Shown: positions 1 through 64,000 of the stretch, piece after piece
Layout: every line of letters starts with the position of its first letter
Numbering within the stretch: position 1 is the first letter of the stretch
Assembly: GCF_015351405.1 (NCBI RefSeq)
Contig: NZ_JADKMY010000003.1
Span: 62,001-126,000, forward strand
Length of the DNA: 64,000 nt
Direction of reading: 5' to 3'
Source: Corynebacterium suicordis DSM 45110
GTDB taxonomy: Bacteria; Actinomycetota; Actinomycetes; Mycobacteriales; Mycobacteriaceae
Made by a program: the position numbers and the translations under genes
The notes under the pieces: model-generated
What the model was told of the DNA's origin: nothing
Database searches by the model: none
Seen by the model: only the letters and a program-made list of their open reading frames with translations

Positions 1-837
1 CACGTTGCCCAAGGACTTGGACATCTTCTCGCCGGACATGGTTACCCAGCCGTTGTGCATCCAGTAGTTGGCGAAGGAATCACCAGCGGCGTGGGCCTGG
101 GCGGCCTCGTTCTCGTGGTGCGGGAACTGCAGGTCAAGGCCGCCGCAGTGGATATCGAACTCGCTGCCGAGGTAGGTGGTGGCCATCGCGGAGCACTCGA
201 TGTGCCAACCGGGGCGTCCCCTGCCCCACGGGGTTTCCCACGCAGGTTCGCCGGGCTTGGCTGCCTTCCACATGGTGAAATCGCGCGGATCTTCTTTACC
301 CTGACCAGCGGATTCACCCTGGTCCATCTCCTCGAGCTTCTGCCCGGAGAGGAAACCGTAGTTCTCGATGGCGGCGGTACGGGCGTACACGTTGCCCTCG
401 GAGGCGTAGCCCAGGCCGTTATCGATGATGCGCTGCATGTACTCGATCATCTGCGGGATATGCCCGGTGGCGCGGGGCTCGATGGACGGCGGAGTCACGC
501 CCAGCTGCTCATAAGCCCAGTTAAACGCGCGCTCATGCGTGGCGGCCCACTCCCACCACGGGCGGCCATGCTCCGCGGCCTTGGTGAGGATCTTGTCATC
601 AATATCCGTCACGTTGCGCACGAAGGCCACGTCCAGGCCTTGAGCCGTCAGCCAGTTGCGCAGGATGTCAAAGGCCACGCCGGAACGGACGTGCCCGATG
701 TGCGGGATGGACTGCACGGTAGCTCCACAGAGGTACACGCTGGCGTGTCCCGGCCGAATCGGCTCGAAATCGCGGAGGGTGCGGGTGGCGGTATCGTAAA
801 TTCGCAAAGTTCCAGTGTTAATTACGGAATTAGTCAC
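1..837 (-). CDS. cysS: Cysteinyl-tRNA synthetase, 3' part missing
   Basis: Class I aminoacyl-tRNA synthetase that charges tRNA-Cys in the cytosol. The visible N-terminal 279 codons contain the start of the catalytic fold ([18 protein letters not shown], a HIGH-type signature with the family's zinc-binding Cys) and, at the left edge, the KMSKS loop in the context [19 protein letters not shown]. The frame is open to the window edge, so the C-terminal domain lies outside. Start chosen as GTG at 837, four bases after the ispF stop; no in-frame ATG fits the family N-terminus better. It is the last visible gene of a tight leftward run carD-ispD-ispF-cysS, probably translated from one transcript. 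Only the start codon is inferred; the identity is clear. Confidence 0.93.
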
Positions 838-841
838 GTAA

Positions 842-1324
842 CTAGTCTAGTTCAGGCGCAAATACCAGCGCCGTTGCCACTGCCGCCACGCCTTCCCCGC
901 GCCCGGTGAAGCCCAGGTGATCGGTGGTGGTGGCGGAAACTCGCACGGGTGCGCCGATGATCTCGCCCATCACCTGCTGCGCTTCCTCGCGTCGCGGACC
1001 CATCTTCGGCCGGTTGCCGATCATCTGCACTGCCGCATTGCCGATGCGGAAACCCTTGGATTCCAGCAGCTCGCGACACTCTTTGAGCAGCTGTGCGCCA
1101 GAAACCCCGTCGTATTCCGCGCGCCCCACGCCCACGAACGAACCCAGATCCCCCAGCCCGGAAGCGCTGAGCAGCGCGTCCACCACGGCATGCGCCACCA
1201 CATCGCCATCCGAGTGCCCCTCGCACCCATCCTGATCCTCAAACAGCAGGCAGGCCATCCAGCAGAGCTTGCCCTTTTCCACCTGGTGGGCATCGGTGGC
1301 GATTCCTACGAGCGGCATGTGCAT
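842..1324 (-). CDS. ispF: 2-C-methyl-D-erythritol 2,4-cyclodiphosphate synthase
   Basis: Cyclises CDP-methylerythritol 2-phosphate to MEcPP in the non-mevalonate isoprenoid pathway. At 160 residues it has the usual length of IspF. The metal-binding Asp and His occur in [12 protein letters not shown] near the N-terminus and the third ligand in [18 protein letters not shown]; the C-terminal segment [10 protein letters not shown]...[14 protein letters not shown] is the typical nucleotide-contact region. AGGAA lies seven bases before the ATG at 1324. It starts nine bases after ispD, the enzyme two steps earlier in the same pathway, and ends four bases before cysS, indicating one operon. Confidence 0.96.
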
Positions 1325-1333
1325 GACGTGTTC

Positions 1334-2149
1334 CTATTCCTCTTCTGTCTGCTCATCCAGCAGCATCTGCGCGATGCGATAATCCAGCGCGGTGGTGATC
1401 TTCATGGCCAGCAGGTCACCCTCCACCGCAGTGACCCGTTTGCCCGCCAATTCCATCAGGGAGGCATCGTCCGTTGCTGCTTGCAGGGGTTGGGTGCCAC
1501 CCATTCTCGACGCATGCGCCGAGCTAATTTCCACCGTCCGCAGGTATTGCTGGTTTGCCTCGATCAGCTCACCCAGCGCGAATACCTGTGGGGTTTGGGC
1601 GGCGCGCAGGTGTTCGCGGGCCGGGGTTTGCTCCAGCAGGATTTCTCCATCAGCTGGTCCAGATGTGGCCTGCTCCACCACCTTGATGGTGTCCACCACC
1701 GGCACCACGGGAATGGAACCCGAATACAGGGAGTGCGTGATTCCATGACGGGCGCTATCCACCACGCGGCGAATCATGGAAGGCGGGGTAAGGCAGCGGG
1801 CGGCGTCGTGCACAGCAACCACCGCGTCCTCTGGGACCTGGCGGTTTATGAGCTCCTCGAGCCCGGCGAACACAGAATCCATGCGCTCTCCGCCGCCTAA
1901 CGCCACGCTCACGCCCATTCCGGCCCACGCCGCGCGGTTGGCTTCGGCGTTAATGAGGTCTTCGGCTTCTTCGCGCATTTCCGCGCTGACCAGCACGATT
2001 GTGTGGCTGATGGCTTCGGAGGCGGCGAGCCCATCGAGGGCTCTTTCCAGCAGCGTGCGACCTCCGAGTTCCACGAAGGCCTTGGGTTTAGCAAACCCCA
2101 AGCGAGTGCCACTGCCGGCGGCTGCCAGCAGTGCATAAGCCTGATCCAC
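1334..2149 (-). CDS. ispD: 2-C-methyl-D-erythritol 4-phosphate cytidylyltransferase
   Basis: Transfers CMP from CTP to methylerythritol 4-phosphate, the third step of the MEP isoprenoid route. The protein (271 aa) opens with the nucleotidyltransferase loop AAAGSGTRLGFAKPKAFVELGG and carries the VHDAARCL motif near residue 115, which binds the substrate. It is somewhat longer than many IspD proteins (about 230 aa) because of inserted loops around residues 155-180 (substrate side). The gene lies five bases after carD and nine before ispF, matching the carD-ispD-ispF order known from mycobacteria. Confidence 0.95.
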   Translation of the reverse strand: MDQAYALLAAAGSGTRLGFAKPKAFVELGGRTLLERALDGLAASEAISHTIVLVSAEMREEAEDLINAEANRAAWAGMGVSVALGGGERMDSVFAGLEELINRQVPEDAVVAVHDAARCLTPPSMIRRVVDSARHGITHSLYSGSIPVVPVVDTIKVVEQATSGPADGEILLEQTPAREHLRAAQTPQVFALGELIEANQQYLRTVEISSAHASRMGGTQPLQAATDDASLMELAGKRVTAVEGDLLAMKITTALDYRIAQMLLDEQTEEE

Positions 2150-2154
2150 TGGTT

Positions 2155-2751
2155 TTAGTCTTCGTCTTCGCCCAGCGCTTCATCGAGGTCGATGGGGCCG
2201 GACTTGGCCTCTTCCTCGACTTCAATTCCCGCGGCGCGGGCTGCCTCTGCGGCTTCGCGGTGACGCTTGATGGTTTCCTGCATGCGGTTCAGGATGTCAT
2301 CGGTCTTGGCATCATCCACGCCCTCTGCCAGGGCGAGCTCGCCCACCAGGATCTGGCGCGCCTTGGCCAGCATGCGCTTTTCACCGGCGGAAAGGCCGCG
2401 ATCTTGATCTCGACGCCACAGGTCGCGGACAACCTCGGCAACCTTGTTCACGTCACCGGAAGTGAGGCGCTCCTGGTTGGCCTTGTAACGACGAGACCAG
2501 TTGCCTGCCTCTTCCACGTCAGTTTCGCGGAGCACGGAGAACACTTTGCGCAGGCCTTCTTCGCCCACCACATCGCGCACACCGACCTTTTCGGCATTGG
2601 AAGCGGGAACCATGACGGAAAGATCGCCCTGGTTGATGCGCAAAACCAGGTAATCGACCTTCTCGCCCTTGAATTCGCGCTGCTCAATACCCTCAATGAC
2701 TGCGGCACCGTGATGGGGGTAGACCACAGTATCTCCGACCTTAAAATCCAT
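2155..2751 (-). CDS. carD: CarD-family RNA polymerase-binding regulator
   Basis: CarD binds the RNA polymerase beta subunit and stabilises open complexes at rRNA and many other promoters in actinobacteria. The N-terminal 60 residues form the RNAP-interacting domain ([20 protein letters not shown]), followed by a basic, helical DNA-binding half rich in Arg and Lys ([30 protein letters not shown]). The 198-aa length is slightly longer than mycobacterial CarD (162 aa) owing to an acidic tail ending in DEALGEDED. It heads the leftward operon with ispD, ispF and cysS. The 268-base gap to the divergent lipoprotein gene should hold both promoters, but I could not fix -35/-10 pairs there. Confidence 0.94.
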
Positions 2752-3019
2752 CAGTGTCTTAGCCTGCCCTTCGGGTGAGTTTTGTTGAGTCTCTGACTTG
2801 CTGAGAAGCCCAATTAATACCGCATAATTCTACCTCAAGTGCGGTTCCTCAGGTGCGGGCGGGTAGAGCCGAGCGCGAGCCGGAGCGGAAAATCCCTCGC
2901 GTTCATTAGACCCCCTCCCCACGGATGGGCAACCTTAATATGTAATCGAGACACGCACGGACTAGGCTGTCAGGAAAGAAGATTTTAGCCTTTTGACGCC
3001 TCAGATGGAGGACCACATC

Positions 3020-3616
3020 GTGAAGTCCCAGAAGACGATTGCCGTGCGCAGTGCGCTGGCCATGGTTGCTGCCGGATCCGCCCTTGCATTGACCGCTTGT
3101 GGTGCAGGCCAGATTAGCCAGACCGCAAACCAGACTGCCGCGGTAAACGGCGCAAACGCCGAGGTGGAAAACGTTCAGGTGCGCGATGCCACCATCGTCA
3201 TCGGCAAAGACGGCAACTCCTACCTGAAGTTCACCGCAGCCAACACCGAAGAGCGCGGCGAGGATTTGAACTTGCGCTCCGTCACCGTTGACGGCAAGGA
3301 AGTTGAGCTCGGCGGCGAAGCTACCGCGAAGGCTGGCTGCAACCTGGTGGCCTCCACTCCTGACGAGGTCAAGGAATTGGAGAAGGGCACCAAGAACCTG
3401 TGCACCACCTACATCTCCCCCAAGCTCACCAGCACCGAGGGCATCTACGCAGGCGGCGCACAGCCAGCGAAGTTCAACTTCAGCATCGGCACCGCAGAAG
3501 CTAGCCTTCCCGTGGCAGCCGAGCACACCCAGGCTGGCGAGGCTTACCGCAACCCAGCCAACGATGTGGTGAACAGCGAAGAGTTCCACGAGGAAGAGTC
3601 CCACGGCGGGCACTAA
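3020..3616 (+). CDS. Putative lipoprotein, LpqE-like
   Basis: Secreted lipoprotein of unknown function. The first 27 residues are a lipoprotein signal: MKSQK, a hydrophobic stretch, then the lipobox LTAC with Cys27 as the lipidation site. The mature part (about 170 aa) resembles a small immunoglobulin-like/copper-chaperone-like beta domain and ends in a His/Glu-rich tail (EEFHEEESHGGH) that could bind metal; that is inference. Start chosen as GTG 3020 because GGAGGA lies at 3007-3012; an upstream in-frame start at 2993 would spoil the signal peptide. Position between carD and radA is that of M. tuberculosis lpqE (Rv3584), which supports the family assignment. Confidence 0.8.
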   Translation: MKSQKTIAVRSALAMVAAGSALALTACGAGQISQTANQTAAVNGANAEVENVQVRDATIVIGKDGNSYLKFTAANTEERGEDLNLRSVTVDGKEVELGGEATAKAGCNLVASTPDEVKELEKGTKNLCTTYISPKLTSTEGIYAGGAQPAKFNFSIGTAEASLPVAAEHTQAGEAYRNPANDVVNSEEFHEEESHGGH

Positions 3617-3660
3617 TCCCCACACTCTTTTAGAACCCCTGTTCGATTAAATAGGGGGCG

Positions 3661-3688
3661 GCCACTCCGGTTGTCCGGGGTGGCTTTT
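3661..3688 (+). terminator. Rho-independent terminator after the lipoprotein gene
   Basis: GCCACTCCGG, a four-base loop TTGT, and CCGGGGTGGC form a ten-base stem followed by TTTT. It lies 45 bases past the lipoprotein stop and only 12 bases before the radA start, so radA probably has its promoter within or upstream of the hairpin or depends on read-through. Confidence 0.75.
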
Positions 3689-3699
3689 ACTATGTCTCC

Positions 3700-5160
3700 A
3701 TGGCCACGAAAACCTCCAAACATAGCGTCTTTGTCTGCAGCTCCTGCGAGCATCAGATTTCCAAGTGGATGGGACGCTGCCCCTCCTGCGGTGAATGGGG
3801 AACCCTGCAGGAGAAGTCTGGCCTGCGGGAAAGCGTCGGTCGTTCCGGTGGGAGCGGTTCTAAATCACGCAATTCCCTCGGTTCACGTGGTCTGGTGGCG
3901 GGAAGTGGCGGCGCTCAACCCATCACGGAGATCAGTGCGGAGCTGGCGAAACACATCCCCTCGGGGATCTCGGAGCTGGATCGCGTGCTGGGCGGTGGGG
4001 TTGTCCCCGGAAGTGCCATCCTGCTGGCGGGTGAGCCCGGAGTGGGCAAGTCCACGCTCCTGCTGGAGGTAGCGGCCAGCTGGGCCCGGATGGAACGTAG
4101 CGCTCTGATCATCACCGCGGAGGAATCCGTGGGCCAGGTCAGGCAGCGCGCGGAGCGCACGGGGGCTCTGCTGGATCGGCTATTTTTGGCGTCGGAAAAT
4201 GACCTGGCCACGGCTATCGATATCGTGGAAAACATCAAGCCTGACCTGCTGATCATCGATTCCTTGCAAACCATGACCGCCAGCGATGTGGAAGGCGTGG
4301 CCGGCGGGGTGGCGCACACCAAGGCCGTGGCGGCCACGCTGACTTCCCTGGCCAAGATCACGGGCATTCCCATCGTGATCGTGGGACACGTGACCAAGGA
4401 GGGCACGGTGGCGGGGCCGCGCACCATCGAGCACCTGGTGGATGTGGTGCTGAACTTCGAGGGCGATAAGCACAGCTCTCTGCGCTTCTTGCGCGGCATC
4501 AAGAACCGCTTCGGTGCCACTGATGAGGTGGGGTGCTTCGAGCAGAACGCACACGGGATCGCCGAAGTGGCGGATCCATCTGGGCTTTTCATCCATCACC
4601 GCACGGAATCCGTGGTCGGCACGGCAGTGACCGTGGCCATGGATGGGCGGCGCGCGCTGCTGGGGGAAATTCAGACCCTGGCTATTCCCGTGGAGATGAA
4701 TTTTCCCAAGCGCTATGTCACAGGCATTGAGGCTTCTCGGCTCTCCATGGTGCTCGCGGTGCTGGCTCGGCGGGCTGGTCACAACCTCACGCGCAAGGAG
4801 GTCTATGGCGCGACCGTGGGTGGGATGAAGATCAACGAGCCTGCAGCGGATCTTGCGCTGGCCCTATCCCTGGCCTCCACTGCCACCGATACTCCCCTGC
4901 CGCATGGCCTGGTGATCGTGGGCGAGGTGGGATTGGGTGGCGAGGTGCGCAGTGTCCCCCAGATCACGCAACGGCTCAATGAGGCAGAGCGCCTGGGCTT
5001 TCACACCGCTATCGTGCCGGCCGGCTCGAAGAGCTCAAATGGTGCGGGCAGTGCGGCTGGCGCCAACGGGGCCGCGGAGGCAGGAAAGGGCCGGAAGAAC
5101 GGGATGCAGGTAATCGAGGTGCGCAACCTCAGCCAGGCGCTTGCCCAAGCTTTTCGCTAG
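3700..5160 (+). CDS. radA: DNA repair protein RadA
   Basis: RecA-like ATPase that promotes branch migration during recombination and repair. Domain order is complete: C4 zinc finger (CSSCEHQISKWMGRCPSCG, residues 11-30), Walker A GEPGVGKST near 110, the RadA-specific KNRFG motif (GIKNRFGATDEVGC) near 267, and a C-terminal Lon-protease-like S16 domain. Length of 486 aa is typical with a small Gly/Ala-rich insertion (residues 450-465, NGAGSAAGANGAAEAGKG). In mycobacteria and many corynebacteria radA is followed by disA; here its stop overlaps a convergent membrane-protein gene by four bases and disA is not present. Confidence 0.95.
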   Translation: MATKTSKHSVFVCSSCEHQISKWMGRCPSCGEWGTLQEKSGLRESVGRSGGSGSKSRNSLGSRGLVAGSGGAQPITEISAELAKHIPSGISELDRVLGGGVVPGSAILLAGEPGVGKSTLLLEVAASWARMERSALIITAEESVGQVRQRAERTGALLDRLFLASENDLATAIDIVENIKPDLLIIDSLQTMTASDVEGVAGGVAHTKAVAATLTSLAKITGIPIVIVGHVTKEGTVAGPRTIEHLVDVVLNFEGDKHSSLRFLRGIKNRFGATDEVGCFEQNAHGIAEVADPSGLFIHHRTESVVGTAVTVAMDGRRALLGEIQTLAIPVEMNFPKRYVTGIEASRLSMVLAVLARRAGHNLTRKEVYGATVGGMKINEPAADLALALSLASTATDTPLPHGLVIVGEVGLGGEVRSVPQITQRLNEAERLGFHTAIVPAGSKSSNGAGSAAGANGAAEAGKGRKNGMQVIEVRNLSQALAQAFR

Positions 5161-5864
5161 CTCAGGTTGAAGGTGGCTGGCTCAGAGACGTTATCGCCGA
5201 GGTGCGCGTACAACAGGTATGCGCCCGCGTCCACTGGCTGGCGGTTATCGCACTGGTCCGGAGCGGAGGTGGTGCGTGACCATGCCTTCAGCTCGTAGTT
5301 GACCTTCTCGCCAGCGGGAATCGTGACGTCACCCGAAACATCCGAGCTATTGCAGTCCAGGTCAGCCCACACCCGCTCGTATCCGCCCAAGGTGAACACC
5401 TCGAACTTCAGCGGAGAATCCCCGGCATCAATCACGCATTCTTTCTTCGTGGGATTAGAAATCTCGGCGAAGAAGTTTGGCTGCTTGCCATCGGCGAAAG
5501 TGGTGGCACCCGGCTTAGCGGTAATGTCCAGGTCTCCCAGCTCACAGGAGTTCTTGGCGGATGCCTCAGCCGAAGCGGACTCAGAAGTGGACGTGGCGGA
5601 TTCCTTGGCGGACGTGGTCTCCGATTCGCTCTCCTTGGCATTAGGAGGCTCATTCGGAGAGGTCATATCCGGGGTGGTGGAGGTGACAGCCTGCTCCGTG
5701 GCGGCAGCATTTTCCGCATCATCAGAGCCGGTCAGGGAACTAATCAGCCACCACAACAGCAGCACAACCAGAAGCAGCGCCACGGCCGCAGCAACGCGTC
5801 GGCGCACATAGACTTCCTTGGGCAAAGGCTTAACTCGGTTATCCGCACTCACAGCAGCTGACAT
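5157..5864 (-). CDS. Single-pass membrane protein with Ser/Thr/Glu-rich stalk (Rv3587c-like)
   Basis: No known function. Residues 1-24 are cytoplasmic and basic, 25-44 form one transmembrane helix (VAAAVALLLVVLLLWWLI), followed by a low-complexity Ser/Thr/Glu/Ala stalk (about residues 50-105) and an external C-terminal domain of about 125 aa with two likely disulphide-forming Cys pairs and beta-rich character. It lies convergent to radA with a four-base overlap. The place between radA/disA and carbonic anhydrase is that of the mycobacterial membrane protein Rv3587c, and the architecture agrees. I treat it as a conserved hypothetical cell-envelope protein. Confidence 0.7.
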   Translation of the reverse strand: MSAAVSADNRVKPLPKEVYVRRRVAAAVALLLVVLLLWWLISSLTGSDDAENAAATEQAVTSTTPDMTSPNEPPNAKESESETTSAKESATSTSESASAEASAKNSCELGDLDITAKPGATTFADGKQPNFFAEISNPTKKECVIDAGDSPLKFEVFTLGGYERVWADLDCNSSDVSGDVTIPAGEKVNYELKAWSRTTSAPDQCDNRQPVDAGAYLLYAHLGDNVSEPATFNLS

Positions 5865-5985
5865 TACCGGCCAAGACCGGCAGCAACGTGTAACAACACA
5901 GAGTCACCCTGCGGCAAAAGTTTTACCCTTCAACCTGCCCCAAGGCCACGCACAAACCCCGGCGAGAGCAGCGTGTGAAGAAGGC

Positions 5986-6666
5986 TTAGGCCTGCACGGT
6001 CTCCGCGCCGATATCCAATCCATAACCCACCAATGGCTCTGCCAAACCATCGGAGAGACGGTAGCGCAAACCAACCACGGCACACCGGCCATCTTGCAGC
6101 CGCTCGCGGATCTCCGGAGAGCGATCCACGATGTGGTTCGCGATCTCCTTGACGTGGTTCCGCTCGAAATTCTCAATCCCGGTCAGCCCCTCCGCGCGAG
6201 CGCTCAGCAAGCTCGGGGTGACTTTCTCCACCAGAACGCGCTGGAATCCGCTGGGCATTTCCCCCTTCTCCAGGGCGCGCTCCGCGGCGGCAACCGCGCC
6301 ACACTTCTCATGGCCCAGAACCACCACCAGCGGCACGCCCAGAGCATCCACCGCAAACTCCAGCGAAGCCAGCACCGAAAGATCCGTGATCTCACCCGCG
6401 GTGCGGATCACGAACACATCCCCCAACCCCTGGTCAAAAACGATCTCCACTGGAACGCGGGAATCGCTGCAGGCCAGTACCACCGCGTGAGGGTTTTGCC
6501 CGTGCTCGCCCAACCCGCGGCGTTCCTGATCCTGGCGAGGGTGATCCGCCTGCTGGCCGATGAACCGCTGATTACCCTCGCGCATGCGCTCCCACGCTTC
6601 CTGCGGGGTCACCGCTGAAGTGTTTTCGGGAGTCTCATTTCCAATTTCACTTGTCATGCTTTCCAT
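5986..6666 (-). CDS. Beta-class carbonic anhydrase
   Basis: Zinc enzyme interconverting CO2 and bicarbonate, supplying bicarbonate for carboxylases. The beta-class ligands are visible: Cys and Asp/Arg dyad in ACSDSRVPVE, and His-x2-Cys in LGHEKCGAV. N-terminal MREGNQRFIG and the C-terminal YRLSDGLAEPLVGYG stretch are also typical. 226 aa is normal length. An internal ATG at 6657 is an alternative start; I keep 6666 because AGGG lies five bases before it. It is transcribed divergently from mutY, as in mycobacteria (canB-mutY). Confidence 0.93.
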   Translation of the reverse strand: MESMTSEIGNETPENTSAVTPQEAWERMREGNQRFIGQQADHPRQDQERRGLGEHGQNPHAVVLACSDSRVPVEIVFDQGLGDVFVIRTAGEITDLSVLASLEFAVDALGVPLVVVLGHEKCGAVAAAERALEKGEMPSGFQRVLVEKVTPSLLSARAEGLTGIENFERNHVKEIANHIVDRSPEIRERLQDGRCAVVGLRYRLSDGLAEPLVGYGLDIGAETVQA

Positions 6667-6708
6667 AGTGCCCTGTGAACTACCCAGATTTCCAAACCAT
6701 CAGGCACA

Positions 6709-7725
6709 ATGTCCCCGATGAACACTCCCCACCAGCCACCCGTGGAACCCGCAGTGGAACCCACTGTTCTCACCGAGAAGCTGAACACCTGGTTTGGCGT
6801 GCACGGCCGCGATCTCCTGTGGCGCCACCCCGATACCAGCGCTTGGGGAGTTCTGGTCAGCGAAGTGATGGCCCAGCAAACCCCTGTTCGCCGGGTGGAA
6901 CCGCTGTGGCAGGCATGGATGCAGCGGTGGCCAGACCCAGCAGCTCTCGCCTCAGCTCCCACGGCAGAGGTGCTGCGCGCATGGGCTAATTTGGGATATC
7001 CCCGGCGCGCGCTGCGGCTGCAGGAATGCGCGCGTGCTTGCGTCGAAAAACATCAGGGCGAGGTGCCCACCACGATCAGCGAGCTGGAAGCCCTCCCCGG
7101 AGTGGGCAGCTACACGGCGCGGGCGGTGGCAGCCTTTGCGCTGGGGCAGGCCGTGCCGGTGGTGGACACCAACGTGCGCCGCGTGTACCGACGCGTGGTG
7201 GATGGCGAGTTCCTGCAAGGGCCGGCACGTTCTCGTGACCTGCGGGATGTGGCCACGTTGTTGCCATATGTGGATCCGGATCCTTCCCTTTCCCGACGCC
7301 AACCCGGAGCCTCCCAGCCTATCCCCCAGCCTTCTGGCAATCCCGCGCACAGGGACGCCGCGAACCTGATGTGTGCCTCGCTGATGGAGTTGGGCGCGCT
7401 GGTGTGTACCGCCAAGAATCCCAGCTGCGAGCAATGCCCCATCTCTGAGCACTGCCGATGGGTGGCCTTGGGAAAGCCGCTGCCCACGCAGGAAGCGCAG
7501 GACGAGGCGAAGCGAAGGGTGCAGAAGTTCGCGGGGACGGATAGGCAGGTGCGCGGCAAGATCATGGCTGCGGTGCGCGGGGCTGATGTGGTGAGCAAGG
7601 CGGATGTCACACAGCTCTGGGCGGACCAGGTGCAGCTGGAGCGGTGCCTGGAATCTCTGGTGGCTGATGGCTTGGTAGTCGTGGAAGTAGCAGCGGGTAA
7701 TATAACTATCCGCTTACCCCACTAA
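6709..7725 (+). CDS. mutY: A/G-specific adenine DNA glycosylase
   Basis: Removes adenine mispaired with 8-oxoguanine. The catalytic Glu is in SEVMAQQTPVRRV, the helix-hairpin-helix in LPGVGSYTARAV and the catalytic Asp in VVDTNVRRVYRR. A 4Fe-4S cluster loop is complete with spacing C-x6-C-x2-C-x5-C (CTAKNPSCEQCPISEHC). There is a Pro/Ser-rich insertion of roughly 20 residues before the cluster (about 190-215). The protein lacks the full NUDIX-like C-terminal 8-oxoG-recognition domain of E. coli MutY, as is common for actinobacterial members. Confidence 0.93.
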   Translation: MSPMNTPHQPPVEPAVEPTVLTEKLNTWFGVHGRDLLWRHPDTSAWGVLVSEVMAQQTPVRRVEPLWQAWMQRWPDPAALASAPTAEVLRAWANLGYPRRALRLQECARACVEKHQGEVPTTISELEALPGVGSYTARAVAAFALGQAVPVVDTNVRRVYRRVVDGEFLQGPARSRDLRDVATLLPYVDPDPSLSRRQPGASQPIPQPSGNPAHRDAANLMCASLMELGALVCTAKNPSCEQCPISEHCRWVALGKPLPTQEAQDEAKRRVQKFAGTDRQVRGKIMAAVRGADVVSKADVTQLWADQVQLERCLESLVADGLVVVEVAAGNITIRLPH

Positions 7726-7755
7726 TTGCCTGGACTTTTTGCGTATTTTTCAGCT

Positions 7756-7788
7756 CGCCCGGCAATGGGGAACCACGGGCATTTTTTT
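7756..7788 (+). terminator. Rho-independent terminator after mutY
   Basis: GCCCG at 7757-7761 pairs with CGGGC at 7776-7780 and is followed by A and seven T (7782-7788). It lies 31 bases past the mutY stop and separates mutY from the transporter gene downstream. Confidence 0.65.
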
Positions 7789-7863
7789 GCCTTTTCTTTG
7801 CCTTTTCTCTGCCGTTTCTAGACCATTCAAAACTCGTCAAACCTAATCAAGGAGCAATCACCC

Positions 7864-9291
7864 ATGGCCAGCAGCCCTGCTACCGGCAGTAGCGCCACCA
7901 GCGAAAACGGGGCATCCCGGGGAAGCAACCGGGCAACCGTGGCGGCCATCGGCCTGATGCTTTTCTCCATGTTCTTCGGCGCGGGCAACCTGATCTTCCC
8001 GCCTATCCTGGGAGTAGAATCTGGGGAGCACTTCACCCCGGCGATCATCGGCTTTCTCCTCACCGCTGTGGCTCTACCTGCATTGACGGTGATCGCCGTG
8101 GCCATTTCCGGTTCGGGAGTCAAGGATTTGGCCTCGCGCGCGGGAGTGGTGTTTGGCCTGGTGTTCTCCGTGGTGGCATATCTGTCCATCGGCAGCTTCT
8201 ATGCGCTCCCGCGCGCGGCGGCCATCGGCTATGAGTTGGGCATTGAGACCACGCTCAACCTCTCCGGAAGCTGGTGGCGCTTGCTGTTCACCAGCCTGTT
8301 CTTCGCGGTGACCTTTGCCATCGTGTTGGTGCCGGGCAAGGTGGCGGACACCCTGGGCAAGGTTTTGACACCGGTTCTGCTGATCCTGTTGGCAGTGCTG
8401 GCTGTGGTGACCATCTCTACGTTGGATAACCCACCTGCCCCGGCTACCCCGGAGTACGAGAACAACGCGCTGGTCAGCGGCGCTTTGCAGGGCTATTTCA
8501 CCATGGATTCCATCGCTGCCCTGGCCTTTGCCATCATCGTGGTTTCCACCTTTGGCTCCAAGGGCATCACCGAGCACCGCACCGTGGTGAAGTTGACTGC
8601 AATCTCCGCGGGAATCGCAGCGGTATTCCTCCTGTTTGTCTACGTGGCGCTGGGCGTGATGGGCACGCGGATGCCGGACAAGGGTAGCTACTCCGATGGT
8701 GCCGAACTGCTCTCCACCGCCTCCGAGCTTTCCCTCGGAACCGCAGGCAGCGTGGTCTTCTCCGGCGTGGTGCTGCTGGCTTGCTTGACCACCGCGGTGG
8801 GTCTGATTGCCGCCTCCGCGGCGTTCTTCAATGAGCTGGTTCCGCGGGTGGCTTATCGCACCTGGGCAATCATCTTCACGCTGATCGGATTGGTGATTGC
8901 CAACCTAGGCCTGGAGCGCATCCTCAGCATTTCTGGCCCCGTCATCGGCTTGATCTACCCTCCGGCCATCGCGCTGATCGCCATCACCGTGAGCCACCTG
9001 TTGATGCCAAAGCTCCGCCTCCCGTACACCTACCGCACCGCTGTATACACCGCTTTGGTGTTCTCCACGGTGGACTTCTTCCAGAAGCTGGGTTGGGAAT
9101 GGCCCGCGCTGAGCAACCTGCTCAGCCACATCCCCCTGTTCAATGAGGGGCTGGGCTGGCTGATCCCCACGGTGATCACTTCCCTAATCGCCGTGGCCGT
9201 TGACTTAACCCGTGGGCGCAAGCGGCGCGAGCCTCTGGTCTCCGGGGAAATCGATGAATCCCTGCACTCGGAAGTCTCCGCGAGCTCTTAA
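7864..9291 (+). CDS. brnQ: Branched-chain amino acid transporter, BrnQ/LIVCS family
   Basis: Sodium-coupled symporter for Ile, Leu and Val in the cytoplasmic membrane. The family signature LFSMFFGAGNLIFPP stands in the first membrane segment (residues about 36-50), and about twelve hydrophobic segments follow across 475 aa, the usual size. AAGGAG lies eight bases before the ATG at 7864. It stands alone between a terminator and a lipase gene. Substrate specificity is by family only; C. glutamicum BrnQ is the characterised relative. Confidence 0.9.
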   Translation: MASSPATGSSATSENGASRGSNRATVAAIGLMLFSMFFGAGNLIFPPILGVESGEHFTPAIIGFLLTAVALPALTVIAVAISGSGVKDLASRAGVVFGLVFSVVAYLSIGSFYALPRAAAIGYELGIETTLNLSGSWWRLLFTSLFFAVTFAIVLVPGKVADTLGKVLTPVLLILLAVLAVVTISTLDNPPAPATPEYENNALVSGALQGYFTMDSIAALAFAIIVVSTFGSKGITEHRTVVKLTAISAGIAAVFLLFVYVALGVMGTRMPDKGSYSDGAELLSTASELSLGTAGSVVFSGVVLLACLTTAVGLIAASAAFFNELVPRVAYRTWAIIFTLIGLVIANLGLERILSISGPVIGLIYPPAIALIAITVSHLLMPKLRLPYTYRTAVYTALVFSTVDFFQKLGWEWPALSNLLSHIPLFNEGLGWLIPTVITSLIAVAVDLTRGRKRREPLVSGEIDESLHSEVSASS

Positions 9292-9371
9292 GTTTTCCCA
9301 CCTGATGCGCCTATTCAGGGGTAAACCAGCAGTAGTTTTTGGTTTGGGGATAATTTCCCTCCCACAACTTT

Positions 9372-10922
9372 ATGCTGAGCCACATGACGTCTCCGGAACC
9401 TCGCTCTGCCCGCCGCGTGCCCCAGCACCGGATTGCCGCATTACTCGCATCCACCACGCTCAGCGTGACCAGTATTCTCGCTTCCGCCGGCCTGGCCAGC
9501 GCGCAAGATTCCCCACTCTACGATGGCGCGGAGCAGGCCAATGAGGCCAGCATCGAGGCCTCCACCGAGGGCTCCGCTCCCGGTAGCGCCTCCGGCGTGG
9601 TTCCCGGTTCCGTGGATCTGAACCAGGATGACTTCTACTCATCTATTCCCAAGAATGTGGAAGGCAAGCCAGGCCAGATCCTCAAGACCGCTCCTTCCAA
9701 CTTCGCGCTCGGCATCCCGCTGGTGGACTGGACAGGTTCCAGCGCCACTCGAGTTGCCTACGTGTCCACCGATGATGCTGGCAAGTCCATCCCCGTCACG
9801 GGTACTGTGTTGACCCCAACTGCTCCCTGGAAGGGCAAGGGTCCGCGCCCACTGCTGACCATCGCTCCGGGTACTCAAGGCTCCGGCGATGCCTGCGCCC
9901 CAGGAAAGCTCATGCCCTACGGCGTGGAGTACGAGGCACTCCCAGTGGCAGCGGCACTCGCCCGCGGATGGAACGTGGCGCTCACCGACCTGCATGGTCT
10001 GGGAACTGCACCTCAGCACAGCTACATGAACCGCACGCTGCAGGGCAATGCCACGCTGGACATGGCGCGCGCAGCCAATAACCTGCACCTGCCGGAAATC
10101 ACTGCAGAAACCCCCGTGGCCACCTTCGGTTACTCCCAGGGTGGCGGCGCCTCCGCGGCTGCGCTGGAACTGCAGCCCACCTATGCTCCGGATGTGAATC
10201 TGGTGACCGGTTACGCGGGTGGCATCCCCGCTGATCTCCATTCCGTGGCCAGGCAGGTGGACAAGGCCATGCTCACCGGCGTGCTGGGCTACACGGTCAA
10301 TGGCTTCCTGGAAACTAACCCGGAGATCGCTCCCATCGTGGAGAGCAAGCTCAATCCAAAGGGCCAGGAACTGCTGGCTAAGACCAAGGATGAGTGCATT
10401 CCCCAGTCCCTGGCCAACCACGCGTTCGTGGACACCCGCACCCTGACCAAGGATGGAAAGGCCCTGTGGGAGATCCTTCAGGAGGAGCCACTGAAGTCGC
10501 TGGTTGATCGCCAGCAGATCGGCAACCTGGCTCCCAAGGTGCCGGTTTACGTGGGCCACGGCACCAACGATGACAGCATCCCCGTGGAACAGTCCCGCGT
10601 CATGGCACACAAGTGGTGTGAGGCCGGTACCAAGGTGAACTACCAAGAGCACAACATTCCTATGGGCCCGCCGCTGACCAACCACGTCTTCCCCATGCTC
10701 ACGCACCTCAACCCCGCGATTGTGTGGCTGGAGCAGGTCATCAATGGGGAAAATTTCCCCACCACTCCTTGTGGGGAAATCCCCAATGAGCTGGACGTGA
10801 TGCCCACCGGTTCAGAAGCCGCTGGCAGCACGGCCGGTAGCGCCGAGGGAATGGCAGAAACCGTAGTCGATGGCGTCCCCGGTTCCCTGGGATCCGTCAC
10901 TGGCTCTCACCAGCCTTACTGA
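9372..10922 (+). CDS. Secreted lipase (fungal-type LIP family)
   Basis: Extracellular alpha/beta-hydrolase, probably releasing fatty acids from host lipids. An N-terminal Sec signal ends around residue 46 (hydrophobic stretch, then GLASAQDS). The nucleophile elbow is GYSQGGGAS (about residue 255); the acid and base of the triad are likely in HGTNDDSIP and NHVFP. 516 aa with a Gly/Ser-rich tail. This secretory-lipase family (PF03583) is frequent in lipid-requiring corynebacteria. ATG 9384 is an equally good start, since neither has a strong ribosome-binding site. The stop overlaps the convergent PepSY gene by seven bases. Confidence 0.85.
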   Translation: MLSHMTSPEPRSARRVPQHRIAALLASTTLSVTSILASAGLASAQDSPLYDGAEQANEASIEASTEGSAPGSASGVVPGSVDLNQDDFYSSIPKNVEGKPGQILKTAPSNFALGIPLVDWTGSSATRVAYVSTDDAGKSIPVTGTVLTPTAPWKGKGPRPLLTIAPGTQGSGDACAPGKLMPYGVEYEALPVAAALARGWNVALTDLHGLGTAPQHSYMNRTLQGNATLDMARAANNLHLPEITAETPVATFGYSQGGGASAAALELQPTYAPDVNLVTGYAGGIPADLHSVARQVDKAMLTGVLGYTVNGFLETNPEIAPIVESKLNPKGQELLAKTKDECIPQSLANHAFVDTRTLTKDGKALWEILQEEPLKSLVDRQQIGNLAPKVPVYVGHGTNDDSIPVEQSRVMAHKWCEAGTKVNYQEHNIPMGPPLTNHVFPMLTHLNPAIVWLEQVINGENFPTTPCGEIPNELDVMPTGSEAAGSTAGSAEGMAETVVDGVPGSLGSVTGSHQPY

Positions 10923-12352
10923 GCCCTGGCCCGCGCGGCCAGCACCCGATCCACCAGGATCATGGCCGCCAGCGAGATCCCGAACAGCGGCAGGAATAGT
11001 CCCACCGTGAGCAGGAATCCCAGCACGATCACCCACTCCCCGGGGCGCAGCGTCCGGCTGGATCCGGGCAGCCCGGCCACTCCCGCGCGGGTTGGCCTGC
11101 GCTTCCACCACGCGATATAACCCAGCACCACCAGCGCGGCGATCCCCAGCCCGGTGGCACACAGCACCAGCTGCAGTGGCAGCCCAAACATGATGCCCAT
11201 GTGCAGGTAGATTCCCCAGCTGGTCAGCTTGCTGAACAACGGCAACTCCGCGAATGGCAGGCGATCCACCACCGCCCCGGTTTCCCCGTTCACGCTCACC
11301 GCGTCCGAAGTGATCCGCCACGGCACCCAGCGTTCACTGGCCTGCCACGCATGGTCACCATCCTCCGGCGGGTACAAACGCACTGGTCCGGTGAGCCCCT
11401 CAGCCCGCGCGGCATCCAGCACCCGCTGCGCCTGCGAAGAGATCTCCTCCCCGCGCAGCGATTCCCCTCCTGGCATGGATCCACCGTGTTGGCTGTGGTC
11501 TTCCCCTTTTTCCGACGTCACCTGTGCCCCGCCCAGCGAAGTCTCAATTTTCCTGGGCTCACCCTGCAGGGCGCTCACCGTGCTGCTCACATTCGCACCA
11601 GCGAAAGTGGACCAGGTGATGCCAGTGGCAGAGAGCCCCAGCATGGCCACCAGCAACCAGGTGCCCAGCACTCCATGCGTGTTGACGTGCCAATTCCGGT
11701 TCTTGGATCCGCTCAACTTTTCCGCGGAATTGTCCTTTTCAGTCCGGCGACGGGAAAGCAGTTTGCGCCAACCTTGGCGTCGCCACCAAAGAAACAGTCC
11801 ACCGAGTACCACGAACCAGAGCCAAGAAGCGGCGAGTTCCGAATACATTTCGCCGGGTGCGCCGAGCATGAGGCTTTCGTGGAGAGAGGAGATGACGCGG
11901 CGCAGGGGAAGCTCGCCGAGGCCGGAATAGCTCGGTTCGCTGCCGATCACTTCACCGTCGCCGGGATCCACGAAGACGCTGCGCAGGCGCTCTTCACCCA
12001 GGCTTTCATCCACGAGAAGCACGCGGGTGGAATCTTCGGGTTTGGTGGCGGGCCAAACCTGCGCCACGGTCATCTCTGGTTGGGAGGCAAGCGCGTTGTC
12101 CACCTGTTGCTGCAGGGGAACGGATTGCTCGGCCGGTTGCACCTTGAGGATGTCCCCGTAGACCAGGTTCTCCATGCTCGGTGCCAGGGCGTAGGCCGCG
12201 CCGCTGAGCGCCGCCACCAGGATGAACGGGCCGATGAACATCCCGGCATAGAAGTGCAGTCGGCGGATCAGGGCCTTTAGCCCATTTGATTTCGGACGTG
12301 GATTTTCGGCGGGCAAAGCCATGGGCTCTGCTACATCATGTTTGATACTCAC
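10916..12352 (-). CDS. PepSY-associated transmembrane protein
   Basis: Inner-membrane protein of the PepSY_TM family, which is often found beside iron, haem or copper uptake genes and is thought to take part in reductive release of siderophore iron; the role here is inferred. Four clear membrane helices: residues about 32-55 (LHFYAGMFIGPFILVAALSG), 170-190, 225-248 (HGVLGTWLLVAMLGLSATG) and 380-405, with further hydrophobic segments at the end (VIVLGFLLTVGLFLPLFG). Two PepSY-like domains lie outside, one with a His/Asp-rich insertion near 280-290 (GEDHSQHGG). 478 aa is usual. No DtxR box is seen upstream, but two hairpins precede the gene. Confidence 0.85.
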   Translation of the reverse strand: MSIKHDVAEPMALPAENPRPKSNGLKALIRRLHFYAGMFIGPFILVAALSGAAYALAPSMENLVYGDILKVQPAEQSVPLQQQVDNALASQPEMTVAQVWPATKPEDSTRVLLVDESLGEERLRSVFVDPGDGEVIGSEPSYSGLGELPLRRVISSLHESLMLGAPGEMYSELAASWLWFVVLGGLFLWWRRQGWRKLLSRRRTEKDNSAEKLSGSKNRNWHVNTHGVLGTWLLVAMLGLSATGITWSTFAGANVSSTVSALQGEPRKIETSLGGAQVTSEKGEDHSQHGGSMPGGESLRGEEISSQAQRVLDAARAEGLTGPVRLYPPEDGDHAWQASERWVPWRITSDAVSVNGETGAVVDRLPFAELPLFSKLTSWGIYLHMGIMFGLPLQLVLCATGLGIAALVVLGYIAWWKRRPTRAGVAGLPGSSRTLRPGEWVIVLGFLLTVGLFLPLFGISLAAMILVDRVLAARARAQ

Positions 12353-12383
12353 GAGAAAATAGTCGTGTATTCAGGGCGAAGAG

Positions 12384-12403
12384 TTCCCGGGCCTGACCCG
12401 GAA
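12384..12403 (-). repeat. Small hairpin in the PepSY leader
   Basis: TTCCCGGG and CCCGGAA face each other across a five-base CCTGA loop, 32 bases before the PepSY start codon. It lies just downstream (in the direction of transcription) of a much larger hairpin. It could be a terminator stem or an attenuator; there is no U-run. Confidence 0.35.
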
Positions 12404-12411
12404 AACCACTG

Positions 12412-12475
12412 ATCCCCCACCCGCTAGAACCGAGGCGCACCATGATGCTGGCGCGGGGTTCTGCTGGTGGGGGAT
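12412..12475 (-). terminator. Long three-tier inverted repeat between clpC and the PepSY gene
   Basis: Arms ATCCCCCACC (12412-12421) and GGTGGGGGAT (12466-12475) are perfectly complementary; inside them AGAACC (12426-12431) pairs with GGTTCT (12457-12462), and inside those GCGC pairs with GCGC (12435-12438, 12451-12454). It begins 50 bases after the clpC stop and 60 bases before the next gene. No U tract follows on the minus strand. The likely role is transcript end protection or termination for clpC; a regulatory leader for the PepSY gene is the alternative. Confidence 0.5.
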
Positions 12476-12524
12476 GGATCACCGATCCCGCATTAGCTGC
12501 GGAAATCAGTGCGGTGGATTCGCG

Positions 12525-15203
<2,679 letters not shown>

Positions 15204-15384
15204 GGTGTTCTCCCTCTTCTCCTGCGTTGCGGGTGTGGATTTCCACCATAGTGCGATGCTCACGGCACTCCTAAGCAGTTGGCACCACTTGCCCCTCGGC
15301 ACCCGCGCGGAACCACCCAACCTTCGCCTCTCCGATCGACTAAAACCGAGGTCAAGCGCATTTTTGTAACTTGTAAAGTGTGCT

Positions 15385-15402
15385 GTACGCCTTCAGCGAA
15401 CA
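15385..15402 (-). promoter_or_regulatory. Candidate ClgR operator for clpC
   Basis: On the minus strand the 18-mer TGTTCGCTGAAGGCGTAC fits the published C. glutamicum ClgR consensus WNNWCGCYNANRGCGWWS at every position (consensus recalled, not looked up). It lies 182 bases before the clpC start codon. In C. glutamicum ClgR activates clpC and clpP1P2, so the position makes sense. Confidence 0.55.
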
Positions 15403-15441
15403 GGGCACTTTCGCGTGCTTTCTGAGCGGTTTTCTGTCGAA

Positions 15442-15470
15442 TTGTCCGGTGCTGTTCTATCCTTTTATAT
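15442..15470 (+). promoter_or_regulatory. Candidate promoter of the acyl-CoA synthetase gene
   Basis: TTGTCC at 15442-15447, a 17-base spacer and TTATAT at 15465-15470 on the plus strand give a sigma-70/SigA-like promoter 60 bases before the start codon. The surrounding stretch is the most AT-rich in this intergenic region. Confidence 0.4.
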
Positions 15471-15531
15471 ACAACACTAAATATAGGTAATTCCCCCTTT
15501 TTCCCCCGCATTTCAGAGGATGTTTCAATTT

Positions 15532-17304
15532 ATGAGCAGTGCGTCTCCACAGCCCCGTCCCTCAGCCGTCAAAATTGCCAATAACTCCGCCTCCATGGCG
15601 GGAAATCTGGCCAAGGGGTTGGTACCACTGTTCCGCTCAGGGGTGCTCGGCGTGATCAATCCTTTGGCGCTGCCGAAGGTCGGACAGGGAATCGCTCAGT
15701 GGCGCTTCCTGCCCACCGGCTTGCTGGCCATCGCCGCGGCCCGAGATCCCAAGCACACCGCGATCATCGATGATGCCGGTGAAATGACGTATGCCGAGCT
15801 CAATGATCAGGTCAACACCCTGGCCGCAGCCCTCTTCCGCGCCGGAGTGCGCGAGCGCATGAAGCTCGGAGTGCTGTGCCGCAACCACCGCGGATTCATC
15901 ATGGCTCTGTGTGCCCACGGTCGCTTGGGTACTGACATCGTGCTGCTGAACACCGGCGCTTCCGCCGAGCAGACCCGCGCGGTGATCAACGAGCAGCAGC
16001 TGGACATGCTGTTCATCGACGAAGAATTCATCCCCCTGCTGCCTCGCGATTTCAACCAGTGCCCAGTCATCGTGGCCTGGGAGTTCGGCGATACGCAGGG
16101 CACCACGCCAGAGCAGGAGGCAAACGCCAAGTGGGCGTCGAACATCCAAGACGCACTCGATGACGATGACCACGCCCAACGCTCCGAGGACTGGGATTCC
16201 CTGCGCGACATCCTGCGCACCACGCCGACCAAGCAGACTTTCCCGCGTTTCCCTCGTCAGGGCCGCACCATCATCCTGACCTCGGGCACCACCGGCACGC
16301 CGAAGGGCGCCAAGCGACCAGAGCCGAAGACCTACCTGCCGGCCTCCAGCATCATGAGCCGGATCCCGCTGCGCCACCACACGGGGATGTTCATCGTGGC
16401 ACCGATGTTCCACACCTGGGGCTTTGCACAGATCCAGCTGGCCATGGCCCTGCGCAACACCATGATCATGCAGCGCAAGTTCGTGCCTGAAGCCACTGTG
16501 GCAGCGATCAAAAAGCACCAGCCGTATGCCATCGCCATCGTGCCGACCATGCTCAACCGGGTCCTCGATGAGACTCCGGAGGGCTTCCGCAGCGACGTGA
16601 AGGTCATCGCCACTTCCGGCGAGGCACTGCCACCCAAGGTGTTGGAGCGCACCTTCAACAAGTTCGGCGATGTGCTCTACAACCTCTACGGATCCACCGA
16701 GGTCAGCTGGGCATCCATCGCCCAGCCAGCGGAGATGCGCAAGCATCCACGCACCGCCGGCAAGCCACCTCTGGCCACCACGTTGAAGATCATTGGCGAC
16801 GACGGCAAGGTGCTGCCCGAAGATGAGATCGGTCGGATCTTCGTGAAGAATGACATGCTCTTCGAGGGCTACACTCGCCCCGGCACGGACAAGGACATCG
16901 TGGATGACATGGTGGCCACGGGCGACCTGGGCTACTACAAGGACGGCCTGCTGTTCATCGCGGGGCGCAGCGATGACATGATCGTTTCCAGTGGTGAGAA
17001 CGTGTACCCGCAGGAAACGGAAGACGTGATCAACACCTTCGAAGAGGTCAGCGAATCCGCCGTGCGCGGTGTGGAGGATGACAAGTTCGGCCAGGTGCTG
17101 TGCGCCTGGGTGGTGCTCAAGGACAAGACGGCTGATGATCTCAGCGATTCCGAGAAGGACGAGTTCATCCAGCGCGCAACCGCGGCCTCCAAGAAGAAGC
17201 TGGCCCGCCACAACGTGCCGCGTCACTTCATTTTCTTGGACAAGCTCCCCCGCAATGCGGTGGGCAAGGTGGTTCCCCGCGAGCTGCCGCAGCCAGGGGA
17301 ATAA
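15532..17304 (+). CDS. Acyl-CoA synthetase (AMP-forming, FadD type)
   Basis: Activates a carboxylic acid, probably a fatty acid, to its CoA thioester through an acyl-adenylate. Motifs in order: ATP loop ILTSGTTGTPKGAKRP (near residue 250), NLYGSTEVSW (385), ATGDLGYYKDGLLFIAGRSDD (460-480), and the catalytic Lys in NAVGKVVPREL at the C-terminus. 590 aa. ATG 15532 is preferred over ATG 15520 because AGAGGA lies at 15515-15520, eleven bases before it. It resembles mycobacterial FadD2/FadD12-type proteins, which have a hydrophobic N-terminal region (GLVPLFRSGVLGVINPL). Convergent with the Y4yA-like gene; chain-length specificity cannot be told. Confidence 0.85.
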   Translation: MSSASPQPRPSAVKIANNSASMAGNLAKGLVPLFRSGVLGVINPLALPKVGQGIAQWRFLPTGLLAIAAARDPKHTAIIDDAGEMTYAELNDQVNTLAAALFRAGVRERMKLGVLCRNHRGFIMALCAHGRLGTDIVLLNTGASAEQTRAVINEQQLDMLFIDEEFIPLLPRDFNQCPVIVAWEFGDTQGTTPEQEANAKWASNIQDALDDDDHAQRSEDWDSLRDILRTTPTKQTFPRFPRQGRTIILTSGTTGTPKGAKRPEPKTYLPASSIMSRIPLRHHTGMFIVAPMFHTWGFAQIQLAMALRNTMIMQRKFVPEATVAAIKKHQPYAIAIVPTMLNRVLDETPEGFRSDVKVIATSGEALPPKVLERTFNKFGDVLYNLYGSTEVSWASIAQPAEMRKHPRTAGKPPLATTLKIIGDDGKVLPEDEIGRIFVKNDMLFEGYTRPGTDKDIVDDMVATGDLGYYKDGLLFIAGRSDDMIVSSGENVYPQETEDVINTFEEVSESAVRGVEDDKFGQVLCAWVVLKDKTADDLSDSEKDEFIQRATAASKKKLARHNVPRHFIFLDKLPRNAVGKVVPRELPQPGE

Positions 17305-17306
17305 CC

Positions 17307-17321
17307 TGCCCTAGCTGGGCA
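17307..17321. terminator. Short hairpin between convergent genes, CTAG-rich
   Basis: TGCCC and GGGCA form a five-base stem around TAGCT directly after the acyl-CoA synthetase stop. Four CTAG tetramers, normally rare in bacterial DNA, follow one another between 17311 and 17356. Weak as a terminator because there is no T-run. Confidence 0.25.
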
Positions 17322-17352
17322 CTAGCTGGGTGCTCGCTCGCGCTAGTTTGCC

Positions 17353-18798
17353 CTAGCTATCGATGAGATCCTCCTGGAAGTGCAGCTCCCCGGAATCCTG
17401 CGCGGTGCACACGATATTGCGCGCCAGCGGGATCTGGTGAGAAGCGCTCTCCAGGATGTGCATGAAATAACCCGCGGTATTCGGGATGGCGATGCAATCC
17501 CCGACTGCCACTCCCTCCGGGAATGTCATCCGCCGCCAAATGATCACCTCATCCTCGATGCAATACGCACCCACCAGGTAGGCCTGCAGCCCGCGGGTTT
17601 TCTCGCGCTGTTGCGCGGCCTGATTATCCTGCCCGGCGGACGATTCAGATGCGCTAGGCACCAGCAGTGGATCCAGCAAAATATCATCTGACGTGGTTTT
17701 ACACTGCGTGCGGTTCATCTCCAGCCCCACCAGATCCACCCCATCGCTGCGCTTCTTCACGAACGCCACCCGCGCCAGGATCACCCCGCCGCCATCCAAG
17801 ATGCTGCGCCCGGGCTCCAGGTGCAGGGCCAGACCCCGATCACGTAGCGCCTCAGCAGTGGTGCCGTATCCGGGAATCTCCCCTTGCAGCACCTGCTCCA
17901 GCCACACCCCCCGCGTGGGCGATTGGTGGAAGGGATAAGTGTTGCTCAGCGGGTGATTCTTCCAGGAATGCAGCGTGCTTTCCTCGCCCTGCGCACGCCG
18001 TTCGCGCTGCTCAGTGAACTCTTTCCATTCCTGAGCATCATCCAGATAGCTCATCGGCACTCCCCCACCCAGATCCACGAAGCGCGGGGTATGCCCCGCC
18101 TCTCGCAGCGCGTCCACCACCTGCAGGCAATCCGTCAGCACCGCCCGCCGATCAGCCTCCGCGTAGCCATGCAGGTGGGCATGCACTCCCACCACGTCCA
18201 GGTGCTCGTTCTGTTTTCCGACGCCACCCCTGACCCACTCACCTGCCACTTCACCGAAGCGAGTGGGTGGCAAACGCTCTGGATCCGGGGCAATACGCGG
18301 CGCCACGTGCGCCTGCACCGTGTGCGTTGCATCGCTCAGATACTCCGCAGCCTTGGCGATCCGCTGCAACTCCCCCAAGGAATCCACGGAGATGGTGACT
18401 CCCTGCGCGATGGCGAATTCCAGCAAAGCATCCGGCTTCACCGCGGCACTGAGGATGATGCTTTCCGCAGGAACTCCCTGCTCCAGCACCTGGCGGAGCT
18501 CCCGCTCGCTGGCCACGTCAATGCCGTGTCCTGCATTCTTGGCAGCTTCCACGAACCCCAATGATTTGTTTGCCTTGCGGGCGAAGAACACTCGCACCTG
18601 CACCCCATTGCGCGCTCCGGCATCCACCAGTTCCTGGGCATTGCGGGGCAGCACGGCGGGATACACCACGTTGACGGGTGAGGCGTACGTGCGCAGCAGA
18701 TCCTCGCACTGCACAGGGTCTGCCAACAAGGTGTCCATCCACGGCTCCAAGCGAGCGGTCAGGGACGGGGTTCCGTGCACGGGCAAAGGATGGGTCAT
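17353..18798 (-). CDS. Y4yA-like PLP-dependent decarboxylase (alanine-racemase fold)
   Basis: Fold-type III PLP enzyme of the DAP/ornithine decarboxylase group; the best match by memory is the Y4yA family, related in fold to SbnH, which decarboxylates a citryl-diaminopropionate intermediate in staphyloferrin B synthesis. PLP Lys lies in FFARKANKS (about residue 75); GVHAHLHG, the Gly-rich loop DLGGGVPMSY, LEPGRSI and the second-barrel CIEDE (Cys near 440) complete the active site. 481 aa with an insertion around 265-300 (EQRERRAQGEESTLHSWKNH). Start taken at ATG 18798. It is the last gene of the operon sbnA-like, FAD protein, this gene, starting 34 bases after the previous stop. Substrate unknown. 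Confidence 0.78.
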   Translation of the reverse strand: MTHPLPVHGTPSLTARLEPWMDTLLADPVQCEDLLRTYASPVNVVYPAVLPRNAQELVDAGARNGVQVRVFFARKANKSLGFVEAAKNAGHGIDVASERELRQVLEQGVPAESIILSAAVKPDALLEFAIAQGVTISVDSLGELQRIAKAAEYLSDATHTVQAHVAPRIAPDPERLPPTRFGEVAGEWVRGGVGKQNEHLDVVGVHAHLHGYAEADRRAVLTDCLQVVDALREAGHTPRFVDLGGGVPMSYLDDAQEWKEFTEQRERRAQGEESTLHSWKNHPLSNTYPFHQSPTRGVWLEQVLQGEIPGYGTTAEALRDRGLALHLEPGRSILDGGGVILARVAFVKKRSDGVDLVGLEMNRTQCKTTSDDILLDPLLVPSASESSAGQDNQAAQQREKTRGLQAYLVGAYCIEDEVIIWRRMTFPEGVAVGDCIAIPNTAGYFMHILESASHQIPLARNIVCTAQDSGELHFQEDLIDS

Positions 18799-18832
18799 GG
18801 TTGTTTCACTCTTTCGGGAGGTGTGGCGGTTT

Positions 18833-20323
18833 TTAAGTGTTAATGTGGTCTTGCTGATGCCGAGCAATGAAGTGTTCTGCCCAGTCCGGGATGGTGTGGT
18901 GCAGTGTTCTGCTGAGTGTATCCAGCCCCAGGACAGTGTCTTCCGTATCTCGCCCGATCACGCTCAAGCCAGGGGTTCCGGGAACGGCGCCGTCTTTCTC
19001 CACAGCTAGTCCGCGGCCGGTGCCGTCCGCACCGCGCCTGATCTGCGCATAACCCTGCTGGACCAGCTGATCCACCACCGTCCCAGGTACCACTCCCGGT
19101 GGTGCAATGGTGGCATCCACCACACCGATGACCTCTGCGGATTCGGGCTCTAGCCAATCATTGATGCGACCCGGTTTCCCCAGCCCATCAACGCGGAGCA
19201 AACCGGCCTGAGCCACGGCCAGGATCACGCCTGATGTCTCCGCTGGTGGTCCAAACGCCACGCGCTCCATGGTGTGGGACAAACGGGAAAACCCAGGCAG
19301 ATCATCGCGCCCGGAGAAGCTGGCACGTTCCACGATCCAGGGGTAAAGCCTGCGCCACGCTTCGCCGATCCCCCAGGGTGCCCCGGGCGGCTGCTTGCCG
19401 ATGGCCACGTCATAGCTTCGGCGCAGATCAGCCAGGGGATCCTCCATGCGGTTCTCGCCCCGAATTTCCGCCTGCAAATCCGCCGCCGGCACGCTCGCTC
19501 CCGCCGTACGCAGCAGGTCCCGCGCTGCCTCTACCAACACATTCTCCAGCTCGGACACGCTCTGGCATGCAAGAATGGCGCGCCCATAATCCTCCTCTGG
19601 CAACTGCACCCCATCCAAGGCCGAGCCAGGAACAGGCTTGACCTCCATGAACCGCCCAGAACGGTTAACCGGATGCAGCACCGGCTCCGCACCACTGGGT
19701 AGATACTCGGGAATATCCCCACCCCGCTGGACCGTTCCCCCGCGCCCCACGGTCAGTTCCAGCATCACGTCGATAAACGTCAGCGCGGTACCGCGCACGC
19801 CCACATGCGCCCCGACGGGGATCTGCGAGAGATCATCGATCACTCGCGGGCCACTCAGAGCTCCGGGCCAGGCTTGCGCATGCCCCGCGGTGACCAAGAC
19901 CTCGTCATAAGTCTCCCGCGAATCCCCCGTGACCTGCCAGCGTCCAGAAACCAGGCGCACATCCTGCACACGCTCCTGCACGTGCCGCACTTTCATCGTC
20001 TCCGGTAAACGCTCCAGCAGCCACTCCCACCAGGCCTGCAGGAACCCTCCAACTTCAGCGCGGGGTGGAAAATCACCAGCCTCCGGATGACACTCGGCAA
20101 AGTTTCCCATGGCAGTGGAAATTCCCGAACCACGCAGGTTCATCAGCCAATAATCCGGCTGCTCCAGCCGGTAGACGCGCCCTGCCCCGCAATGAGGTTC
20201 GGGCTCCCACACATCAATCTCCACCTCAGCGTGCGCCTTGGCTAGTTCCTCCACTGCCCAGAGCGCGCGCGGCCCACCGCCGATAATGCCCAGCCTCACC
20301 GGCGCAGTTTTCACTTGCCCCAT
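18833..20323 (-). CDS. FAD/NAD(P)-binding oxidoreductase-like protein
   Basis: Predicted flavoprotein of the FAD_NAD(P)-binding group (PF13454 type). Residues 8-25 hold the dinucleotide fold RLGIIGGGPRALWAVEEL, followed by EPEPHCGAGRVY; a second Rossmann-like segment begins near 160 (GVRGTALTFIDVMLEL). 496 aa. Start ATG 20323 lies inside the end of the sbnA-like gene (13-base overlap) with GAGG before it, so translation is probably coupled. In the staphyloferrin B pathway the SbnA product is oxidised by NAD-dependent SbnB; no SbnB is seen here, so this protein may take that step, which is my inference. It could instead hydroxylate an amine. Confidence 0.72.
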   Translation of the reverse strand: MGQVKTAPVRLGIIGGGPRALWAVEELAKAHAEVEIDVWEPEPHCGAGRVYRLEQPDYWLMNLRGSGISTAMGNFAECHPEAGDFPPRAEVGGFLQAWWEWLLERLPETMKVRHVQERVQDVRLVSGRWQVTGDSRETYDEVLVTAGHAQAWPGALSGPRVIDDLSQIPVGAHVGVRGTALTFIDVMLELTVGRGGTVQRGGDIPEYLPSGAEPVLHPVNRSGRFMEVKPVPGSALDGVQLPEEDYGRAILACQSVSELENVLVEAARDLLRTAGASVPAADLQAEIRGENRMEDPLADLRRSYDVAIGKQPPGAPWGIGEAWRRLYPWIVERASFSGRDDLPGFSRLSHTMERVAFGPPAETSGVILAVAQAGLLRVDGLGKPGRINDWLEPESAEVIGVVDATIAPPGVVPGTVVDQLVQQGYAQIRRGADGTGRGLAVEKDGAVPGTPGLSVIGRDTEDTVLGLDTLSRTLHHTIPDWAEHFIARHQQDHINT

Positions 20324-21345
20324 TCGCGCACCTCGCGCTCGCAATCCTCCGCGCTCATCCCGAAGGTATTCTCCACCCATTCATCGCTGTAGACGGTGTC
20401 CAGGTAGGCAGTTCCTGCGTCGTGCAAAATCACCACCACGGTGGCACCAGCGCCCAATTGCTGCTCCAGCTCCGCGGCATTCTCCTTCAGAGCTGCCATC
20501 ACGGCTCCCCCGGAAGCCCCGGGAAGAATGGCTTCGGCACGAGTGAGCGCGCGCGCCCCGATCACCGCCTTCTGGTCGGCGACACGGATTACTCGGTCAG
20601 GGGTGGCGTCGGCCGAAAGATCAGGCACCGCACCCGCCCCATAGCCGGGAAGCAAACGCTGCCCGCGCTGCCCGCCGAACAACACGGATCCCAGAGAATC
20701 CACGCCGATCACCAGGGTTTTTGCCTCTTCTCGACGCACACACCTCAAACATCCGCCAATCGTTCCCGTGGTGCTCATCGCCACCAGGAGAGCGTCCGGG
20801 GCGTGACCCAATTGTTGGATGATCTCGCTCATGGTTCCCTGGTCATGTGCCAAGAACGCCGCGCGGTTGCTGTACTGATCCAGGTTGATCGCGCCCTCGT
20901 CAGAGCTAATCAGCTCCGCGACCCGACGCTGCCGAGCGACCAGCCAGTCACCCGTCTCTGGATCCGGCTGTTCCACGTAATCAATGGTGGCGCCGAGGGC
21001 GCGCATGGTGGCCAAGGTGGTGTGGTTGGTCCGGGGGTCCACCACGCAGGTAAACCGCCACCCTCGGGTCACGGCCTGCCGGGCTAGGGCCACACCGAGG
21101 TTTCCAGAGCTGGATTCCACCAGGTGCACCGGACCTTCGGAGGGGATCTTCCCTTCCACAAGCGCCTGTTCAATCAGCGCGTTGGCGGTGCGATCCTTCG
21201 CCGAGCCTCCAGGGTTGAACTGTTCGAGTTTGGCCAGGATGCGCAGGTTAGTTTTCGGCAGTAGATGATGCAGTTCCACGAGCGGCGTGTGGCCGGTGAG
21301 CTCCAAGAAGCTGGAGGTGGTGGAGAAACCATTACGAGCGAGCAT
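20311..21345 (-). CDS. SbnA-like N-(2-amino-2-carboxyethyl)-L-glutamate synthase
   Basis: PLP enzyme of the cysteine synthase fold (type II). SbnA joins O-phosphoserine and glutamate, a step towards 2,3-diaminopropionate used in siderophores and other natural products. PLP Lys is in FNPGGSAKDRTAN (about residue 48), the substrate loop is ESSSGNLG, and the phosphate-binding loop is STTGTIGG. 344 aa, typical of SbnA and slightly longer than CysK. The cysteine-synthase substrate loop TSGNTG is replaced by SSGNLG, which favours SbnA over CysK. First gene of a three-gene operon with an FAD protein and a PLP decarboxylase. A hairpin lies 42-75 bases upstream. Confidence 0.82.
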   Translation of the reverse strand: MLARNGFSTTSSFLELTGHTPLVELHHLLPKTNLRILAKLEQFNPGGSAKDRTANALIEQALVEGKIPSEGPVHLVESSSGNLGVALARQAVTRGWRFTCVVDPRTNHTTLATMRALGATIDYVEQPDPETGDWLVARQRRVAELISSDEGAINLDQYSNRAAFLAHDQGTMSEIIQQLGHAPDALLVAMSTTGTIGGCLRCVRREEAKTLVIGVDSLGSVLFGGQRGQRLLPGYGAGAVPDLSADATPDRVIRVADQKAVIGARALTRAEAILPGASGGAVMAALKENAAELEQQLGAGATVVVILHDAGTAYLDTVYSDEWVENTFGMSAEDCEREVREWGK

Positions 21346-21386
21346 GTTGAACCACCATAGTCCGATATTTTGCAGGAGGCATGAAA

Positions 21387-21420
21387 CCCCATTTCAGGTC
21401 CCGGGTGCGACCTGAGGGGA
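21387..21420 (-). repeat. Hairpin in the leader of the sbnA-like operon
   Basis: On the minus strand CCCC-TCAGGTC is followed by an eight-base loop and GACCTGA-AAT-GGGG: a seven-base perfect stem extended by four G-C pairs across a small bulge. It lies 42-75 bases before the start codon. It could be an operator dyad or an RNA element; no known riboswitch consensus fits. Confidence 0.45.
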
Positions 21421-21429
21421 GAAACAGCG

Positions 21430-21460
21430 AAGCCGCCCGGGGAGTTTTCCTAGGCGGCTT
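21430..21460 (-). terminator. Possible terminator after the acyl-CoA dehydrogenase
   Basis: AGCCGCC (21431-21437) and GGCGGCT (21453-21459) make a seven-base stem with a 15-base loop containing TTTTCC, 67 bases after the acyl-CoA dehydrogenase stop. There is no clean T-run on either side. Confidence 0.4.
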
Positions 21461-21526
21461 GTAGCTGGTGAAACGGGTGAAACTATGAAGCTAAATCAAA
21501 ACTGGCGCAACTTTGCGCAGCTGGGA

Positions 21527-22738
21527 TTACTTCAGCTGTGCAGAAGACAGGCCCAGCACGCGGCGAGCCACGATGAGCTGCTGGATCTGCTGGGTGCCTT
21601 CGAAGATGTCCAGGATCTTGGAGTCGCGTGCCCACTTTTCCAGCAGGTCGCGCTCGGAGTAGCCGTAAGCACCGGCCAGCTCCACGGCGCGCAGGGTCAG
21701 GTCGGTAGCCATGCGGCCGGCCTTTGCCTTGCACTCGGAAGCTTCCTTGGAGTTTGGCTGCTTGTTATCGGCCATCCACGCTGCGCGGAGGGTCATCAGG
21801 TAAGCAGCTTCCCAATCGGACTCCAGGCGGATGTACTCGGCAGCAGCTGCGGACTGGGTCCATGCAGCGCCGTCGTAGTCGATCTCGATGCCGGCGTCGG
21901 TCAGGATTTCGCGGAGCTTCTCCAGGGAGGCACGAGCCACACCAACGGCCATGGCAGCAACCATGGGGCGGGTGTTGTCGAAGGTGGCCATCACGCCACC
22001 GAAGCCCTTCTTGGTGTCTACCTCTGGGGAGCCCAACAGGTTCTCCTTCGGGATACGCGCGTTATCCAGGATGAAGTGCGCGGTATCGGAGGAGCGGATG
22101 CCCAGCTTGTGCTCCAGGCGAACCAGTTCGAAGCCTGGGGTGTCGCGAGGAACCACGAAGGACTTGATGGCTGCGCGGCCTGCGGACTTGTCCACGGAAG
22201 CCCAGACCACAACGTGGGTGCAGCGCTCACCGGCGGTGACGAAAATCTTCTCGCCGTTGAGCACGTACTCATCGCCATCCAGCTTTGCGGTGGCGGCCAC
22301 GGCTGCGGAGTCAGAACCGAACTGTGGCTCGGTGATGGCCATTGCTGCCCAGATCTTGCCGAAACGCTCGAGCTGCTCGTCGTTTGCCACTGCGGCTACG
22401 GCTGCGTTGCCCAGACCCTGGTAAGGGATGGACAGGGTAAGTCCCACGTCGCCCCAGCAGGTTTCGATGACGTTGAGCACGGAGGCCATGTTGCCACCGT
22501 TCTTCACGCCTTCTTGTGGCTTCTTCTTGGCATCGGCGCGTCCACCGGAAGCACCGGCCATGGACTGGCCTGCATCTGCCATTCCCTCAACGAGGGAGGC
22601 CATGGTGTCCAGCTCTACGGGACGCTCGTGCTCGCCGAGGTCGTACTTGCGGGATATAGGGCGGAAGATTTCTGCGGCTGCCTGGTGAGCTTGGTTAACT
22701 CCCGCTTTCAGACGCTTGGGAAGTTCCAGATTAATCAT
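21527..22738 (-). CDS. Acyl-CoA dehydrogenase family protein
   Basis: Flavoprotein oxidising acyl-CoA to enoyl-CoA, or a related acyl-chain dehydrogenase. The middle beta-domain motif AITEPQFGSDSAAV (near residue 150), NGEKIFVTAGERCTHVVVW, and the C-terminal helical bundle ending KILDIFEGTQQIQQLIVARRVLG are all present, so it is complete at 403 aa. AGAGGA lies close before ATG 22738. It directly follows a second acyl-CoA dehydrogenase gene (51 bases apart), and in actinobacteria such adjacent FadE pairs can form heterotetramers, for example in sterol or branched-acyl degradation; that pairing is inferred. Confidence 0.86.
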   Translation of the reverse strand: MINLELPKRLKAGVNQAHQAAAEIFRPISRKYDLGEHERPVELDTMASLVEGMADAGQSMAGASGGRADAKKKPQEGVKNGGNMASVLNVIETCWGDVGLTLSIPYQGLGNAAVAAVANDEQLERFGKIWAAMAITEPQFGSDSAAVAATAKLDGDEYVLNGEKIFVTAGERCTHVVVWASVDKSAGRAAIKSFVVPRDTPGFELVRLEHKLGIRSSDTAHFILDNARIPKENLLGSPEVDTKKGFGGVMATFDNTRPMVAAMAVGVARASLEKLREILTDAGIEIDYDGAAWTQSAAAAEYIRLESDWEAAYLMTLRAAWMADNKQPNSKEASECKAKAGRMATDLTLRAVELAGAYGYSERDLLEKWARDSKILDIFEGTQQIQQLIVARRVLGLSSAQLK

Positions 22739-22789
22739 GAATGTTTCCTCTTAACGGATCGTCTTAGTGAATTGACTTGAGTTAGCGGG

Positions 22790-24208
22790 TTAGAGAACCA
22801 CAACGCCCTCTGCGATGCCAACGGCTCGCAGATCGCGGTACCAGCGCTCGACAGGGTGTTCCTTGGTGTAGCCGTGGCCACCGAGCAGCTGCACACCGTC
22901 CAGGCCGAAGATCATGCCCTTATCGGATGCGTAGCGGCGTGCCAGTCCAGCCTCGCGGTGGAAGGACAGGCCCTGATCCAGGCGGGAAACGCCGCGCAGA
23001 ACCAGCAGGCGCAGGCCGTCTAGCTCGATGCGGATGTTTGCCACCATGAAGGCCACTGCCTGGCGGTGGGAGATTGGCTCGCCGAAAGCTTCGCGCTCGT
23101 TGACGTAGCTCTTGGTGTATTCCAGCACGGCCTCGCCGGTGCCCATGGCCAGTGCGGCCCAGCCCAGGCGAGCGCGGCGGATGATCTCTGCGTACTCATC
23201 GGCACGCTCGGTCTCACCCAGGTCAGCGCCACCCAGCAGGTTGGCAGCGGGGATGCGCACGTCCTTGAGCAGCAGGCGGCCCAAGGCAGCGCCACGCAGG
23301 CCCATGGAAGGATCGGCTTCCACAACCACGCCGTCGGTGTCAGATTCCACGATGGCGAAGGTGTTCACACCGTCCAGCTCCACTGCTACAACGAACAGCT
23401 CGGCTTCTCCAGCGTTTGGCACCATGGTCTTCACACCGTTGATCACGATGGAATCGCCATCGCGCTTCGCGGAGGTCTGCAGGACGAATGGGTCGAACAG
23501 TGGGCGGGACTCGGACACCACAACAGCTGCTGCGGGAACGGTCTCACCGGCGAAGGATGGCAGGTAGGTCTTCTGCTGTGCATCGTCACCGTAGTTGGTG
23601 ATGACGTTGGCAACACCGGCTGGAGCCAGGATTGCCACGGCCAGGCCCATGTCGCCGTAAGCCAGAGCCTCGGCGATCAGTGCGCCGGTGGTGGCACCGG
23701 AGGCGGTAGCGATGCCTTCGTACTCTTCAGGAAGGTTAACCAGGGTCACACCCAGCTCAGCTGCGGTGTCCATGAGGCCCTCAGCTGGCTTGGCAGCCTC
23801 GTTGCACTCGGAAGCCACTGGGCGCAGGCGCTCTTCAGCGAACTCGCGCACGGCCTGGACGATCATTTCCTGATCCTCAGTTGGGGTCAGGTCAAATGGT
23901 GCCTTGCCTGGCTGAGGTGCATCAGTTGGGGTTGGCTCGTTGTTCTCGTCCGTGGTCTGCGCTGGCAGACGAACGGGCTTACCGGAGCCGGTGATCTTCT
24001 TAAACTGACGGTTTGCGGCACCCAGGGTGCGCATTCCGGTCCTCGTGGATTCGTACGCCACGCGATCAACCTTGGGTCCCAAGCCGTACTTGTCAGCGAG
24101 GTCAGATCCGGTAAAGCGAGTGAGGTAACGCATTGCGGTTCCGATTGCATCCCGCTTGATGTTATTCAGGCCGGGAGTCGAATCGTTCCGTCGATTACGG
24201 TCGCTCAT
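22790..24208 (-). CDS. Acyl-CoA dehydrogenase-like protein with N-terminal extension
   Basis: Second member of the FadE pair. Residues 1-100 are an extra, basic, partly disordered region; the dehydrogenase domain begins near 105 (DLTPTEDQEMIVQAVREFAEERL). Core motifs are weaker than in its neighbour: where typical enzymes have TEPxxGSD it reads VVSESRPLFDPF, and the C-terminal YRDAKIxxIxEGT segment reads YRDLRAVGIAEGVVVL. These losses suggest it may be the partner subunit that does not bind FAD fully or has a changed active site. ATG 24208, preceded by AAAGG, was preferred over upstream starts. Upstream lies a perfect palindrome that may be an operator. Confidence 0.82.
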   Translation of the reverse strand: MSDRNRRNDSTPGLNNIKRDAIGTAMRYLTRFTGSDLADKYGLGPKVDRVAYESTRTGMRTLGAANRQFKKITGSGKPVRLPAQTTDENNEPTPTDAPQPGKAPFDLTPTEDQEMIVQAVREFAEERLRPVASECNEAAKPAEGLMDTAAELGVTLVNLPEEYEGIATASGATTGALIAEALAYGDMGLAVAILAPAGVANVITNYGDDAQQKTYLPSFAGETVPAAAVVVSESRPLFDPFVLQTSAKRDGDSIVINGVKTMVPNAGEAELFVVAVELDGVNTFAIVESDTDGVVVEADPSMGLRGAALGRLLLKDVRIPAANLLGGADLGETERADEYAEIIRRARLGWAALAMGTGEAVLEYTKSYVNEREAFGEPISHRQAVAFMVANIRIELDGLRLLVLRGVSRLDQGLSFHREAGLARRYASDKGMIFGLDGVQLLGGHGYTKEHPVERWYRDLRAVGIAEGVVVL

Positions 24209-24330
24209 GCTGTGCGGCCACCTTTCAATGGTTCTTCTCTTTATGTTTTCTTCAGAGCTATCTGCCATCCGCGCAGATTCTTGTTTGTGGAGTCTTGCTC
24301 AGGCTCACTCACAAAACTGGAACTGCGCGA

Positions 24331-24342
24331 ATACATATGTAT
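24331..24342. promoter_or_regulatory. Palindrome ATACATATGTAT, candidate operator
   Basis: Perfect 12-base palindrome 123 bases before the acyl-CoA dehydrogenase start. Its symmetry and position fit a TetR- or GntR-type fatty-acid regulator, but no matching regulator gene is in the window and the palindrome could be chance in an AT-rich promoter. Confidence 0.3.
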
Positions 24343-24411
24343 CAAGCATAAACTAGGCGAGGACATCAGATAAGCACTTCCCCATTCTTGTTTTCCTGTG
24401 ACAAAGCAAAT

Positions 24412-24447
24412 CCCCCCGCTGAGCAGAGTCTTTGCTCAAAACGGGGG
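24412..24447 (-). terminator. Terminator after lysS
   Basis: CCCCCCG (24412-24418) pairs with CGGGGG (24442-24447), and inside it GAGCA (24421-24425) pairs with TGCTC (24433-24437). It lies about 80 bases past the lysS stop. On the minus strand the stem is followed by ATTTGCTTTGT, a loose U-rich tail. Confidence 0.6.
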
Positions 24448-24528
24448 TTAGCACCGGGGTGCTGCACGCGAGAAGCACGTAACGTTCTCCAGCGTGATTA
24501 GCGCCACACGGCGCGGGTCAGTGTGTTG

Positions 24529-26142
24529 TTAACTTTCCCGCTCTGGACGCACCATCGGGAACAAAATTGTCTCGCGGATACCCAGGCCGGTGAGGGCCAT
24601 GAGCAAACGATCCACGCCCATGCCCGTTCCGGAGGTTGGCGGCATGCCCTGTTCCATCGCGGCCAGGAAGTCCTCATCCAAAACCATGGCTTCATCATCG
24701 CCACCGGCTGCCAGACGCGCCTGATCCTCGAAACGCTCGCGCTGGATCACTGGGTCAATCAGCTCGGAGTATCCCGTGGAGAGCTCAAAGCCGCGCACGT
24801 ACAGGTCCCACTTCTCGGTGACCCCGGCCTTGCTGCGGTGATCACGGGTCAGCGGAGAAGTCTCCACTGGGAAATCGCGCACGAAGATGGGGCCTTCCAG
24901 CTGATCTTCACACAGCAGCTCCCAGATCTCTTCCACCAGCTTGCCGTGGCCCCATCCACCCTTGGCAGGCACAGATAGGCCGATCACGTTGGCGATTTCC
25001 TTCAGTTCTTCCACGGTGGATTCCGTGGTCACTTCCGGCTGACCGGGGAACTTCTTCTGCAGCGCCTCGTTCAGCGATGGGTACATCTCGATGGACTTCC
25101 ATTCGCCACCGAGGTCATACTCCGTGCCATCGGCCAGGGTCACCGTGGTGGAGCCGAAAACGTCCTTGGCCACGTATTGCACCAGATCCTGGTGCAGCTT
25201 CGCGCCGTCATCGTAGGTGCCGTAGGCCTGGTAGGTCTCCAGCATCGCGAACTCCGGGCTGTGGGAGGAATCCACGCCCTCGTTGCGGAAGTTGCGGTTG
25301 ACCTCAAACACGCGATCAATGCCACCCACCACGCAACGCTTCAGGAAAAGCTCAGGAGCAATACGCAGGTAGAGGTCGATATCCAGCGCGTTGGAATGGG
25401 TCTCGAAAGGACGCGCCGCGGCGCCACCGTGCAGAGTCTGCAGCATCGGGGTTTCCACCTCCAGGAACCCGCGGGACTCCAGGAAGTTACGCAGGGAACG
25501 CATCACCTTGATGCGGGTCATCGCATTCTCGCGGGCCTGCTCGCGCATGATCAGGTCCGTGTAGCGGTGACGAACGCGCGTGTCTTCACTCATCTCCTTG
25601 TGCGCCACAGGCAGTGGGCGCAGGGACTTGGAGGTCATGAACCAGCGATTCGCCATCACGGAAAGCTCACCGCGCTTGGAGGAGATGACTCGGCCTTCCA
25701 CGAAAACCATGTCTCCCATGTCCACATCGGCCTTCCACTCGGCCAGCGCGTCTTCACCAACAGCAGCCAGAGACAGCATGACCTGCAGCGACGTACCATC
25801 GCCTTCCTGCAGCGTGGCGAAAGCCAGCTTGCCGGTGTTGCGGATAAACATCACGCGACCGGCCACGCCCACCACGGTGTCGGTTTCTTCCCCTGGCGCC
25901 AGGGTAATTACGCCGTCTGTGTTTTCCGTGTCCTTATTTTCGACGCCAGCCTCAGCATCTTCCGGCTTCACCACCTGCCACCCAGCGCGAATCTCCGCGA
26001 GGGTGTGCGTGCGTGGTACTTCTACCGGATAGGCATCCCGCCCAGACTCGAGAATGCGCGCGCGCTTTTCTCGGCGGATGCGCAGCTGTTCTGGCAGGTC
26101 GTTTGCGGAATCCTTGCTGGGGGTATTTGATGCGTCAGTCAC
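24529..26142 (-). CDS. lysS: Lysyl-tRNA synthetase, class II
   Basis: Charges tRNA-Lys. N-terminal OB-fold tRNA-binding domain (residues about 75-190), then class II motif 1 ([23 protein letters not shown]), motif 2 ([22 protein letters not shown]) and motif 3 ([17 protein letters not shown]). 537 aa. A linker insertion near residues 60-80 ([15 protein letters not shown]) carries one copy of the recurrent TGGCGTCGRAA DNA word. In the conserved order lysS follows panD directly, here 57 bases apart. Confidence 0.96.
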
Positions 26143-26199
26143 GGTTGTTAAGGATACTGCATGCCAAGACAGCCCCTGACCGTCGCGGGTGGCGGGAGT

Positions 26200-26622
26200 T
26201 TAGATCTCTGGGTCAGAGTGCCGCGGATTGAGTAACCCGGAGCCTTCCGGAGCGTGCGCTGGATCTTCGCCAGCTTCTACCTGCTTGTTGTTCTCATCCA
26301 CGAAGATGACACTGGAGTGATAATCCTGCAGGTCTTCTGGGGTGAACTGGGCATAACCGATGATGATCACCAGGTCGCCCGGGCTGATCAGGCGCGCGGC
26401 GGCGCCATTGATGCCGATGACACCGGTTCCCCGCTCGCCGGTGATCACGTAGGTGGTCAGGCGATTGCCGTTGTTGACATCCACGATGTCTATCTGCTCC
26501 CCCTCGAGCAGATCCGCGGCCTCCATGAGGTCAGCATCAATGGTGCAGGAGCCCACATAGTGGAGATCCGCCTGGGTGACGGTGGCCCGGTGGATTTTGG
26601 ATTTCAGCATGGTGCGCAACAC
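26200..26622 (-). CDS. panD: Aspartate 1-decarboxylase
   Basis: Pyruvoyl enzyme making beta-alanine from aspartate for pantothenate. The self-cleavage site is GS in [12 protein letters not shown] (about residues 24-25), with the usual [11 protein letters not shown] context; later NGxR/T contact residues ([14 protein letters not shown]) and [21 protein letters not shown] follow. GTG 26622 gives 140 aa, the family's normal length, and has AAGG nine bases upstream; an upstream in-frame ATG at 26673 would add 17 residues not seen in the family. In related genomes panD sits next to panC; here nsrR-hmp and a broken Abi gene stand between them. Confidence 0.92.
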
Positions 26623-26724
26623 GTCGCAATACCTTACTCCGTGGCTGTTCCCATGACCATTTGAGTCCGCCATCGCCCGGATTGGCGAAACCCACCGTCA
26701 CCCAGCACTAGCGAAAATCTAGCG

Positions 26725-27930
26725 CTAGTTGATCAACCAATCGTTAGGGCTGAAGAGCTCGAAGTGGATGCTGGTAGGAACCAGATCCTGCTTGCCTGCC
26801 TCCAGCTGGTCACGAATGTCCTGCAGGAATCCGTTACCACCACAGAGGAACCACTGCGCACCCGCAGGGATCTTGCCGTCGTTCAGCAATTCGATCAGGG
26901 AAAGCTGCTCGTTATCCTGCCGGTAGGCAGCGATGTGCGTGGCGTTGCCATTCTCTGCCAGAGCGGAGACGAGAAGCTCGGTGGTTTCGTGCTGGGCGTA
27001 TTCCTCAGGGGAGGCGTCGGCATGAAGAACCACCACGTCACGCGCAACCTGGTCCTTGGTTGCGGCCAGGTGAGAGAGCATGCCAGTCATTGGGGTGGAG
27101 CCGATGCCCTGGCTGACCAGGACGAGCGGTGCGGAGCTGTCGGTGAGGACCAGGTCGCCGGCAGGAAGGGTGGCGTCCACGGTATCGCCTGGGTTCACGG
27201 ACTCCAGGAGGAAGTTGGAGACCTCGCCGTCCTGCTGCACGGCGATGGAGAAGGACTTCTCATCGGTGCTGATGAGGGAGTACTGGCGCAGCTGGCGGGC
27301 ACCATCGGGAAGCTTGACGCCAATGGAGGTGTACTGGCCGGGGCGGGTGTCTGCGAAGCCCTCGGCGGCAAACGTGTACTGGGTGACCTTGGGGCTCAGC
27401 TGGGTGCGCTCGGTGAGCTCAGCCTTGACGAACACGTCACCGGGCTCCACACCGGCAGAAGCGTAGAGATCATTTTCGAAGTCAACCAGCACCTTGGCCA
27501 TGAGCCAGTAGACCTCATCCCAAGCGCCTGCGACCTCTGGGGTGATGGCATCGCCGAGAACCTCGACGATGGCGGCGAAGAGGTTATCGTGCACAATCTG
27601 GTACTGATCAGCGGTGATACCCAGGGATACGTGCTTGTGGCCGATGCGGGAGAGCATCTCCACTGGATCCGGCGCGTTCTCATCAACGAGCATGGCAGCG
27701 AAGGTGGCGATGGATGCCGCCAGGGCCTTCTGCTGCTCGCCGGAGCGCTGGTTACCGCGGTTGAAGGTATCCGCGATGAGCTCTGGGTGGTTGGTGAACA
27801 TCTTGTTGTAGAAGATCGGGGTGATGTTGTTAATGTTCGCGCCGATAACGGGCAGGGTCTGGCGGATGATTTCTGCGTTGGATTCGGAGAGTGCAGTGCG
27901 GCTGGTTTGCGGAGCTTGATCAATGAACAT
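26725..27930 (-). CDS. hmp: Flavohaemoprotein, nitric oxide dioxygenase
   Basis: Converts NO and O2 to nitrate, protecting against nitrosative stress. Residues 1-140 are the globin domain with the proximal His in RIGHKHVSLGI; 150-255 the FAD domain with RQYSLIS; the rest the NAD(P)H domain with SQGIGSTPMTGML. 401 aa is the normal size. It lies 63 bases after nsrR in the same direction, so one transcript under NsrR control is likely. The upstream codons GGAAAG lie near the ATG. Confidence 0.94.
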   Translation of the reverse strand: MFIDQAPQTSRTALSESNAEIIRQTLPVIGANINNITPIFYNKMFTNHPELIADTFNRGNQRSGEQQKALAASIATFAAMLVDENAPDPVEMLSRIGHKHVSLGITADQYQIVHDNLFAAIVEVLGDAITPEVAGAWDEVYWLMAKVLVDFENDLYASAGVEPGDVFVKAELTERTQLSPKVTQYTFAAEGFADTRPGQYTSIGVKLPDGARQLRQYSLISTDEKSFSIAVQQDGEVSNFLLESVNPGDTVDATLPAGDLVLTDSSAPLVLVSQGIGSTPMTGMLSHLAATKDQVARDVVVLHADASPEEYAQHETTELLVSALAENGNATHIAAYRQDNEQLSLIELLNDGKIPAGAQWFLCGGNGFLQDIRDQLEAGKQDLVPTSIHFELFSPNDWLIN

Positions 27931-27993
27931 GTTCTTGTTCTTTCCGTGTTCAGCTCCCCTGGCGGGCTATTCGCGAAGTCTAGGAGTTCAACC

Positions 27994-28473
27994 CTAAGAC
28001 GTTCGTACAATCGGCACGCCGAGAGGAGCAGAGGAACCGCGGGTTTCCTCAGTGCGAGTTTGGGCTGCTCGGGTTGCGCGAATCAGATCCTCGATGGTGT
28101 CACCATCCAATTCCACAAAGAAGGCTTCCTTGGCTTGTGCCAGGCGGTGACGCAGCGCGCATTGACGACTAGCCAACGGACACGGCTTACCACCTTCGCA
28201 ATCCACCACTTCACCAGGGCCTTCTAGTTTCCTGAGGATCTGCCCCACGCTCGCCCCACGGGCGGTGTCCGGCAGATGCACTCCACCATTTCTTCCACGA
28301 ATGGAAGTCACAAACCCCAGGTCAGCCAGCTTGGCAATCACGCGCGCCAAATGGTTCTCCGAAGCATTTGTGGCCTCTGCCAATTTGCCGATCGTGAGGC
28401 GCTCGCCTTCCGGCAAGTCCCCCAAGATCATCATGGACCGGAGTCCAAGATCAGCAAAGGTGGTCAAGTGCAT
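27994..28473 (-). CDS. nsrR: Rrf2-family regulator, NsrR-like
   Basis: Iron-sulphur transcription repressor that senses NO. Winged-helix N-terminus (MHLTTFADLGLRSMMILGDL, KLAEATNASENHLARVIAKL) and three Cys in CEGGKPCPLASRQC, the cluster ligands expected for NsrR. 159 aa. Autoregulation is likely: a nine-base inverted repeat with one mismatch lies 26-50 bases upstream. Directly followed by hmp, the classical NsrR target. IscR-type function is excluded by the gene pairing and Cys spacing only tentatively. Confidence 0.88.
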   Translation of the reverse strand: MHLTTFADLGLRSMMILGDLPEGERLTIGKLAEATNASENHLARVIAKLADLGFVTSIRGRNGGVHLPDTARGASVGQILRKLEGPGEVVDCEGGKPCPLASRQCALRHRLAQAKEAFFVELDGDTIEDLIRATRAAQTRTEETRGSSAPLGVPIVRTS

Positions 28474-28498
28474 GACTTCAGCCTATGTCCTTCCAGTT

Positions 28499-28523
28499 AA
28501 AGATGTAAGTCAGATACACCTTT
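28499..28523 (-). promoter_or_regulatory. Candidate NsrR operator
   Basis: AAAGATGTA (28499-28507) and TACACCTTT (28515-28523) are inverted repeats with one mismatch around a seven-base spacer. The form AAGATGTA-N-TACATCTT is the known NsrR-box type. It precedes nsrR by 26 bases and would place the nsrR-hmp operon under NO control. Confidence 0.6.
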
Positions 28524-28763
28524 TATTGAGGTGAGTTAGATCACCCAGAGAATGTGGTTGTGGCAACCCACGGTAGCATTCCAAAACCTTAGGTAAGAGC
28601 AGGTTCAGCGCCCTAATCCGCTCCAACGCATGAGCGAGATCTTCCCCTGCTCCACTGGCCCAGCCATGACGTAGGCAAACAGACAGCTGCCTTTGTGAGT
28701 ACTGATCACACTGATCTGCTGGAACGTCTCCTACCCTCAACAATTCAGGCAAGATCCCTAGGC

Positions 28764-29930
28764 ATGAAAGAGCCCCGGCTGCTTACTGAAGTAGAGGCAA
28801 CGCGGGGCGTTCATCCACAGACTAGCATCTTCAATGTGGATGACCAAGGAGATCGTCTCAACCCAAACCAAGTATTGACTGCTTTTCCCTCACCTCGTCT
28901 AGACCCCTACCTGCTCGAAGCTAATGGAGACGAGGAATTAGCCCTTGAGCTTTACTCATGGAATGCTCGAATGGCAGGAGCTTCGCTCGAGCAACTTGCT
29001 CACCTGGAAGTACTTCTCCGCCATGCAATAGACAAACAATTTGCAAGATTCGTTCGCGAATAGGCGAACGGCATCCCATGGTTCCTTCTACCACCATTCA
29101 TCTCCGCACAAGAAACTGAGATCGAGAAAGTTCGAATCAGGTTAAGGGCTCTACATCGCGAGACAAGGGATCAAATCGTCGCAGGACTAACCTTTGGTTT
29201 TTGGTCAGGATGGTTGGGAGCCAAGCACGAAGAACTGTGGCGTCAAACGCTGCATCATGCATTTCCACATGGATCTGGCTTGCGGAAAGACGTTTCAGTA
29301 CTTGTTGAACAGATCAGAAAATTTCGCAATAGAGTTGCTCATCATGATTCTCTATTGCATGTTGATGTCGCCTTCGAAATGGACGCCGTTTTCCGGCTTG
29401 CTCATCTCATCAGCACAGACGCGGCAACCTGGATGCAATCCGTAGACAGAACACAACAAATCGGTTCGACTAAACCAATTTCAAACACGGACACCGTGGT
29501 AGTGCCTGCGGCTCAAGCTTGGGAATTCTACGAACAAGCTTTTGCTTACGTTTGCCAACCTGGGCGGTACTTCCAAGACGTCCAGCACATTGCTTTCTAC
29601 GCTAATCAAGAAGTAAAACAGGATGTCCCCAAGATCAAATCGAGACATGACAATATCACTTGGAATCAGTCTGAAGCAGACCGCCTAAAAACAAGCACAG
29701 ATCGCACAGAGAGGAAACTCGGTGCCGTCATGGAACAAGGATTACAAAACGGATTTAGACACGGCACATATCAAATATTTTTACTATCCAGACCCACTGA
29801 TCCGGCCCATGTCAGACTTAAAGAGCCCTTGCAAAACTCCCGCGATGGTAAATCATCCGCCTACGTTCGTAAGCAGAGATACACCAGCATTCATCGACTC
29901 CGTCACGCGTCAACCGTTTGGGAACTTTGA
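28764..29930 (+). pseudogene. Abi family protein gene broken by an in-frame stop
   Basis: Relative of phage-resistance Abi (AbiD/F-like) proteins. The part before the stop reads DPYLLEANGDEELALELYSWN and EQLAHLEVLLRHAIDKQFARF; the part after reads SGWLGAKHEELWRQ and RKFRNRVAHHDSLL, the family's HEPN-like RxxxxH motif (RNRVAHH). TAG at 29061-29063 interrupts them in the same frame, and no start with a ribosome-binding site follows at once, so a nonsense mutation is the plain reading. A different frame becomes open near 29722, so a second lesion close to the 3' end is possible. The region is clearly richer in A+T than its neighbours and sits between panC and nsrR, marks of transfer. An upstream GTG at 28695 could be the start. 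Confidence 0.75.
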
Positions 29931-29955
29931 GGTTTCCAAGCGATCCCGATCGCCC

Positions 29956-30885
29956 CTAGCCCTCGCCCTCAATATTCTTAAACCCAATCCCCAGCGGCAG
30001 GCTCACGTTATCAATCAACCGCGTTGAGCCCACGCGTGCCGCGACTAGCAGCCGTGCGTCACCCCTCTCCGGGGCTTCGCCTAGGTCAGCGCCACGCAGC
30101 TCTAGGTAGTCCACCTCAATCTCCGGCACCGCGTCGATGATCCCGCGTGCTGTCTCCAGCACCTTCTGCGCACCGTCCTCAGCCACAAACGCGCCAGCGG
30201 TCAGCGCTGCGGAAAGTGTCAGTGCCAGTTCCCGATCCTCCGCCGACAAGTACTGGTTCCGCGAGCTCAGCGCCAGGCCGTCCTGCTGTCGCACAATCGG
30301 CACACCATGCACGGTCACGCCCATGTTCAGGTCGTTCACCATTTGCTGAATCACCATGAGCTGCTGGTAATCCTTCTCTCCAAAGAAGGCGTGGTCGCAA
30401 TGGGTGATCTGGAACAGCTTGTTCACTACGGTCAGCACACCAGCGAAATGCGTCGGGCGGAAAGCGCCTTCCAAAATGCGGCCGATTGGCCCCGGCTGCA
30501 CGGTGGTCCGAGGGCCGTTGGGGTACATCTCCCGGGCGTTTGGTGCGAAGACCGCATCCACTCCTGCTGCTCGCAATTTCTGCACATCAGCTTCGAGCGT
30601 CCGCGGGTAAGCATCCAGGTCCTCACCCTCGGCGAACTGCAGCGGGTTCACAAAAATGCTCACCACCACGAGAGCCCGTGGCAGGCGCTGTGCGGCCTTG
30701 ACCAGGGATAGGTGTCCCTCGTGCAGGGCACCCATTGTCGGCACGAGTGCCACGGGACGGCCCACCTTGCGCATGGCGCGGGTAAGCGTGCCGATCTCTT
30801 CGATGGTGTTGTAGATCGTGGCCTGGCCGGGCGTGAAAGAACCCTGCTGGGAGTTACCTGATTGCGTGGAAGGAGTGTTTTCCAT
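29956..30885 (-). CDS. panC: Pantoate-beta-alanine ligase
   Basis: ATP-dependent last step of pantothenate synthesis. Signature PTMGALHEGHLSLV (near residue 50) holds the HIGH-type ATP motif; FGEKDYQQLMVIQQMV and LALSSRNQYLS (KMSKS-like) follow. 309 aa. It begins five bases after the DUF2520 gene, likely as one operon. The gene order DUF2520-panC matches mycobacteria, where panD follows; here panD is displaced by 3.3 kb. Confidence 0.94.
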   Translation of the reverse strand: MENTPSTQSGNSQQGSFTPGQATIYNTIEEIGTLTRAMRKVGRPVALVPTMGALHEGHLSLVKAAQRLPRALVVVSIFVNPLQFAEGEDLDAYPRTLEADVQKLRAAGVDAVFAPNAREMYPNGPRTTVQPGPIGRILEGAFRPTHFAGVLTVVNKLFQITHCDHAFFGEKDYQQLMVIQQMVNDLNMGVTVHGVPIVRQQDGLALSSRNQYLSAEDRELALTLSAALTAGAFVAEDGAQKVLETARGIIDAVPEIEVDYLELRGADLGEAPERGDARLLVAARVGSTRLIDNVSLPLGIGFKNIEGEG

Positions 30886-30890
30886 GCAGG

Positions 30891-31799
30891 CTAGCGTAGT
30901 CGCTGATCCAATTCTCCCAGCATCCGCTCTACCTCAATGGCATGCAGCATCTGTGCTGTGCGCTCTGCCATGGAGATATAGGCGCCGGTGTAATTGGCCA
31001 CGGGTGAAGCACTTTGCAGTTCTTCCAGGGCATCGATGTGTCGCCTCACGGCTTGGGCATCATCGCGGGCGACCGGCCCGGTGAGCCCCGTCATGCGTTG
31101 GCTCAGCGCTCGATCCACCGCCACGGGCACGATGCCCCGCAGCAACGTGGCGGACTCAGGAGTAGGTAGGGCGATGGCTTGGCCTGGTTCCGCGAGTGCC
31201 GCGTCCAGCATCTGCTGCGCGCTGGAGAGCAGCGTGACCACGTGATTGGCCGCGTGCGCGATGGCTGCATGGTACGCCGGGCGATTCTCCTCCGGCACGC
31301 GCACTGGCACGCCCTCCATGGAGCTGACCAGCAGTTCCGCAATGACCTCGCCGGTCTCCGAGTCCGCAGTGACGCCCCACGCGCAACCCTGCAGGTTCTC
31401 GTTATCCGCAGCCAGACCACTGAACGTCATCACCGGATGCAGCGCCAAGGGCACCGCCCCGGTATCCGTGATCGGCTGCAGAATCTCGCAGCCGTGCGCT
31501 CCGGACGTGTGGGCCACGATCTGCCCATCGCGGGTAATGCCCGCCACCTGCCGAATCACCTCGGCCAGCTGCGTATCCGGCACGGCGATAATCACCAGCG
31601 CAGCCTGCGCAGCCTCTTCCAATGACAGAATTCTGGTGCCCGGCAGGCGCTCCTGAACCCGCCTCTGCGAGCGATCACTACGTGCCACGATCCCATGAAT
31701 CATATGACCGGCAGCAGCCAATCGCTCTGCCACAGCCGTCCCCACGGCCCCACCGCTGATGATTCCCACGGACAGCCGAGGTTTTTGCATATCTACCAT
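30891..31799 (-). CDS. Rossmann-like oxidoreductase with DUF2520 domain
   Basis: Predicted NAD(P)-dependent dehydrogenase of unknown substrate. N-terminal Rossmann fold (VGIISGGAVGTAVAERLAAAGH), then an all-helical DUF2520 domain (LHPVMTFSGLAADN, HAANHVVTLLSSAQQML). 302 aa. Its conserved place immediately before panC in actinobacteria suggests a link to pantothenate, perhaps ketopantoate reduction, but this is inferred from context. The second in-frame ATG (31790) is an alternative start. Confidence 0.84.
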   Translation of the reverse strand: MVDMQKPRLSVGIISGGAVGTAVAERLAAAGHMIHGIVARSDRSQRRVQERLPGTRILSLEEAAQAALVIIAVPDTQLAEVIRQVAGITRDGQIVAHTSGAHGCEILQPITDTGAVPLALHPVMTFSGLAADNENLQGCAWGVTADSETGEVIAELLVSSMEGVPVRVPEENRPAYHAAIAHAANHVVTLLSSAQQMLDAALAEPGQAIALPTPESATLLRGIVPVAVDRALSQRMTGLTGPVARDDAQAVRRHIDALEELQSASPVANYTGAYISMAERTAQMLHAIEVERMLGELDQRLR

Positions 31800-31814
31800 C
31801 TGCTTGTTGAGCTG

Positions 31815-32906
31815 CTAGTCCTTCTTGAACTTGGCCATCAGCTCGGCCACGGTGAGCCCCCCAGACTCATCGGCGCGGCGTCGACCAGCATGCGATTCTT
31901 CCTGCGGCTCCACGTCCGGCTTACGCCTGCGCCCACCGGTGACTGGCTTGTCGTGCTTCGGCGCGGCAGCAACCGGCGCCTCTGGCTTGCGCGTGCGCTG
32001 TGGCTCTTCATCCATGGCGGTGGTGTCCACGACCAGCGGAAGCTGCGTGGTTTCCTTCGTATCCTGGCCATCCCAGCGCACGGCAGCGAAAGATCCCGTG
32101 GAGAAAGCTGGGGTTGGCTTCCGGTGTGCATTCGGGGTTTTCGACGCCACGCACTCGCCACTCTGGGTAGTCGGTTTGTTGGCTGCGAATCCATTGTTTG
32201 CGGGTTGCGCGTTGGTGGATTGGGCAGGTGCTGGCTTCGCTGCCGGCTGAGATGTCGCGGACTGCGAAGGCATGGACTGCGCGGAGCGAGCGGCGGCAGG
32301 CTGGCTCTGTGGCTGCTGCCATGCGCGCGGTGCCTCAGAGGCAGCGGAAGGAGAACCATTGGACAGCTCGCGCACGCGCTCGGAGCGAGCGTGCACGGAG
32401 GCCTGCTCGGTTTCATAATCCCGGCCGGTCATGGAGCTGAGCTGCTGGCGCATCACGGCCAGCTCGTGGCGCAACTGCTCCAGGTGGGCATCGCGCTGCT
32501 CACGCATTTGCTGCGCGTAGGAGGATTCCAGTTCTGCCTCGCGCTGGCGGTGTTCGGACTGCTCGCGGCGCAGCTCTGAATCATGGCTGCGCTCCAGCTG
32601 ATCAATCCGCTGGCGTTCGGCGGACAGTGCGCTGGAGTAGCGGTTCACCAACACAGCTCCGAGGAATGCAGCCCACAGTGCGGCGATGACGGCAATCTTG
32701 AGCCACAGGTCAGAGTCCAAGAAAAGCATCAGCAGGCTGGCCACCAAGGCAAGGGCGATGAGTGCAGCCATGAGCAGCTTGGACAGCCCGCCACCTGCAT
32801 CTGCGCTCTCGCTGCGGCTCTGCGGCAAGCGGGTGCCACCTTCGTGCCTACCGTGCCCATCGGACGCGGTCTGAAGATCATGCTGAGGTTGAGGCTGGAA
32901 ACTCAT
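31815..32906 (-). CDS. Membrane protein with coiled coil, DUF6779 type
   Basis: Conserved actinobacterial protein of unknown role (Rv3604c position). Two adjacent transmembrane helices at about residues 42-85 (KLLMAALIALALVASLLMLF and LWLKIAVIAALWAAFLGAVL) form the DUF6779 core; a long Gln/Glu/Arg-rich coiled coil follows (95-165), then a disordered Pro/Ala/Ser/Gln region and a basic C-terminus. ATG 32906 (MSFQPQPQHDL) is preferred; the frame stays open 44 codons upstream without conserved character. It carries one copy of the TGGCGTCGRAA word in its disordered part. Neighbours are DUF3180 and DUF2520 genes. Confidence 0.78.
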   Translation of the reverse strand: MSFQPQPQHDLQTASDGHGRHEGGTRLPQSRSESADAGGGLSKLLMAALIALALVASLLMLFLDSDLWLKIAVIAALWAAFLGAVLVNRYSSALSAERQRIDQLERSHDSELRREQSEHRQREAELESSYAQQMREQRDAHLEQLRHELAVMRQQLSSMTGRDYETEQASVHARSERVRELSNGSPSAASEAPRAWQQPQSQPAAARSAQSMPSQSATSQPAAKPAPAQSTNAQPANNGFAANKPTTQSGECVASKTPNAHRKPTPAFSTGSFAAVRWDGQDTKETTQLPLVVDTTAMDEEPQRTRKPEAPVAAAPKHDKPVTGGRRRKPDVEPQEESHAGRRRADESGGLTVAELMAKFKKD

Positions 32907-32971
32907 GGGCTCAGCATACCTGCCCACTACCTGTGGAAGGCTCCGGAACGCCCGTCTTCCGGGATTTAGAT

Positions 32972-33457
32972 TTACTCGGTACTCATCGCTGCGTTGAGAG
33001 AATCCGCCGGAGGAGCCTGGCATCCGCGCTCCAGCCAACTCCCCGCAATGGCGGCTGCGGCCCCTCCCACTACTCCGGCCAGGGCTCCCGGCACATCGTT
33101 AGCGGCCGCCTGCAGCTCGCCCGCGTTCAACAGCACGTGGATGGAAATTCCCGCATATGCGCCACTCAGCACGGCGCCGATCCACGCCACGGACTGACCA
33201 AACAGCATCCATTGCGCAGCGGTCACCGGGCTCAACTGGGAACGGTCATGCCCGATCTCCCCGTCCGCAATACGCTTGCGCACAATCCGCCCCAGCACCA
33301 CGCACGCAATGGCCAGCACAAACAGGAAAACACTGGCCACCAGGTTGATCGGCGGGAAATTGCGATAAAACGCCCACGTGGTCATCCATCCGATCGCCAA
33401 GGCAATCCCCGCTGCCAAGAGCAGCGAGCTGGGTGGGGTGGGTCGCATCTCGTTCAT
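32972..33457 (-). CDS. DUF3180 family membrane protein
   Basis: Small conserved actinobacterial membrane protein, function unknown. Four hydrophobic segments: residues 11-30 (LLLAAGIALAIGWMTTWAF), 36-58 (INLVASVFLFVLAIACVVLG), 82-105 (AQWMLFGQSVAWIGAVLSGAY) and 120-140. 161 aa. It lies 22 bases after folK, in the place where DUF3180 proteins are always found in this group, so a role near folate or the envelope cannot be told apart. Confidence 0.82.
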   Translation of the reverse strand: MNEMRPTPPSSLLLAAGIALAIGWMTTWAFYRNFPPINLVASVFLFVLAIACVVLGRIVRKRIADGEIGHDRSQLSPVTAAQWMLFGQSVAWIGAVLSGAYAGISIHVLLNAGELQAAANDVPGALAGVVGGAAAAIAGSWLERGCQAPPADSLNAAMSTE

Positions 33458-33479
33458 GATCTCAGCCTAACGGAGGACA

Positions 33480-34064
33480 CTAACCGCGCCCGTTCCATTG
33501 GGCAGCTTCCCCGGCGCTCACCGGTTGCACCCCGGCCACTTCCTCAGGCGCGCTCTTGGCCAGCTCCCCCAGCCAATGATCCACGCTGTTTCCGTTGATC
33601 AGCACGCCCTCGGCTCGCGCGAGCGAGAGATCCGCCCACGGCACCAGCACAAACCCGCGCTGATGAGCGTAGGGGTGCGGCACCGTCAGCTCTTTACCCC
33701 ACTGCCCGTCTGAGGTGATGGGGTGATAGGTGGCGTCGGAAAGAAAAGAAAAGAGAGCCAGCACATCCAGGTCCAATGTCCGCGGGCCCCAACGGACCTC
33801 GCGGGTGCGGTGGGCGGAGTGCTCGATTGTCTGGCAGGCGTGGAGGAAATCCAGCGGTGCGAGCTCGGTGTCCACGGCGATGACGGCGTTGCGGAAGTCG
33901 TCCTGTTCCAGCACACCCCACGGCGGGGTGGCGAAAATGCGGGAGCGTTCCACGATACGCCCCGCACCCGTGCGTTCGATCTCTTCAGCGGCATAAACCA
34001 GCTGGTCGGTGACGCTTTGTGCGTCGCCCGCCATGTTGCTGCCCAGCCCGATAAACGCCAGCAT
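33480..34064 (-). CDS. folK: 2-amino-4-hydroxy-6-hydroxymethyldihydropteridine pyrophosphokinase
   Basis: Transfers pyrophosphate to the pterin before dihydropteroate synthase. N-terminal IGLGSNMAGDA, ATPPWGVLEQDDFRNAVIAV and the signature WGPRTLDLDVLAL are typical of HPPK. 194 aa, with a C-terminal tail of some 30 residues beyond the usual end. It starts six bases after folB and ends before DUF3180 in the folate operon. Confidence 0.94.
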   Translation of the reverse strand: MLAFIGLGSNMAGDAQSVTDQLVYAAEEIERTGAGRIVERSRIFATPPWGVLEQDDFRNAVIAVDTELAPLDFLHACQTIEHSAHRTREVRWGPRTLDLDVLALFSFLSDATYHPITSDGQWGKELTVPHPYAHQRGFVLVPWADLSLARAEGVLINGNSVDHWLGELAKSAPEEVAGVQPVSAGEAAQWNGRG

Positions 34065-34070
34065 GCGCGC

Positions 34071-34439
34071 CTACCTGCTCTTGTGTGAACGCCGCGCCAC
34101 CACGCGCACATCGGCGAAGGGGAATTCGATCGGCGCGTGCGGCTTGTGCACAGTGATTTCGGTGGCCATTGCACCAGGGAGCTGGATCACACGATCGGCG
34201 ATCTGCGCAGCCAGAGTCTCAATGAGATCATGCCCCGGACCCTGCACCAGCTCCACCGCGATGTTGGCCAGATCCACGTAGGAAATGGTGTCCGTGATGG
34301 CATCGGTGCTGGCTGCGTGGGCGAAATCTGTCCACACCACCATGTCCACCAGGAACTTCTGGCCGGCTTTCTTCTCGTGCTCAAACACGCCGTGGTAGCC
34401 GTAAGCTTCCAAGCCGATGAGCTCAATGCGGTCAGCCAT
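34071..34439 (-). CDS. folB: Dihydroneopterin aldolase
   Basis: Cleaves dihydroneopterin to 6-hydroxymethyldihydropterin. RIELIGLEAYGYHGVFEHEKKAGQ holds the family's start and active-site Tyr/Glu; the Lys in VHKPHAPIEFPFADV is the catalytic base. ATG 34439 follows GAGGAG by six bases and gives the standard length of 122 aa; the longer open frame upstream is not FolB-like. Confidence 0.94.
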   Translation of the reverse strand: MADRIELIGLEAYGYHGVFEHEKKAGQKFLVDMVVWTDFAHAASTDAITDTISYVDLANIAVELVQGPGHDLIETLAAQIADRVIQLPGAMATEITVHKPHAPIEFPFADVRVVARRSHKSR

Positions 34440-34476
34440 GAAGGTCTCCTCAAGGTGGTGGGGGTACGGGCGAAAC

Positions 34477-35529
34477 TTACTGTGTGTGGAGCCGGTTTCG
34501 CCAATCCTCAGCAATGTGTTCCCCTGTTCCCGACGCCACCGCGTACGCCACATCAACCGCTGCCCGGGAGGCTGCGACATCATGGACGCGCACTGCCCAC
34601 GCACCAGCCTGGGCGCTCAGGGCGGACAGTGCTGCGGTGGCTTCATCGGCTTCGCGCGGGGAGGATGGCTGGCCATCTTCACGAGGGTGCAGGGCCGCGA
34701 GGAAGCGCTTGCGGGAAGCGCCGATGAGCACGGGAAATCCCATGCCTGTGAACTGCTTGGTGGCACCCAGCAGGGTCCAATTCTCCTCGGGAGTTTTGGC
34801 AAACCCGATGCCCGGATCCAGGATCAGGTTTTCCGGCGCGATCCCGGCCGCCAGGGCTTCATCTGCGCGATCTTGCAGCCATTCCTGCACGTGGGCGACT
34901 ACATCATCCCCATGGTCTGCGGCTCCCTGGGCACCGGTGAATTCCGGGGTTCCCTCGGGGGTTTTCCAGTGCATGAGACACAGCAATGCTCCAGTTTGTG
35001 CCGCGACTTCCAGCATCTCCTCATCGGCCAGCCCACCGGAGACATCATTGATGATGTGCGCCCCGGCCTCAACCGCGGCCCGCGCGGTACTGGCCCGCAT
35101 GGTGTCCACGCTGAGCAGGATGTTATTTCCACTGACTGCCGGGTGGTCTCGGAGCTCTGCGATCACGGAGACCACGCGCTGCTCTTCTTGCCGGGCCTGA
35201 ATGCGGGTGGCCCCCGGGCGGGTGGATTCTCCACCGATATCGATGATATCCGCGCCCTGCTCAATCATCCGCAGGGCATTCTTCACGGCCGTCTCGGTAT
35301 CCGGGTTGGATCCACCGTCAGAGAAGGAATCTTCCGTGACGTTCAGAATGCCCATCACCAAAGTTCTGCGGGGTACACCCGGCAGCGTTGCTCCGCCAGT
35401 GGCAGCCCCGGCCCCGGTACCTGCTCCCGTGCCTGCAACAGCATCTGCAACAGCGTCTACTCCGGACACAGCACCGGCACCAGCTCCCAATCCAGCGTCA
35501 GAACCGCTAGCCATCAACGGGTTGCTCAC
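34477..35529 (-). CDS. folP: Dihydropteroate synthase with Gly/Ala-rich N-terminal extension
   Basis: Joins the pterin to p-aminobenzoate; target of sulphonamides. Family motifs: [15 protein letters not shown] (residues about 58-72), [19 protein letters not shown], and the C-terminal [12 protein letters not shown] and VHDVAAS. The first 52 residues are unusual: Gly/Ala/Val/Thr/Asp low complexity (AGTGAGTGAGAATGGA). This seems really translated, because GTG 35529 overlaps the folE stop (GTGA) with AAGG nine bases before it, though a later start cannot be excluded. 350 aa, against about 280 normally. Confidence 0.93.
35435..35458. repeat. Two 12-base tandem units inside folP extension
   Basis: GCAACAGCATCT and GCAACAGCGTCT stand in tandem (one mismatch), coding for part of the Ala/Asp/Val-rich extension of FolP. 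Slippage of such units probably created the extension. Confidence 0.6.
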
Positions 35530-36110
35530 TGTCCACCCTTAATCAGAGCGAATGCTTCGGCGCGGGAGGCCACGCTGGATTCCAGCACACCGCGCACTGC
35601 AGAAGTGATGGTGCTCGCGCCTGGCTTGCGGATGCCCCGCATTGCCATGCACAGGTGCTCGGCTTCGATAACCACGATCACACCGGCTGGGTTTAGCTTC
35701 TCCACCAGCGCTTGTGCCACCTGAGTGGTGAGGCGTTCCTGAACCTGCGGGCGTTTGGCCAGCCCATCGACCAACCGGGCGAGCTTGGAAAGTCCCGTGA
35801 CTTTTCCATCTTCCCCGGGGATGTATCCAATGTGCGCGTTGCCAAAGAATGGCACCAAGTGGTGCTCACAAGTGGAATAAAACGGGATGTCGCGCACCAT
35901 GACCAGCTCCGAGTGCTCCTCGCTGAAGGTCTTGTTCAGCACCTCAGTGGGGTCGTCATAGAGACCCGCAAAAATTTCCTCGTAGGCACGTGCCACGCGG
36001 GAAGGGGTTTCTTGCAGTCCTTCGCGGTCTGGGTCCTCCCCGACCGCGTAGAGCAATTCCCGGATGGCGGCTTCCGCGCGAGCTTGGTCAAATTTCCGAT
36101 TCTCAGCCAC
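35526..36110 (-). CDS. folE: GTP cyclohydrolase I
   Basis: First step of folate synthesis, GTP to dihydroneopterin triphosphate. Zinc ligands and active site: [20 protein letters not shown], with the third ligand in [11 protein letters not shown]; the signature [22 protein letters not shown] is intact. 194 aa. GTG 36110 shares one base with the ftsH stop (TAGTG) and the gene's own stop overlaps folP, so ftsH-folE-folP are coupled. Confidence 0.96.
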
Positions 36111-38665
36111 TAGTTATCCTCGTTCTCCGGCTTCTGGTGCTTGCCGCGTGGCTGGTCTTCGTTGCCTAGCTCGCGCTCGGTACGCACCTCGTTGTTGTGC
36201 GCACCGTTGCTGGGTCCGCCATTGTTCTGGGCGCGGTTGTTCTGGGCGTCGTCATTCTGCGGCCGGTTTCCCTGGCGCGAATCCCACGGGAATGCCTGGC
36301 GCGGCCACGATCCATCGCGGCGAGCGTTCGTATTACCTGGCTGGTCATTGCGAACCTGTTCGCCACGAACCTGCGCGTCACGAACCTGCGCATCGCGCGC
36401 CTGCTCGTTACGCACATTCTCCGGCTGCTCATGCTCCGGCAAGCGGAAACCGCGCTGCTCACTCACGGGGATCGCCTTGTGCTCGGGAGCTGCAGGACCG
36501 TTCCCCAGCGCAGCACCGTTGATCGGCCCACCACCGTTCACATGTCCAGTCACCGGTCCGCGGCCATTTGCCTGCCCCGGACCTTGGCCACCCCACACGT
36601 GGTCTTGGCCAGAATTCTCCACCTGCTTGGCTTCGTTGAGCTGCTTTTGCTGCTCAGCCTTGCGTCGTTCAATACGGGCACGCCGAGCCGCGGAGAAGTA
36701 ATCGTTGCGCTTGGGCGGTTCTTCGCCACGTTCGCGGGCCAGCTCCACGGGGGTTTTCACCGGTTCGCGGTGATCCTGCGGGCGGTCCAGGTCCTGCATT
36801 GGGAACACGTCCGTGATCTCTTCCAGCTCAATGCCTTCGAAGATGGCTTCCAGATCCGGGCGGCGCAGCGTCTCCTTCTCCAGCAGCTTTTCCGCGAGGG
36901 TGTCCAGGTAGGCTCGGTTATCGCGCAGGATGCGGTAGGCGGTTGCCTGTGCCTTGTCCATGAGCATGCGCACTTCGTTATCGATCAGCGCTGCTACTTC
37001 CTGGCTGGGGCGGGATTCGCCGCCTCCTCCGCCGGCTTGGGCGCGGAACGGATCTCCCTCATCAGTGCCGTACTTCACGGCACCGATCTTGGGGCTCATG
37101 CCCAGTTCCATGACCATGCCGCGAGCGGTGTTGGTGGCCATCTCGATATCGGCCGATGCGCCGGTGGTGGGGCTACCGAACACCAGCTCTTCAGCGGCAC
37201 GGCCACCCATGGCGAACACCAAACGAGCGAAAAGTTCGGAGCGGTTGTACATGCCCTTGTCGTCTTCGGGGACGGTCAGTGCATGCCCACCGGTACGGCC
37301 GCGCGCCAGGATGGTGACCTTGTACACGCGGTCAATGTCCTTCAGCGCCCACGCTGCCAAGGTGTGTCCACCCTCGTGGTAGGCGGTGATCTTCTTCTCC
37401 TGCTCGGAGATGATCTTGGTGGAGCGTCGTGGTCCACCGATCACGCGGTCGGTGGCCTCTTCCAGCGCGTCACCGGTGATCACGTTTCCGTCCACGCGAG
37501 CGGTCAGCAAAGCGGCTTCATTCAACACGTTTTCTAGGTCTGCGCCGGACATGCCAGCGGTGCGCTTGGCCAGGGAAGCCAGGTCTACGTCGTGTCCCAG
37601 GGGCTTGCCCTTGGAGTGCACGCGCAGGATCTGCTCGCGGCCGGAGAGATCCGGGTTGGTCACGGGGATCTGTCGGTCGAAACGGCCCGGGCGCAGCAAC
37701 GCTGGATCCAGGATGTCTGGACGGTTGGTGGCTGCCATGAGAATCACGCCCTCGCGGTCACCGAATCCATCCATCTCCACCAACAACTGGTTCAGGGTCT
37801 GCTCGCGCTCGTCGTGACCGCCGCCCATGCCGGAGCCACGTTGGCGACCGACTGCGTCGATCTCATCCACGAAGATGATGCAGGGAGAGTTTTCCTTGGC
37901 CTGCTTGAACAGGTCGCGCACGCGGGAGGCACCCACGCCCACGAACATCTCCACGAAGTCAGAGCCGGAGATGGTGTAGAAAGGCACGCCAGCCTCACCA
38001 GCTACGGCGCGGGCCAGCAGAGTCTTACCGGTACCGGGAGGACCGTAGAGCAGCACACCGCGGGGGATCTTCGCGCCCAGTTCTTCATATCGCTGCGGGT
38101 TGGAGAGGAAATCGCGGATCTCGTCCAGCTCTTCCACTGCCTCATCGGCACCGGCCACGTCATCAAACGTGGTGTCCGGGTTGTCCTTGTTCAGCTCCTT
38201 GTGGCGGGACTTGCCCATGCCCAGGGCTCCACCCATGCCACCGCCACCCATACGTGACATGAGGAAGAACAGCAGTCCCATCACCAGCAACAGCGGCAGG
38301 ATCATTACCAGCAGCGAGCCGAGGAAGCTGTCCTGGGTCACCTTGGTATCGAACTTTTCGGCTTCGGAACCCTTGACCGCATCAAAGATGCTCTCGCTCG
38401 CGCGCGCTGGGTAGCTGGAGATGACTTGCTCCACGCCATCCTTACCCTCTACGTTGATGGGCTCCTTGAGCTTCATCTGCAGCTGCTGCTCGCGGTCGTT
38501 GATCTGCACCTCGGAGACGTTTTTGTCCTCGAGCTGCTTCATCGCCACGGAGGTTTCCACATCTGCGAATCCACGGCTGCTATCCGTGAGCACGGAGAGG
38601 GTGTAGATGGCAATGAGAACGGCCGCAACGATGGCGGCGATCCTCAGCACTTTGGTCTTTTCCAT
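36110..38665 (-). CDS. ftsH: ATP-dependent zinc metalloprotease FtsH
   Basis: Membrane AAA+ protease for quality control. Two transmembrane helices (residues 7-25 and 108-130), Walker A GPPGTGKT, second region of homology, and the zinc site HEGGH (about residue 425). The proteolytic domain ends near 640; beyond it lies a long disordered tail of about 200 residues rich in Asn, Gln, Arg and Pro with RDAQV-type repeats, longer than in mycobacterial FtsH. 851 aa. It heads ftsH-folE-folP-folB-folK, the conserved order. Confidence 0.96.
36350..36409. repeat. Four 15-base tandem units in the ftsH tail
   Basis: Units GCGAACCTGTTCGCC, ACGAACCTGCGCGTC, ACGAACCTGCGCATC and GCGCGCCTGCTCGTT follow each other and encode the [15 protein letters not shown]-like pentapeptide repeats of the disordered FtsH tail. 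Likely length-variable between strains. Confidence 0.75.
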
Positions 38666-38774
38666 AGTTCCTGTCGGTTGTCCGAAAATGCGCTACTGCT
38701 GGGCGCAGCTGAGCTGCGGGGCGCTTCTGACTACAACGCCCAATCGGTGTGAATAATGCCCCGGGGGTGGTGGG

Positions 38775-39374
38775 CTATTCGTACACGCGTGGGTGCAGCG
38801 TACCCACGAAAGGCAGGTCGCGGTAGCGTTCCGCGAAGTCCAAGCCGTATCCCACCACGAATTCATTGGGAATATCGAAGCCAATCTCCGCGAGATTCTC
38901 GATGTCCACCTTCACGGCATCGGGCTTGCGCAGCAGGGTCACCACGGAGAGGCTGCGGGGCTGGCGGTTGTGCAGGTTCTTCATCAACCAGGACAGGGTG
39001 AGTCCGGAATCAATGATGTCTTCCACGATCACCACGTCATGGTCGCGGATATCCCGGTCCAGGTCCTTGAGGATCCGCACCACTCCGGAGGAGCTGGTGG
39101 AGTTTCCGTAGGAGGAAACCGCCATGAATTCCAGCTGGGTGGGGATGGAGAGCTCGCGCGCGAAGTCGGTGATGAAGAATACTGCGCCCTTGAGCACGCA
39201 GATGAGGATCACGTCTTTTTCTGAATCCTTGAAGCGCTCGGAGGTGGCTGCTGCCAGCTCGCGGATGCGTTCCTGCAGCGTCTCGGTATCGATGAGCACG
39301 CTTTCTAGGTCGTCTCCATAGCGATTAGCGGGGACGTCTAGGTTTTTTTCTTGGGGGATTTTCGCCGTGGGCAT
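38775..39374 (-). CDS. hpt: Hypoxanthine phosphoribosyltransferase
   Basis: Purine salvage: hypoxanthine or guanine plus PRPP to IMP or GMP. The PRPP loop [18 protein letters not shown], the [18 protein letters not shown] strand and the [15 protein letters not shown]-terminal motif are complete. ATG 39374 ([11 protein letters not shown]) gives 199 aa; a longer open frame upstream overlaps tilS and is not HPRT-like. It starts 16 bases after tilS, the usual partner. Confidence 0.95.
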
Positions 39375-39390
39375 TGCGTGAATCCGATCC

Positions 39391-40473
39391 TCACTGTGGT
39401 TCTGGTGGCACCGGGTGCTCGGCACGCGGGAGGGCGTGGAGCACCAGGTGCTTTTCTTGGCGACGCACCACCAGCCTGTGTGTGGCACGCCTAGCTGGGT
39501 TCATTGTATGCCAGTGGGCTGACCAAGGGACAGACACGGGTCCTTGTCCTCTCCAAGCGATCACCAGCGCATCGATCGCTTCAATGTGAACGTTCGTCAG
39601 CGCTCCGGCGGGCTCCTTGAGCCAGGCGCGGTAGATCCTTCGTCGCATAGCTGGCTGGTGCGCACTGACCTTGAGGCAGTTTATTTTCGACGCCAACCCC
39701 TCCGCATCCGCGTCCTCACTCACTTCCTGCAGGGCGGATTGGGCCAGGGAGTCCAAAGTGGTGGCGTCGTCCCGCAACAAGCGCGCAGACAGGGCGAGGT
39801 GATCAACCACCGCGCCCCCGAGCACCTCCTGCATGTGCGGGAGCAGTTCCGTGCGGATCCGGGAGCGAAGGTAGTCCGGGGAGGAGTTGTGCGGGTCGGT
39901 CCAATAGTCCAGCGCTGCATACTCACAGGTAGCTACGGTGTCCTCTCGGCTGGCGTGCAGCAGTGGCCTGCCTACCCAACCGGCACCGGCTTCCACGGCG
40001 GGATGCTCGCGGGTGAATTCCCGCATCCCAGCGAGCGATTCGGTGCCGGAACCCCGCGCGAGTCCCAGCAGGAAGCCTTCGGCATCGTCGGTGGCGGTGT
40101 GGGCGATCAGCACTCCCCGCCCCTCTGCCGCCGCGCCCAGCGCGCGATAACGAGCGGCCCGGGCTGGACCCTCACCAAACGCTTCTACCTCCACGGGCAC
40201 GATGCGCGCGCTGGCCCCCAATCCTTCGGCTTGTCGTGCGGCCCGCTCAGCCACCGCGCGCGATCCGGCCTGCAGTTGGTGATCCACCACCACGGCCTCA
40301 ACATTCAGCCCGGCACGCGTGGCCGCATGCACCAGGGACAGAGAATCGGCACCGCCGGAGAGCCCCACCACAACTCCCCGGTCCAGCTGGGCAAACGTTT
40401 CCGGGTGTTGGCTATTCAGCATGTCCAGCCAGCGCTGCATGTGCGCTGCGGTGGAAACGCGGGAGCGGCTCAT
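39391..40473 (-). CDS. tilS: tRNA(Ile)-lysidine synthetase
   Basis: Modifies the CAU anticodon of tRNA-Ile2 so that it reads AUA. ATP pyrophosphatase loop [16 protein letters not shown] (about residue 34), [12 protein letters not shown] and the [17 protein letters not shown] helix are present. 360 aa, an actinobacterial-length enzyme lacking the large E. coli C-terminal domains. It follows the dacB-like gene and precedes hpt as in mycobacteria (mesJ-hpt). Contains one TGGCGTCGRAA word. Confidence 0.93.
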
Positions 40474-40503
40474 GGCTTGGTGTCAGTACCGGGTTTGGCG
40501 CGC

Positions 40504-41904
40504 CTAGGCGCTGCGCAGGGAGTTTGCCAGGCGATCCAGCGCCTCGCGGGAGGCAGTGGGATCATCTCCGCTGGCCAGGAACGCGAAGGTGAGAACGCGG
40601 CCGGATTGGGTGGTCACGGTGCCGGCCAAGGTGTTCACTCCGGATAGGGTGCCGGTCTTGGCGTGCACCCAGCCACCGGAGTCCTCGGAGCCGGAGCCTT
40701 CCCCATAACGCTGGGTGAGCGTGCCGTCCACGCCACCAACCGGCAACTGCTGCAGCAACGGGTGGAGCTCCTTGTGCGAAAGCACCTGATCCAGGTGGTG
40801 GGCGCTCAGGCGGCTTTCGGTGCTCATGCCGGAATTGTCCTTGAGCACAGCGTTATCTAGGTCCAGGCCACTTTCGCGAAGCACTTCCAGGGCAGCAGTG
40901 GTGGCTCCTTCAAAGGTGCGCGGGGAACCGTGAGCTTCCGCCACTTCGCGCGCGATGGACTCGGCCAGCAAGTTATCTGAGTGCACCAGCATTTCATAGA
41001 TGCGCGTATCCAGGGGCGCGGAGTGCACGCCACCCAGCCAGGTCAGGCCTTCGGTGAGTGAATCATTCGCATTGCCGCGCGTGGAGGCCGTCATGCCCGT
41101 GGCAGCGGTGGACCATTCCACATCCACATCCACGTCTTTCAGTCCCAGTTGTGCAGCCAGCACGTTGGCTGCGTCCTTGGCTGGTTCCATGGAGCGCGGG
41201 GAGTAGTTGTCCAGGGGCTCGATGCGAGCCGCATTGAGCATCACGGAATCCAGGTTGGCTACGTTGCCGTTGGGGATATCCCCGGTGTCCCAGGTTTTGT
41301 TGAATACTTCGCCTTCGCGCACGGAGTTATCCACCACGATGCGGTGAATGTCCTTACCTTCCAGCTGCGGGCGGAGCTGCTCGGCGAGCTCACGCATGCT
41401 GGCCGCGCCTTCGAAGTATCCGGAGTCGGGTTCGGCGGACAGGGTGATATCACCCTCGCCAACCAGGATCAGCTCACCTGGCTTTTCCTGGACCACGTAA
41501 GTTTCCAAGGATTCATCGCCGTCATTGGCCAATGTTGCGGCGGCTCCCGTGACCAACTTGGTCACGCTGGCTGGCGTGCGCAGCTTGTTCTCGTTTTCTG
41601 CCCAGAGGGTCTGCCCGGTGGCGGCATCGCTGACCTCGGCGGAAAGCTCTCCCAACGCGGGGTCTTTCGAGGTCTTGCTCACGGCAGCCTTCACGTCCGG
41701 CAAGTTTGCACCTTCACCCGTGGAATCTTCCGGCGGCAGCATCACTGGTGCTGCTTCGCTGGTATCAGGTGCGGCTGCTGGTTCCACTTCATAACGTGAT
41801 GCGGCGTTCCAGACCAGCGCGGCGACAATGACAGCCACCACCACGAGGAGGAAAACCGCCAGGGAAATCCACCAACCGGTCCGTGTTGATTTCTGGGTAC
41901 TCAC
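40504..41904 (-). CDS. dacB: D-alanyl-D-alanine carboxypeptidase/endopeptidase, PBP4 (DacB) type
   Basis: Trims peptidoglycan peptides outside the membrane. One N-terminal transmembrane anchor (residues 10-34, WWISLAVFLLVVVAVIVAALVW), then the penicillin-binding domain: SxxK in TPASVTKLVTG, the second motif in the DNSGMSTESRLS segment, and KTG in VHAKTGTLSGVN. 466 aa. Class C low-molecular-mass PBP, as at the Rv3627c position; divergent from ppa as in M. tuberculosis. Confidence 0.9.
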   Translation of the reverse strand: MSTQKSTRTGWWISLAVFLLVVVAVIVAALVWNAASRYEVEPAAAPDTSEAAPVMLPPEDSTGEGANLPDVKAAVSKTSKDPALGELSAEVSDAATGQTLWAENENKLRTPASVTKLVTGAAATLANDGDESLETYVVQEKPGELILVGEGDITLSAEPDSGYFEGAASMRELAEQLRPQLEGKDIHRIVVDNSVREGEVFNKTWDTGDIPNGNVANLDSVMLNAARIEPLDNYSPRSMEPAKDAANVLAAQLGLKDVDVDVEWSTAATGMTASTRGNANDSLTEGLTWLGGVHSAPLDTRIYEMLVHSDNLLAESIAREVAEAHGSPRTFEGATTAALEVLRESGLDLDNAVLKDNSGMSTESRLSAHHLDQVLSHKELHPLLQQLPVGGVDGTLTQRYGEGSGSEDSGGWVHAKTGTLSGVNTLAGTVTTQSGRVLTFAFLASGDDPTASREALDRLANSLRSA

Positions 41905-42015
41905 AATCAGCCACTCTAGCGTTGCTGGGTTATCTACAGGCTGTTGGGAGACACGTTAAGATGGGGCGCGTTAAGTTCACTTATCCCAACCATCGCGAAG
42001 GGTGGCGCTTTCATC

Positions 42016-42498
42016 ATGAGCTCCAACAGCATCGAAGTAACCATTGAGATCCCCAAGGGTTCCCGCAACAAGTACGAAGTCGATCACGAGACCGGAAAGG
42101 TTTTCCTCGACCGCTACCTGTTCACCTCAATGGCATACCCTGCCGATTACGGCTTCATTGATCACACCCTGGGCGAAGATGGTGACCCACTAGACGCGCT
42201 GATCATCATGCCGGAATCCGTATTCCCCGGAGTTATCGTCAAGGCTCGCCCAGTTGGTGTGTTCAAGATGACCGACGAGGCCGGCGGCGATGACAAGCTG
42301 CTCTGTGTGGTGGACGACGTCCGCTTCGATGCCTACCAGGATCTGGAAGATATCGATCAGTTCACCCGCAACGAGATCGAGCACTTCTTCGTGCACTACA
42401 AGGACCTGGAGCCCAACAAGGAAGTTTCCGGTTCCGGCTGGGGCAACAAGGCCGAAGCGCAGAAGATCCTCGAAGAGGCTATCGCTCGCTACAAGTAA
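42016..42498 (+). CDS. ppa: Inorganic pyrophosphatase
   Basis: Family I soluble pyrophosphatase that drives biosynthetic reactions by hydrolysing PPi. Active-site strings [37 protein letters not shown] and [15 protein letters not shown] are intact. ATG 42016 gives 160 aa, the normal length, with GAAGGG upstream; the frame is open 24 codons further but without family character. Confidence 0.96.
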
Positions 42499-42535
42499 GT
42501 ATTGCTAGGCAGGCGCGATTTATTGCCTGCTTACT
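42497..42535. terminator. Bidirectional hairpin between ppa and the spermidine synthase gene
   Basis: GCAGGC (42509-42514) pairs with GCCTGC (42525-42530), with an outer GTAAG/CTTAC pair, around the loop GCGATTTATT. It overlaps both stop codons of the convergent genes and can serve both. Confidence 0.55.
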
Positions 42536-44162
42536 CCCCTGCCGCCCGGTATCCGCGCCGTAGATCCTCCACAATCACCGGATGATCCAGCGTGTTGGGC
42601 GGTAGGTCCACCAGCGGGTTATCTGGGGGAAAGACACCCGCTGCACGCAGCGTATCCGTGTTCAGATAGCGCAGTTCTGGGGCTGTGCTGGGCACACTCA
42701 GCTGGGTATTTTCGGGGGCGCACATGTTGAATCCCCAGTCACCAAAGGTGGGCACGTGCACGTGGTACGGCACCACCTCTGCACAACCGGCCGCTTTCAG
42801 AGTGGAACGCACACGATTAAACACATCGGGCGTGGTGAAGGCGCTGCCGGATTGAACCACCATCCGGCCTTCAGGGTCCAGCATTTTATGCAAGAGCCCA
42901 TAGAACTCTTGGGAATATAACCGGGCCATGGTGTCATTATCGGGGTCGGAAAGATCGACGAGTATGGCGTCGAAAGGTGGTACGCCACCTCCCCCAGAAC
43001 GCACCCAGGTGAACGCATCCTCGGTGCGCACGTGCACGCGGGGGTCTTCCAGAGAACCTTGGTTATCTTCGCGCAGCACGGTATTGGCCACGCGGATCAT
43101 TTCTGGATCCAGCTCCACCTGTTCGATGTGCTGGATGTGATCCATGCGCAGCAGCTCGCGGGCGGCCAGGCCATCGCCACCGCCGATGATCAGTACCCGT
43201 TCCGTTTCCGGAGTGATGGCTGGATAGACCAGGGATTCGGTGTAGCGGTACTCATCGCGGGTGGAATACTGCAGGCCGCCGTTCAGGAACAACCGGCGAT
43301 CCTTGCCGTCCTTGGTCACCACGATGTCCTGGTACTGGGATTGCTGCGAGTAAATGATGGGGTCTTGGAACAGGCGCTGACGCGCGGTGGCCACTACTCC
43401 GTCGGAGCGCACGATCAGCACCGCCAGACCCACGATGGCCACCACGATCACCGTGCTCACCAGCGCCAAGTGCGCGCGAGCCACCGACCAGCGCAACACC
43501 AGTGCTGCCACCACCAGAGCCGCGACCAGATTCAGCAGGCCCGCGGCAGCCGTGCCCTGCAACAACCCCAGATGAGGCAACAGCAGGAAAGGCCAAGCCA
43601 ACCCACCCAAAAGGGCACCCAGATAATCGGCCACGTTGAGGGTAGCCAGGATGGAGCCCGACTCCTTGGCATCCACCAATCTGCCGCGCTGGAACATGGT
43701 CATCAGCAGCGGCAATTCTGCGCCCACCAGCATGCCAATCAGCAGGGTGGCCAGCACCAGAAGGATCAGGCTTTGCCCCGTGACAGCAAACGCGAGGTAG
43801 AGCAGCGTGGCACTCAATCCGCCCACCACGCCCAGGGTGGCTTCCACCCAGAGGAAGGCAGTCTCCGCCCACTTCAGCAGCGGTTTCGCGCACAGCGCGC
43901 CCAGTCCGAGGGCGGCCACGTACCCGGCCACGATCAAGCTGGTCTCCACGATTCCCCCGCCGTTGAGGCTGGTGGAGAGCGAGATCAGCGCCAGTTCATA
44001 AACCAGCCCCGAAGCTGCGCAGACGGCGACTGAAAGTAGGAGCAGAAAGCGACGCGGACCCGGCACCAAACCCCGCTCGCCGCGTTCACCCCGCTCAACC
44101 TGTTCGTTCTGCTCCTCCGCCACAACCGGCGCTGCAGACACTGTAGATTCCGTCGATGCCAT
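42531..44162 (-). CDS. speE: Membrane-fused spermidine synthase (polyamine aminopropyltransferase)
   Basis: Two-part protein. Residues about 40-245 hold seven or more transmembrane helices (FLLLLSVAVCAASGLVYELALISL and on); from about 270 the cytosolic SpeE domain carries VLIIGGGDGLAARELLRMD, the acidic VELDPEMIRVAN and AILVDLSDPDND. The reaction would be transfer of an aminopropyl group from decarboxylated SAM, but substrates of such fused proteins are not settled. 543 aa. First gene in a conserved block in the order DUF4178-DUF2617-DUF4247-DUF350-speE (in transcription direction), each a few bases apart. Confidence 0.86.
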   Translation of the reverse strand: MASTESTVSAAPVVAEEQNEQVERGERGERGLVPGPRRFLLLLSVAVCAASGLVYELALISLSTSLNGGGIVETSLIVAGYVAALGLGALCAKPLLKWAETAFLWVEATLGVVGGLSATLLYLAFAVTGQSLILLVLATLLIGMLVGAELPLLMTMFQRGRLVDAKESGSILATLNVADYLGALLGGLAWPFLLLPHLGLLQGTAAAGLLNLVAALVVAALVLRWSVARAHLALVSTVIVVAIVGLAVLIVRSDGVVATARQRLFQDPIIYSQQSQYQDIVVTKDGKDRRLFLNGGLQYSTRDEYRYTESLVYPAITPETERVLIIGGGDGLAARELLRMDHIQHIEQVELDPEMIRVANTVLREDNQGSLEDPRVHVRTEDAFTWVRSGGGGVPPFDAILVDLSDPDNDTMARLYSQEFYGLLHKMLDPEGRMVVQSGSAFTTPDVFNRVRSTLKAAGCAEVVPYHVHVPTFGDWGFNMCAPENTQLSVPSTAPELRYLNTDTLRAAGVFPPDNPLVDLPPNTLDHPVIVEDLRRGYRAAGE

Positions 44163-44165
44163 GGA

Positions 44166-44612
44166 TTACGTGAGGCACACGGCGTTCACGGCACCCACAA
44201 CCACCAGCAGCACGCCGAGAACCAACGTGGAGCTGCGGAGTTTCCGATCCTCCACCAGGTTGCGGAACCTTCCGGGAATGGCGATCTCCACGACCACCAT
44301 CACGATGGTCTGCAACGTCAAGCCCAGCAGCGAATACACGGCGACGTGAATGATGCCGTCCACCAGATTGGGCTCGGTGGTGGCGATAGCAGCGACCAGC
44401 ACCATGCCGATGGCAATGAGCTGGCTACCCGCCATAACCGCCGCGTTCGGCAGGTGGTGCACAAAGACCTGGTCTCGCAGCCGTCCCGGGGTGAGCAGGT
44501 CCTGCACCACGAAGGAAAGCGCGAGCACCAGCAGCGCGATGAAGAAGTAGGCGACGGAGGCCAGGATGCCGTCCTGCAGGGAGTACTCGGCGGCAAGAAT
44601 GTGCTGGTTCAT
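44166..44612 (-). CDS. DUF350 membrane protein
   Basis: Four-helix membrane protein with two copies of the DUF350 hairpin: helices at about residues 15-38 (LASVAYFFIALLVLALSFVV), 58-78, 88-110 and 125-146. 148 aa, normal for the family. Function unknown; it is constantly found next to fused spermidine synthases and glutathionylspermidine-like genes. Ends three bases before speE. Confidence 0.82.
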   Translation of the reverse strand: MNQHILAAEYSLQDGILASVAYFFIALLVLALSFVVQDLLTPGRLRDQVFVHHLPNAAVMAGSQLIAIGMVLVAAIATTEPNLVDGIIHVAVYSLLGLTLQTIVMVVVEIAIPGRFRNLVEDRKLRSSTLVLGVLLVVVGAVNAVCLT

Positions 44613-44654
44613 GGTGATATTCCTGTTCTGCTGTGGGGTTCTACGTGTTGTTGA

Positions 44655-45068
44655 TTACTTGTTACCGAAGGAATTTCCGCCAGTCCCGCCCGAGGAACCC
44701 GAGGGCGAGCCGGGTGAGAATCCCGTTCCGAGGAAAATAAAGTGGCCGCTGTTGACCCGCCGCAAGTCTTCGAAGCGCAGCACGCACTTCCCGGATTCAT
44801 GGGAGATCGTGGCCAGCTCCTTGGGGTAACGGAGGTAGTAAGTTCCCTTGTCCTCTTTATGGGCTTGGGGATCCGTCTCCGCGACCAGCTCGTCATAGGC
44901 CGCCTTGGCATCCGTGCAGTTGTACTGGGAATCCGAGACGCGCGTGAAGGTGTCTGAATTCTTCAGGTACGTGTGCACCGATGACCCGTTGGAGAATCCC
45001 GCGAGCGTGAACACCGCGCCGAAGACGATCAGCAGCACACCCACCGCGATTTTCAGCTTCCAGCTCAT
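44655..45068 (-). CDS. DUF4247 domain protein, membrane anchored
   Basis: One N-terminal transmembrane helix (residues 5-25, LKIAVGVLLIVFGAVFTLAGF), then an external domain with two Cys (YNCTDAKAAYDEL and GKCVLRFEDL) that may form a disulphide, and a Gly/Ser-rich tail. 137 aa. Function unknown; the match to DUF4247 rests on the neighbours and the YYLRYP...HFIFLG pattern. Its start overlaps the DUF2617 stop by four bases. Confidence 0.75.
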   Translation of the reverse strand: MSWKLKIAVGVLLIVFGAVFTLAGFSNGSSVHTYLKNSDTFTRVSDSQYNCTDAKAAYDELVAETDPQAHKEDKGTYYLRYPKELATISHESGKCVLRFEDLRRVNSGHFIFLGTGFSPGSPSGSSGGTGGNSFGNK

Positions 45069-45619
45069 GGCTCTCCCACCTCGTTTTCCTCCACAGTCAG
45101 CTCAGATTCGCTTTCCACCACCACTAATTCAGCCGGGTAGAAATGCCAGGTTCGCCACTGCGCCCGCTCCCCCTCGACCTTCCCCCACAGCGCCGTGAGG
45201 TGGTATTTCCCCTCTCCCGGGAACGTCCCCACCAGCCAAGATTCAGCTTCAGCTTCTCGCAGGATCCGCTCCGCCTGCTCCGCGAATTCCTCCGGCGCGT
45301 AGGCCACCCGCCGGGCTGTCAGGCGGTAATTCCCGGCTCCCCATCGTTGATTTTTTTCGACGCCATCACTCATCGCCATCCCGCCTTCTAGCGCGTGGCA
45401 GCTGATCTCTTCCCGAAAGGATGCGGGGAGCTGAGTATTGGCGGGCGTGGCGTCGACCACATGGGAAGCACCCAAAATACCCAGTGTGAGTTGGAGGCGA
45501 GCCCCGGGTGCGTGCACTCTGGCCTCGGCGAGCATGGCAGGCGCAGGGCCATCCAGGCGAACCCCGAGGGATTCAGAATGGATGTCCTGTGGTGCGATTG
45601 CCAGCCGAGAAATACTCAT
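45065..45619 (-). CDS. DUF2617 family protein
   Basis: Soluble protein of 184 aa, no known function. Typical features are the pattern LGVRLDGPAPAMLAEARVH and the E-rich C-terminal tail. It carries the peptide GVEKNQ coded by one of the two longest copies of the recurrent DNA word (GATTTTTTTCGACGCCA on the plus strand). Part of the DUF4178-DUF2617-DUF4247-DUF350-speE block. Confidence 0.75.
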   Translation of the reverse strand: MSISRLAIAPQDIHSESLGVRLDGPAPAMLAEARVHAPGARLQLTLGILGASHVVDATPANTQLPASFREEISCHALEGGMAMSDGVEKNQRWGAGNYRLTARRVAYAPEEFAEQAERILREAEAESWLVGTFPGEGKYHLTALWGKVEGERAQWRTWHFYPAELVVVESESELTVEENEVGEP

Positions 45620-45624
45620 GGGGT

Positions 45625-46248
45625 CTACTGGCTTGGTGCGGGGTAGACGGTTACTTCGCCCGGCGCGATGACCTGGCCGAGGGAGACTTCCCAGGGGGAA
45701 TCGCCGAACTTTTCATAGCTCAGGCGGCGAGAACTATCTGCACCGCTGCCCTGGTAATCCACGTAGCTCAAGTCGCCGGACTCAGCCAGGCCCGTGTTGC
45801 CGGTGGAGCGGTAGTGCGCGGGGCCACGCTCAGACTCCCGGTAGATCACGCCGTTGACCTCGGTCTGTGAGGGTGGTTCCGGCTCGGTGGAGTAGGCACC
45901 CTTTTCCCAGAGGACGAGCTCCAGGGTGCCTTCGTCCACCTCCACGGAGAAGTACCGGGAACCGCTACCGCCATCCACCATGTGCTCGTGCCACACATAG
46001 GGACCCTGGTTGATCTCGAGAGAACCGCGCACCACGTAGTCCGTCTGCCCGTGCCGGATGATCGCGCCGGGAGCAATGTTCGTGGGGCTGAATTGGCTCG
46101 CGCCATCAACATCGGCGAAGGGATCCTGCGGTTCCCGGGGCCGGCTGTTCTCGGCCTGCTCAGCCTTGCGCTTAGCCAGGCCTTGCACCACCAAAATCAC
46201 GCCGACCAGAACCACGACGATTCCCAGTAGTATCCATAACCAGTTCAT
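45625..46248 (-). CDS. DUF4178 domain protein
   Basis: N-terminal transmembrane helix (residues 3-24, WLWILLGIVVVLVGVILVVQGL), then a beta-rich DUF4178 domain (FSPTNIAPGAIIRHGQTDYVVRGSLEINQG...YFSVEVDEGTLELVLWEKG). 207 aa. First gene of the five-gene block, divergent from the esterase gene. The family is often found with DUF350 and fused SpeE proteins; function unknown. Confidence 0.78.
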   Translation of the reverse strand: MNWLWILLGIVVVLVGVILVVQGLAKRKAEQAENSRPREPQDPFADVDGASQFSPTNIAPGAIIRHGQTDYVVRGSLEINQGPYVWHEHMVDGGSGSRYFSVEVDEGTLELVLWEKGAYSTEPEPPSQTEVNGVIYRESERGPAHYRSTGNTGLAESGDLSYVDYQGSGADSSRRLSYEKFGDSPWEVSLGQVIAPGEVTVYPAPSQ

Positions 46249-46371
46249 GATCTCGACCCTAGTTGATGGGTGGGACAGTGGCAGTTGCTGCCGGAAGATT
46301 ACCCGCCAGTAAAGTGAGTTTTTCGAATTTCTTCATCCAGGAATTACTTCCCCGGGAAAGGCCTCCCCGCG

Positions 46372-47715
46372 TTGTCCTCAACACATTCTCGCTACCAGAC
46401 CGTTGCTGAACTGCGGGAATTGTTCTCTTCCACTCCGGAATCCGAGCATGAGGCATTGTTCCGGGAGGTGGCCTCCGCGGGCTTTCCCCTCCTTGCTCCC
46501 GAGGGAACCCGCGCCACATTTTGTCTGTGGGAACCCGACGTATTTCCGGAACCGGTGCCGGATGATTGCGTGGCGCATCTCTGGGTGAATCGGTTGACGG
46601 ATAAGCAGTTCTATTCCCGCGGTTTAATGGCTCGCATGCCAGGAACTCAAGTGTGGGCGGTAGAGCTGGACGTGCCGCCGACTCTCATGGCGTCCTATGG
46701 TTTCGGGGTGGTGCCATCCCCCGAGACTGATTCCCCCGCCACCAGTGCCACCGCAACCGCTCACCACACCATCACCCGCTACCCGGATCCGCATGCCCGC
46801 GCAGGTGCTGCGCGCTTCACTCTGGAGGGCGAACCGGAACTCTCCGCGTTCTACGGACCGTTGAGCCCTGCCGCGCGCAGCAACTGGCTCACCAGAACCC
46901 ACGTGGGTGCTTCTCCCGTGTCAGAAACCACCACCTGCCCCGATGGGAAGAACCGCCCGATCCTCGCGTACCTGCCGGAGTATCATGAACAAGCGAACGC
47001 TGCCCTCCCCGTGGTTTTCCTGTTCGACGCCCCCACCTGGTTCCAGCAGTTCCACCTAGCAGACGTGCTGAACTGGGCGATCTCTGCCGGATTGTTGCCG
47101 CCCCTGTGCGTGGCCGGAGCGGGTGCGCTAGACCCCCGCGATCGCGCACACGTCTACGCCCATCTCCCCGAAACTCCCGAGACCAGCATCTTGGCGCATC
47201 TCTACTCGCAAGCGTTGGACTTTGCGCGGGAATCAGCCACCGAATCCGGGACTGCACTTAACACCTCTAACGGGGTGATCATCGCTGGTCAGAGCATGGG
47301 CGGGTTGGGCGCACTCCAGCTGGACCGTCACCTCGCCCGCGCGGGAACTCCACCCCGCGCGCTAGTCATTTCCTCCCCATCCGTGTGGTGGTCCCCGAAA
47401 CCCGGCGCGATCCCGGCGAACCTGGGCCAGGAAGAAGTGGATTGGGCAGCCCGCGAGTATTTCCTGGAGCCACACAGCTCCCCCAGCCACGCTCCCCTAT
47501 TTATCGACGCCGGCGCCCGCGAAGGCCTGCTCGTCTCCAAGTCTTTCCAGTTGTTGGCTGCCGCGGCGGGTAATGGGCGCGACACCCATTTCCGGGTGAT
47601 GGATGGCGGGCATGATCAGCTGTGGTGGGCATTTTCCTTGGTCGAGCGGCTCGGCATGATCCTCAACGCGTCGACAGCCTCCGCGAACCCGGAACAAACC
47701 AACACCCCCATTTGA
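46372..47715 (+). CDS. fes: Fes-type siderophore esterase
   Basis: Predicted cytosolic hydrolase of ferric catecholate trilactones, releasing iron after uptake. N-terminal Fes-type domain (FPLLAPEGTRATFCLWE, HLWVNRLTDKQFYSRGLMAR), C-terminal esterase_D domain with nucleophile GQSMGGLGAL (Ser near residue 306) and His in DGGHDQLWW (near 411). 447 aa, close to E. coli Fes plus about 40. TTG 46372 is the start: GAAAGG lies about eleven bases before it and no ATG is near. Stands just before the entA-like gene. The intergenic side shows no DtxR box of its own. Confidence 0.85.
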   Translation: MSSTHSRYQTVAELRELFSSTPESEHEALFREVASAGFPLLAPEGTRATFCLWEPDVFPEPVPDDCVAHLWVNRLTDKQFYSRGLMARMPGTQVWAVELDVPPTLMASYGFGVVPSPETDSPATSATATAHHTITRYPDPHARAGAARFTLEGEPELSAFYGPLSPAARSNWLTRTHVGASPVSETTTCPDGKNRPILAYLPEYHEQANAALPVVFLFDAPTWFQQFHLADVLNWAISAGLLPPLCVAGAGALDPRDRAHVYAHLPETPETSILAHLYSQALDFARESATESGTALNTSNGVIIAGQSMGGLGALQLDRHLARAGTPPRALVISSPSVWWSPKPGAIPANLGQEEVDWAAREYFLEPHSSPSHAPLFIDAGAREGLLVSKSFQLLAAAAGNGRDTHFRVMDGGHDQLWWAFSLVERLGMILNASTASANPEQTNTPI

Positions 47716-47716
47716 G

Positions 47717-47735
47717 TTAGCTTAGGCTAACTTAA
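47717..47735 (+). promoter_or_regulatory. DtxR-like iron operator before entA
   Basis: TTAGCTTAGGCTAACTTAA matches the DtxR consensus TTAGGTTAGCCTAACCTAA at 16 of 19 positions, counted by eye. A TATAGT hexamer lies eleven bases on (47746-47751). This places entA, the carrier protein and the synthetase under iron control. Confidence 0.75.
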
Positions 47736-47793
47736 AACTGTTAGGTATAGTCGTCCTGTCATGCCAACGCGCAGCAGGAAGGATTCACCTATC

Positions 47794-48504
47794 GTGGCTC
47801 ACACCATTGTCACCGGCGCCACCGGCGGGATCGGCAGCGCGTGCGTCTCCGCGCTCCGCGATCTTGGGCATCAGGTTTCCGCTTGGGACCTCCCCGAAGT
47901 CGACGTGACCGACCAAGCAGCCGTACACGTGGCCCTAGAAAAGGCCATCGTCGAACACGGCCCCATCAGCGGATTGGTGCATTGCGCTGGAGTGTTGGCG
48001 GCCGATGAAGCGCTGCACCCGCAGCTCTCCACCCTGCAGCACAGCATGGAGGTGAACTTCTTCGGCGTGGTCAATGTATGCGCTGCAGTGGCGCAACACA
48101 TGGTGGAGCGCTGCGGGGGATCCATCGTTACCGTCACCTCGAATGCGCATTCCACCCCGCGGCAGGGCATGGCCGCCTATGGCGCATCAAAGGCAGCCGC
48201 GGCTTCGTGGATGCGCACGCTGGCGCTGGAAACCGCGGGGCACGGCGTGCGCTGCAACACCGTCTCCCCAGGATCCACCGAAACTCCCATGCTCACCGGC
48301 ATGTTCGAACCCAAGCAAACTGAGCAAGCCTTCCGCCAGGTCATTGCCGGAACCCCGGAGACTTTCCGCCTGGGCATCCCCCTGGGCCGCATCGCCGATC
48401 CAGCGGCAGTTGCAGAGACCTGCCTGTTCCTCCTCTCTGATGCCGCCCGCCACATCACCATGCATGACCTGCGCGTGGATGGCGGCGCCACTTTTGACTC
48501 TTAA
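47794..48504 (+). CDS. entA: 2,3-dihydro-2,3-dihydroxybenzoate dehydrogenase (EntA type)
   Basis: SDR enzyme that oxidises 2,3-dihydro-DHB to 2,3-dihydroxybenzoate, the catechol unit of enterobactin-like siderophores. NAD loop TGATGGIGSA at the start, SNAHSTPRQGMAAYGASKAA holds the catalytic Ser, Tyr and Lys, and the C-terminus has the usual DLRVDGGATF. GTG 47794 is preferred: AGGAAGGA lies at 47776-47783. ATG 47761 would put the start directly behind the -10 and add 11 residues. 236 aa. EntA rather than a general SDR because of the siderophore neighbours. Confidence 0.83.
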   Translation: MAHTIVTGATGGIGSACVSALRDLGHQVSAWDLPEVDVTDQAAVHVALEKAIVEHGPISGLVHCAGVLAADEALHPQLSTLQHSMEVNFFGVVNVCAAVAQHMVERCGGSIVTVTSNAHSTPRQGMAAYGASKAAAASWMRTLALETAGHGVRCNTVSPGSTETPMLTGMFEPKQTEQAFRQVIAGTPETFRLGIPLGRIADPAAVAETCLFLLSDAARHITMHDLRVDGGATFDS

Positions 48505-48533
48505 ACCACCCACCCATCACCCCGAAGGAAAAC

Positions 48534-48794
48534 ATGACTGAAGAAAACGCCGTAAACAACCACACGAACGAGCCACAATTGACGCGCGAAAGTATGAAGG
48601 CTGGCGTCGGAAAAATCATGAATATCCCCGCCGATCAGGTGGAGGAAAACGAATCCCTGGTGGATCAGGGTCTTGATTCCCTCCGGCTGGTGACGCTGAT
48701 CGAGGAATGGCGCACCGATGGCGCGGACATCGATTTTCATGCGTTTTTGGAGGCGGACACGCTGAACGAGTGGTACGAACTGCTGCACATCTAG
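48534..48794 (+). CDS. Stand-alone aryl carrier protein
   Basis: Small acyl-carrier-like protein (86 aa) with the phosphopantetheine site DQGLDSLRL (Ser49). Resembles the ArCP domain of EntB without its isochorismatase half. It would hold dihydroxybenzoate after activation by an EntE-type ligase and hand it to the condensation domain of the next gene. GAAGGA precedes ATG; the gene starts 29 bases after entA and stops two bases before the synthetase. The separate isochorismatase and ligase are not in the window. Confidence 0.82.
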   Translation: MTEENAVNNHTNEPQLTRESMKAGVGKIMNIPADQVEENESLVDQGLDSLRLVTLIEEWRTDGADIDFHAFLEADTLNEWYELLHI

Positions 48795-48796
48795 CC

Positions 48797-51700
48797 ATGA
48801 ACTCCTCCCCCATTTTCGAGCTCTCCGCAGGCCAGCGAAGCATCTGGTTCGGCCAATCCACCTGTCCCGGCACCGCCACATACCAATGCGGTGAGTTGAT
48901 CCGTTTCCCTTCGGGGAGCGACGTCGATGCGGCGCGGTTGGCGCGAATCATTCGGCGCTGCATTTCTCAACTGCCGGTTTTCACGGCGGAGTATGTGGAT
49001 GGGGGAGTGTCAGGACCGATCGCCCGGCGCGGTGATGAGGATGCTCGCATCTCGGTTGAGGTGCTGGATTCTGCGCAGATCGTTGGTGCAGGCGGAGACC
49101 TGGACCCGGATGCGGACCTGGATGCCGAGGTGGAGTTGGCGGCGCGGAGGTTCATCGCTCGGCCCACCGGATCTGAACTGCGGGGAGCCGACCTGACCGC
49201 GCATCAGCTCATCACGCACGCCGATGGAAGGCTCTGGTGGGTGGCGCGATTCCATCACATCGCTGGTGATGGTTTCTCCTTCAATGCCCTGCTCACGTGG
49301 ATCACTCAGTGTTACACAGCAGAGAGCCGGGGCGAGGAGCTGCCGGAAAGCCCATTCACTTTGCCGGAGCCTGCTGATCGCGCGGTGTCACCTGAAACGG
49401 TGGAATTTTGGCGCGAGCACACGCTCCCAGAACCAGGGATTTCTCTGCTTCCGGATGTGGCTGATTCTCCCGATCCCGTGGATGCAGACGTGGTGGTGTC
49501 CGGTGCAGCACTTCTGCCAGCTGATGCGCGCAAACAACTACGCACCTTGCTGCAGGGGCTGAACTCCGTGGCTGAATCTACTGCTCCAGGCTCGGAACAC
49601 CCCATTGAACACCCGACTGAGCTGGATCTAGTGATGCTGCTGACCAGTAGGTATATCGCATCCTTGAGTAACGCCGAAGAGCTCAGCATCGGCATCCCGT
49701 TGATGAACCGCACCTTTGGGCGAAAGGTGGTGGAGTGCGGTCCGGCCGTGAGCGTGATGCCGCTGTGCGTGAATTTTGCGGCCGCTTCAAGCGCTGCTGC
49801 GCTGCTCCAAGATTTGAGCCGTGAGCTGCGCGCCATTCGCGAACACAGTTCCATTGGGGTGGATCAGCTGCGCGCTCTCACGCAGCGCACCGATCCCACG
49901 CTGAGCGTGACCGGCCCGCACGTTAATTTCCGCCCGTTCACACCTGCGTTCAGGTGCGGTTCGGCAACGGGCACGTTGTCCACACTGTCTGTGGGTCCGC
50001 TGGAGGATATCGAGATCATCTTCCAATCCGCCCGCGGTGGCGCGCTGGAGATCATGGTCATGGCACGCGGTGTGCATCACAGCTCCGCCGTGCAAGCCCA
50101 TGCGGATCGGCTGGCCCATGTGCTCACCCAAGCCGCGGAGCTCACTGCCCAATCTGAATTCGATCCCGCAGCGGAAGATTTTGGCACCGTACAATGCGTG
50201 CTTCCCGAGGAATTCCAGCAGGTCATCAACGATTTCAATGCCACTGAGCATGAATTGCCCGGCCACCGAACCCTGCGAGAAATGCTGCTGTCCGAACATG
50301 CGCGCATCACGGATCACGGCTCGGATCGCAGTTCAGAACTCGCACAGCAACCACTGTTGATCTTCCATGACCCGGAAACAGACACTTCGGCCCACCTGAA
50401 CCATGACGAGCTATGGCAGCTAGCTACTTCTGGAGCTCAACAACTCAAGGATTGCGGTATCGGCCCCGGCGATGTGGTGGCCCTGCACCTGCGGCGCAGC
50501 CCAGAATTCATCATTGCGGTGGCTGCCACCATTTTGGCCGGTGCGGCATGGGTTCCGATTGACCCGGACATCCCGGTTGCTCGTCGCAGGAGCATGCTGA
50601 CCAGGTGCAACGCGCGCCTCGCGGTCTCCGCATACCCTAATGCGGAACTGGAACTACCCACCATCCTCACCAGCGACGATGGGCATCTCACCCCCTGGAT
50701 TCTCAGTTCCACTCAGCCAGAAGATCACGCTCCCTCGCGCGCAGTAGAAGACACCCAAGGCATCGATGTGGCCTATGTCCTGTTCACCTCGGGTTCCACC
50801 GGCACACCCAAGGCAGTGGCCGTGCCTCAGGAAGGAATCGTGAACCGCCTCGAATGGATGTGCGCGTATTACGATCTGCCCGCCCAGAGGATGCTGCACA
50901 AAACTCCCCTCACATTCGATGTCTCCGTGTGGGAGTACCTCTTACCGCTCACGCATTCCATCCCCACGGTCATCGCCCCGCCACAGGCACACCTTGATCT
51001 GCAGCACATCGAACGCCTCTTGCGGGATCATCGCGTGAACTTCTGTCATTTCGTGCCCTCGGCTCTGGCGGCCTTCCTCCCGCAGGTGTGTGATCTCCCA
51101 GACCTGCAGCAGATCATCACGTCCGGGGAGGCACTGCCCGCTCACTTGGCGCAGCAAACCCGCGAGGCGTTGGACGTGGAGGTGCACAATCTCTACGGCC
51201 CCACCGAGGCCTCCATCGACGTCAGCGCGCACACCGTCGACGATTCCGATCAGGTCATTCCCATCGGCACTCCTGTGTGGAACACCGCCCTGTATGTGCT
51301 GGATCGGTGGAATCAGCCCGTCCCCGCGCAGTTCCCCGGCATGCTGCATATCGCTGGCCGTCAAGTTGCCCTGGGGTACATGGGCCAGCCCGAACTCACT
51401 GCGGAAAAGTTCATCGCAGATCCCTTCCCGCCTGCAGAATCCACTCCCGGTTCCGCACCGCAGCGCTGCTACAACACCGGTGACATTGCACGTTGGAGGC
51501 CATCGGGAACCCTGGATTACCTTGGGCGCAGCGATGGCCAGGTGAAGCTTCGCGGCCAGCGCCTCGAGCTGGGCGAAGTCACCTCTGTTGTGGAATCCGC
51601 GCCGGGAATCGCTCGCGCCGCCACGGTCATCCGCGAGGTTGCCGGCAGCCCGGCACTGGTTGCGTATGTGGTTCTCGCGCCAGAAAACCCGCAAACAGAA

Positions 51701-52924
51701 AACCCGCAGAACCTCTCGGCCACCATCAAGCAGTGGTGCGCGAAACACCTCCCGGATTACATGGTCCCTTCGTTCGTAGTCCCGCTCGAATCCATGCCGC
51801 TGACCGTCAACGGCAAGCTGAATGCCACAGAACTCCCCGCTCCCGAGCTCCCCACGCTGGGTAGTTCATCAGCGCAGCACTCCCCGCATCCAAGCACCCC
51901 AGCGAGCATTTATCTGCCGCAAGTCATCTCAGCCTGGCGTCGAATATTGGAACTACCAGCCGAAACAAACAGCGAACACCTGGCCCATGCCAACTTCTTC
52001 GAGCTCGGCGGCAACTCACTCTCCGCCGTGCTGCTGGCCGCGGAGATCCCCAACGTGACCGTGGCGGATGTCTTCGCCCACCCCACTCCCGTGGCCCTCG
52101 CGCAGCGGGCAGAACAACCTCGCACCACAGGTTCGGATCTTGGCCCGGCGTATGCGGAGTTGCTCACGTTGCGCCCGCATCGCCACGGCACTCCCGTGGT
52201 GTGTGTCCATCCCGCGGGCGGCCTGGGCTGGGTGTACGCCGGTTTGCTCCCGCACCTGCACAGCCCCGATGTGGGCGTGTACGTGGTGCAAACCCCGGCT
52301 TTTTCCGGCGGTGAACTACCCCGTTCCATCGATGCTGCCGTGCAGCGGGCCGCGACGCTCATCGAGGATCTACTCACCGAAACAGGTTGCGACACCGTGG
52401 ACGTGGTGGGTTGGTCCATCGGCGGGGTCCTCGCGCAGCATCTCGCGGCAACTCGGCCGTCCGTGGTGGCTCGCCTCCTTCTTCTCGACGCCTACCCCGC
52501 CGCAGCGTGGCGCCAACTTCCCATGCCTAACCAGCAGGAGATGTGGCGCGCGGTTCTGGACATGGCGGGAATCTCCACGGTGGAGGTGGAGGAATCCACG
52601 CTGGACCAGGAGGCAATCGCCCAGCTACTCGCGGATTCTCAGGGCGTGTATGCGCACCTACCCAGCTCCGTGCTCAAGGCGCTGCCAGAGGTGGTGGAGG
52701 CCAGCTCTCGAGCCATGCGGGAGCACACCACGCAACCATCGCAGGTCCCCACCTGGCATTTCACCGCCCTGCAGAAACCGGACGTGCAGAGCACCGCGCT
52801 ACAGGCGAACAAATGGGCCGACGTGCTGGGAGAATGCACGGAATTCCTTGCGCTGGACGTGACCCACCCGGGGATGGTGGGCCCGCTCGGATTCCAGGTC
52901 GTGGCAGAGATCCTCCGGGATTAA
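48797..52924 (+). CDS. EntF-like non-ribosomal peptide synthetase (C-A-T-TE)
   Basis: Assembles a catechol-amino acid siderophore. Domains in order: condensation (residues 1-450, HHIAGDG at about 152), adenylation (500-1010; FTSGSTGTPK at 662, NLYGPTEAS, YNTGDIARW, GRSDGQVKLRGQRLELGE, NGKLN), carrier (FFELGGNSLSAV, Ser about 1072) and thioesterase (1110-1375; GWSIGGVLAQ, Ser about 1205). Hand alignment with EntF gives the specificity code DVWHISLIDK, against DVWHFSLVDK for serine, so serine is expected. 1375 aa, as EntF. ATG 48797, two bases after the carrier gene, has no clear ribosome-binding site and is probably coupled. A trilactone product like enterobactin or a shorter linear one are both possible. 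Confidence 0.88.
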   Translation: MNSSPIFELSAGQRSIWFGQSTCPGTATYQCGELIRFPSGSDVDAARLARIIRRCISQLPVFTAEYVDGGVSGPIARRGDEDARISVEVLDSAQIVGAGGDLDPDADLDAEVELAARRFIARPTGSELRGADLTAHQLITHADGRLWWVARFHHIAGDGFSFNALLTWITQCYTAESRGEELPESPFTLPEPADRAVSPETVEFWREHTLPEPGISLLPDVADSPDPVDADVVVSGAALLPADARKQLRTLLQGLNSVAESTAPGSEHPIEHPTELDLVMLLTSRYIASLSNAEELSIGIPLMNRTFGRKVVECGPAVSVMPLCVNFAAASSAAALLQDLSRELRAIREHSSIGVDQLRALTQRTDPTLSVTGPHVNFRPFTPAFRCGSATGTLSTLSVGPLEDIEIIFQSARGGALEIMVMARGVHHSSAVQAHADRLAHVLTQAAELTAQSEFDPAAEDFGTVQCVLPEEFQQVINDFNATEHELPGHRTLREMLLSEHARITDHGSDRSSELAQQPLLIFHDPETDTSAHLNHDELWQLATSGAQQLKDCGIGPGDVVALHLRRSPEFIIAVAATILAGAAWVPIDPDIPVARRRSMLTRCNARLAVSAYPNAELELPTILTSDDGHLTPWILSSTQPEDHAPSRAVEDTQGIDVAYVLFTSGSTGTPKAVAVPQEGIVNRLEWMCAYYDLPAQRMLHKTPLTFDVSVWEYLLPLTHSIPTVIAPPQAHLDLQHIERLLRDHRVNFCHFVPSALAAFLPQVCDLPDLQQIITSGEALPAHLAQQTREALDVEVHNLYGPTEASIDVSAHTVDDSDQVIPIGTPVWNTALYVLDRWNQPVPAQFPGMLHIAGRQVALGYMGQPELTAEKFIADPFPPAESTPGSAPQRCYNTGDIARWRPSGTLDYLGRSDGQVKLRGQRLELGEVTSVVESAPGIARAATVIREVAGSPALVAYVVLAPENPQTENPQNLSATIKQWCAKHLPDYMVPSFVVPLESMPLTVNGKLNATELPAPELPTLGSSSAQHSPHPSTPASIYLPQVISAWRRILELPAETNSEHLAHANFFELGGNSLSAVLLAAEIPNVTVADVFAHPTPVALAQRAEQPRTTGSDLGPAYAELLTLRPHRHGTPVVCVHPAGGLGWVYAGLLPHLHSPDVGVYVVQTPAFSGGELPRSIDAAVQRAATLIEDLLTETGCDTVDVVGWSIGGVLAQHLAATRPSVVARLLLLDAYPAAAWRQLPMPNQQEMWRAVLDMAGISTVEVEESTLDQEAIAQLLADSQGVYAHLPSSVLKALPEVVEASSRAMREHTTQPSQVPTWHFTALQKPDVQSTALQANKWADVLGECTEFLALDVTHPGMVGPLGFQVVAEILRD

Positions 52925-52931
52925 ACCCCGA

Positions 52932-53750
52932 TTAGCTTTCCTCATCCACCGGCACCACGATGGGCCGCCCGGAACGGGGATCGTGCAACAGCTCGCAGCG
53001 CAGGCCGTAGACATCCTCCATGAGTTCGGGCGTCACCACGTCGTTGACCTGCCCTTCCGCCACGATCGCCCCCTCCTTCATCATCACCAAATTGGTGGCA
53101 TAGCGAAACGCGAGCGTGAGCTCATGCAACACCGCGACCACCGTGAAGCCTTCGCGCTGGAGCGCCCGCGCCAGGTTCAACACCTCAACCTGGTGGGCGA
53201 TATCCAGGTACGTGGTGGGCTCATCCAGCAACACGATCGGCGCATCCTGAGCCAGCACCAAAGAGATCCACACGCGCTGCCGCTGCCCACCGGAAAGTTC
53301 GGTGACATATCGCTGCGCCAGCTCCTCCACGTGCGCCCGAGCCATGGCTTCCTTGACCTTGCGCTCGTCCTCGGAACTCCACTGCTTGAAGAATCCCTGG
53401 TGCGGATACCGACCCCGCCCCACCAAGTCCTCCACCACGATCCCCTCAGGCGCCACCGGTGATTGCGGCAGCAAGCTCATTTGCCGCGCCACCTCCTTGG
53501 GCGGCAGCTCCCCCACCGGTTTCCCGTCCAGCAGCACCTCCCCGCGCACGGGCTCCACCATCCGAGAAAGCGCCTTGAGCAGCGTGGACTTGCCACACGC
53601 GTTCGGTCCCACGATCACCGTGAATTCTCCATCGGGGATCTGCAGACTCAGGTCCTCGATGATCACCTTGTTCCCGTAGGCCACGCAAATGTTCTTCGCC
53701 TGCAGTCGATTTTTTTCGACGCCAAGCTCGTCATTGTTCATAGTTTTCAT
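52932..53750 (-). CDS. Siderophore ABC transporter ATP-binding protein (FecE/FepC type)
   Basis: Energises ferric siderophore import. Walker A GPNACGKST, Q-loop LLPQSP, ABC signature LSGGQRQR, Walker B IVLLDEPTTYLD and the switch His are complete. ATG 53750 overlaps the permease stop (ATGA), which decides the start; a longer open frame is less likely. 272 aa. The first 20 residues contain GVEKNR, coded by one of the longest copies of the recurrent DNA word. The stop is seven bases from the convergent synthetase stop. Confidence 0.93.
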   Translation of the reverse strand: MKTMNNDELGVEKNRLQAKNICVAYGNKVIIEDLSLQIPDGEFTVIVGPNACGKSTLLKALSRMVEPVRGEVLLDGKPVGELPPKEVARQMSLLPQSPVAPEGIVVEDLVGRGRYPHQGFFKQWSSEDERKVKEAMARAHVEELAQRYVTELSGGQRQRVWISLVLAQDAPIVLLDEPTTYLDIAHQVEVLNLARALQREGFTVVAVLHELTLAFRYATNLVMMKEGAIVAEGQVNDVVTPELMEDVYGLRCELLHDPRSGRPIVVPVDEES

Positions 53751-54802
53751 CTTTTTCTGCGCCATTCCATGGCCAGGAGCCACACTAGATACACGCCACC
53801 GACAGCTCCTGTGACTACCCCCACTGGTAGTTGCGTGGGTGCGAAAAGTCGCTGAGCAATGGCGTCGGAAAGAAGAACCAACGTTGCCCCCATGAGGGCA
53901 GCAAGTCCCAAGCCCACCCCGGAGGTGCGGCTGAGGGTGCGGGCTAATTGCGGAGCGGCCAGTGCCACGAAGGCAATGGGGCCGGCGGCGGCCACGCTGA
54001 TCGCCACGAGGATGACCCCCATAGCGATGAGCTGAAGCCGGCGTCTACCCACGGGAACGCCCAGGCCCACGGCCATCTCGGCACCGGTCATCATGATGCT
54101 CAGGGAGCGCGCTAACACCAGGGCCAACGGGGAGAGCACCGCGATGGCGATGGCGAAGGTGGTGGTTTCGCCCCAGGTGGTGGCGTTGAATGAACCCACC
54201 AACCACTGTTGCGCGGTCTGCGCGGCGGAAAGCGATGCCTTCACGATGAGCAGCTGGTTGATGCCCTGCAGCACCGCAGCGATACCGATTCCCACCAGCA
54301 CGAACCTGGTGCCGGACATGCCCGCGCCCGCGGAAAGTCCGTACACCAGTGCGCCCGTGGCGAAGCCGCCGATGATGGCTGCCAATGCGATGGCAGCGGG
54401 GCCGCCGTTGAACACGATGATCTGCAGCAACGCGCCCGCGGCCGCACCCGTGGTGAAGCCGGTGATGTCCGGGGATCCCAGCGGGTTGGCGGTGAGCTGT
54501 TGGAAGATGCAGCCGGACATGCCCAGTGCCGCGCCCACCAGAATTGCCAGCACCACGCGCGGGGCGCGGAGCTCTTGGACGAAGTAGATAGCCAACGGAT
54601 TGGAGTGGGTACCGATGACGGCACGCACCACGTCCGCGGGGCTCAGTAGGTAATCACCGAGCGTCATGATGAACACCGCAGCGGTGGCCATGATCGCGGT
54701 GAGGATGGCTCCGACCAGCAGAGATCGACGCTCCACGCGGAGCGTGAATGGGCCGAGCCGCAGCACCACGTGCCGGGACTGCATCGCTTTGTGAGATGTC
54801 AT
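53747..54802 (-). CDS. FecCD-family siderophore permease
   Basis: Second membrane subunit of the importer. About nine to ten hydrophobic helices (LVGAILTAIMATAAVFIMTL onward), the family motif LRAPRVVLAILVGAALGMSGCIFQ and VAAAGPIAFVALAAPQLAR. 351 aa. Both ends overlap neighbours by four bases (ATGA), indicating coupled translation with the other permease and the ATPase. Confidence 0.93.
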   Translation of the reverse strand: MTSHKAMQSRHVVLRLGPFTLRVERRSLLVGAILTAIMATAAVFIMTLGDYLLSPADVVRAVIGTHSNPLAIYFVQELRAPRVVLAILVGAALGMSGCIFQQLTANPLGSPDITGFTTGAAAGALLQIIVFNGGPAAIALAAIIGGFATGALVYGLSAGAGMSGTRFVLVGIGIAAVLQGINQLLIVKASLSAAQTAQQWLVGSFNATTWGETTTFAIAIAVLSPLALVLARSLSIMMTGAEMAVGLGVPVGRRRLQLIAMGVILVAISVAAAGPIAFVALAAPQLARTLSRTSGVGLGLAALMGATLVLLSDAIAQRLFAPTQLPVGVVTGAVGGVYLVWLLAMEWRRKR

Positions 54803-55803
54803 CGCGCGGCCACCTCAATCTTGGAGCGGCGCACCAACATCACGAACACCGGGCCGCCGAGAATCGCGGTGACGATTCCTGTCTGCACTTCCTGGGGCAT
54901 CACCACCACGCGCGCGAAGATATCTGCGCACAGCATCACCGCCGGGGCGATCAGCGCGCTGAAGGGAATGATCCATCGCTGGTCTGGGCCGCTGAAAATG
55001 CGGGCGATGTAGGGCACGCCCAAACCGATAAACATGATGGGGCCCACCGCGGCGGTGGCCGCACCTGCCAGCAGCGTCACGGCGATCATCACCATCACGC
55101 GCAGCCGCACCACGCGCACGCCCAAAGCCTTCCCCGCCTCTTCACCCAAGGCCACCGCGTTCAGGCCTGGTCCGCAGAGGAATGCGAGAAGCAATCCAGC
55201 GGCGATGAATCCCCCGACACCCAGAATCACCGGGTAGCCCCGATTTTCCAGCGATCCCGCGGCCCACAGGCGGAACTCATTGTACACGTTTTGGTCATTC
55301 AGGATCACCACCTGCACAAACGAGCTGATCACCATGGATATCGCTACACCCGCCAAAGCCAGGCGAGCAGGAGTGGCAGCAGAAGTGCCCATCCCGCCGA
55401 GCACGTACACCACCACTGCGGCCAACGCAGCACCGAAGAAAGCGAACCAGAGGTAGAACCAAATGCTGGTCAACCCAAATATGGCCACGGCCAACACCAC
55501 TGCCAACGAAGCACCCGCGTTCACACCCAGCACGCCTGGATCCGCCAGCGGGTTGCGGGTCAGCGATTGCATCAGCGCACCCGCGACTCCCAAGGCAGCA
55601 CCCACCAGGATCACCAGGATGGTTCGGGGGATGCGCTGCTGATGCACCACCACGGATTCGAAAGTCTCATCCGGGTGGAGCAACAACTGCCACACATTTG
55701 CCAGCGGAATGTGGTTGGAGCCCACCGCTAGTGATCCGCAGATCAGCACCGCCAGCAGGGATAAACAGGCCACGATTCCCGTGGCGCGACGAGTCATATA
55801 CAT
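54799..55803 (-). CDS. FecCD-family siderophore permease
   Basis: First membrane subunit of the importer, paralogous to its neighbour. Motifs RIPRTILVILVGAALGVAGALMQ and AAVGPIMFIGLGVPYIAR are typical. 334 aa. It starts 23 bases after the surface protein gene and overlaps the next permease by four bases. Heterodimer with that permease is expected (FecC/FecD or FepD/FepG). Confidence 0.93.
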   Translation of the reverse strand: MYMTRRATGIVACLSLLAVLICGSLAVGSNHIPLANVWQLLLHPDETFESVVVHQQRIPRTILVILVGAALGVAGALMQSLTRNPLADPGVLGVNAGASLAVVLAVAIFGLTSIWFYLWFAFFGAALAAVVVYVLGGMGTSAATPARLALAGVAISMVISSFVQVVILNDQNVYNEFRLWAAGSLENRGYPVILGVGGFIAAGLLLAFLCGPGLNAVALGEEAGKALGVRVVRLRVMVMIAVTLLAGAATAAVGPIMFIGLGVPYIARIFSGPDQRWIIPFSALIAPAVMLCADIFARVVVMPQEVQTGIVTAILGGPVFVMLVRRSKIEVAAR

Positions 55804-55826
55804 AAATGGGTGTGTCTGTTGTCCCG

Positions 55827-56915
55827 TTATTCTTCGTACAGGTAATCGTCACCGCTGCCGGTGTATCGGCGCCTCTGGTTCAACCACACATACGCGGCAA
55901 CTCCAGCTAGGCCGACGATAAGAATCGCGCCGCCCACGTACATCCCGAAACGCGCAGAGCGAGCCCCGGTATTAGCTGCCAGCGCAGTGGTGGCCACGGT
56001 CGTGCCGTCTTGACCCACCACCACTTGCTCACCCGCGGCGAGATCGCCGCCCGCGCCGGTGGCCAGTACGTTTCCTGCCGCGTCCACCACATTGCCGTTT
56101 TCGTCCACGGTGCCCGCAGTGCCGGTCACGGTGCCACCATCCGCCAGTTGAACGGTGGCTGGAGATCCTCCCGCAGCAGATCCACCGGCAGTACTCGCAC
56201 CCGCGGCACCAGCCACGCTGCTGGAGTTTACGGCAGCAGGCTTGGCCGCTGTCCCACCAGTGGCAGCTGCGCCCGGCGCGGTCACCCGGTTCTGAGCGGT
56301 ACCCGTGCTGGTCTTTCCACCGGCTGTAGTGCCGCCAGTGGTTCCTCCCGTTGTGGCGCCGGTGGTACCCGTGCCCGTGGTGCCTCCGGTGGTTCCCCCA
56401 GTGGTGCCGCCAGTAGCTGCAGCGGTGACAGTGAAATTGGCAGAGCGGTTGGAATAGCCAACCACCCCATCCTTGGCCTTGGCCGAGGCCAAGAACCGCA
56501 GCCAGTGGCTTCCCTTGGCGATATTGGCGGGCAGCTTGATGGTGCCGCGTGCCGTACCGCTGGAATCGATACGCTGCTGGGCGGAGACTCCCGCGCCCTG
56601 CGTGGATTGATCACCCTGGCCCTTGCCGTCATCGATCTTCACCGAGACCACCTCGCCCGCCGGGAAACCGGAGACGGCGTAGCTCAGCGTATCCCCCGCT
56701 TTCAGCGAGGATGGGCTTACATTAGAGCTGGTACCGGGCGTATTGGAGTCATTGGCACCTCCCGGTGGAAGGGCCTCGGCAACTGGGATGGTCAGCAAGG
56801 CGGAGGCGCCCGCCAGGGCAATGCTCGCCAGCATCGCGCCCACTGCGCTCACCACGCCCGCCGAGCTACGCCGCCTGAAGACACCACTACGGGATGAAGA
56901 AAAAGTAGAACTCAT
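55827..56915 (-). CDS. Anchored surface protein with Ig-like module and Gly-Thr repeats
   Basis: Secreted envelope protein, function unknown. Sec signal in residues 1-48 (GVVSAVGAMLASIALAGASALLTIPVAEA). An Ig-like module follows (about 60-160: SPSSLKAGDTLSYAVSGF, SVKIDDG, IKLPANIAKGSHWLRFLAS), shared with the two other surface proteins of this operon. Then a flexible Gly/Thr repeat stalk and a C-terminal anchor: LAANTG at 312-317, helix MYVGGAILIVGLAGVAAYVW, RRR and a 12-residue acidic tail. The anchor resembles a sorting signal but the motif and tail are not canonical. Start at ATG 56915 (MSSTFSSSRS). Being inside the siderophore operon, it may catch or pass on the ferric siderophore. Confidence 0.7.
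   Translation of the reverse strand: MSSTFSSSRSGVFRRRSSAGVVSAVGAMLASIALAGASALLTIPVAEALPPGGANDSNTPGTSSNVSPSSLKAGDTLSYAVSGFPAGEVVSVKIDDGKGQGDQSTQGAGVSAQQRIDSSGTARGTIKLPANIAKGSHWLRFLASAKAKDGVVGYSNRSANFTVTAAATGGTTGGTTGGTTGTGTTGATTGGTTGGTTAGGKTSTGTAQNRVTAPGAAATGGTAAKPAAVNSSSVAGAAGASTAGGSAAGGSPATVQLADGGTVTGTAGTVDENGNVVDAAGNVLATGAGGDLAAGEQVVVGQDGTTVATTALAANTGARSARFGMYVGGAILIVGLAGVAAYVWLNQRRRYTGSGDDYLYEE
56325..56415. repeat. Gly-Gly-Thr-Thr coding repeat
   Basis: Repeats of a roughly 12-base unit (complement of GGTGGAACCACT and variants) code for TGGTTGGTTGGTTG in the stalk of the surface protein. Slippage-prone, so probably of variable length. Confidence 0.7.
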
Positions 56916-56968
56916 CGAAATCTCACTAACTATTGCGAAGGAAAAGCGGAGGTCTAGAAACAAGCGAA

Positions 56969-58807
56969 TTAAGCGCGGCGTCGATTCACAAAGACGTAGC
57001 CACCCATCGCCATGGCCTGCACCAATACCACCGCGCCCAGAATCATGAGCCAGTCATTGGTGCTGGTCAGTGGGCCGGATTTCGCTGCAGCCACGGGAGC
57101 TGCGGCACCGGTGGAGCTTTCCTGAGCGGCCAGATCGACCTTGATATCTGCCCGATCCCAACCGATCAGCTCGCCCGCACTGTCCTGCACGGCGATCTTG
57201 TACAAGCCGCTCTTCATGCCCACCAGGTCTGCGTAGACCTTGCCTTCTGCGTCTGTCTGCGCCCATCCCAAACCGATGGTTTCCTCGGGAGCATAGACGG
57301 TGAGGTAAACCCATTGGCCCTGCTGAGCGCCTTCGATGGCCACGTCGATCGCGGTGCCGTTCACGGTCACCTTCACGGGCCCGCGCATGTCATCTTTCAG
57401 GTCACGCATGCGCTCTACCGGAGGTTTCGGCACGTCCTGCGGCATGTCTTCGATGGGTGCGGCTTCCACGGCAGCGGCGTCCCCCACCACGGCTGGAGTG
57501 GTAGATCCGGTGGCCACTCCATCGATCACGGGAGCGCTGACCATCGCGGCACCCTCGGCAGTGACGATGTGCGGCACGTTCACAGCGCTCGCATTCTCGG
57601 GCAGGGTCAGCACTTCGCCCTGCTCTGCCACTCCGTCGGCTGGGTTTCCGTCAGCAGAATTCCCGTCAGTGGCTTCCGATCCCTTCTTGCTCTCCAGGTA
57701 TTCGGCCCACTCGCCAATGGCCGAATTCAGCTCATTGACGCTGCTCACGAACACATCGCCGAGTTCTTGATAAGGCTTGGTAGTTCCATCCGGGTTGGTC
57801 TCTCCACCCTTGATGGTGGTCCAACCCAACACCTTGCCACCCGCACCCTGGCTCACGTCTTGCACCACGAACCTTCGGGTGCCTTCGCCCAAATCCTTAC
57901 CGGCCACTGGCACAGTGAATTTCTTGTCCTTGTCCAGCTGGAAGTACTTGCCGCTCCACGGCGCGCGGGGTGAGGTGTCCGCGAGGTAGAGGGACGGGTA
58001 GACCCAATCGCCCTCCTTGCCCTTGGGCACGGTGACAACCCAGGCATTCTCTTTGATTTCGACGCCAAGCCCTCCCCCAGTAGCCGCCGTCAAATCATCA
58101 TTGGGGCTGATCGGATCCGGGTCTGCGGTGGGTGCGTACTTGCCGATGACGAAACGATCCGCCTCGTTCGATTTCGGGTCACCTGTTTGCGCACTGCCGG
58201 TGAGCGCACGGATGGTGTGCTCACCTTCCGCCACGAAAGCTGGGTTAGAGCCATTCTTTCCCGCAGTGGTTCCATCTGGCAGCGGCATCTTGTACGTGAA
58301 CGTGCCGTTGTGATCATCCGCCTTAACCTGCGCCCAGATAGTGCGGTTTTTATTCACGGAATCGTCCAGCCGGGAGATATTTCCTTCGTCGATCTTGAAG
58401 GAAACCAGCGCGCCACCAGAGATGGAGTTGCAGTATCCCTTGCCAGTGATGGTCAGGGTGTTATCGGCATTGGGATGATCTGCCGCATCGATGGTGGGCT
58501 TATCAGTGGTAGCAGCACACGTGACGGTGTCGGCGGTCTGCAGTGTGGAAGGCACCCCGTTGACCACCATGGAATCGGTGGAGATTTTTGAGTTCGGCTT
58601 CTGATCGGCAGCTACCTTGTTTTCCGAAGTGACCGAGGCAGGGCTCTCCCCAGTGGAGGTGTTGGTGATCTGCTCGGCTTGTGCCTGAGCCGTGGGCATT
58701 TCCACCGCGGTGGCGAAACCAGCGGTGGACAGGCACAGGCCCATCAGCGCGAGAGCTGCGGCACCCGACTTCAGCGGTGAGCGGGTGGTGGTTTGTGAGC
58801 GCTTCAT
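56969..58807 (-). CDS. Anchored surface protein, siderophore-operon type
   Basis: 612-aa envelope protein with no recognised function. Signal peptide to about residue 42 (ALALMGLCLSTAGFATA...AQA). N-terminal Ig-like module (about 95-215: LTITGKGYC, LVSFKIDEGNISR, EGEHTIRALTG) as in its two neighbours. Next come two copies of a second module: DWVYPSLYLAD...VVQDVSQGAGGKVLGW (about 245-350) and QWVYLTVYAPE...AVQDSAGELIGW (about 490-560). C-terminal helix WLMILGAVVLVQAMAMGGYVFV with RRRA, without LPXTG. One TGGCGTCGRAA word falls at GLGVEIKENAW. It lies six bases after the binding-protein gene, so it is co-transcribed with the importer. Confidence 0.72.
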   Translation of the reverse strand: MKRSQTTTRSPLKSGAAALALMGLCLSTAGFATAVEMPTAQAQAEQITNTSTGESPASVTSENKVAADQKPNSKISTDSMVVNGVPSTLQTADTVTCAATTDKPTIDAADHPNADNTLTITGKGYCNSISGGALVSFKIDEGNISRLDDSVNKNRTIWAQVKADDHNGTFTYKMPLPDGTTAGKNGSNPAFVAEGEHTIRALTGSAQTGDPKSNEADRFVIGKYAPTADPDPISPNDDLTAATGGGLGVEIKENAWVVTVPKGKEGDWVYPSLYLADTSPRAPWSGKYFQLDKDKKFTVPVAGKDLGEGTRRFVVQDVSQGAGGKVLGWTTIKGGETNPDGTTKPYQELGDVFVSSVNELNSAIGEWAEYLESKKGSEATDGNSADGNPADGVAEQGEVLTLPENASAVNVPHIVTAEGAAMVSAPVIDGVATGSTTPAVVGDAAAVEAAPIEDMPQDVPKPPVERMRDLKDDMRGPVKVTVNGTAIDVAIEGAQQGQWVYLTVYAPEETIGLGWAQTDAEGKVYADLVGMKSGLYKIAVQDSAGELIGWDRADIKVDLAAQESSTGAAAPVAAAKSGPLTSTNDWLMILGAVVLVQAMAMGGYVFVNRRRA

Positions 58808-58813
58808 GGGGTT

Positions 58814-59839
58814 TTAGGCCTTTTCGATCAGTAGTTTGTGGATGTCATCGAGAATGCGATTCATCAGCAGCGGGCCACCCGTGGAGGTCCACGCGGAACC
58901 ATCAACGGGGTAAATGTGATCCTCTTTGTATGCTTTGAGCTCCGGGAAACCGGCCGTGGCTTCGGCTTGGGCCAATGCAGCTTCAGCGGCGGCGGTATCC
59001 GCTGTGCCACCCGCCTCTGGATTGGCCACGCTGGAACCTCCGAGGGTGCCGAAGAAGATGTAGTCGGCGTCGATATCCCGAAGGTTTTCTGCGGACACAG
59101 GCTCCGAATGACCACGCCCCTCCCGGTCCTGGTTGGCGGGCCGCTTCAGGCCGAGGTCCGTCAGTGCCACGCCGGCCGGGAGCTCCTTGAGGATCAATGC
59201 CGCGGAGTTGCCCTCCCAGCGCACGATGCTGAACGTGGAATCGGTGTATTCGCCCAGCTTGGAATGCATATCCGCGGTGCGGGCTTCGTAATCGGAAATG
59301 ACCTGCTTGCCCTTGTCCGCGAGGTTCACGGCATCAGCCACCAGCTCAAAGTTGGTGCGCCAGTTACCGCCCGCGTTGCCGGTCATCACCACGGGGGCAA
59401 TCTGCTTGAGTGAATCGATGACTGGCTGGTTGTTGTTGATCGAGGTGCCATCCACCAGGATCAGGTCCGGCTTGGCCGCTCCGATGGCTTCAAAGTTGGG
59501 CTGGGCCACGGTTCCCAGCACCTCGATGCCCTCGGCTTTGTTGCCCAGATATGAGCCAAAGGAGGATTGCCCGCGACCGGTCACCGCGCCGATTGGGGTG
59601 ATCCCGAGCGCCAGCAAGCTATCCAGCGTGGGCTCAGAGAGGGAGACCACCCGCTCCGGCTTGGCTGGGACCTGCACGTCTTGGTCATTGATGTCCTTGA
59701 CCGTGCGCGCTTCCCCCTTAACTTCCGGGCCGCTGCCACCATCCCCGCATGCGGAAAGAACTACAGCTCCGGTGGTGGCCAGAGCGGCCATGCTGCTCAG
59801 GCGGAAGAAACTTCTACGGTCAAGCTCGAAACGTGTCAC
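58814..59839 (-). CDS. Siderophore-binding lipoprotein of ABC importer
   Basis: FepB/FhuD-type periplasmic-binding protein fixed to the outer face of the membrane. Signal has both a twin-arginine look (DRRSFFRLSS) and the lipobox LSAC with Cys31, so Tat export is possible. The peripla_BP_2 fold follows (VKDINDQDVQVPAKPERVVSL, DLILVDGTS, FPELKAYKEDHIYPVDG). 341 aa. First gene of the import run after the propeller protein, from which it is separated by 281 bases that hold a tandem repeat and a hairpin. Confidence 0.92.
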   Translation of the reverse strand: MTRFELDRRSFFRLSSMAALATTGAVVLSACGDGGSGPEVKGEARTVKDINDQDVQVPAKPERVVSLSEPTLDSLLALGITPIGAVTGRGQSSFGSYLGNKAEGIEVLGTVAQPNFEAIGAAKPDLILVDGTSINNNQPVIDSLKQIAPVVMTGNAGGNWRTNFELVADAVNLADKGKQVISDYEARTADMHSKLGEYTDSTFSIVRWEGNSAALILKELPAGVALTDLGLKRPANQDREGRGHSEPVSAENLRDIDADYIFFGTLGGSSVANPEAGGTADTAAAEAALAQAEATAGFPELKAYKEDHIYPVDGSAWTSTGGPLLMNRILDDIHKLLIEKA

Positions 59840-59908
59840 GGCAAATTCTCAACATTCTTGTTAGGTGTGCGGCCTGAAATTTCCTGCGGGTTATCCATCG
59901 GGGATGCC

Positions 59909-59962
59909 CACTTGGTGTGTCCACTGGTGTGTTCACTGGGGATACTCACTGGGGATGTCCAC
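59909..59962. repeat. Degenerate 13-base tandem repeat
   Basis: CACT starts recur at 59909, 59922, 59934, 59947 and CAC at 59960 (steps 13, 12, 13, 13) in units such as CACTGGTGTGTT and CACTGGGGATACT. It lies 70-120 bases before the start of the binding-protein gene, within its presumed leader. Nothing else is seen in the 281-base gap apart from the hairpin at 60071-60106. Confidence 0.65.
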
Positions 59963-60070
59963 AAGGCCGTACTCGCCAAATCCACTGCTACCCCGATGGA
60001 AGCGAACTCCGCCTTTGCACAAAGGTGGAGGTGTGGATGGTTGACGAGCACGGGCTTGCGGGCACCCCAC

Positions 60071-60106
60071 CCCTTCCTCACCGTTCAGGTGTCGGTGAAG
60101 GAAGGG
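60071..60106 (-). terminator. Hairpin after the propeller gene
   Basis: CCCTTCC and GGAAGGG with inner CACCG and CGGTG form a 12-pair stem broken by a small bulge. It lies 15-50 bases past the stop of the propeller gene. There is no U-run, so it may limit rather than end transcription into the importer genes. Confidence 0.5.
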
Positions 60107-60120
60107 AAAGGTACTCGGTA

Positions 60121-62328
60121 CTAGAGATTCAGCAGTGCGCGCAGCTGGCTGGGCAGCACGTTGACGTCGAACAATTTGTGATCAGCAGCGAACTTCAGCG
60201 CGCCCACGGCCGCTCCCACCAAGCCGGCACCAGCGGCCAAGCCAGCGAGCATCTTGAACACGGGAGAGTTGACTGCGTCGCTGGAGCTGCCGAGCCCGTC
60301 GAGGGATCCCAGCAGGCCATCGCCCTTGTAAGAGATCTTGGTGACCTGATCCTTGGTCGAGCCATCAGCACCAGCTAGGGATGCCTTGTTCACCACGTAG
60401 ATGTTTCCGCGGTTATCCACGGCAGCGTGGTTTCCATTGCGGCCCACTTTCAGGTTGCCCACAACCTTGAAGTTCTTGGTGTTGATGATGGAGGCAGTAC
60501 CTGCACCGCGGTTCGTGGCCACCACCACGTTGTTCTTTGGTTCAAAGACCACGTTGAGTGCCCCGCCGCCCACTGGGATGTCAGCAACGACCTTGTTCTG
60601 GGTGGTGTTGAAGACCAGCACGTTGTCCACACCCTGGTTGGCGATGTAGAGGTTCTGGTTCTCGGCATCCCACGCCACGCCAGATGGGGTGACCGCGCGT
60701 TCGGCAGGCAGGGCGTAGGTAGTGACTGCGTTTCCGGAGCGGGTAGCGATCTTGTACGCCGTGGCTGCATTCCGGTTCACCGTGTAGAGATCGCCGGTGG
60801 CTTGATCCATGGTCAGGGACATCGTGTTATCCACGCCGGTAATGGTTTCTACCTTGGAACCCTTGTTGTCCGCACCCAGCTGGAAAACTTCAATTCCGGT
60901 ACCGGTTGGCTTAGAAACATAAGCTTTACCAGTGGTTTCGTCCACGACCACATCACGGGAATGTTCGGCCAAGCCCGGCTCGCCCTGCCAGATGAGGTCG
61001 AGGGTGGAAGCCCGGTAGGCAGCCACAGTGTCATTACGGGTGTTGGTGACCCAGAGGACATCGCGCGTGTTGTCCACGGCCACACCGAACGCGCCATTCA
61101 GAGATGGCTTTTCTGGAGTGTTTTCAGGGGCTGGAGCTGGGGTTACAGTCTTCTTCACCTTGAGGGTGTCTGCATCCAGCTTGTAAATGCTGGCGTTTGT
61201 AATTGGTGCGCGACCGGCAGTGCGACTAACGATCAGCGTGTTGTCCTGAGCGAAGTACGCGGACTGGTACAGACCGGAATCCAGATCCTGCCGGGTGACG
61301 GTGAAGTTGCGAATGTTGAGCTCGACTTCAGCAGGAGCAACCTTGGCGGTAGTGGTGTAGCGGACTGCCTTGCCGTCCAGCGTGTAACCCACGACGATTG
61401 CCGTGCCTACCTTGGCATCCTTGGCCACGGTGTAGTTGACGGTGGCCTCGCCCTTTTCGGACGCTTCTACCTTTTCGGCGGTCCAGTTCTTTCCTTCTTC
61501 GACGCCAACAAAATCCACAACAGCGCCCTTCGGCAGGCCCTTAACGAGTACCTTGCCTTCGGTTCCCGGAGCGCGTCCGGTACCTGCGGTGTTCGCGACC
61601 TTGGCAGAGAAGCTGGTGCTCAGCTTCACGTCCGCGGGAGGCGTGGTTGGGGTGGTGCTGGTCGGTTCAGTAGTGGCTGGCTCGGTGGTGCTCGGAGCCG
61701 TAGTGGTTGGGGTAGTCGGCTCAGTGGTGCTTGGCGCGGTCGTGGTTGGTTCACTCGGCGCGGTGGTAGTTGGAGCGGTGGTGGTCTGCTCGGTTGGAGC
61801 GGTAGTGGCGCTAGCTTCTTCGACCTTGAACCACTCCACGCGAGAAGCGGCGGGGCCTTTATCCTGCCCGGCGAGAGCCCGAATCCAGTAGTAACCAGGC
61901 TGCAAATCCGCAGGTAGACGGAGTTTCGCGGTGAAGGAAGACTCGCTTGTCCATTCCTTAGCTGAAAGTCGGATCGCTCGGCCAGAACCTGTGGCGTTTC
62001 CAGCCTGGTCTTTTTGATCCGGCCAGTTGATGTTTCCATCATTGATCAGGAAGCTAACAAATCCATCAGTTGGGCGCTTTTCGTATCCGGTGCCCTCGAG
62101 TTCCAAAAGCCCACCTGGCACTACGGAGGGTGCGACGGTTTTGAGTTCACCCTGCCCATTTGTTTCATTGGGCTTCGCCCCGGTGACAGAAACTCCGTTT
62201 TCAGGAGCAGGGATTGCGGTGGCCGCGGGAGCCGCAATGACGGCGGTCCCGGAGGTGATGACTGCTGCGGTCAGGAGCGCAGAAATGGCACGTTTGCCAG
62301 CAACGCGGCTGGCGTTGAGAGACTTCAT
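60121..62328 (-). CDS. Surface beta-propeller protein with Ig-like module
   Basis: 735-aa secreted protein. Signal peptide 1-40 (AISALLTAAVITSGTAVIAAPAATA), Ig-like module (about 60-175: PGGLLELEGTGYEK, FVSFLINDGNINW, RLPADLQPGYYWIRALAG) like its neighbours, a Pro/Thr stalk (175-235), a second beta domain (AKVANTAGTGRAPG...GTAIVVGYTLDGK), then a YncE-like propeller of about six blades (DNTRDVLWVTNTRNDTVAAY, NLYIANQGVDNVLVFNT, NNVVVATNRGAGTASIIN). C-terminal hydrophobic segment ALAAG... and a short amphipathic tail (NVLPSQLRALLNL). First gene of the leftward iron operon with tandem DtxR boxes. Role in siderophore or metal capture is inferred. Confidence 0.75.
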   Translation of the reverse strand: MKSLNASRVAGKRAISALLTAAVITSGTAVIAAPAATAIPAPENGVSVTGAKPNETNGQGELKTVAPSVVPGGLLELEGTGYEKRPTDGFVSFLINDGNINWPDQKDQAGNATGSGRAIRLSAKEWTSESSFTAKLRLPADLQPGYYWIRALAGQDKGPAASRVEWFKVEEASATTAPTEQTTTAPTTTAPSEPTTTAPSTTEPTTPTTTAPSTTEPATTEPTSTTPTTPPADVKLSTSFSAKVANTAGTGRAPGTEGKVLVKGLPKGAVVDFVGVEEGKNWTAEKVEASEKGEATVNYTVAKDAKVGTAIVVGYTLDGKAVRYTTTAKVAPAEVELNIRNFTVTRQDLDSGLYQSAYFAQDNTLIVSRTAGRAPITNASIYKLDADTLKVKKTVTPAPAPENTPEKPSLNGAFGVAVDNTRDVLWVTNTRNDTVAAYRASTLDLIWQGEPGLAEHSRDVVVDETTGKAYVSKPTGTGIEVFQLGADNKGSKVETITGVDNTMSLTMDQATGDLYTVNRNAATAYKIATRSGNAVTTYALPAERAVTPSGVAWDAENQNLYIANQGVDNVLVFNTTQNKVVADIPVGGGALNVVFEPKNNVVVATNRGAGTASIINTKNFKVVGNLKVGRNGNHAAVDNRGNIYVVNKASLAGADGSTKDQVTKISYKGDGLLGSLDGLGSSSDAVNSPVFKMLAGLAAGAGLVGAAVGALKFAADHKLFDVNVLPSQLRALLNL
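61625..61815. repeat. Pro/Thr stalk repeats
   Basis: Repeats coding for TTTAPSTTEPTT-like units in the propeller protein. The stalk holds the Ig-like module away from the propeller and is likely O-mannosylated or wall-spanning; that is inferred from composition. Confidence 0.65.
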
Positions 62329-62488
62329 GGGAGGTGTTGATCCTTGGGGAAAACGAACGCGATTCTCCTAGGAGGTGAATCGTCGCCCTGATGACGCTTC
62401 TCTCGGGGTTGAGACGCAGGAAACGGCAATGAGGTTGGTGAGCTGGTGTTTCTTTCCGTGTGTGCGGCACGGTTCAGCATCAGGAGTG

Positions 62489-62517
62489 ATCATAAAAATT
62501 GCCATTAGGTTAGTCAA
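62489..62517 (-). promoter_or_regulatory. Promoter of the leftward iron operon
   Basis: On the minus strand TTGACT (62517-62512), a spacer of exactly 17 bases, and TATGAT (62494-62489). The -35 lies inside the first DtxR-like box, the right geometry for repression by iron-loaded DtxR. The start point would be near 62482. Confidence 0.75.
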
Positions 62518-62523
62518 GCCTAA
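62505..62523 (-). promoter_or_regulatory. DtxR-like operator 1
   Basis: TTAGGTTAGTCAAGCCTAA matches TTAGGTTAGCCTAACCTAA at 16 of 19 positions (by eye) and covers the -35 of the promoter. Confidence 0.75.
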
Positions 62524-62524
62524 T

Positions 62525-62543
62525 TGATGTAAGCCTAACTTAA
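62525..62543 (-). promoter_or_regulatory. DtxR-like operator 2
   Basis: TGATGTAAGCCTAACTTAA matches the consensus at 15 of 19 positions, best in its right half. It lies one base after operator 1, so two dimers of repressor could bind side by side. Confidence 0.6.
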
Positions 62544-62636
62544 TCCTGATTTAGACCTGGCAAGAATCGCATACCCACCTGCCGAAACACGGGGATTTAG
62601 GCACACCGCCCCCTCTACCCCCTACGATGGTTGAAC

Positions 62637-62948
62637 ATGAGCGACTTTGAAACAGTGCAACCAACCGAAGTTCCCGCCGATGCCCAACTGGTGGATATCC
62701 GCGAAACCGATGAATATGCCCAGTGGCACGCCAAGGGCGCGATCAACCTGCCCCTCTCCGAGCTACAGGCTCGGTACGGCGAGCTGGATCTGAACGAAGA
62801 CATCTACCTCATCTGCCTCTCCGGTGGACGCTCCGCGCGAGCCGCGCAGTGGCTGTCCACCAACGGCATCGAGGCCATCAATGTGGCCAACGGCACCGCC
62901 GGCTGGCGCGATGCCGACCTGCCCATGGTTTACCCAGAAGACAAGTAG
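62637..62948 (+). CDS. Rhodanese-like domain protein
   Basis: Single-domain sulphurtransferase of 103 aa. The active-site loop is ICLSGGRSARAA with the catalytic Cys; the leading VDIRETDEYAQWHAKGAINLPLSEL is typical. Substrate unknown; such proteins move sulphane sulphur. ATG 62637 preferred over TTG 62631. It stands alone between the iron operon and the MarR gene. Confidence 0.85.
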   Translation: MSDFETVQPTEVPADAQLVDIRETDEYAQWHAKGAINLPLSELQARYGELDLNEDIYLICLSGGRSARAAQWLSTNGIEAINVANGTAGWRDADLPMVYPEDK

Positions 62949-62964
62949 TTCCTCGCTAAATAAT

Positions 62965-62992
62965 GGGGATTGCCTACAGTTAGACAATTCCC
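62965..62992 (+). promoter_or_regulatory. Inverted repeat before the MarR gene
   Basis: GGGGATTG (62965-62972) and CAATTCCC (62985-62992) are inverted repeats with one mismatch around 12 bases. MarR proteins usually bind such dyads in their own promoter; the binding itself is inferred. Confidence 0.45.
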
Positions 62993-63017
62993 ACTGTATG
63001 GGACTATTCTGGGTCAC

Positions 63018-63488
63018 ATGCATGAAACTCTCCCACTCCCGGCAGATCTCCTCAGTTCTCCGTCTTTCCAGCTGGAAAGACTGCGCAGACGCACCCGCGA
63101 ATTCGTGGAAACCGCGCTGCAGGAACATGGGTTTAACCTGCGGGAGTACTGGGTGCTCACGTGCTTGGTTGATGGCGACGCCGCCTCCCAAGCCACCCTC
63201 GGAGAAATCCTGGGTGTAGACCGCTCGGACATGGTCCGGCTCGTGGATTCCCTGGAAGATCGCCAATTGGCGAAGCGGGTCAAGGATCCGAAGGATCGAC
63301 GCCGCCAAATCATCTCCGTGACCAAAAAGGGCACCAAGGCCTACGCACAACTGCGCCCGCTGGTCACCACCGCGGAAGACAAAGCGCTGGATGAATCCAC
63401 CTCCAAGCAGCTCAAGCACCTGCGCAAGCTAGCCAAGTCCATCATCGCGGCGGATGCTCCCGATGCCATCGAGGGATCCAAGGACTAA
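63018..63488 (+). CDS. MarR-family transcriptional regulator
   Basis: Winged-helix dimeric regulator of 156 aa. The DNA-binding part is TLGEILGVDRSDMVRLVDSLEDRQLAKRVKDPKDRRRQIISVT, with the usual DRR wing; dimerisation helices lie at both ends. ATG 63018 (MHETLPLPADLL) fits the family start. It ends ten bases before the Pls-like synthetase gene, so it may control that gene and its own; the ligand is unknown. Confidence 0.86.
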   Translation: MHETLPLPADLLSSPSFQLERLRRRTREFVETALQEHGFNLREYWVLTCLVDGDAASQATLGEILGVDRSDMVRLVDSLEDRQLAKRVKDPKDRRRQIISVTKKGTKAYAQLRPLVTTAEDKALDESTSKQLKHLRKLAKSIIAADAPDAIEGSKD

Positions 63489-63497
63489 TCACACCCA

Positions 63498-64000
63498 TGA
63501 CCCAATCCTCAGATAACTCTGCCCAAAATAGCCCTAGCCAAAACATCCCGCCCCAGTACCTCCGCGCTGCCGAGGCCCCCGCGCCCCGCACGCTGCTCGA
63601 CGTCCTGCGCGCCACCACCGAACGCTATCCGGAAGCCCCGGCGATCGATGATGGCCACGGGATCGTCACCTATTCCGAGCTCCTCGCTGAGGTCACGGAA
63701 ACCGCCGAGACCCTGGCCGCCCAGGGCATCCGCCGGGGCGATCGCCTGGGTATCCGCATGCCCAGCGGTCAGCGCAGCCTGTATATCGCCATCCTCTCCA
63801 CCATCGCGGCCGGCGCAGCTTATGTCCCGGTAGACGCAGATGACCCCGAGGAACGCGCAGAATTAGTCTTCGGCGAGGCGGACGTGCAGGGCATCTTCAC
63901 TGCCGATGGTCTGCAATTGAGCACTCCGGCTGAGGAGCTGCGGCGTCGGGAAAACACCCTGACCGGCCCGGATCTGGACACGGACGCCTGGATCATCTTC
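63498..64000 (+). CDS. Pls/PosA-like non-ribosomal peptide synthetase, 5' part
   Basis: Start of an adenylation-domain protein cut by the window edge (167 codons seen). RTLLDVLRATTERYPEAPAI, IVTYSELLAEV, GDRLGIRMPSGQRSLYIAIL and AAGAAYVPVDADDPEERAELV are usual adenylation-domain openings; the last visible residues DAWIIF precede the ATP loop. The IPPQYLRAAEAPAPRTLLDVL beginning resembles Pls/PosA-type synthetases, which in actinobacteria continue with a carrier and several transmembrane and hexapeptide segments. Whether that tail is here cannot be seen. A plain AMP-dependent ligase such as EntE is less likely from the N-terminus. Confidence 0.72.

What the first reader, a model, noticed from the sequence alone, without database searches (positions are those of the whole stretch)
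17353..21345. SbnA / FAD protein / Y4yA-like decarboxylase operon
Seen: three overlapping or closely spaced leftward genes for an SbnA-type PLP enzyme, a flavoprotein and an alanine-racemase-fold PLP decarboxylase, with no SbnB, no NIS synthetase, no NRPS and no transporter nearby. Known: SbnA and SbnB together make 2,3-diaminopropionate, and SbnH (same fold class as Y4yA) decarboxylates a citryl-DAP intermediate. Inference: the flavoprotein replaces SbnB, and the operon makes a diaminopropionate-based small molecule of unknown kind. It may feed the synthetase at 48797 or act as a metallophore itself. Its separation from the 46-62 kb locus argues for an independent product.
Basis: partly seen in the sequence, partly recalled or inferred. 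Interest (0 to 1): 0.7.

Follow-up and report, generated by a model that had tools for sequence, protein, structure and literature searches.

The report
Three-gene pathway with an N-oxygenase
Three adjacent genes, kept together in the same order in bacteria from several phyla, look like a compact assembly line that joins phosphoserine to an amino acid, oxidises a nitrogen atom and removes a carboxyl group, making a small molecule whose identity is not known.

Summary
In detail: an SbnA-type PLP enzyme, a flavoprotein and a Y4yA-type PLP decarboxylase form a leftward operon (21345-17353) in a Corynebacterium genome. The trio is a real unit. A scan of public genomes with the flavoprotein alone gave 76 loci; 69 carry all three genes in this order, across several phyla. 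The flavoprotein and decarboxylase are one fused ORF in 48 of 108 loci checked (the loci partly overlap). No other neighbour is general, but a serine-kinase-like gene sits directly upstream in three loci. With the conserved SbnA residues R132/Y152/S185, this points to O-phosphoserine as a substrate.

The interpretation needs one main correction. The flavoprotein is not an SbnB-like dehydrogenase. It has the fold and catalytic centre of FzmM, the aspartate N-hydroxylase (Foldseek E 5e-27; next best 8e-11), with a partly different substrate site. The pathway therefore probably makes an N-oxidised diaminopropionate or ethylenediamine-type compound. The genome has no SbnB-type and no NIS gene. The trio has no DtxR or Zur box and is not associated with the catecholate locus or with NIS genes in 201 genomes, so feeding the nearby synthetase is not supported. 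The product and the order of steps are unproven. I found no published description of the trio.

The parts
20311..21345 (-). SbnA-type fold-II PLP enzyme (predicted O-phosphoserine-dependent beta-replacement synthase). R138, Y158, S191 correspond to SbnA R132, Y152, S185.
18833..20323 (-). FAD/NADPH N-oxygenase of the FzmM (aspartate N-hydroxylase) type, PF13454. Likely start ATG 20323 (longest ORF starts at 20380). Catalytic Asn = N81 in longest-ORF numbering.
17353..18798 (-). Y4yA-type fold-III PLP decarboxylase. Likely start ATG 18798 (longest ORF starts TTG 18867). Invariant K98/K101, H231, E351, C436, D457 in longest-ORF numbering.

Best explanation
The operon is a self-contained three-enzyme cassette for an N-oxidised small molecule. 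Step 1 (inferred from family and conserved residues): the SbnA-type enzyme replaces the phosphate of O-phosphoserine with the amino group of an amino acid, most likely glutamate as in SbnA, giving an N-(2-amino-2-carboxyethyl)-amino acid. Step 2 (class of chemistry inferred from fold and catalytic residue; substrate unknown): the flavoprotein, an FzmM-type N-hydroxylating monooxygenase, uses NADPH and O2 to oxidise a nitrogen of this adduct to a hydroxylamine, nitrone, oxime or nitro level. Step 3 (inferred): the Y4yA-type enzyme removes the alpha-carboxylate of the diaminopropionate part, giving an N-oxidised ethylenediamine-type product. The fused flavoprotein-decarboxylase proteins suggest that steps 2 and 3 are consecutive.
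For: Same three genes, same order, same strand in 69 of 76 loci found with the flavoprotein alone, from Alphaproteobacteria, Planctomycetes, Acidobacteriota, Gemmatimonadota and several actinobacterial classes. Pairwise distances of the three proteins correlate (r 0.73-0.80) and trees are broadly alike, with Rothia nested in Corynebacterium in all three. Flavoprotein and decarboxylase are one ORF in 48 of 108 loci. SerK/SbnI-like (ParB_N) gene overlaps or abuts the SbnA start in L107, L108, L109, related to solved free serine kinase at E 6e-9. SbnA R132/Y152/S185 are kept. Flavoprotein model pLDDT 93; top PDB match FzmM, E 5e-27, TM 0.76, next hit 8e-11; profile comparison with FzmM-like proteins probability 100, E 3e-55 over nearly the full length. 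Catalytic Asn62 = N81 in all rows; R13 is Arg/Lys; R266 is Lys in all rows. Decarboxylase keeps its invariant Lys, His, Glu, Cys and Asp.
Against: No product or activity is known. The flavoprotein alone is kept under purifying selection (dN/dS 0.08-0.11) in three corynebacteria that lost the other two genes, so its substrate may not be the SbnA product. Aspartate-binding parts of FzmM (helix RxxRNxxR, loop with R577) are changed or missing, so N-oxygenation is inferred from scaffold and catalytic centre only. The SbnA hit is below NCBI's equivalog cut-off. No exporter or immunity gene is conserved.
Confidence: 0.5

Rival explanations
1. One reading: the flavoprotein does SbnB's job, oxidatively cleaving the SbnA adduct (ACEGA) into diaminopropionate and 2-oxoglutarate; the decarboxylase then acts on diaminopropionate or a derivative.
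For: It sits where SbnB would be expected, and the genome has no SbnB family member. In sister loci the middle role is taken by an ornithine-cyclodeaminase gene. An N-oxygenase could in principle cleave the adduct through a nitrone.
Against: The nearest solved relative by sequence and by fold is an N-hydroxylating monooxygenase, not an amine oxidase or dehydrogenase. 142 of 201 congeneric genomes have PF02423 members, including many with the trio, so the lack of SbnB-like genes is not general.
Confidence: 0.15
2. The N-oxygenase acts first, on a free acidic amino acid, and the SbnA-type enzyme then couples the N-oxidised amino acid to phosphoserine; the decarboxylase finishes.
For: FzmM acts on free aspartate (PMC10404684). 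The flavoprotein survives alone under selection in three corynebacteria and occurs alone in Bowdeniella nasicola.
Against: Gene order and the flavoprotein-decarboxylase fusion fit later action better. FzmM's aspartate-binding residues are not all kept.
Confidence: 0.2
3. The trio makes an aminopolycarboxylate metallophore (EDDS- or rhizobactin-like), using transporters elsewhere in the genome.
For: Type-B relatives pair SbnA and Y4yA with SbnB-like, MATE and FecCD-type ABC genes. EDDS is known to be a zincophore made without NRPS or NIS enzymes (PMC4993170).
Against: No DtxR or Zur site upstream: mean best match is near background, while good DtxR matches occur at 47717 and 62505 in the same window. 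No conserved transporter. No association with NIS genes (8/27 vs 74/174, p 0.29) or with the catecholate locus.
Confidence: 0.12
4. The first enzyme is an ordinary sulfhydrylase and the three genes are unrelated catabolic enzymes.
For: The PALP fold is shared with cysteine synthases; cysK/cysM models score 150-195 bits.
Against: SbnA scores far higher (330 bits) and its selectivity residues are kept. Conservation of the trio across phyla and the fusions exclude unrelated genes.
Confidence: 0.03

Closest known systems
Staphyloferrin B precursor enzymes SbnA/SbnB and decarboxylase SbnH (with SbnI serine kinase)
   Same: SbnA-type phosphoserine enzyme with R132/Y152/S185 kept; a fold-III PLP decarboxylase; serine-kinase-like neighbour in some loci.
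   Different: No SbnB, no NIS synthetases, no transporters; an N-oxygenase in the middle, often fused to the decarboxylase.
FzmM/CreE aspartate N-hydroxylases (aspartate-nitrosuccinate pathway) and the related PcxL
   Same: Class B FAD/NADPH fold, catalytic Asn, near full-length profile match.
   Different: No conserved CreD-type lyase neighbour seen; arginine helix and R577 loop changed or absent; joined to SbnA and a decarboxylase; about 500 aa instead of 600.
Type-B loci: OCD - Y4yA - SbnA - MATE - FecCD ABC (Agrobacterium, Aureimonas, some Corynebacterium)
   Same: Same two PLP enzyme families (about 24-38% identity).
   Different: SbnB-like gene instead of the N-oxygenase; own exporter and importer; the SbnA homologue lacks Y152 and S185.
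L-alanosine pathway (diaminopropionate plus N-oxidation; literature only)
   Same: Combines a diaminopropionate unit with N-oxidation and CreE-type enzymes (PMC11705231, PMC7347517).
   Different: Uses a carrier-protein-bound substrate, a different hydroxylase (AlnG) and further genes not present here.

Membership tests
SbnA (2,3-diaminopropionate biosynthesis, TIGR03945) | Score above the curated equivalog cut-off | tested here: not met
   329.7 bits vs cut-off 349.95
SbnA (2,3-diaminopropionate biosynthesis, TIGR03945) | Phosphoserine-selective residues R132, Y152, S185 | tested here: met
   R138, Y158, S191 in the window; kept in most type-A proteins
SbnA (2,3-diaminopropionate biosynthesis, TIGR03945) | Uses L-glutamate to make ACEGA | not testable with these tools
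   needs an assay
SbnB / ornithine cyclodeaminase (role of the second gene) | PF02423 fold | tested here: not met
   Flavoprotein is PF13454; no PF02423 gene in the genome
FzmM-type N-hydroxylating monooxygenase | Overall fold and family profile | tested here: met
   Foldseek E 5e-27, TM 0.76; profile E 5e-57; hhalign E 3e-55
FzmM-type N-hydroxylating monooxygenase | Catalytic Asn62 over flavin C4a | tested here: met
   N81 in all 47 trio rows and in the four FAD-only proteins
L-aspartate N-hydroxylase (substrate-specific) | Entry-chamber residues R13, R266, R409/R412/N413/R416, R577 | tested here: not met
   R13 is R/K and R266 is K, but only one helix Arg is kept (register uncertain), Asn413 is lost and the R577 loop is absent
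L-aspartate N-hydroxylase (substrate-specific) | CreD-type nitrosuccinate lyase next to it | tested here: inconclusive
   No conserved neighbour beyond the trio by clustering; no CreD model was searched
Y4yA/SbnH-type fold-III PLP decarboxylase | PF02784 domain with PLP Lys, Cys and Asp/Glu residues | tested here: met
Staphyloferrin B-type NIS siderophore pathway | IucA/IucC synthetases | tested here: not met
   none in the genome; no association with the trio in 201 genomes
EDDS-type zincophore pathway | Zur-controlled promoter | tested here: not met
   Zur-like score near background across Corynebacterium loci; a consensus scan only
EDDS-type zincophore pathway | Homology to the aes genes | not tested
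   aes gene sequences were not identified in the libraries at hand

The most novel reading that the evidence does not exclude
A previously undescribed, widely transferred three-enzyme pathway makes a new class of N-oxidised (hydroxylamine, oxime, nitrone or nitro) diaminopropionate or ethylenediamine metabolite, in human-associated corynebacteria as well as in marine and soil bacteria, using bifunctional N-oxygenase-decarboxylase proteins in many species.
Probability: 0.4. Interest if true: 0.78.

Novelty: new variant of a known kind. Interest (0 to 1): 0.62.

Why it matters
Pathways built on phosphoserine-derived diaminopropionate are known mainly as suppliers to siderophore or peptide assembly lines. 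Here three enzymes appear to suffice, with an N-oxygenase of the nitrosuccinate-forming type in place of SbnB. About 40% of the sampled Corynebacterium species carry it, including skin and oral species, so a small N-O compound may be common in human-associated microbiota without being known. The three-gene size, the natural fusions and clear substrate candidates make it directly testable in vitro.

Tried and rejected
Viral contigs with the SbnA query: no relatives. Literature on Y4yA, SbnA plus FAD, EDDS genes and diaminopropionate plus N-oxygenase: no description of the trio; the library lacks most subscription papers. Feeding the catecholate NRPS at 48707-52924: rejected as unsupported. Feeding a NIS synthetase: no association. 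Iron or zinc control: no DtxR or Zur box. Sigma-70-type promoter scan: nothing on the coding strand; several upstream regions look leaderless, which I did not test. My first residue mapping FzmM R577 to R491 was wrong: R577 lies in a loop these proteins lack. The NGR234 region fetched to see the original y4yA context did not contain it.

Full report
Observation. The window lies in a Corynebacterium genome: a same-genus relative, G072, carries a contig of the same length and locus as the public C. dentalis record, L148. Three leftward genes are present as described: an SbnA-like PLP enzyme 20311-21345, a flavoprotein 18833-20380 and a PLP decarboxylase 17353-18867. Likely true starts are ATG 20323 for the flavoprotein and ATG 18798 for the decarboxylase. 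Neighbours are an acyl-CoA ligase, two acyl-CoA dehydrogenases and lysyl-tRNA synthetase. These do not recur at most other trio loci, although the closely related C. dentalis shares them.

A unit, not three genes by chance. In 201 sampled genomes of the genus, 82 have a full-length type-A decarboxylase and five have broken ones. All 34 type-A loci that I read carry all three genes in order, four of them in broken or decaying copies. With an alignment of the flavoprotein only, a scan of 84,980 species genomes gave 76 loci. 69 hold SbnA, flavoprotein and decarboxylase in that order, 2 are cut by contig ends, and 5 lack the partners. Hosts include Sulfitobacter, Oceaniglobus and Rhizobiaceae; Gimesia, Blastopirellula and Adhaeretor; an acidobacterium; Gemmatimonadetes; Nitriliruptoraceae; Patulibacter; Kocuria, Rothia, Micropruina, Tessaracoccus, Brachybacterium, Tomitella and many Corynebacterium. 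The trio also sits on Sulfitobacter and Tsukamurella plasmids. The three protein trees are broadly congruent, with distance correlations of 0.73-0.80. The last two genes are one ORF in 48 of 108 loci; some genomes appear in both locus sets, so this is a count of loci, not species.

What accompanies it. No other gene is shared widely. In two Rhizobiaceae and one Sulfitobacter a small ParB_N-type gene directly precedes SbnA. It matches the solved free serine kinase (E 6e-9) and, weakly, SbnI, and it resembles the gene found next to the type-B loci. That fits supply of O-phosphoserine. The window's genome has no SbnB-family and no NIS gene.

First enzyme. The best solved relative is S. aureus SbnA (E 5e-67). 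The residues named as responsible for phosphoserine selectivity, R132, Y152 and S185 (PMC12414870), are R138, Y158 and S191 here and are kept in most type-A proteins. Most type-B homologues have His and Gly at the last two positions. The score is slightly below NCBI's equivalog cut-off, so I call it SbnA-type.

Second enzyme. This is the main correction. The only clear solved relative by sequence is 8CP2/8CP5 (profile E 5e-40 and 5e-57), the L-aspartate N-hydroxylase FzmM of Streptomyces sp. V2 (PMC10404684). A confident model (pLDDT 93) has FzmM as best PDB match at E 5e-27, with the next hit at 8e-11. hhalign against Streptomyces FzmM-like proteins gives E 3e-55 over nearly the full length. 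The catalytic Asn62 is N81, invariant; R13 is Arg or Lys; R266 is an invariant Lys. The aspartate-binding helix keeps one Arg only, and the loop with R577 is missing. So it shares scaffold and catalytic centre but probably not the substrate. It is expected to form N-O bonds, not to act like the NAD-dependent SbnB.

Third enzyme. It is a fold-III PLP decarboxylase related to diaminopimelate and ornithine decarboxylases, with the expected invariant residues. Its substrate is unknown.

Role of metals and siderophores. Good DtxR matches occur in the catecholate locus (47717, 17/19; 62505, 16/19), but upstream of the trio both DtxR and Zur scores are near background in Corynebacterium. The trio is not associated with the catecholate marker (8/22 vs 74/179, p 0.82) nor with NIS genes (8/27 vs 74/174, p 0.29). 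These tests ignore phylogeny.

Proposed mechanism. Phosphoserine plus an amino acid (Glu likely) gives an N-(2-amino-2-carboxyethyl)-amino acid; the N-oxygenase oxidises a nitrogen; the decarboxylase removes the alpha-carboxylate. Shown here: families, fold, residues, linkage and fusion. Inferred: substrates, order and product. An observation that does not fit easily is the flavoprotein kept alone, with dN/dS 0.08-0.11, in three related corynebacteria that lost the other two genes, and alone in Bowdeniella. It suggests that the enzyme can use a substrate not made by SbnA, perhaps a free amino acid.

Novelty. The enzyme families are known and the trio is visible in public annotation as 'sbnA, FAD/NAD(P)-binding protein, Y4yA family'. 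I found no paper on it in the library at hand. I rate it a new variant of a known kind with an unknown product.

Noticed in passing
L168 7407-8858, L169 7740-9437, L177 7830-9434, L140 7625-9208: The flavoprotein gene occurs without SbnA and decarboxylase in three related Corynebacterium species (dN/dS about 0.1 among them) and in Bowdeniella nasicola, suggesting an independent function.
   Followed up: partly
L052-L057 (Corynebacterium), L074-L077 (M. avium pMAH135, Aureimonas, Agrobacterium plasmids): A second kind of locus pairs Y4yA and SbnA homologues with an SbnB-like ornithine cyclodeaminase, often a MATE exporter and a FecCD-type ABC importer: a candidate NIS-free metallophore pathway. 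On an Agrobacterium pTi (L077) it lies beside phosphoenolpyruvate mutase and CDP-alcohol genes.
   Followed up: partly
window 46372-62525: Catecholate siderophore-type locus (enterochelin esterase-like, DHB dehydrogenase, one-module NRPS, Fe-enterobactin-type ABC transporter) with strong DtxR-box matches at 47717 and 62505.
   Followed up: partly
L058/L059 (G016) and L060 (G049): Two trio copies about 10 kb apart, the second one truncated and decaying; other species carry broken trio genes, pointing to frequent gain and loss.
   Followed up: no
L072 8502-9938: In the Tsukamurella plasmid pTpau01 the middle gene is annotated only as a 240-aa hypothetical protein (9219-9938), but the open frame covers the whole flavoprotein from 8502.
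   Followed up: no
L111 11116-11862, L112 11206-11751: Two planctomycete trio loci have a gene with a DUF3891 match right after the decarboxylase; meaning unknown.
   Followed up: no
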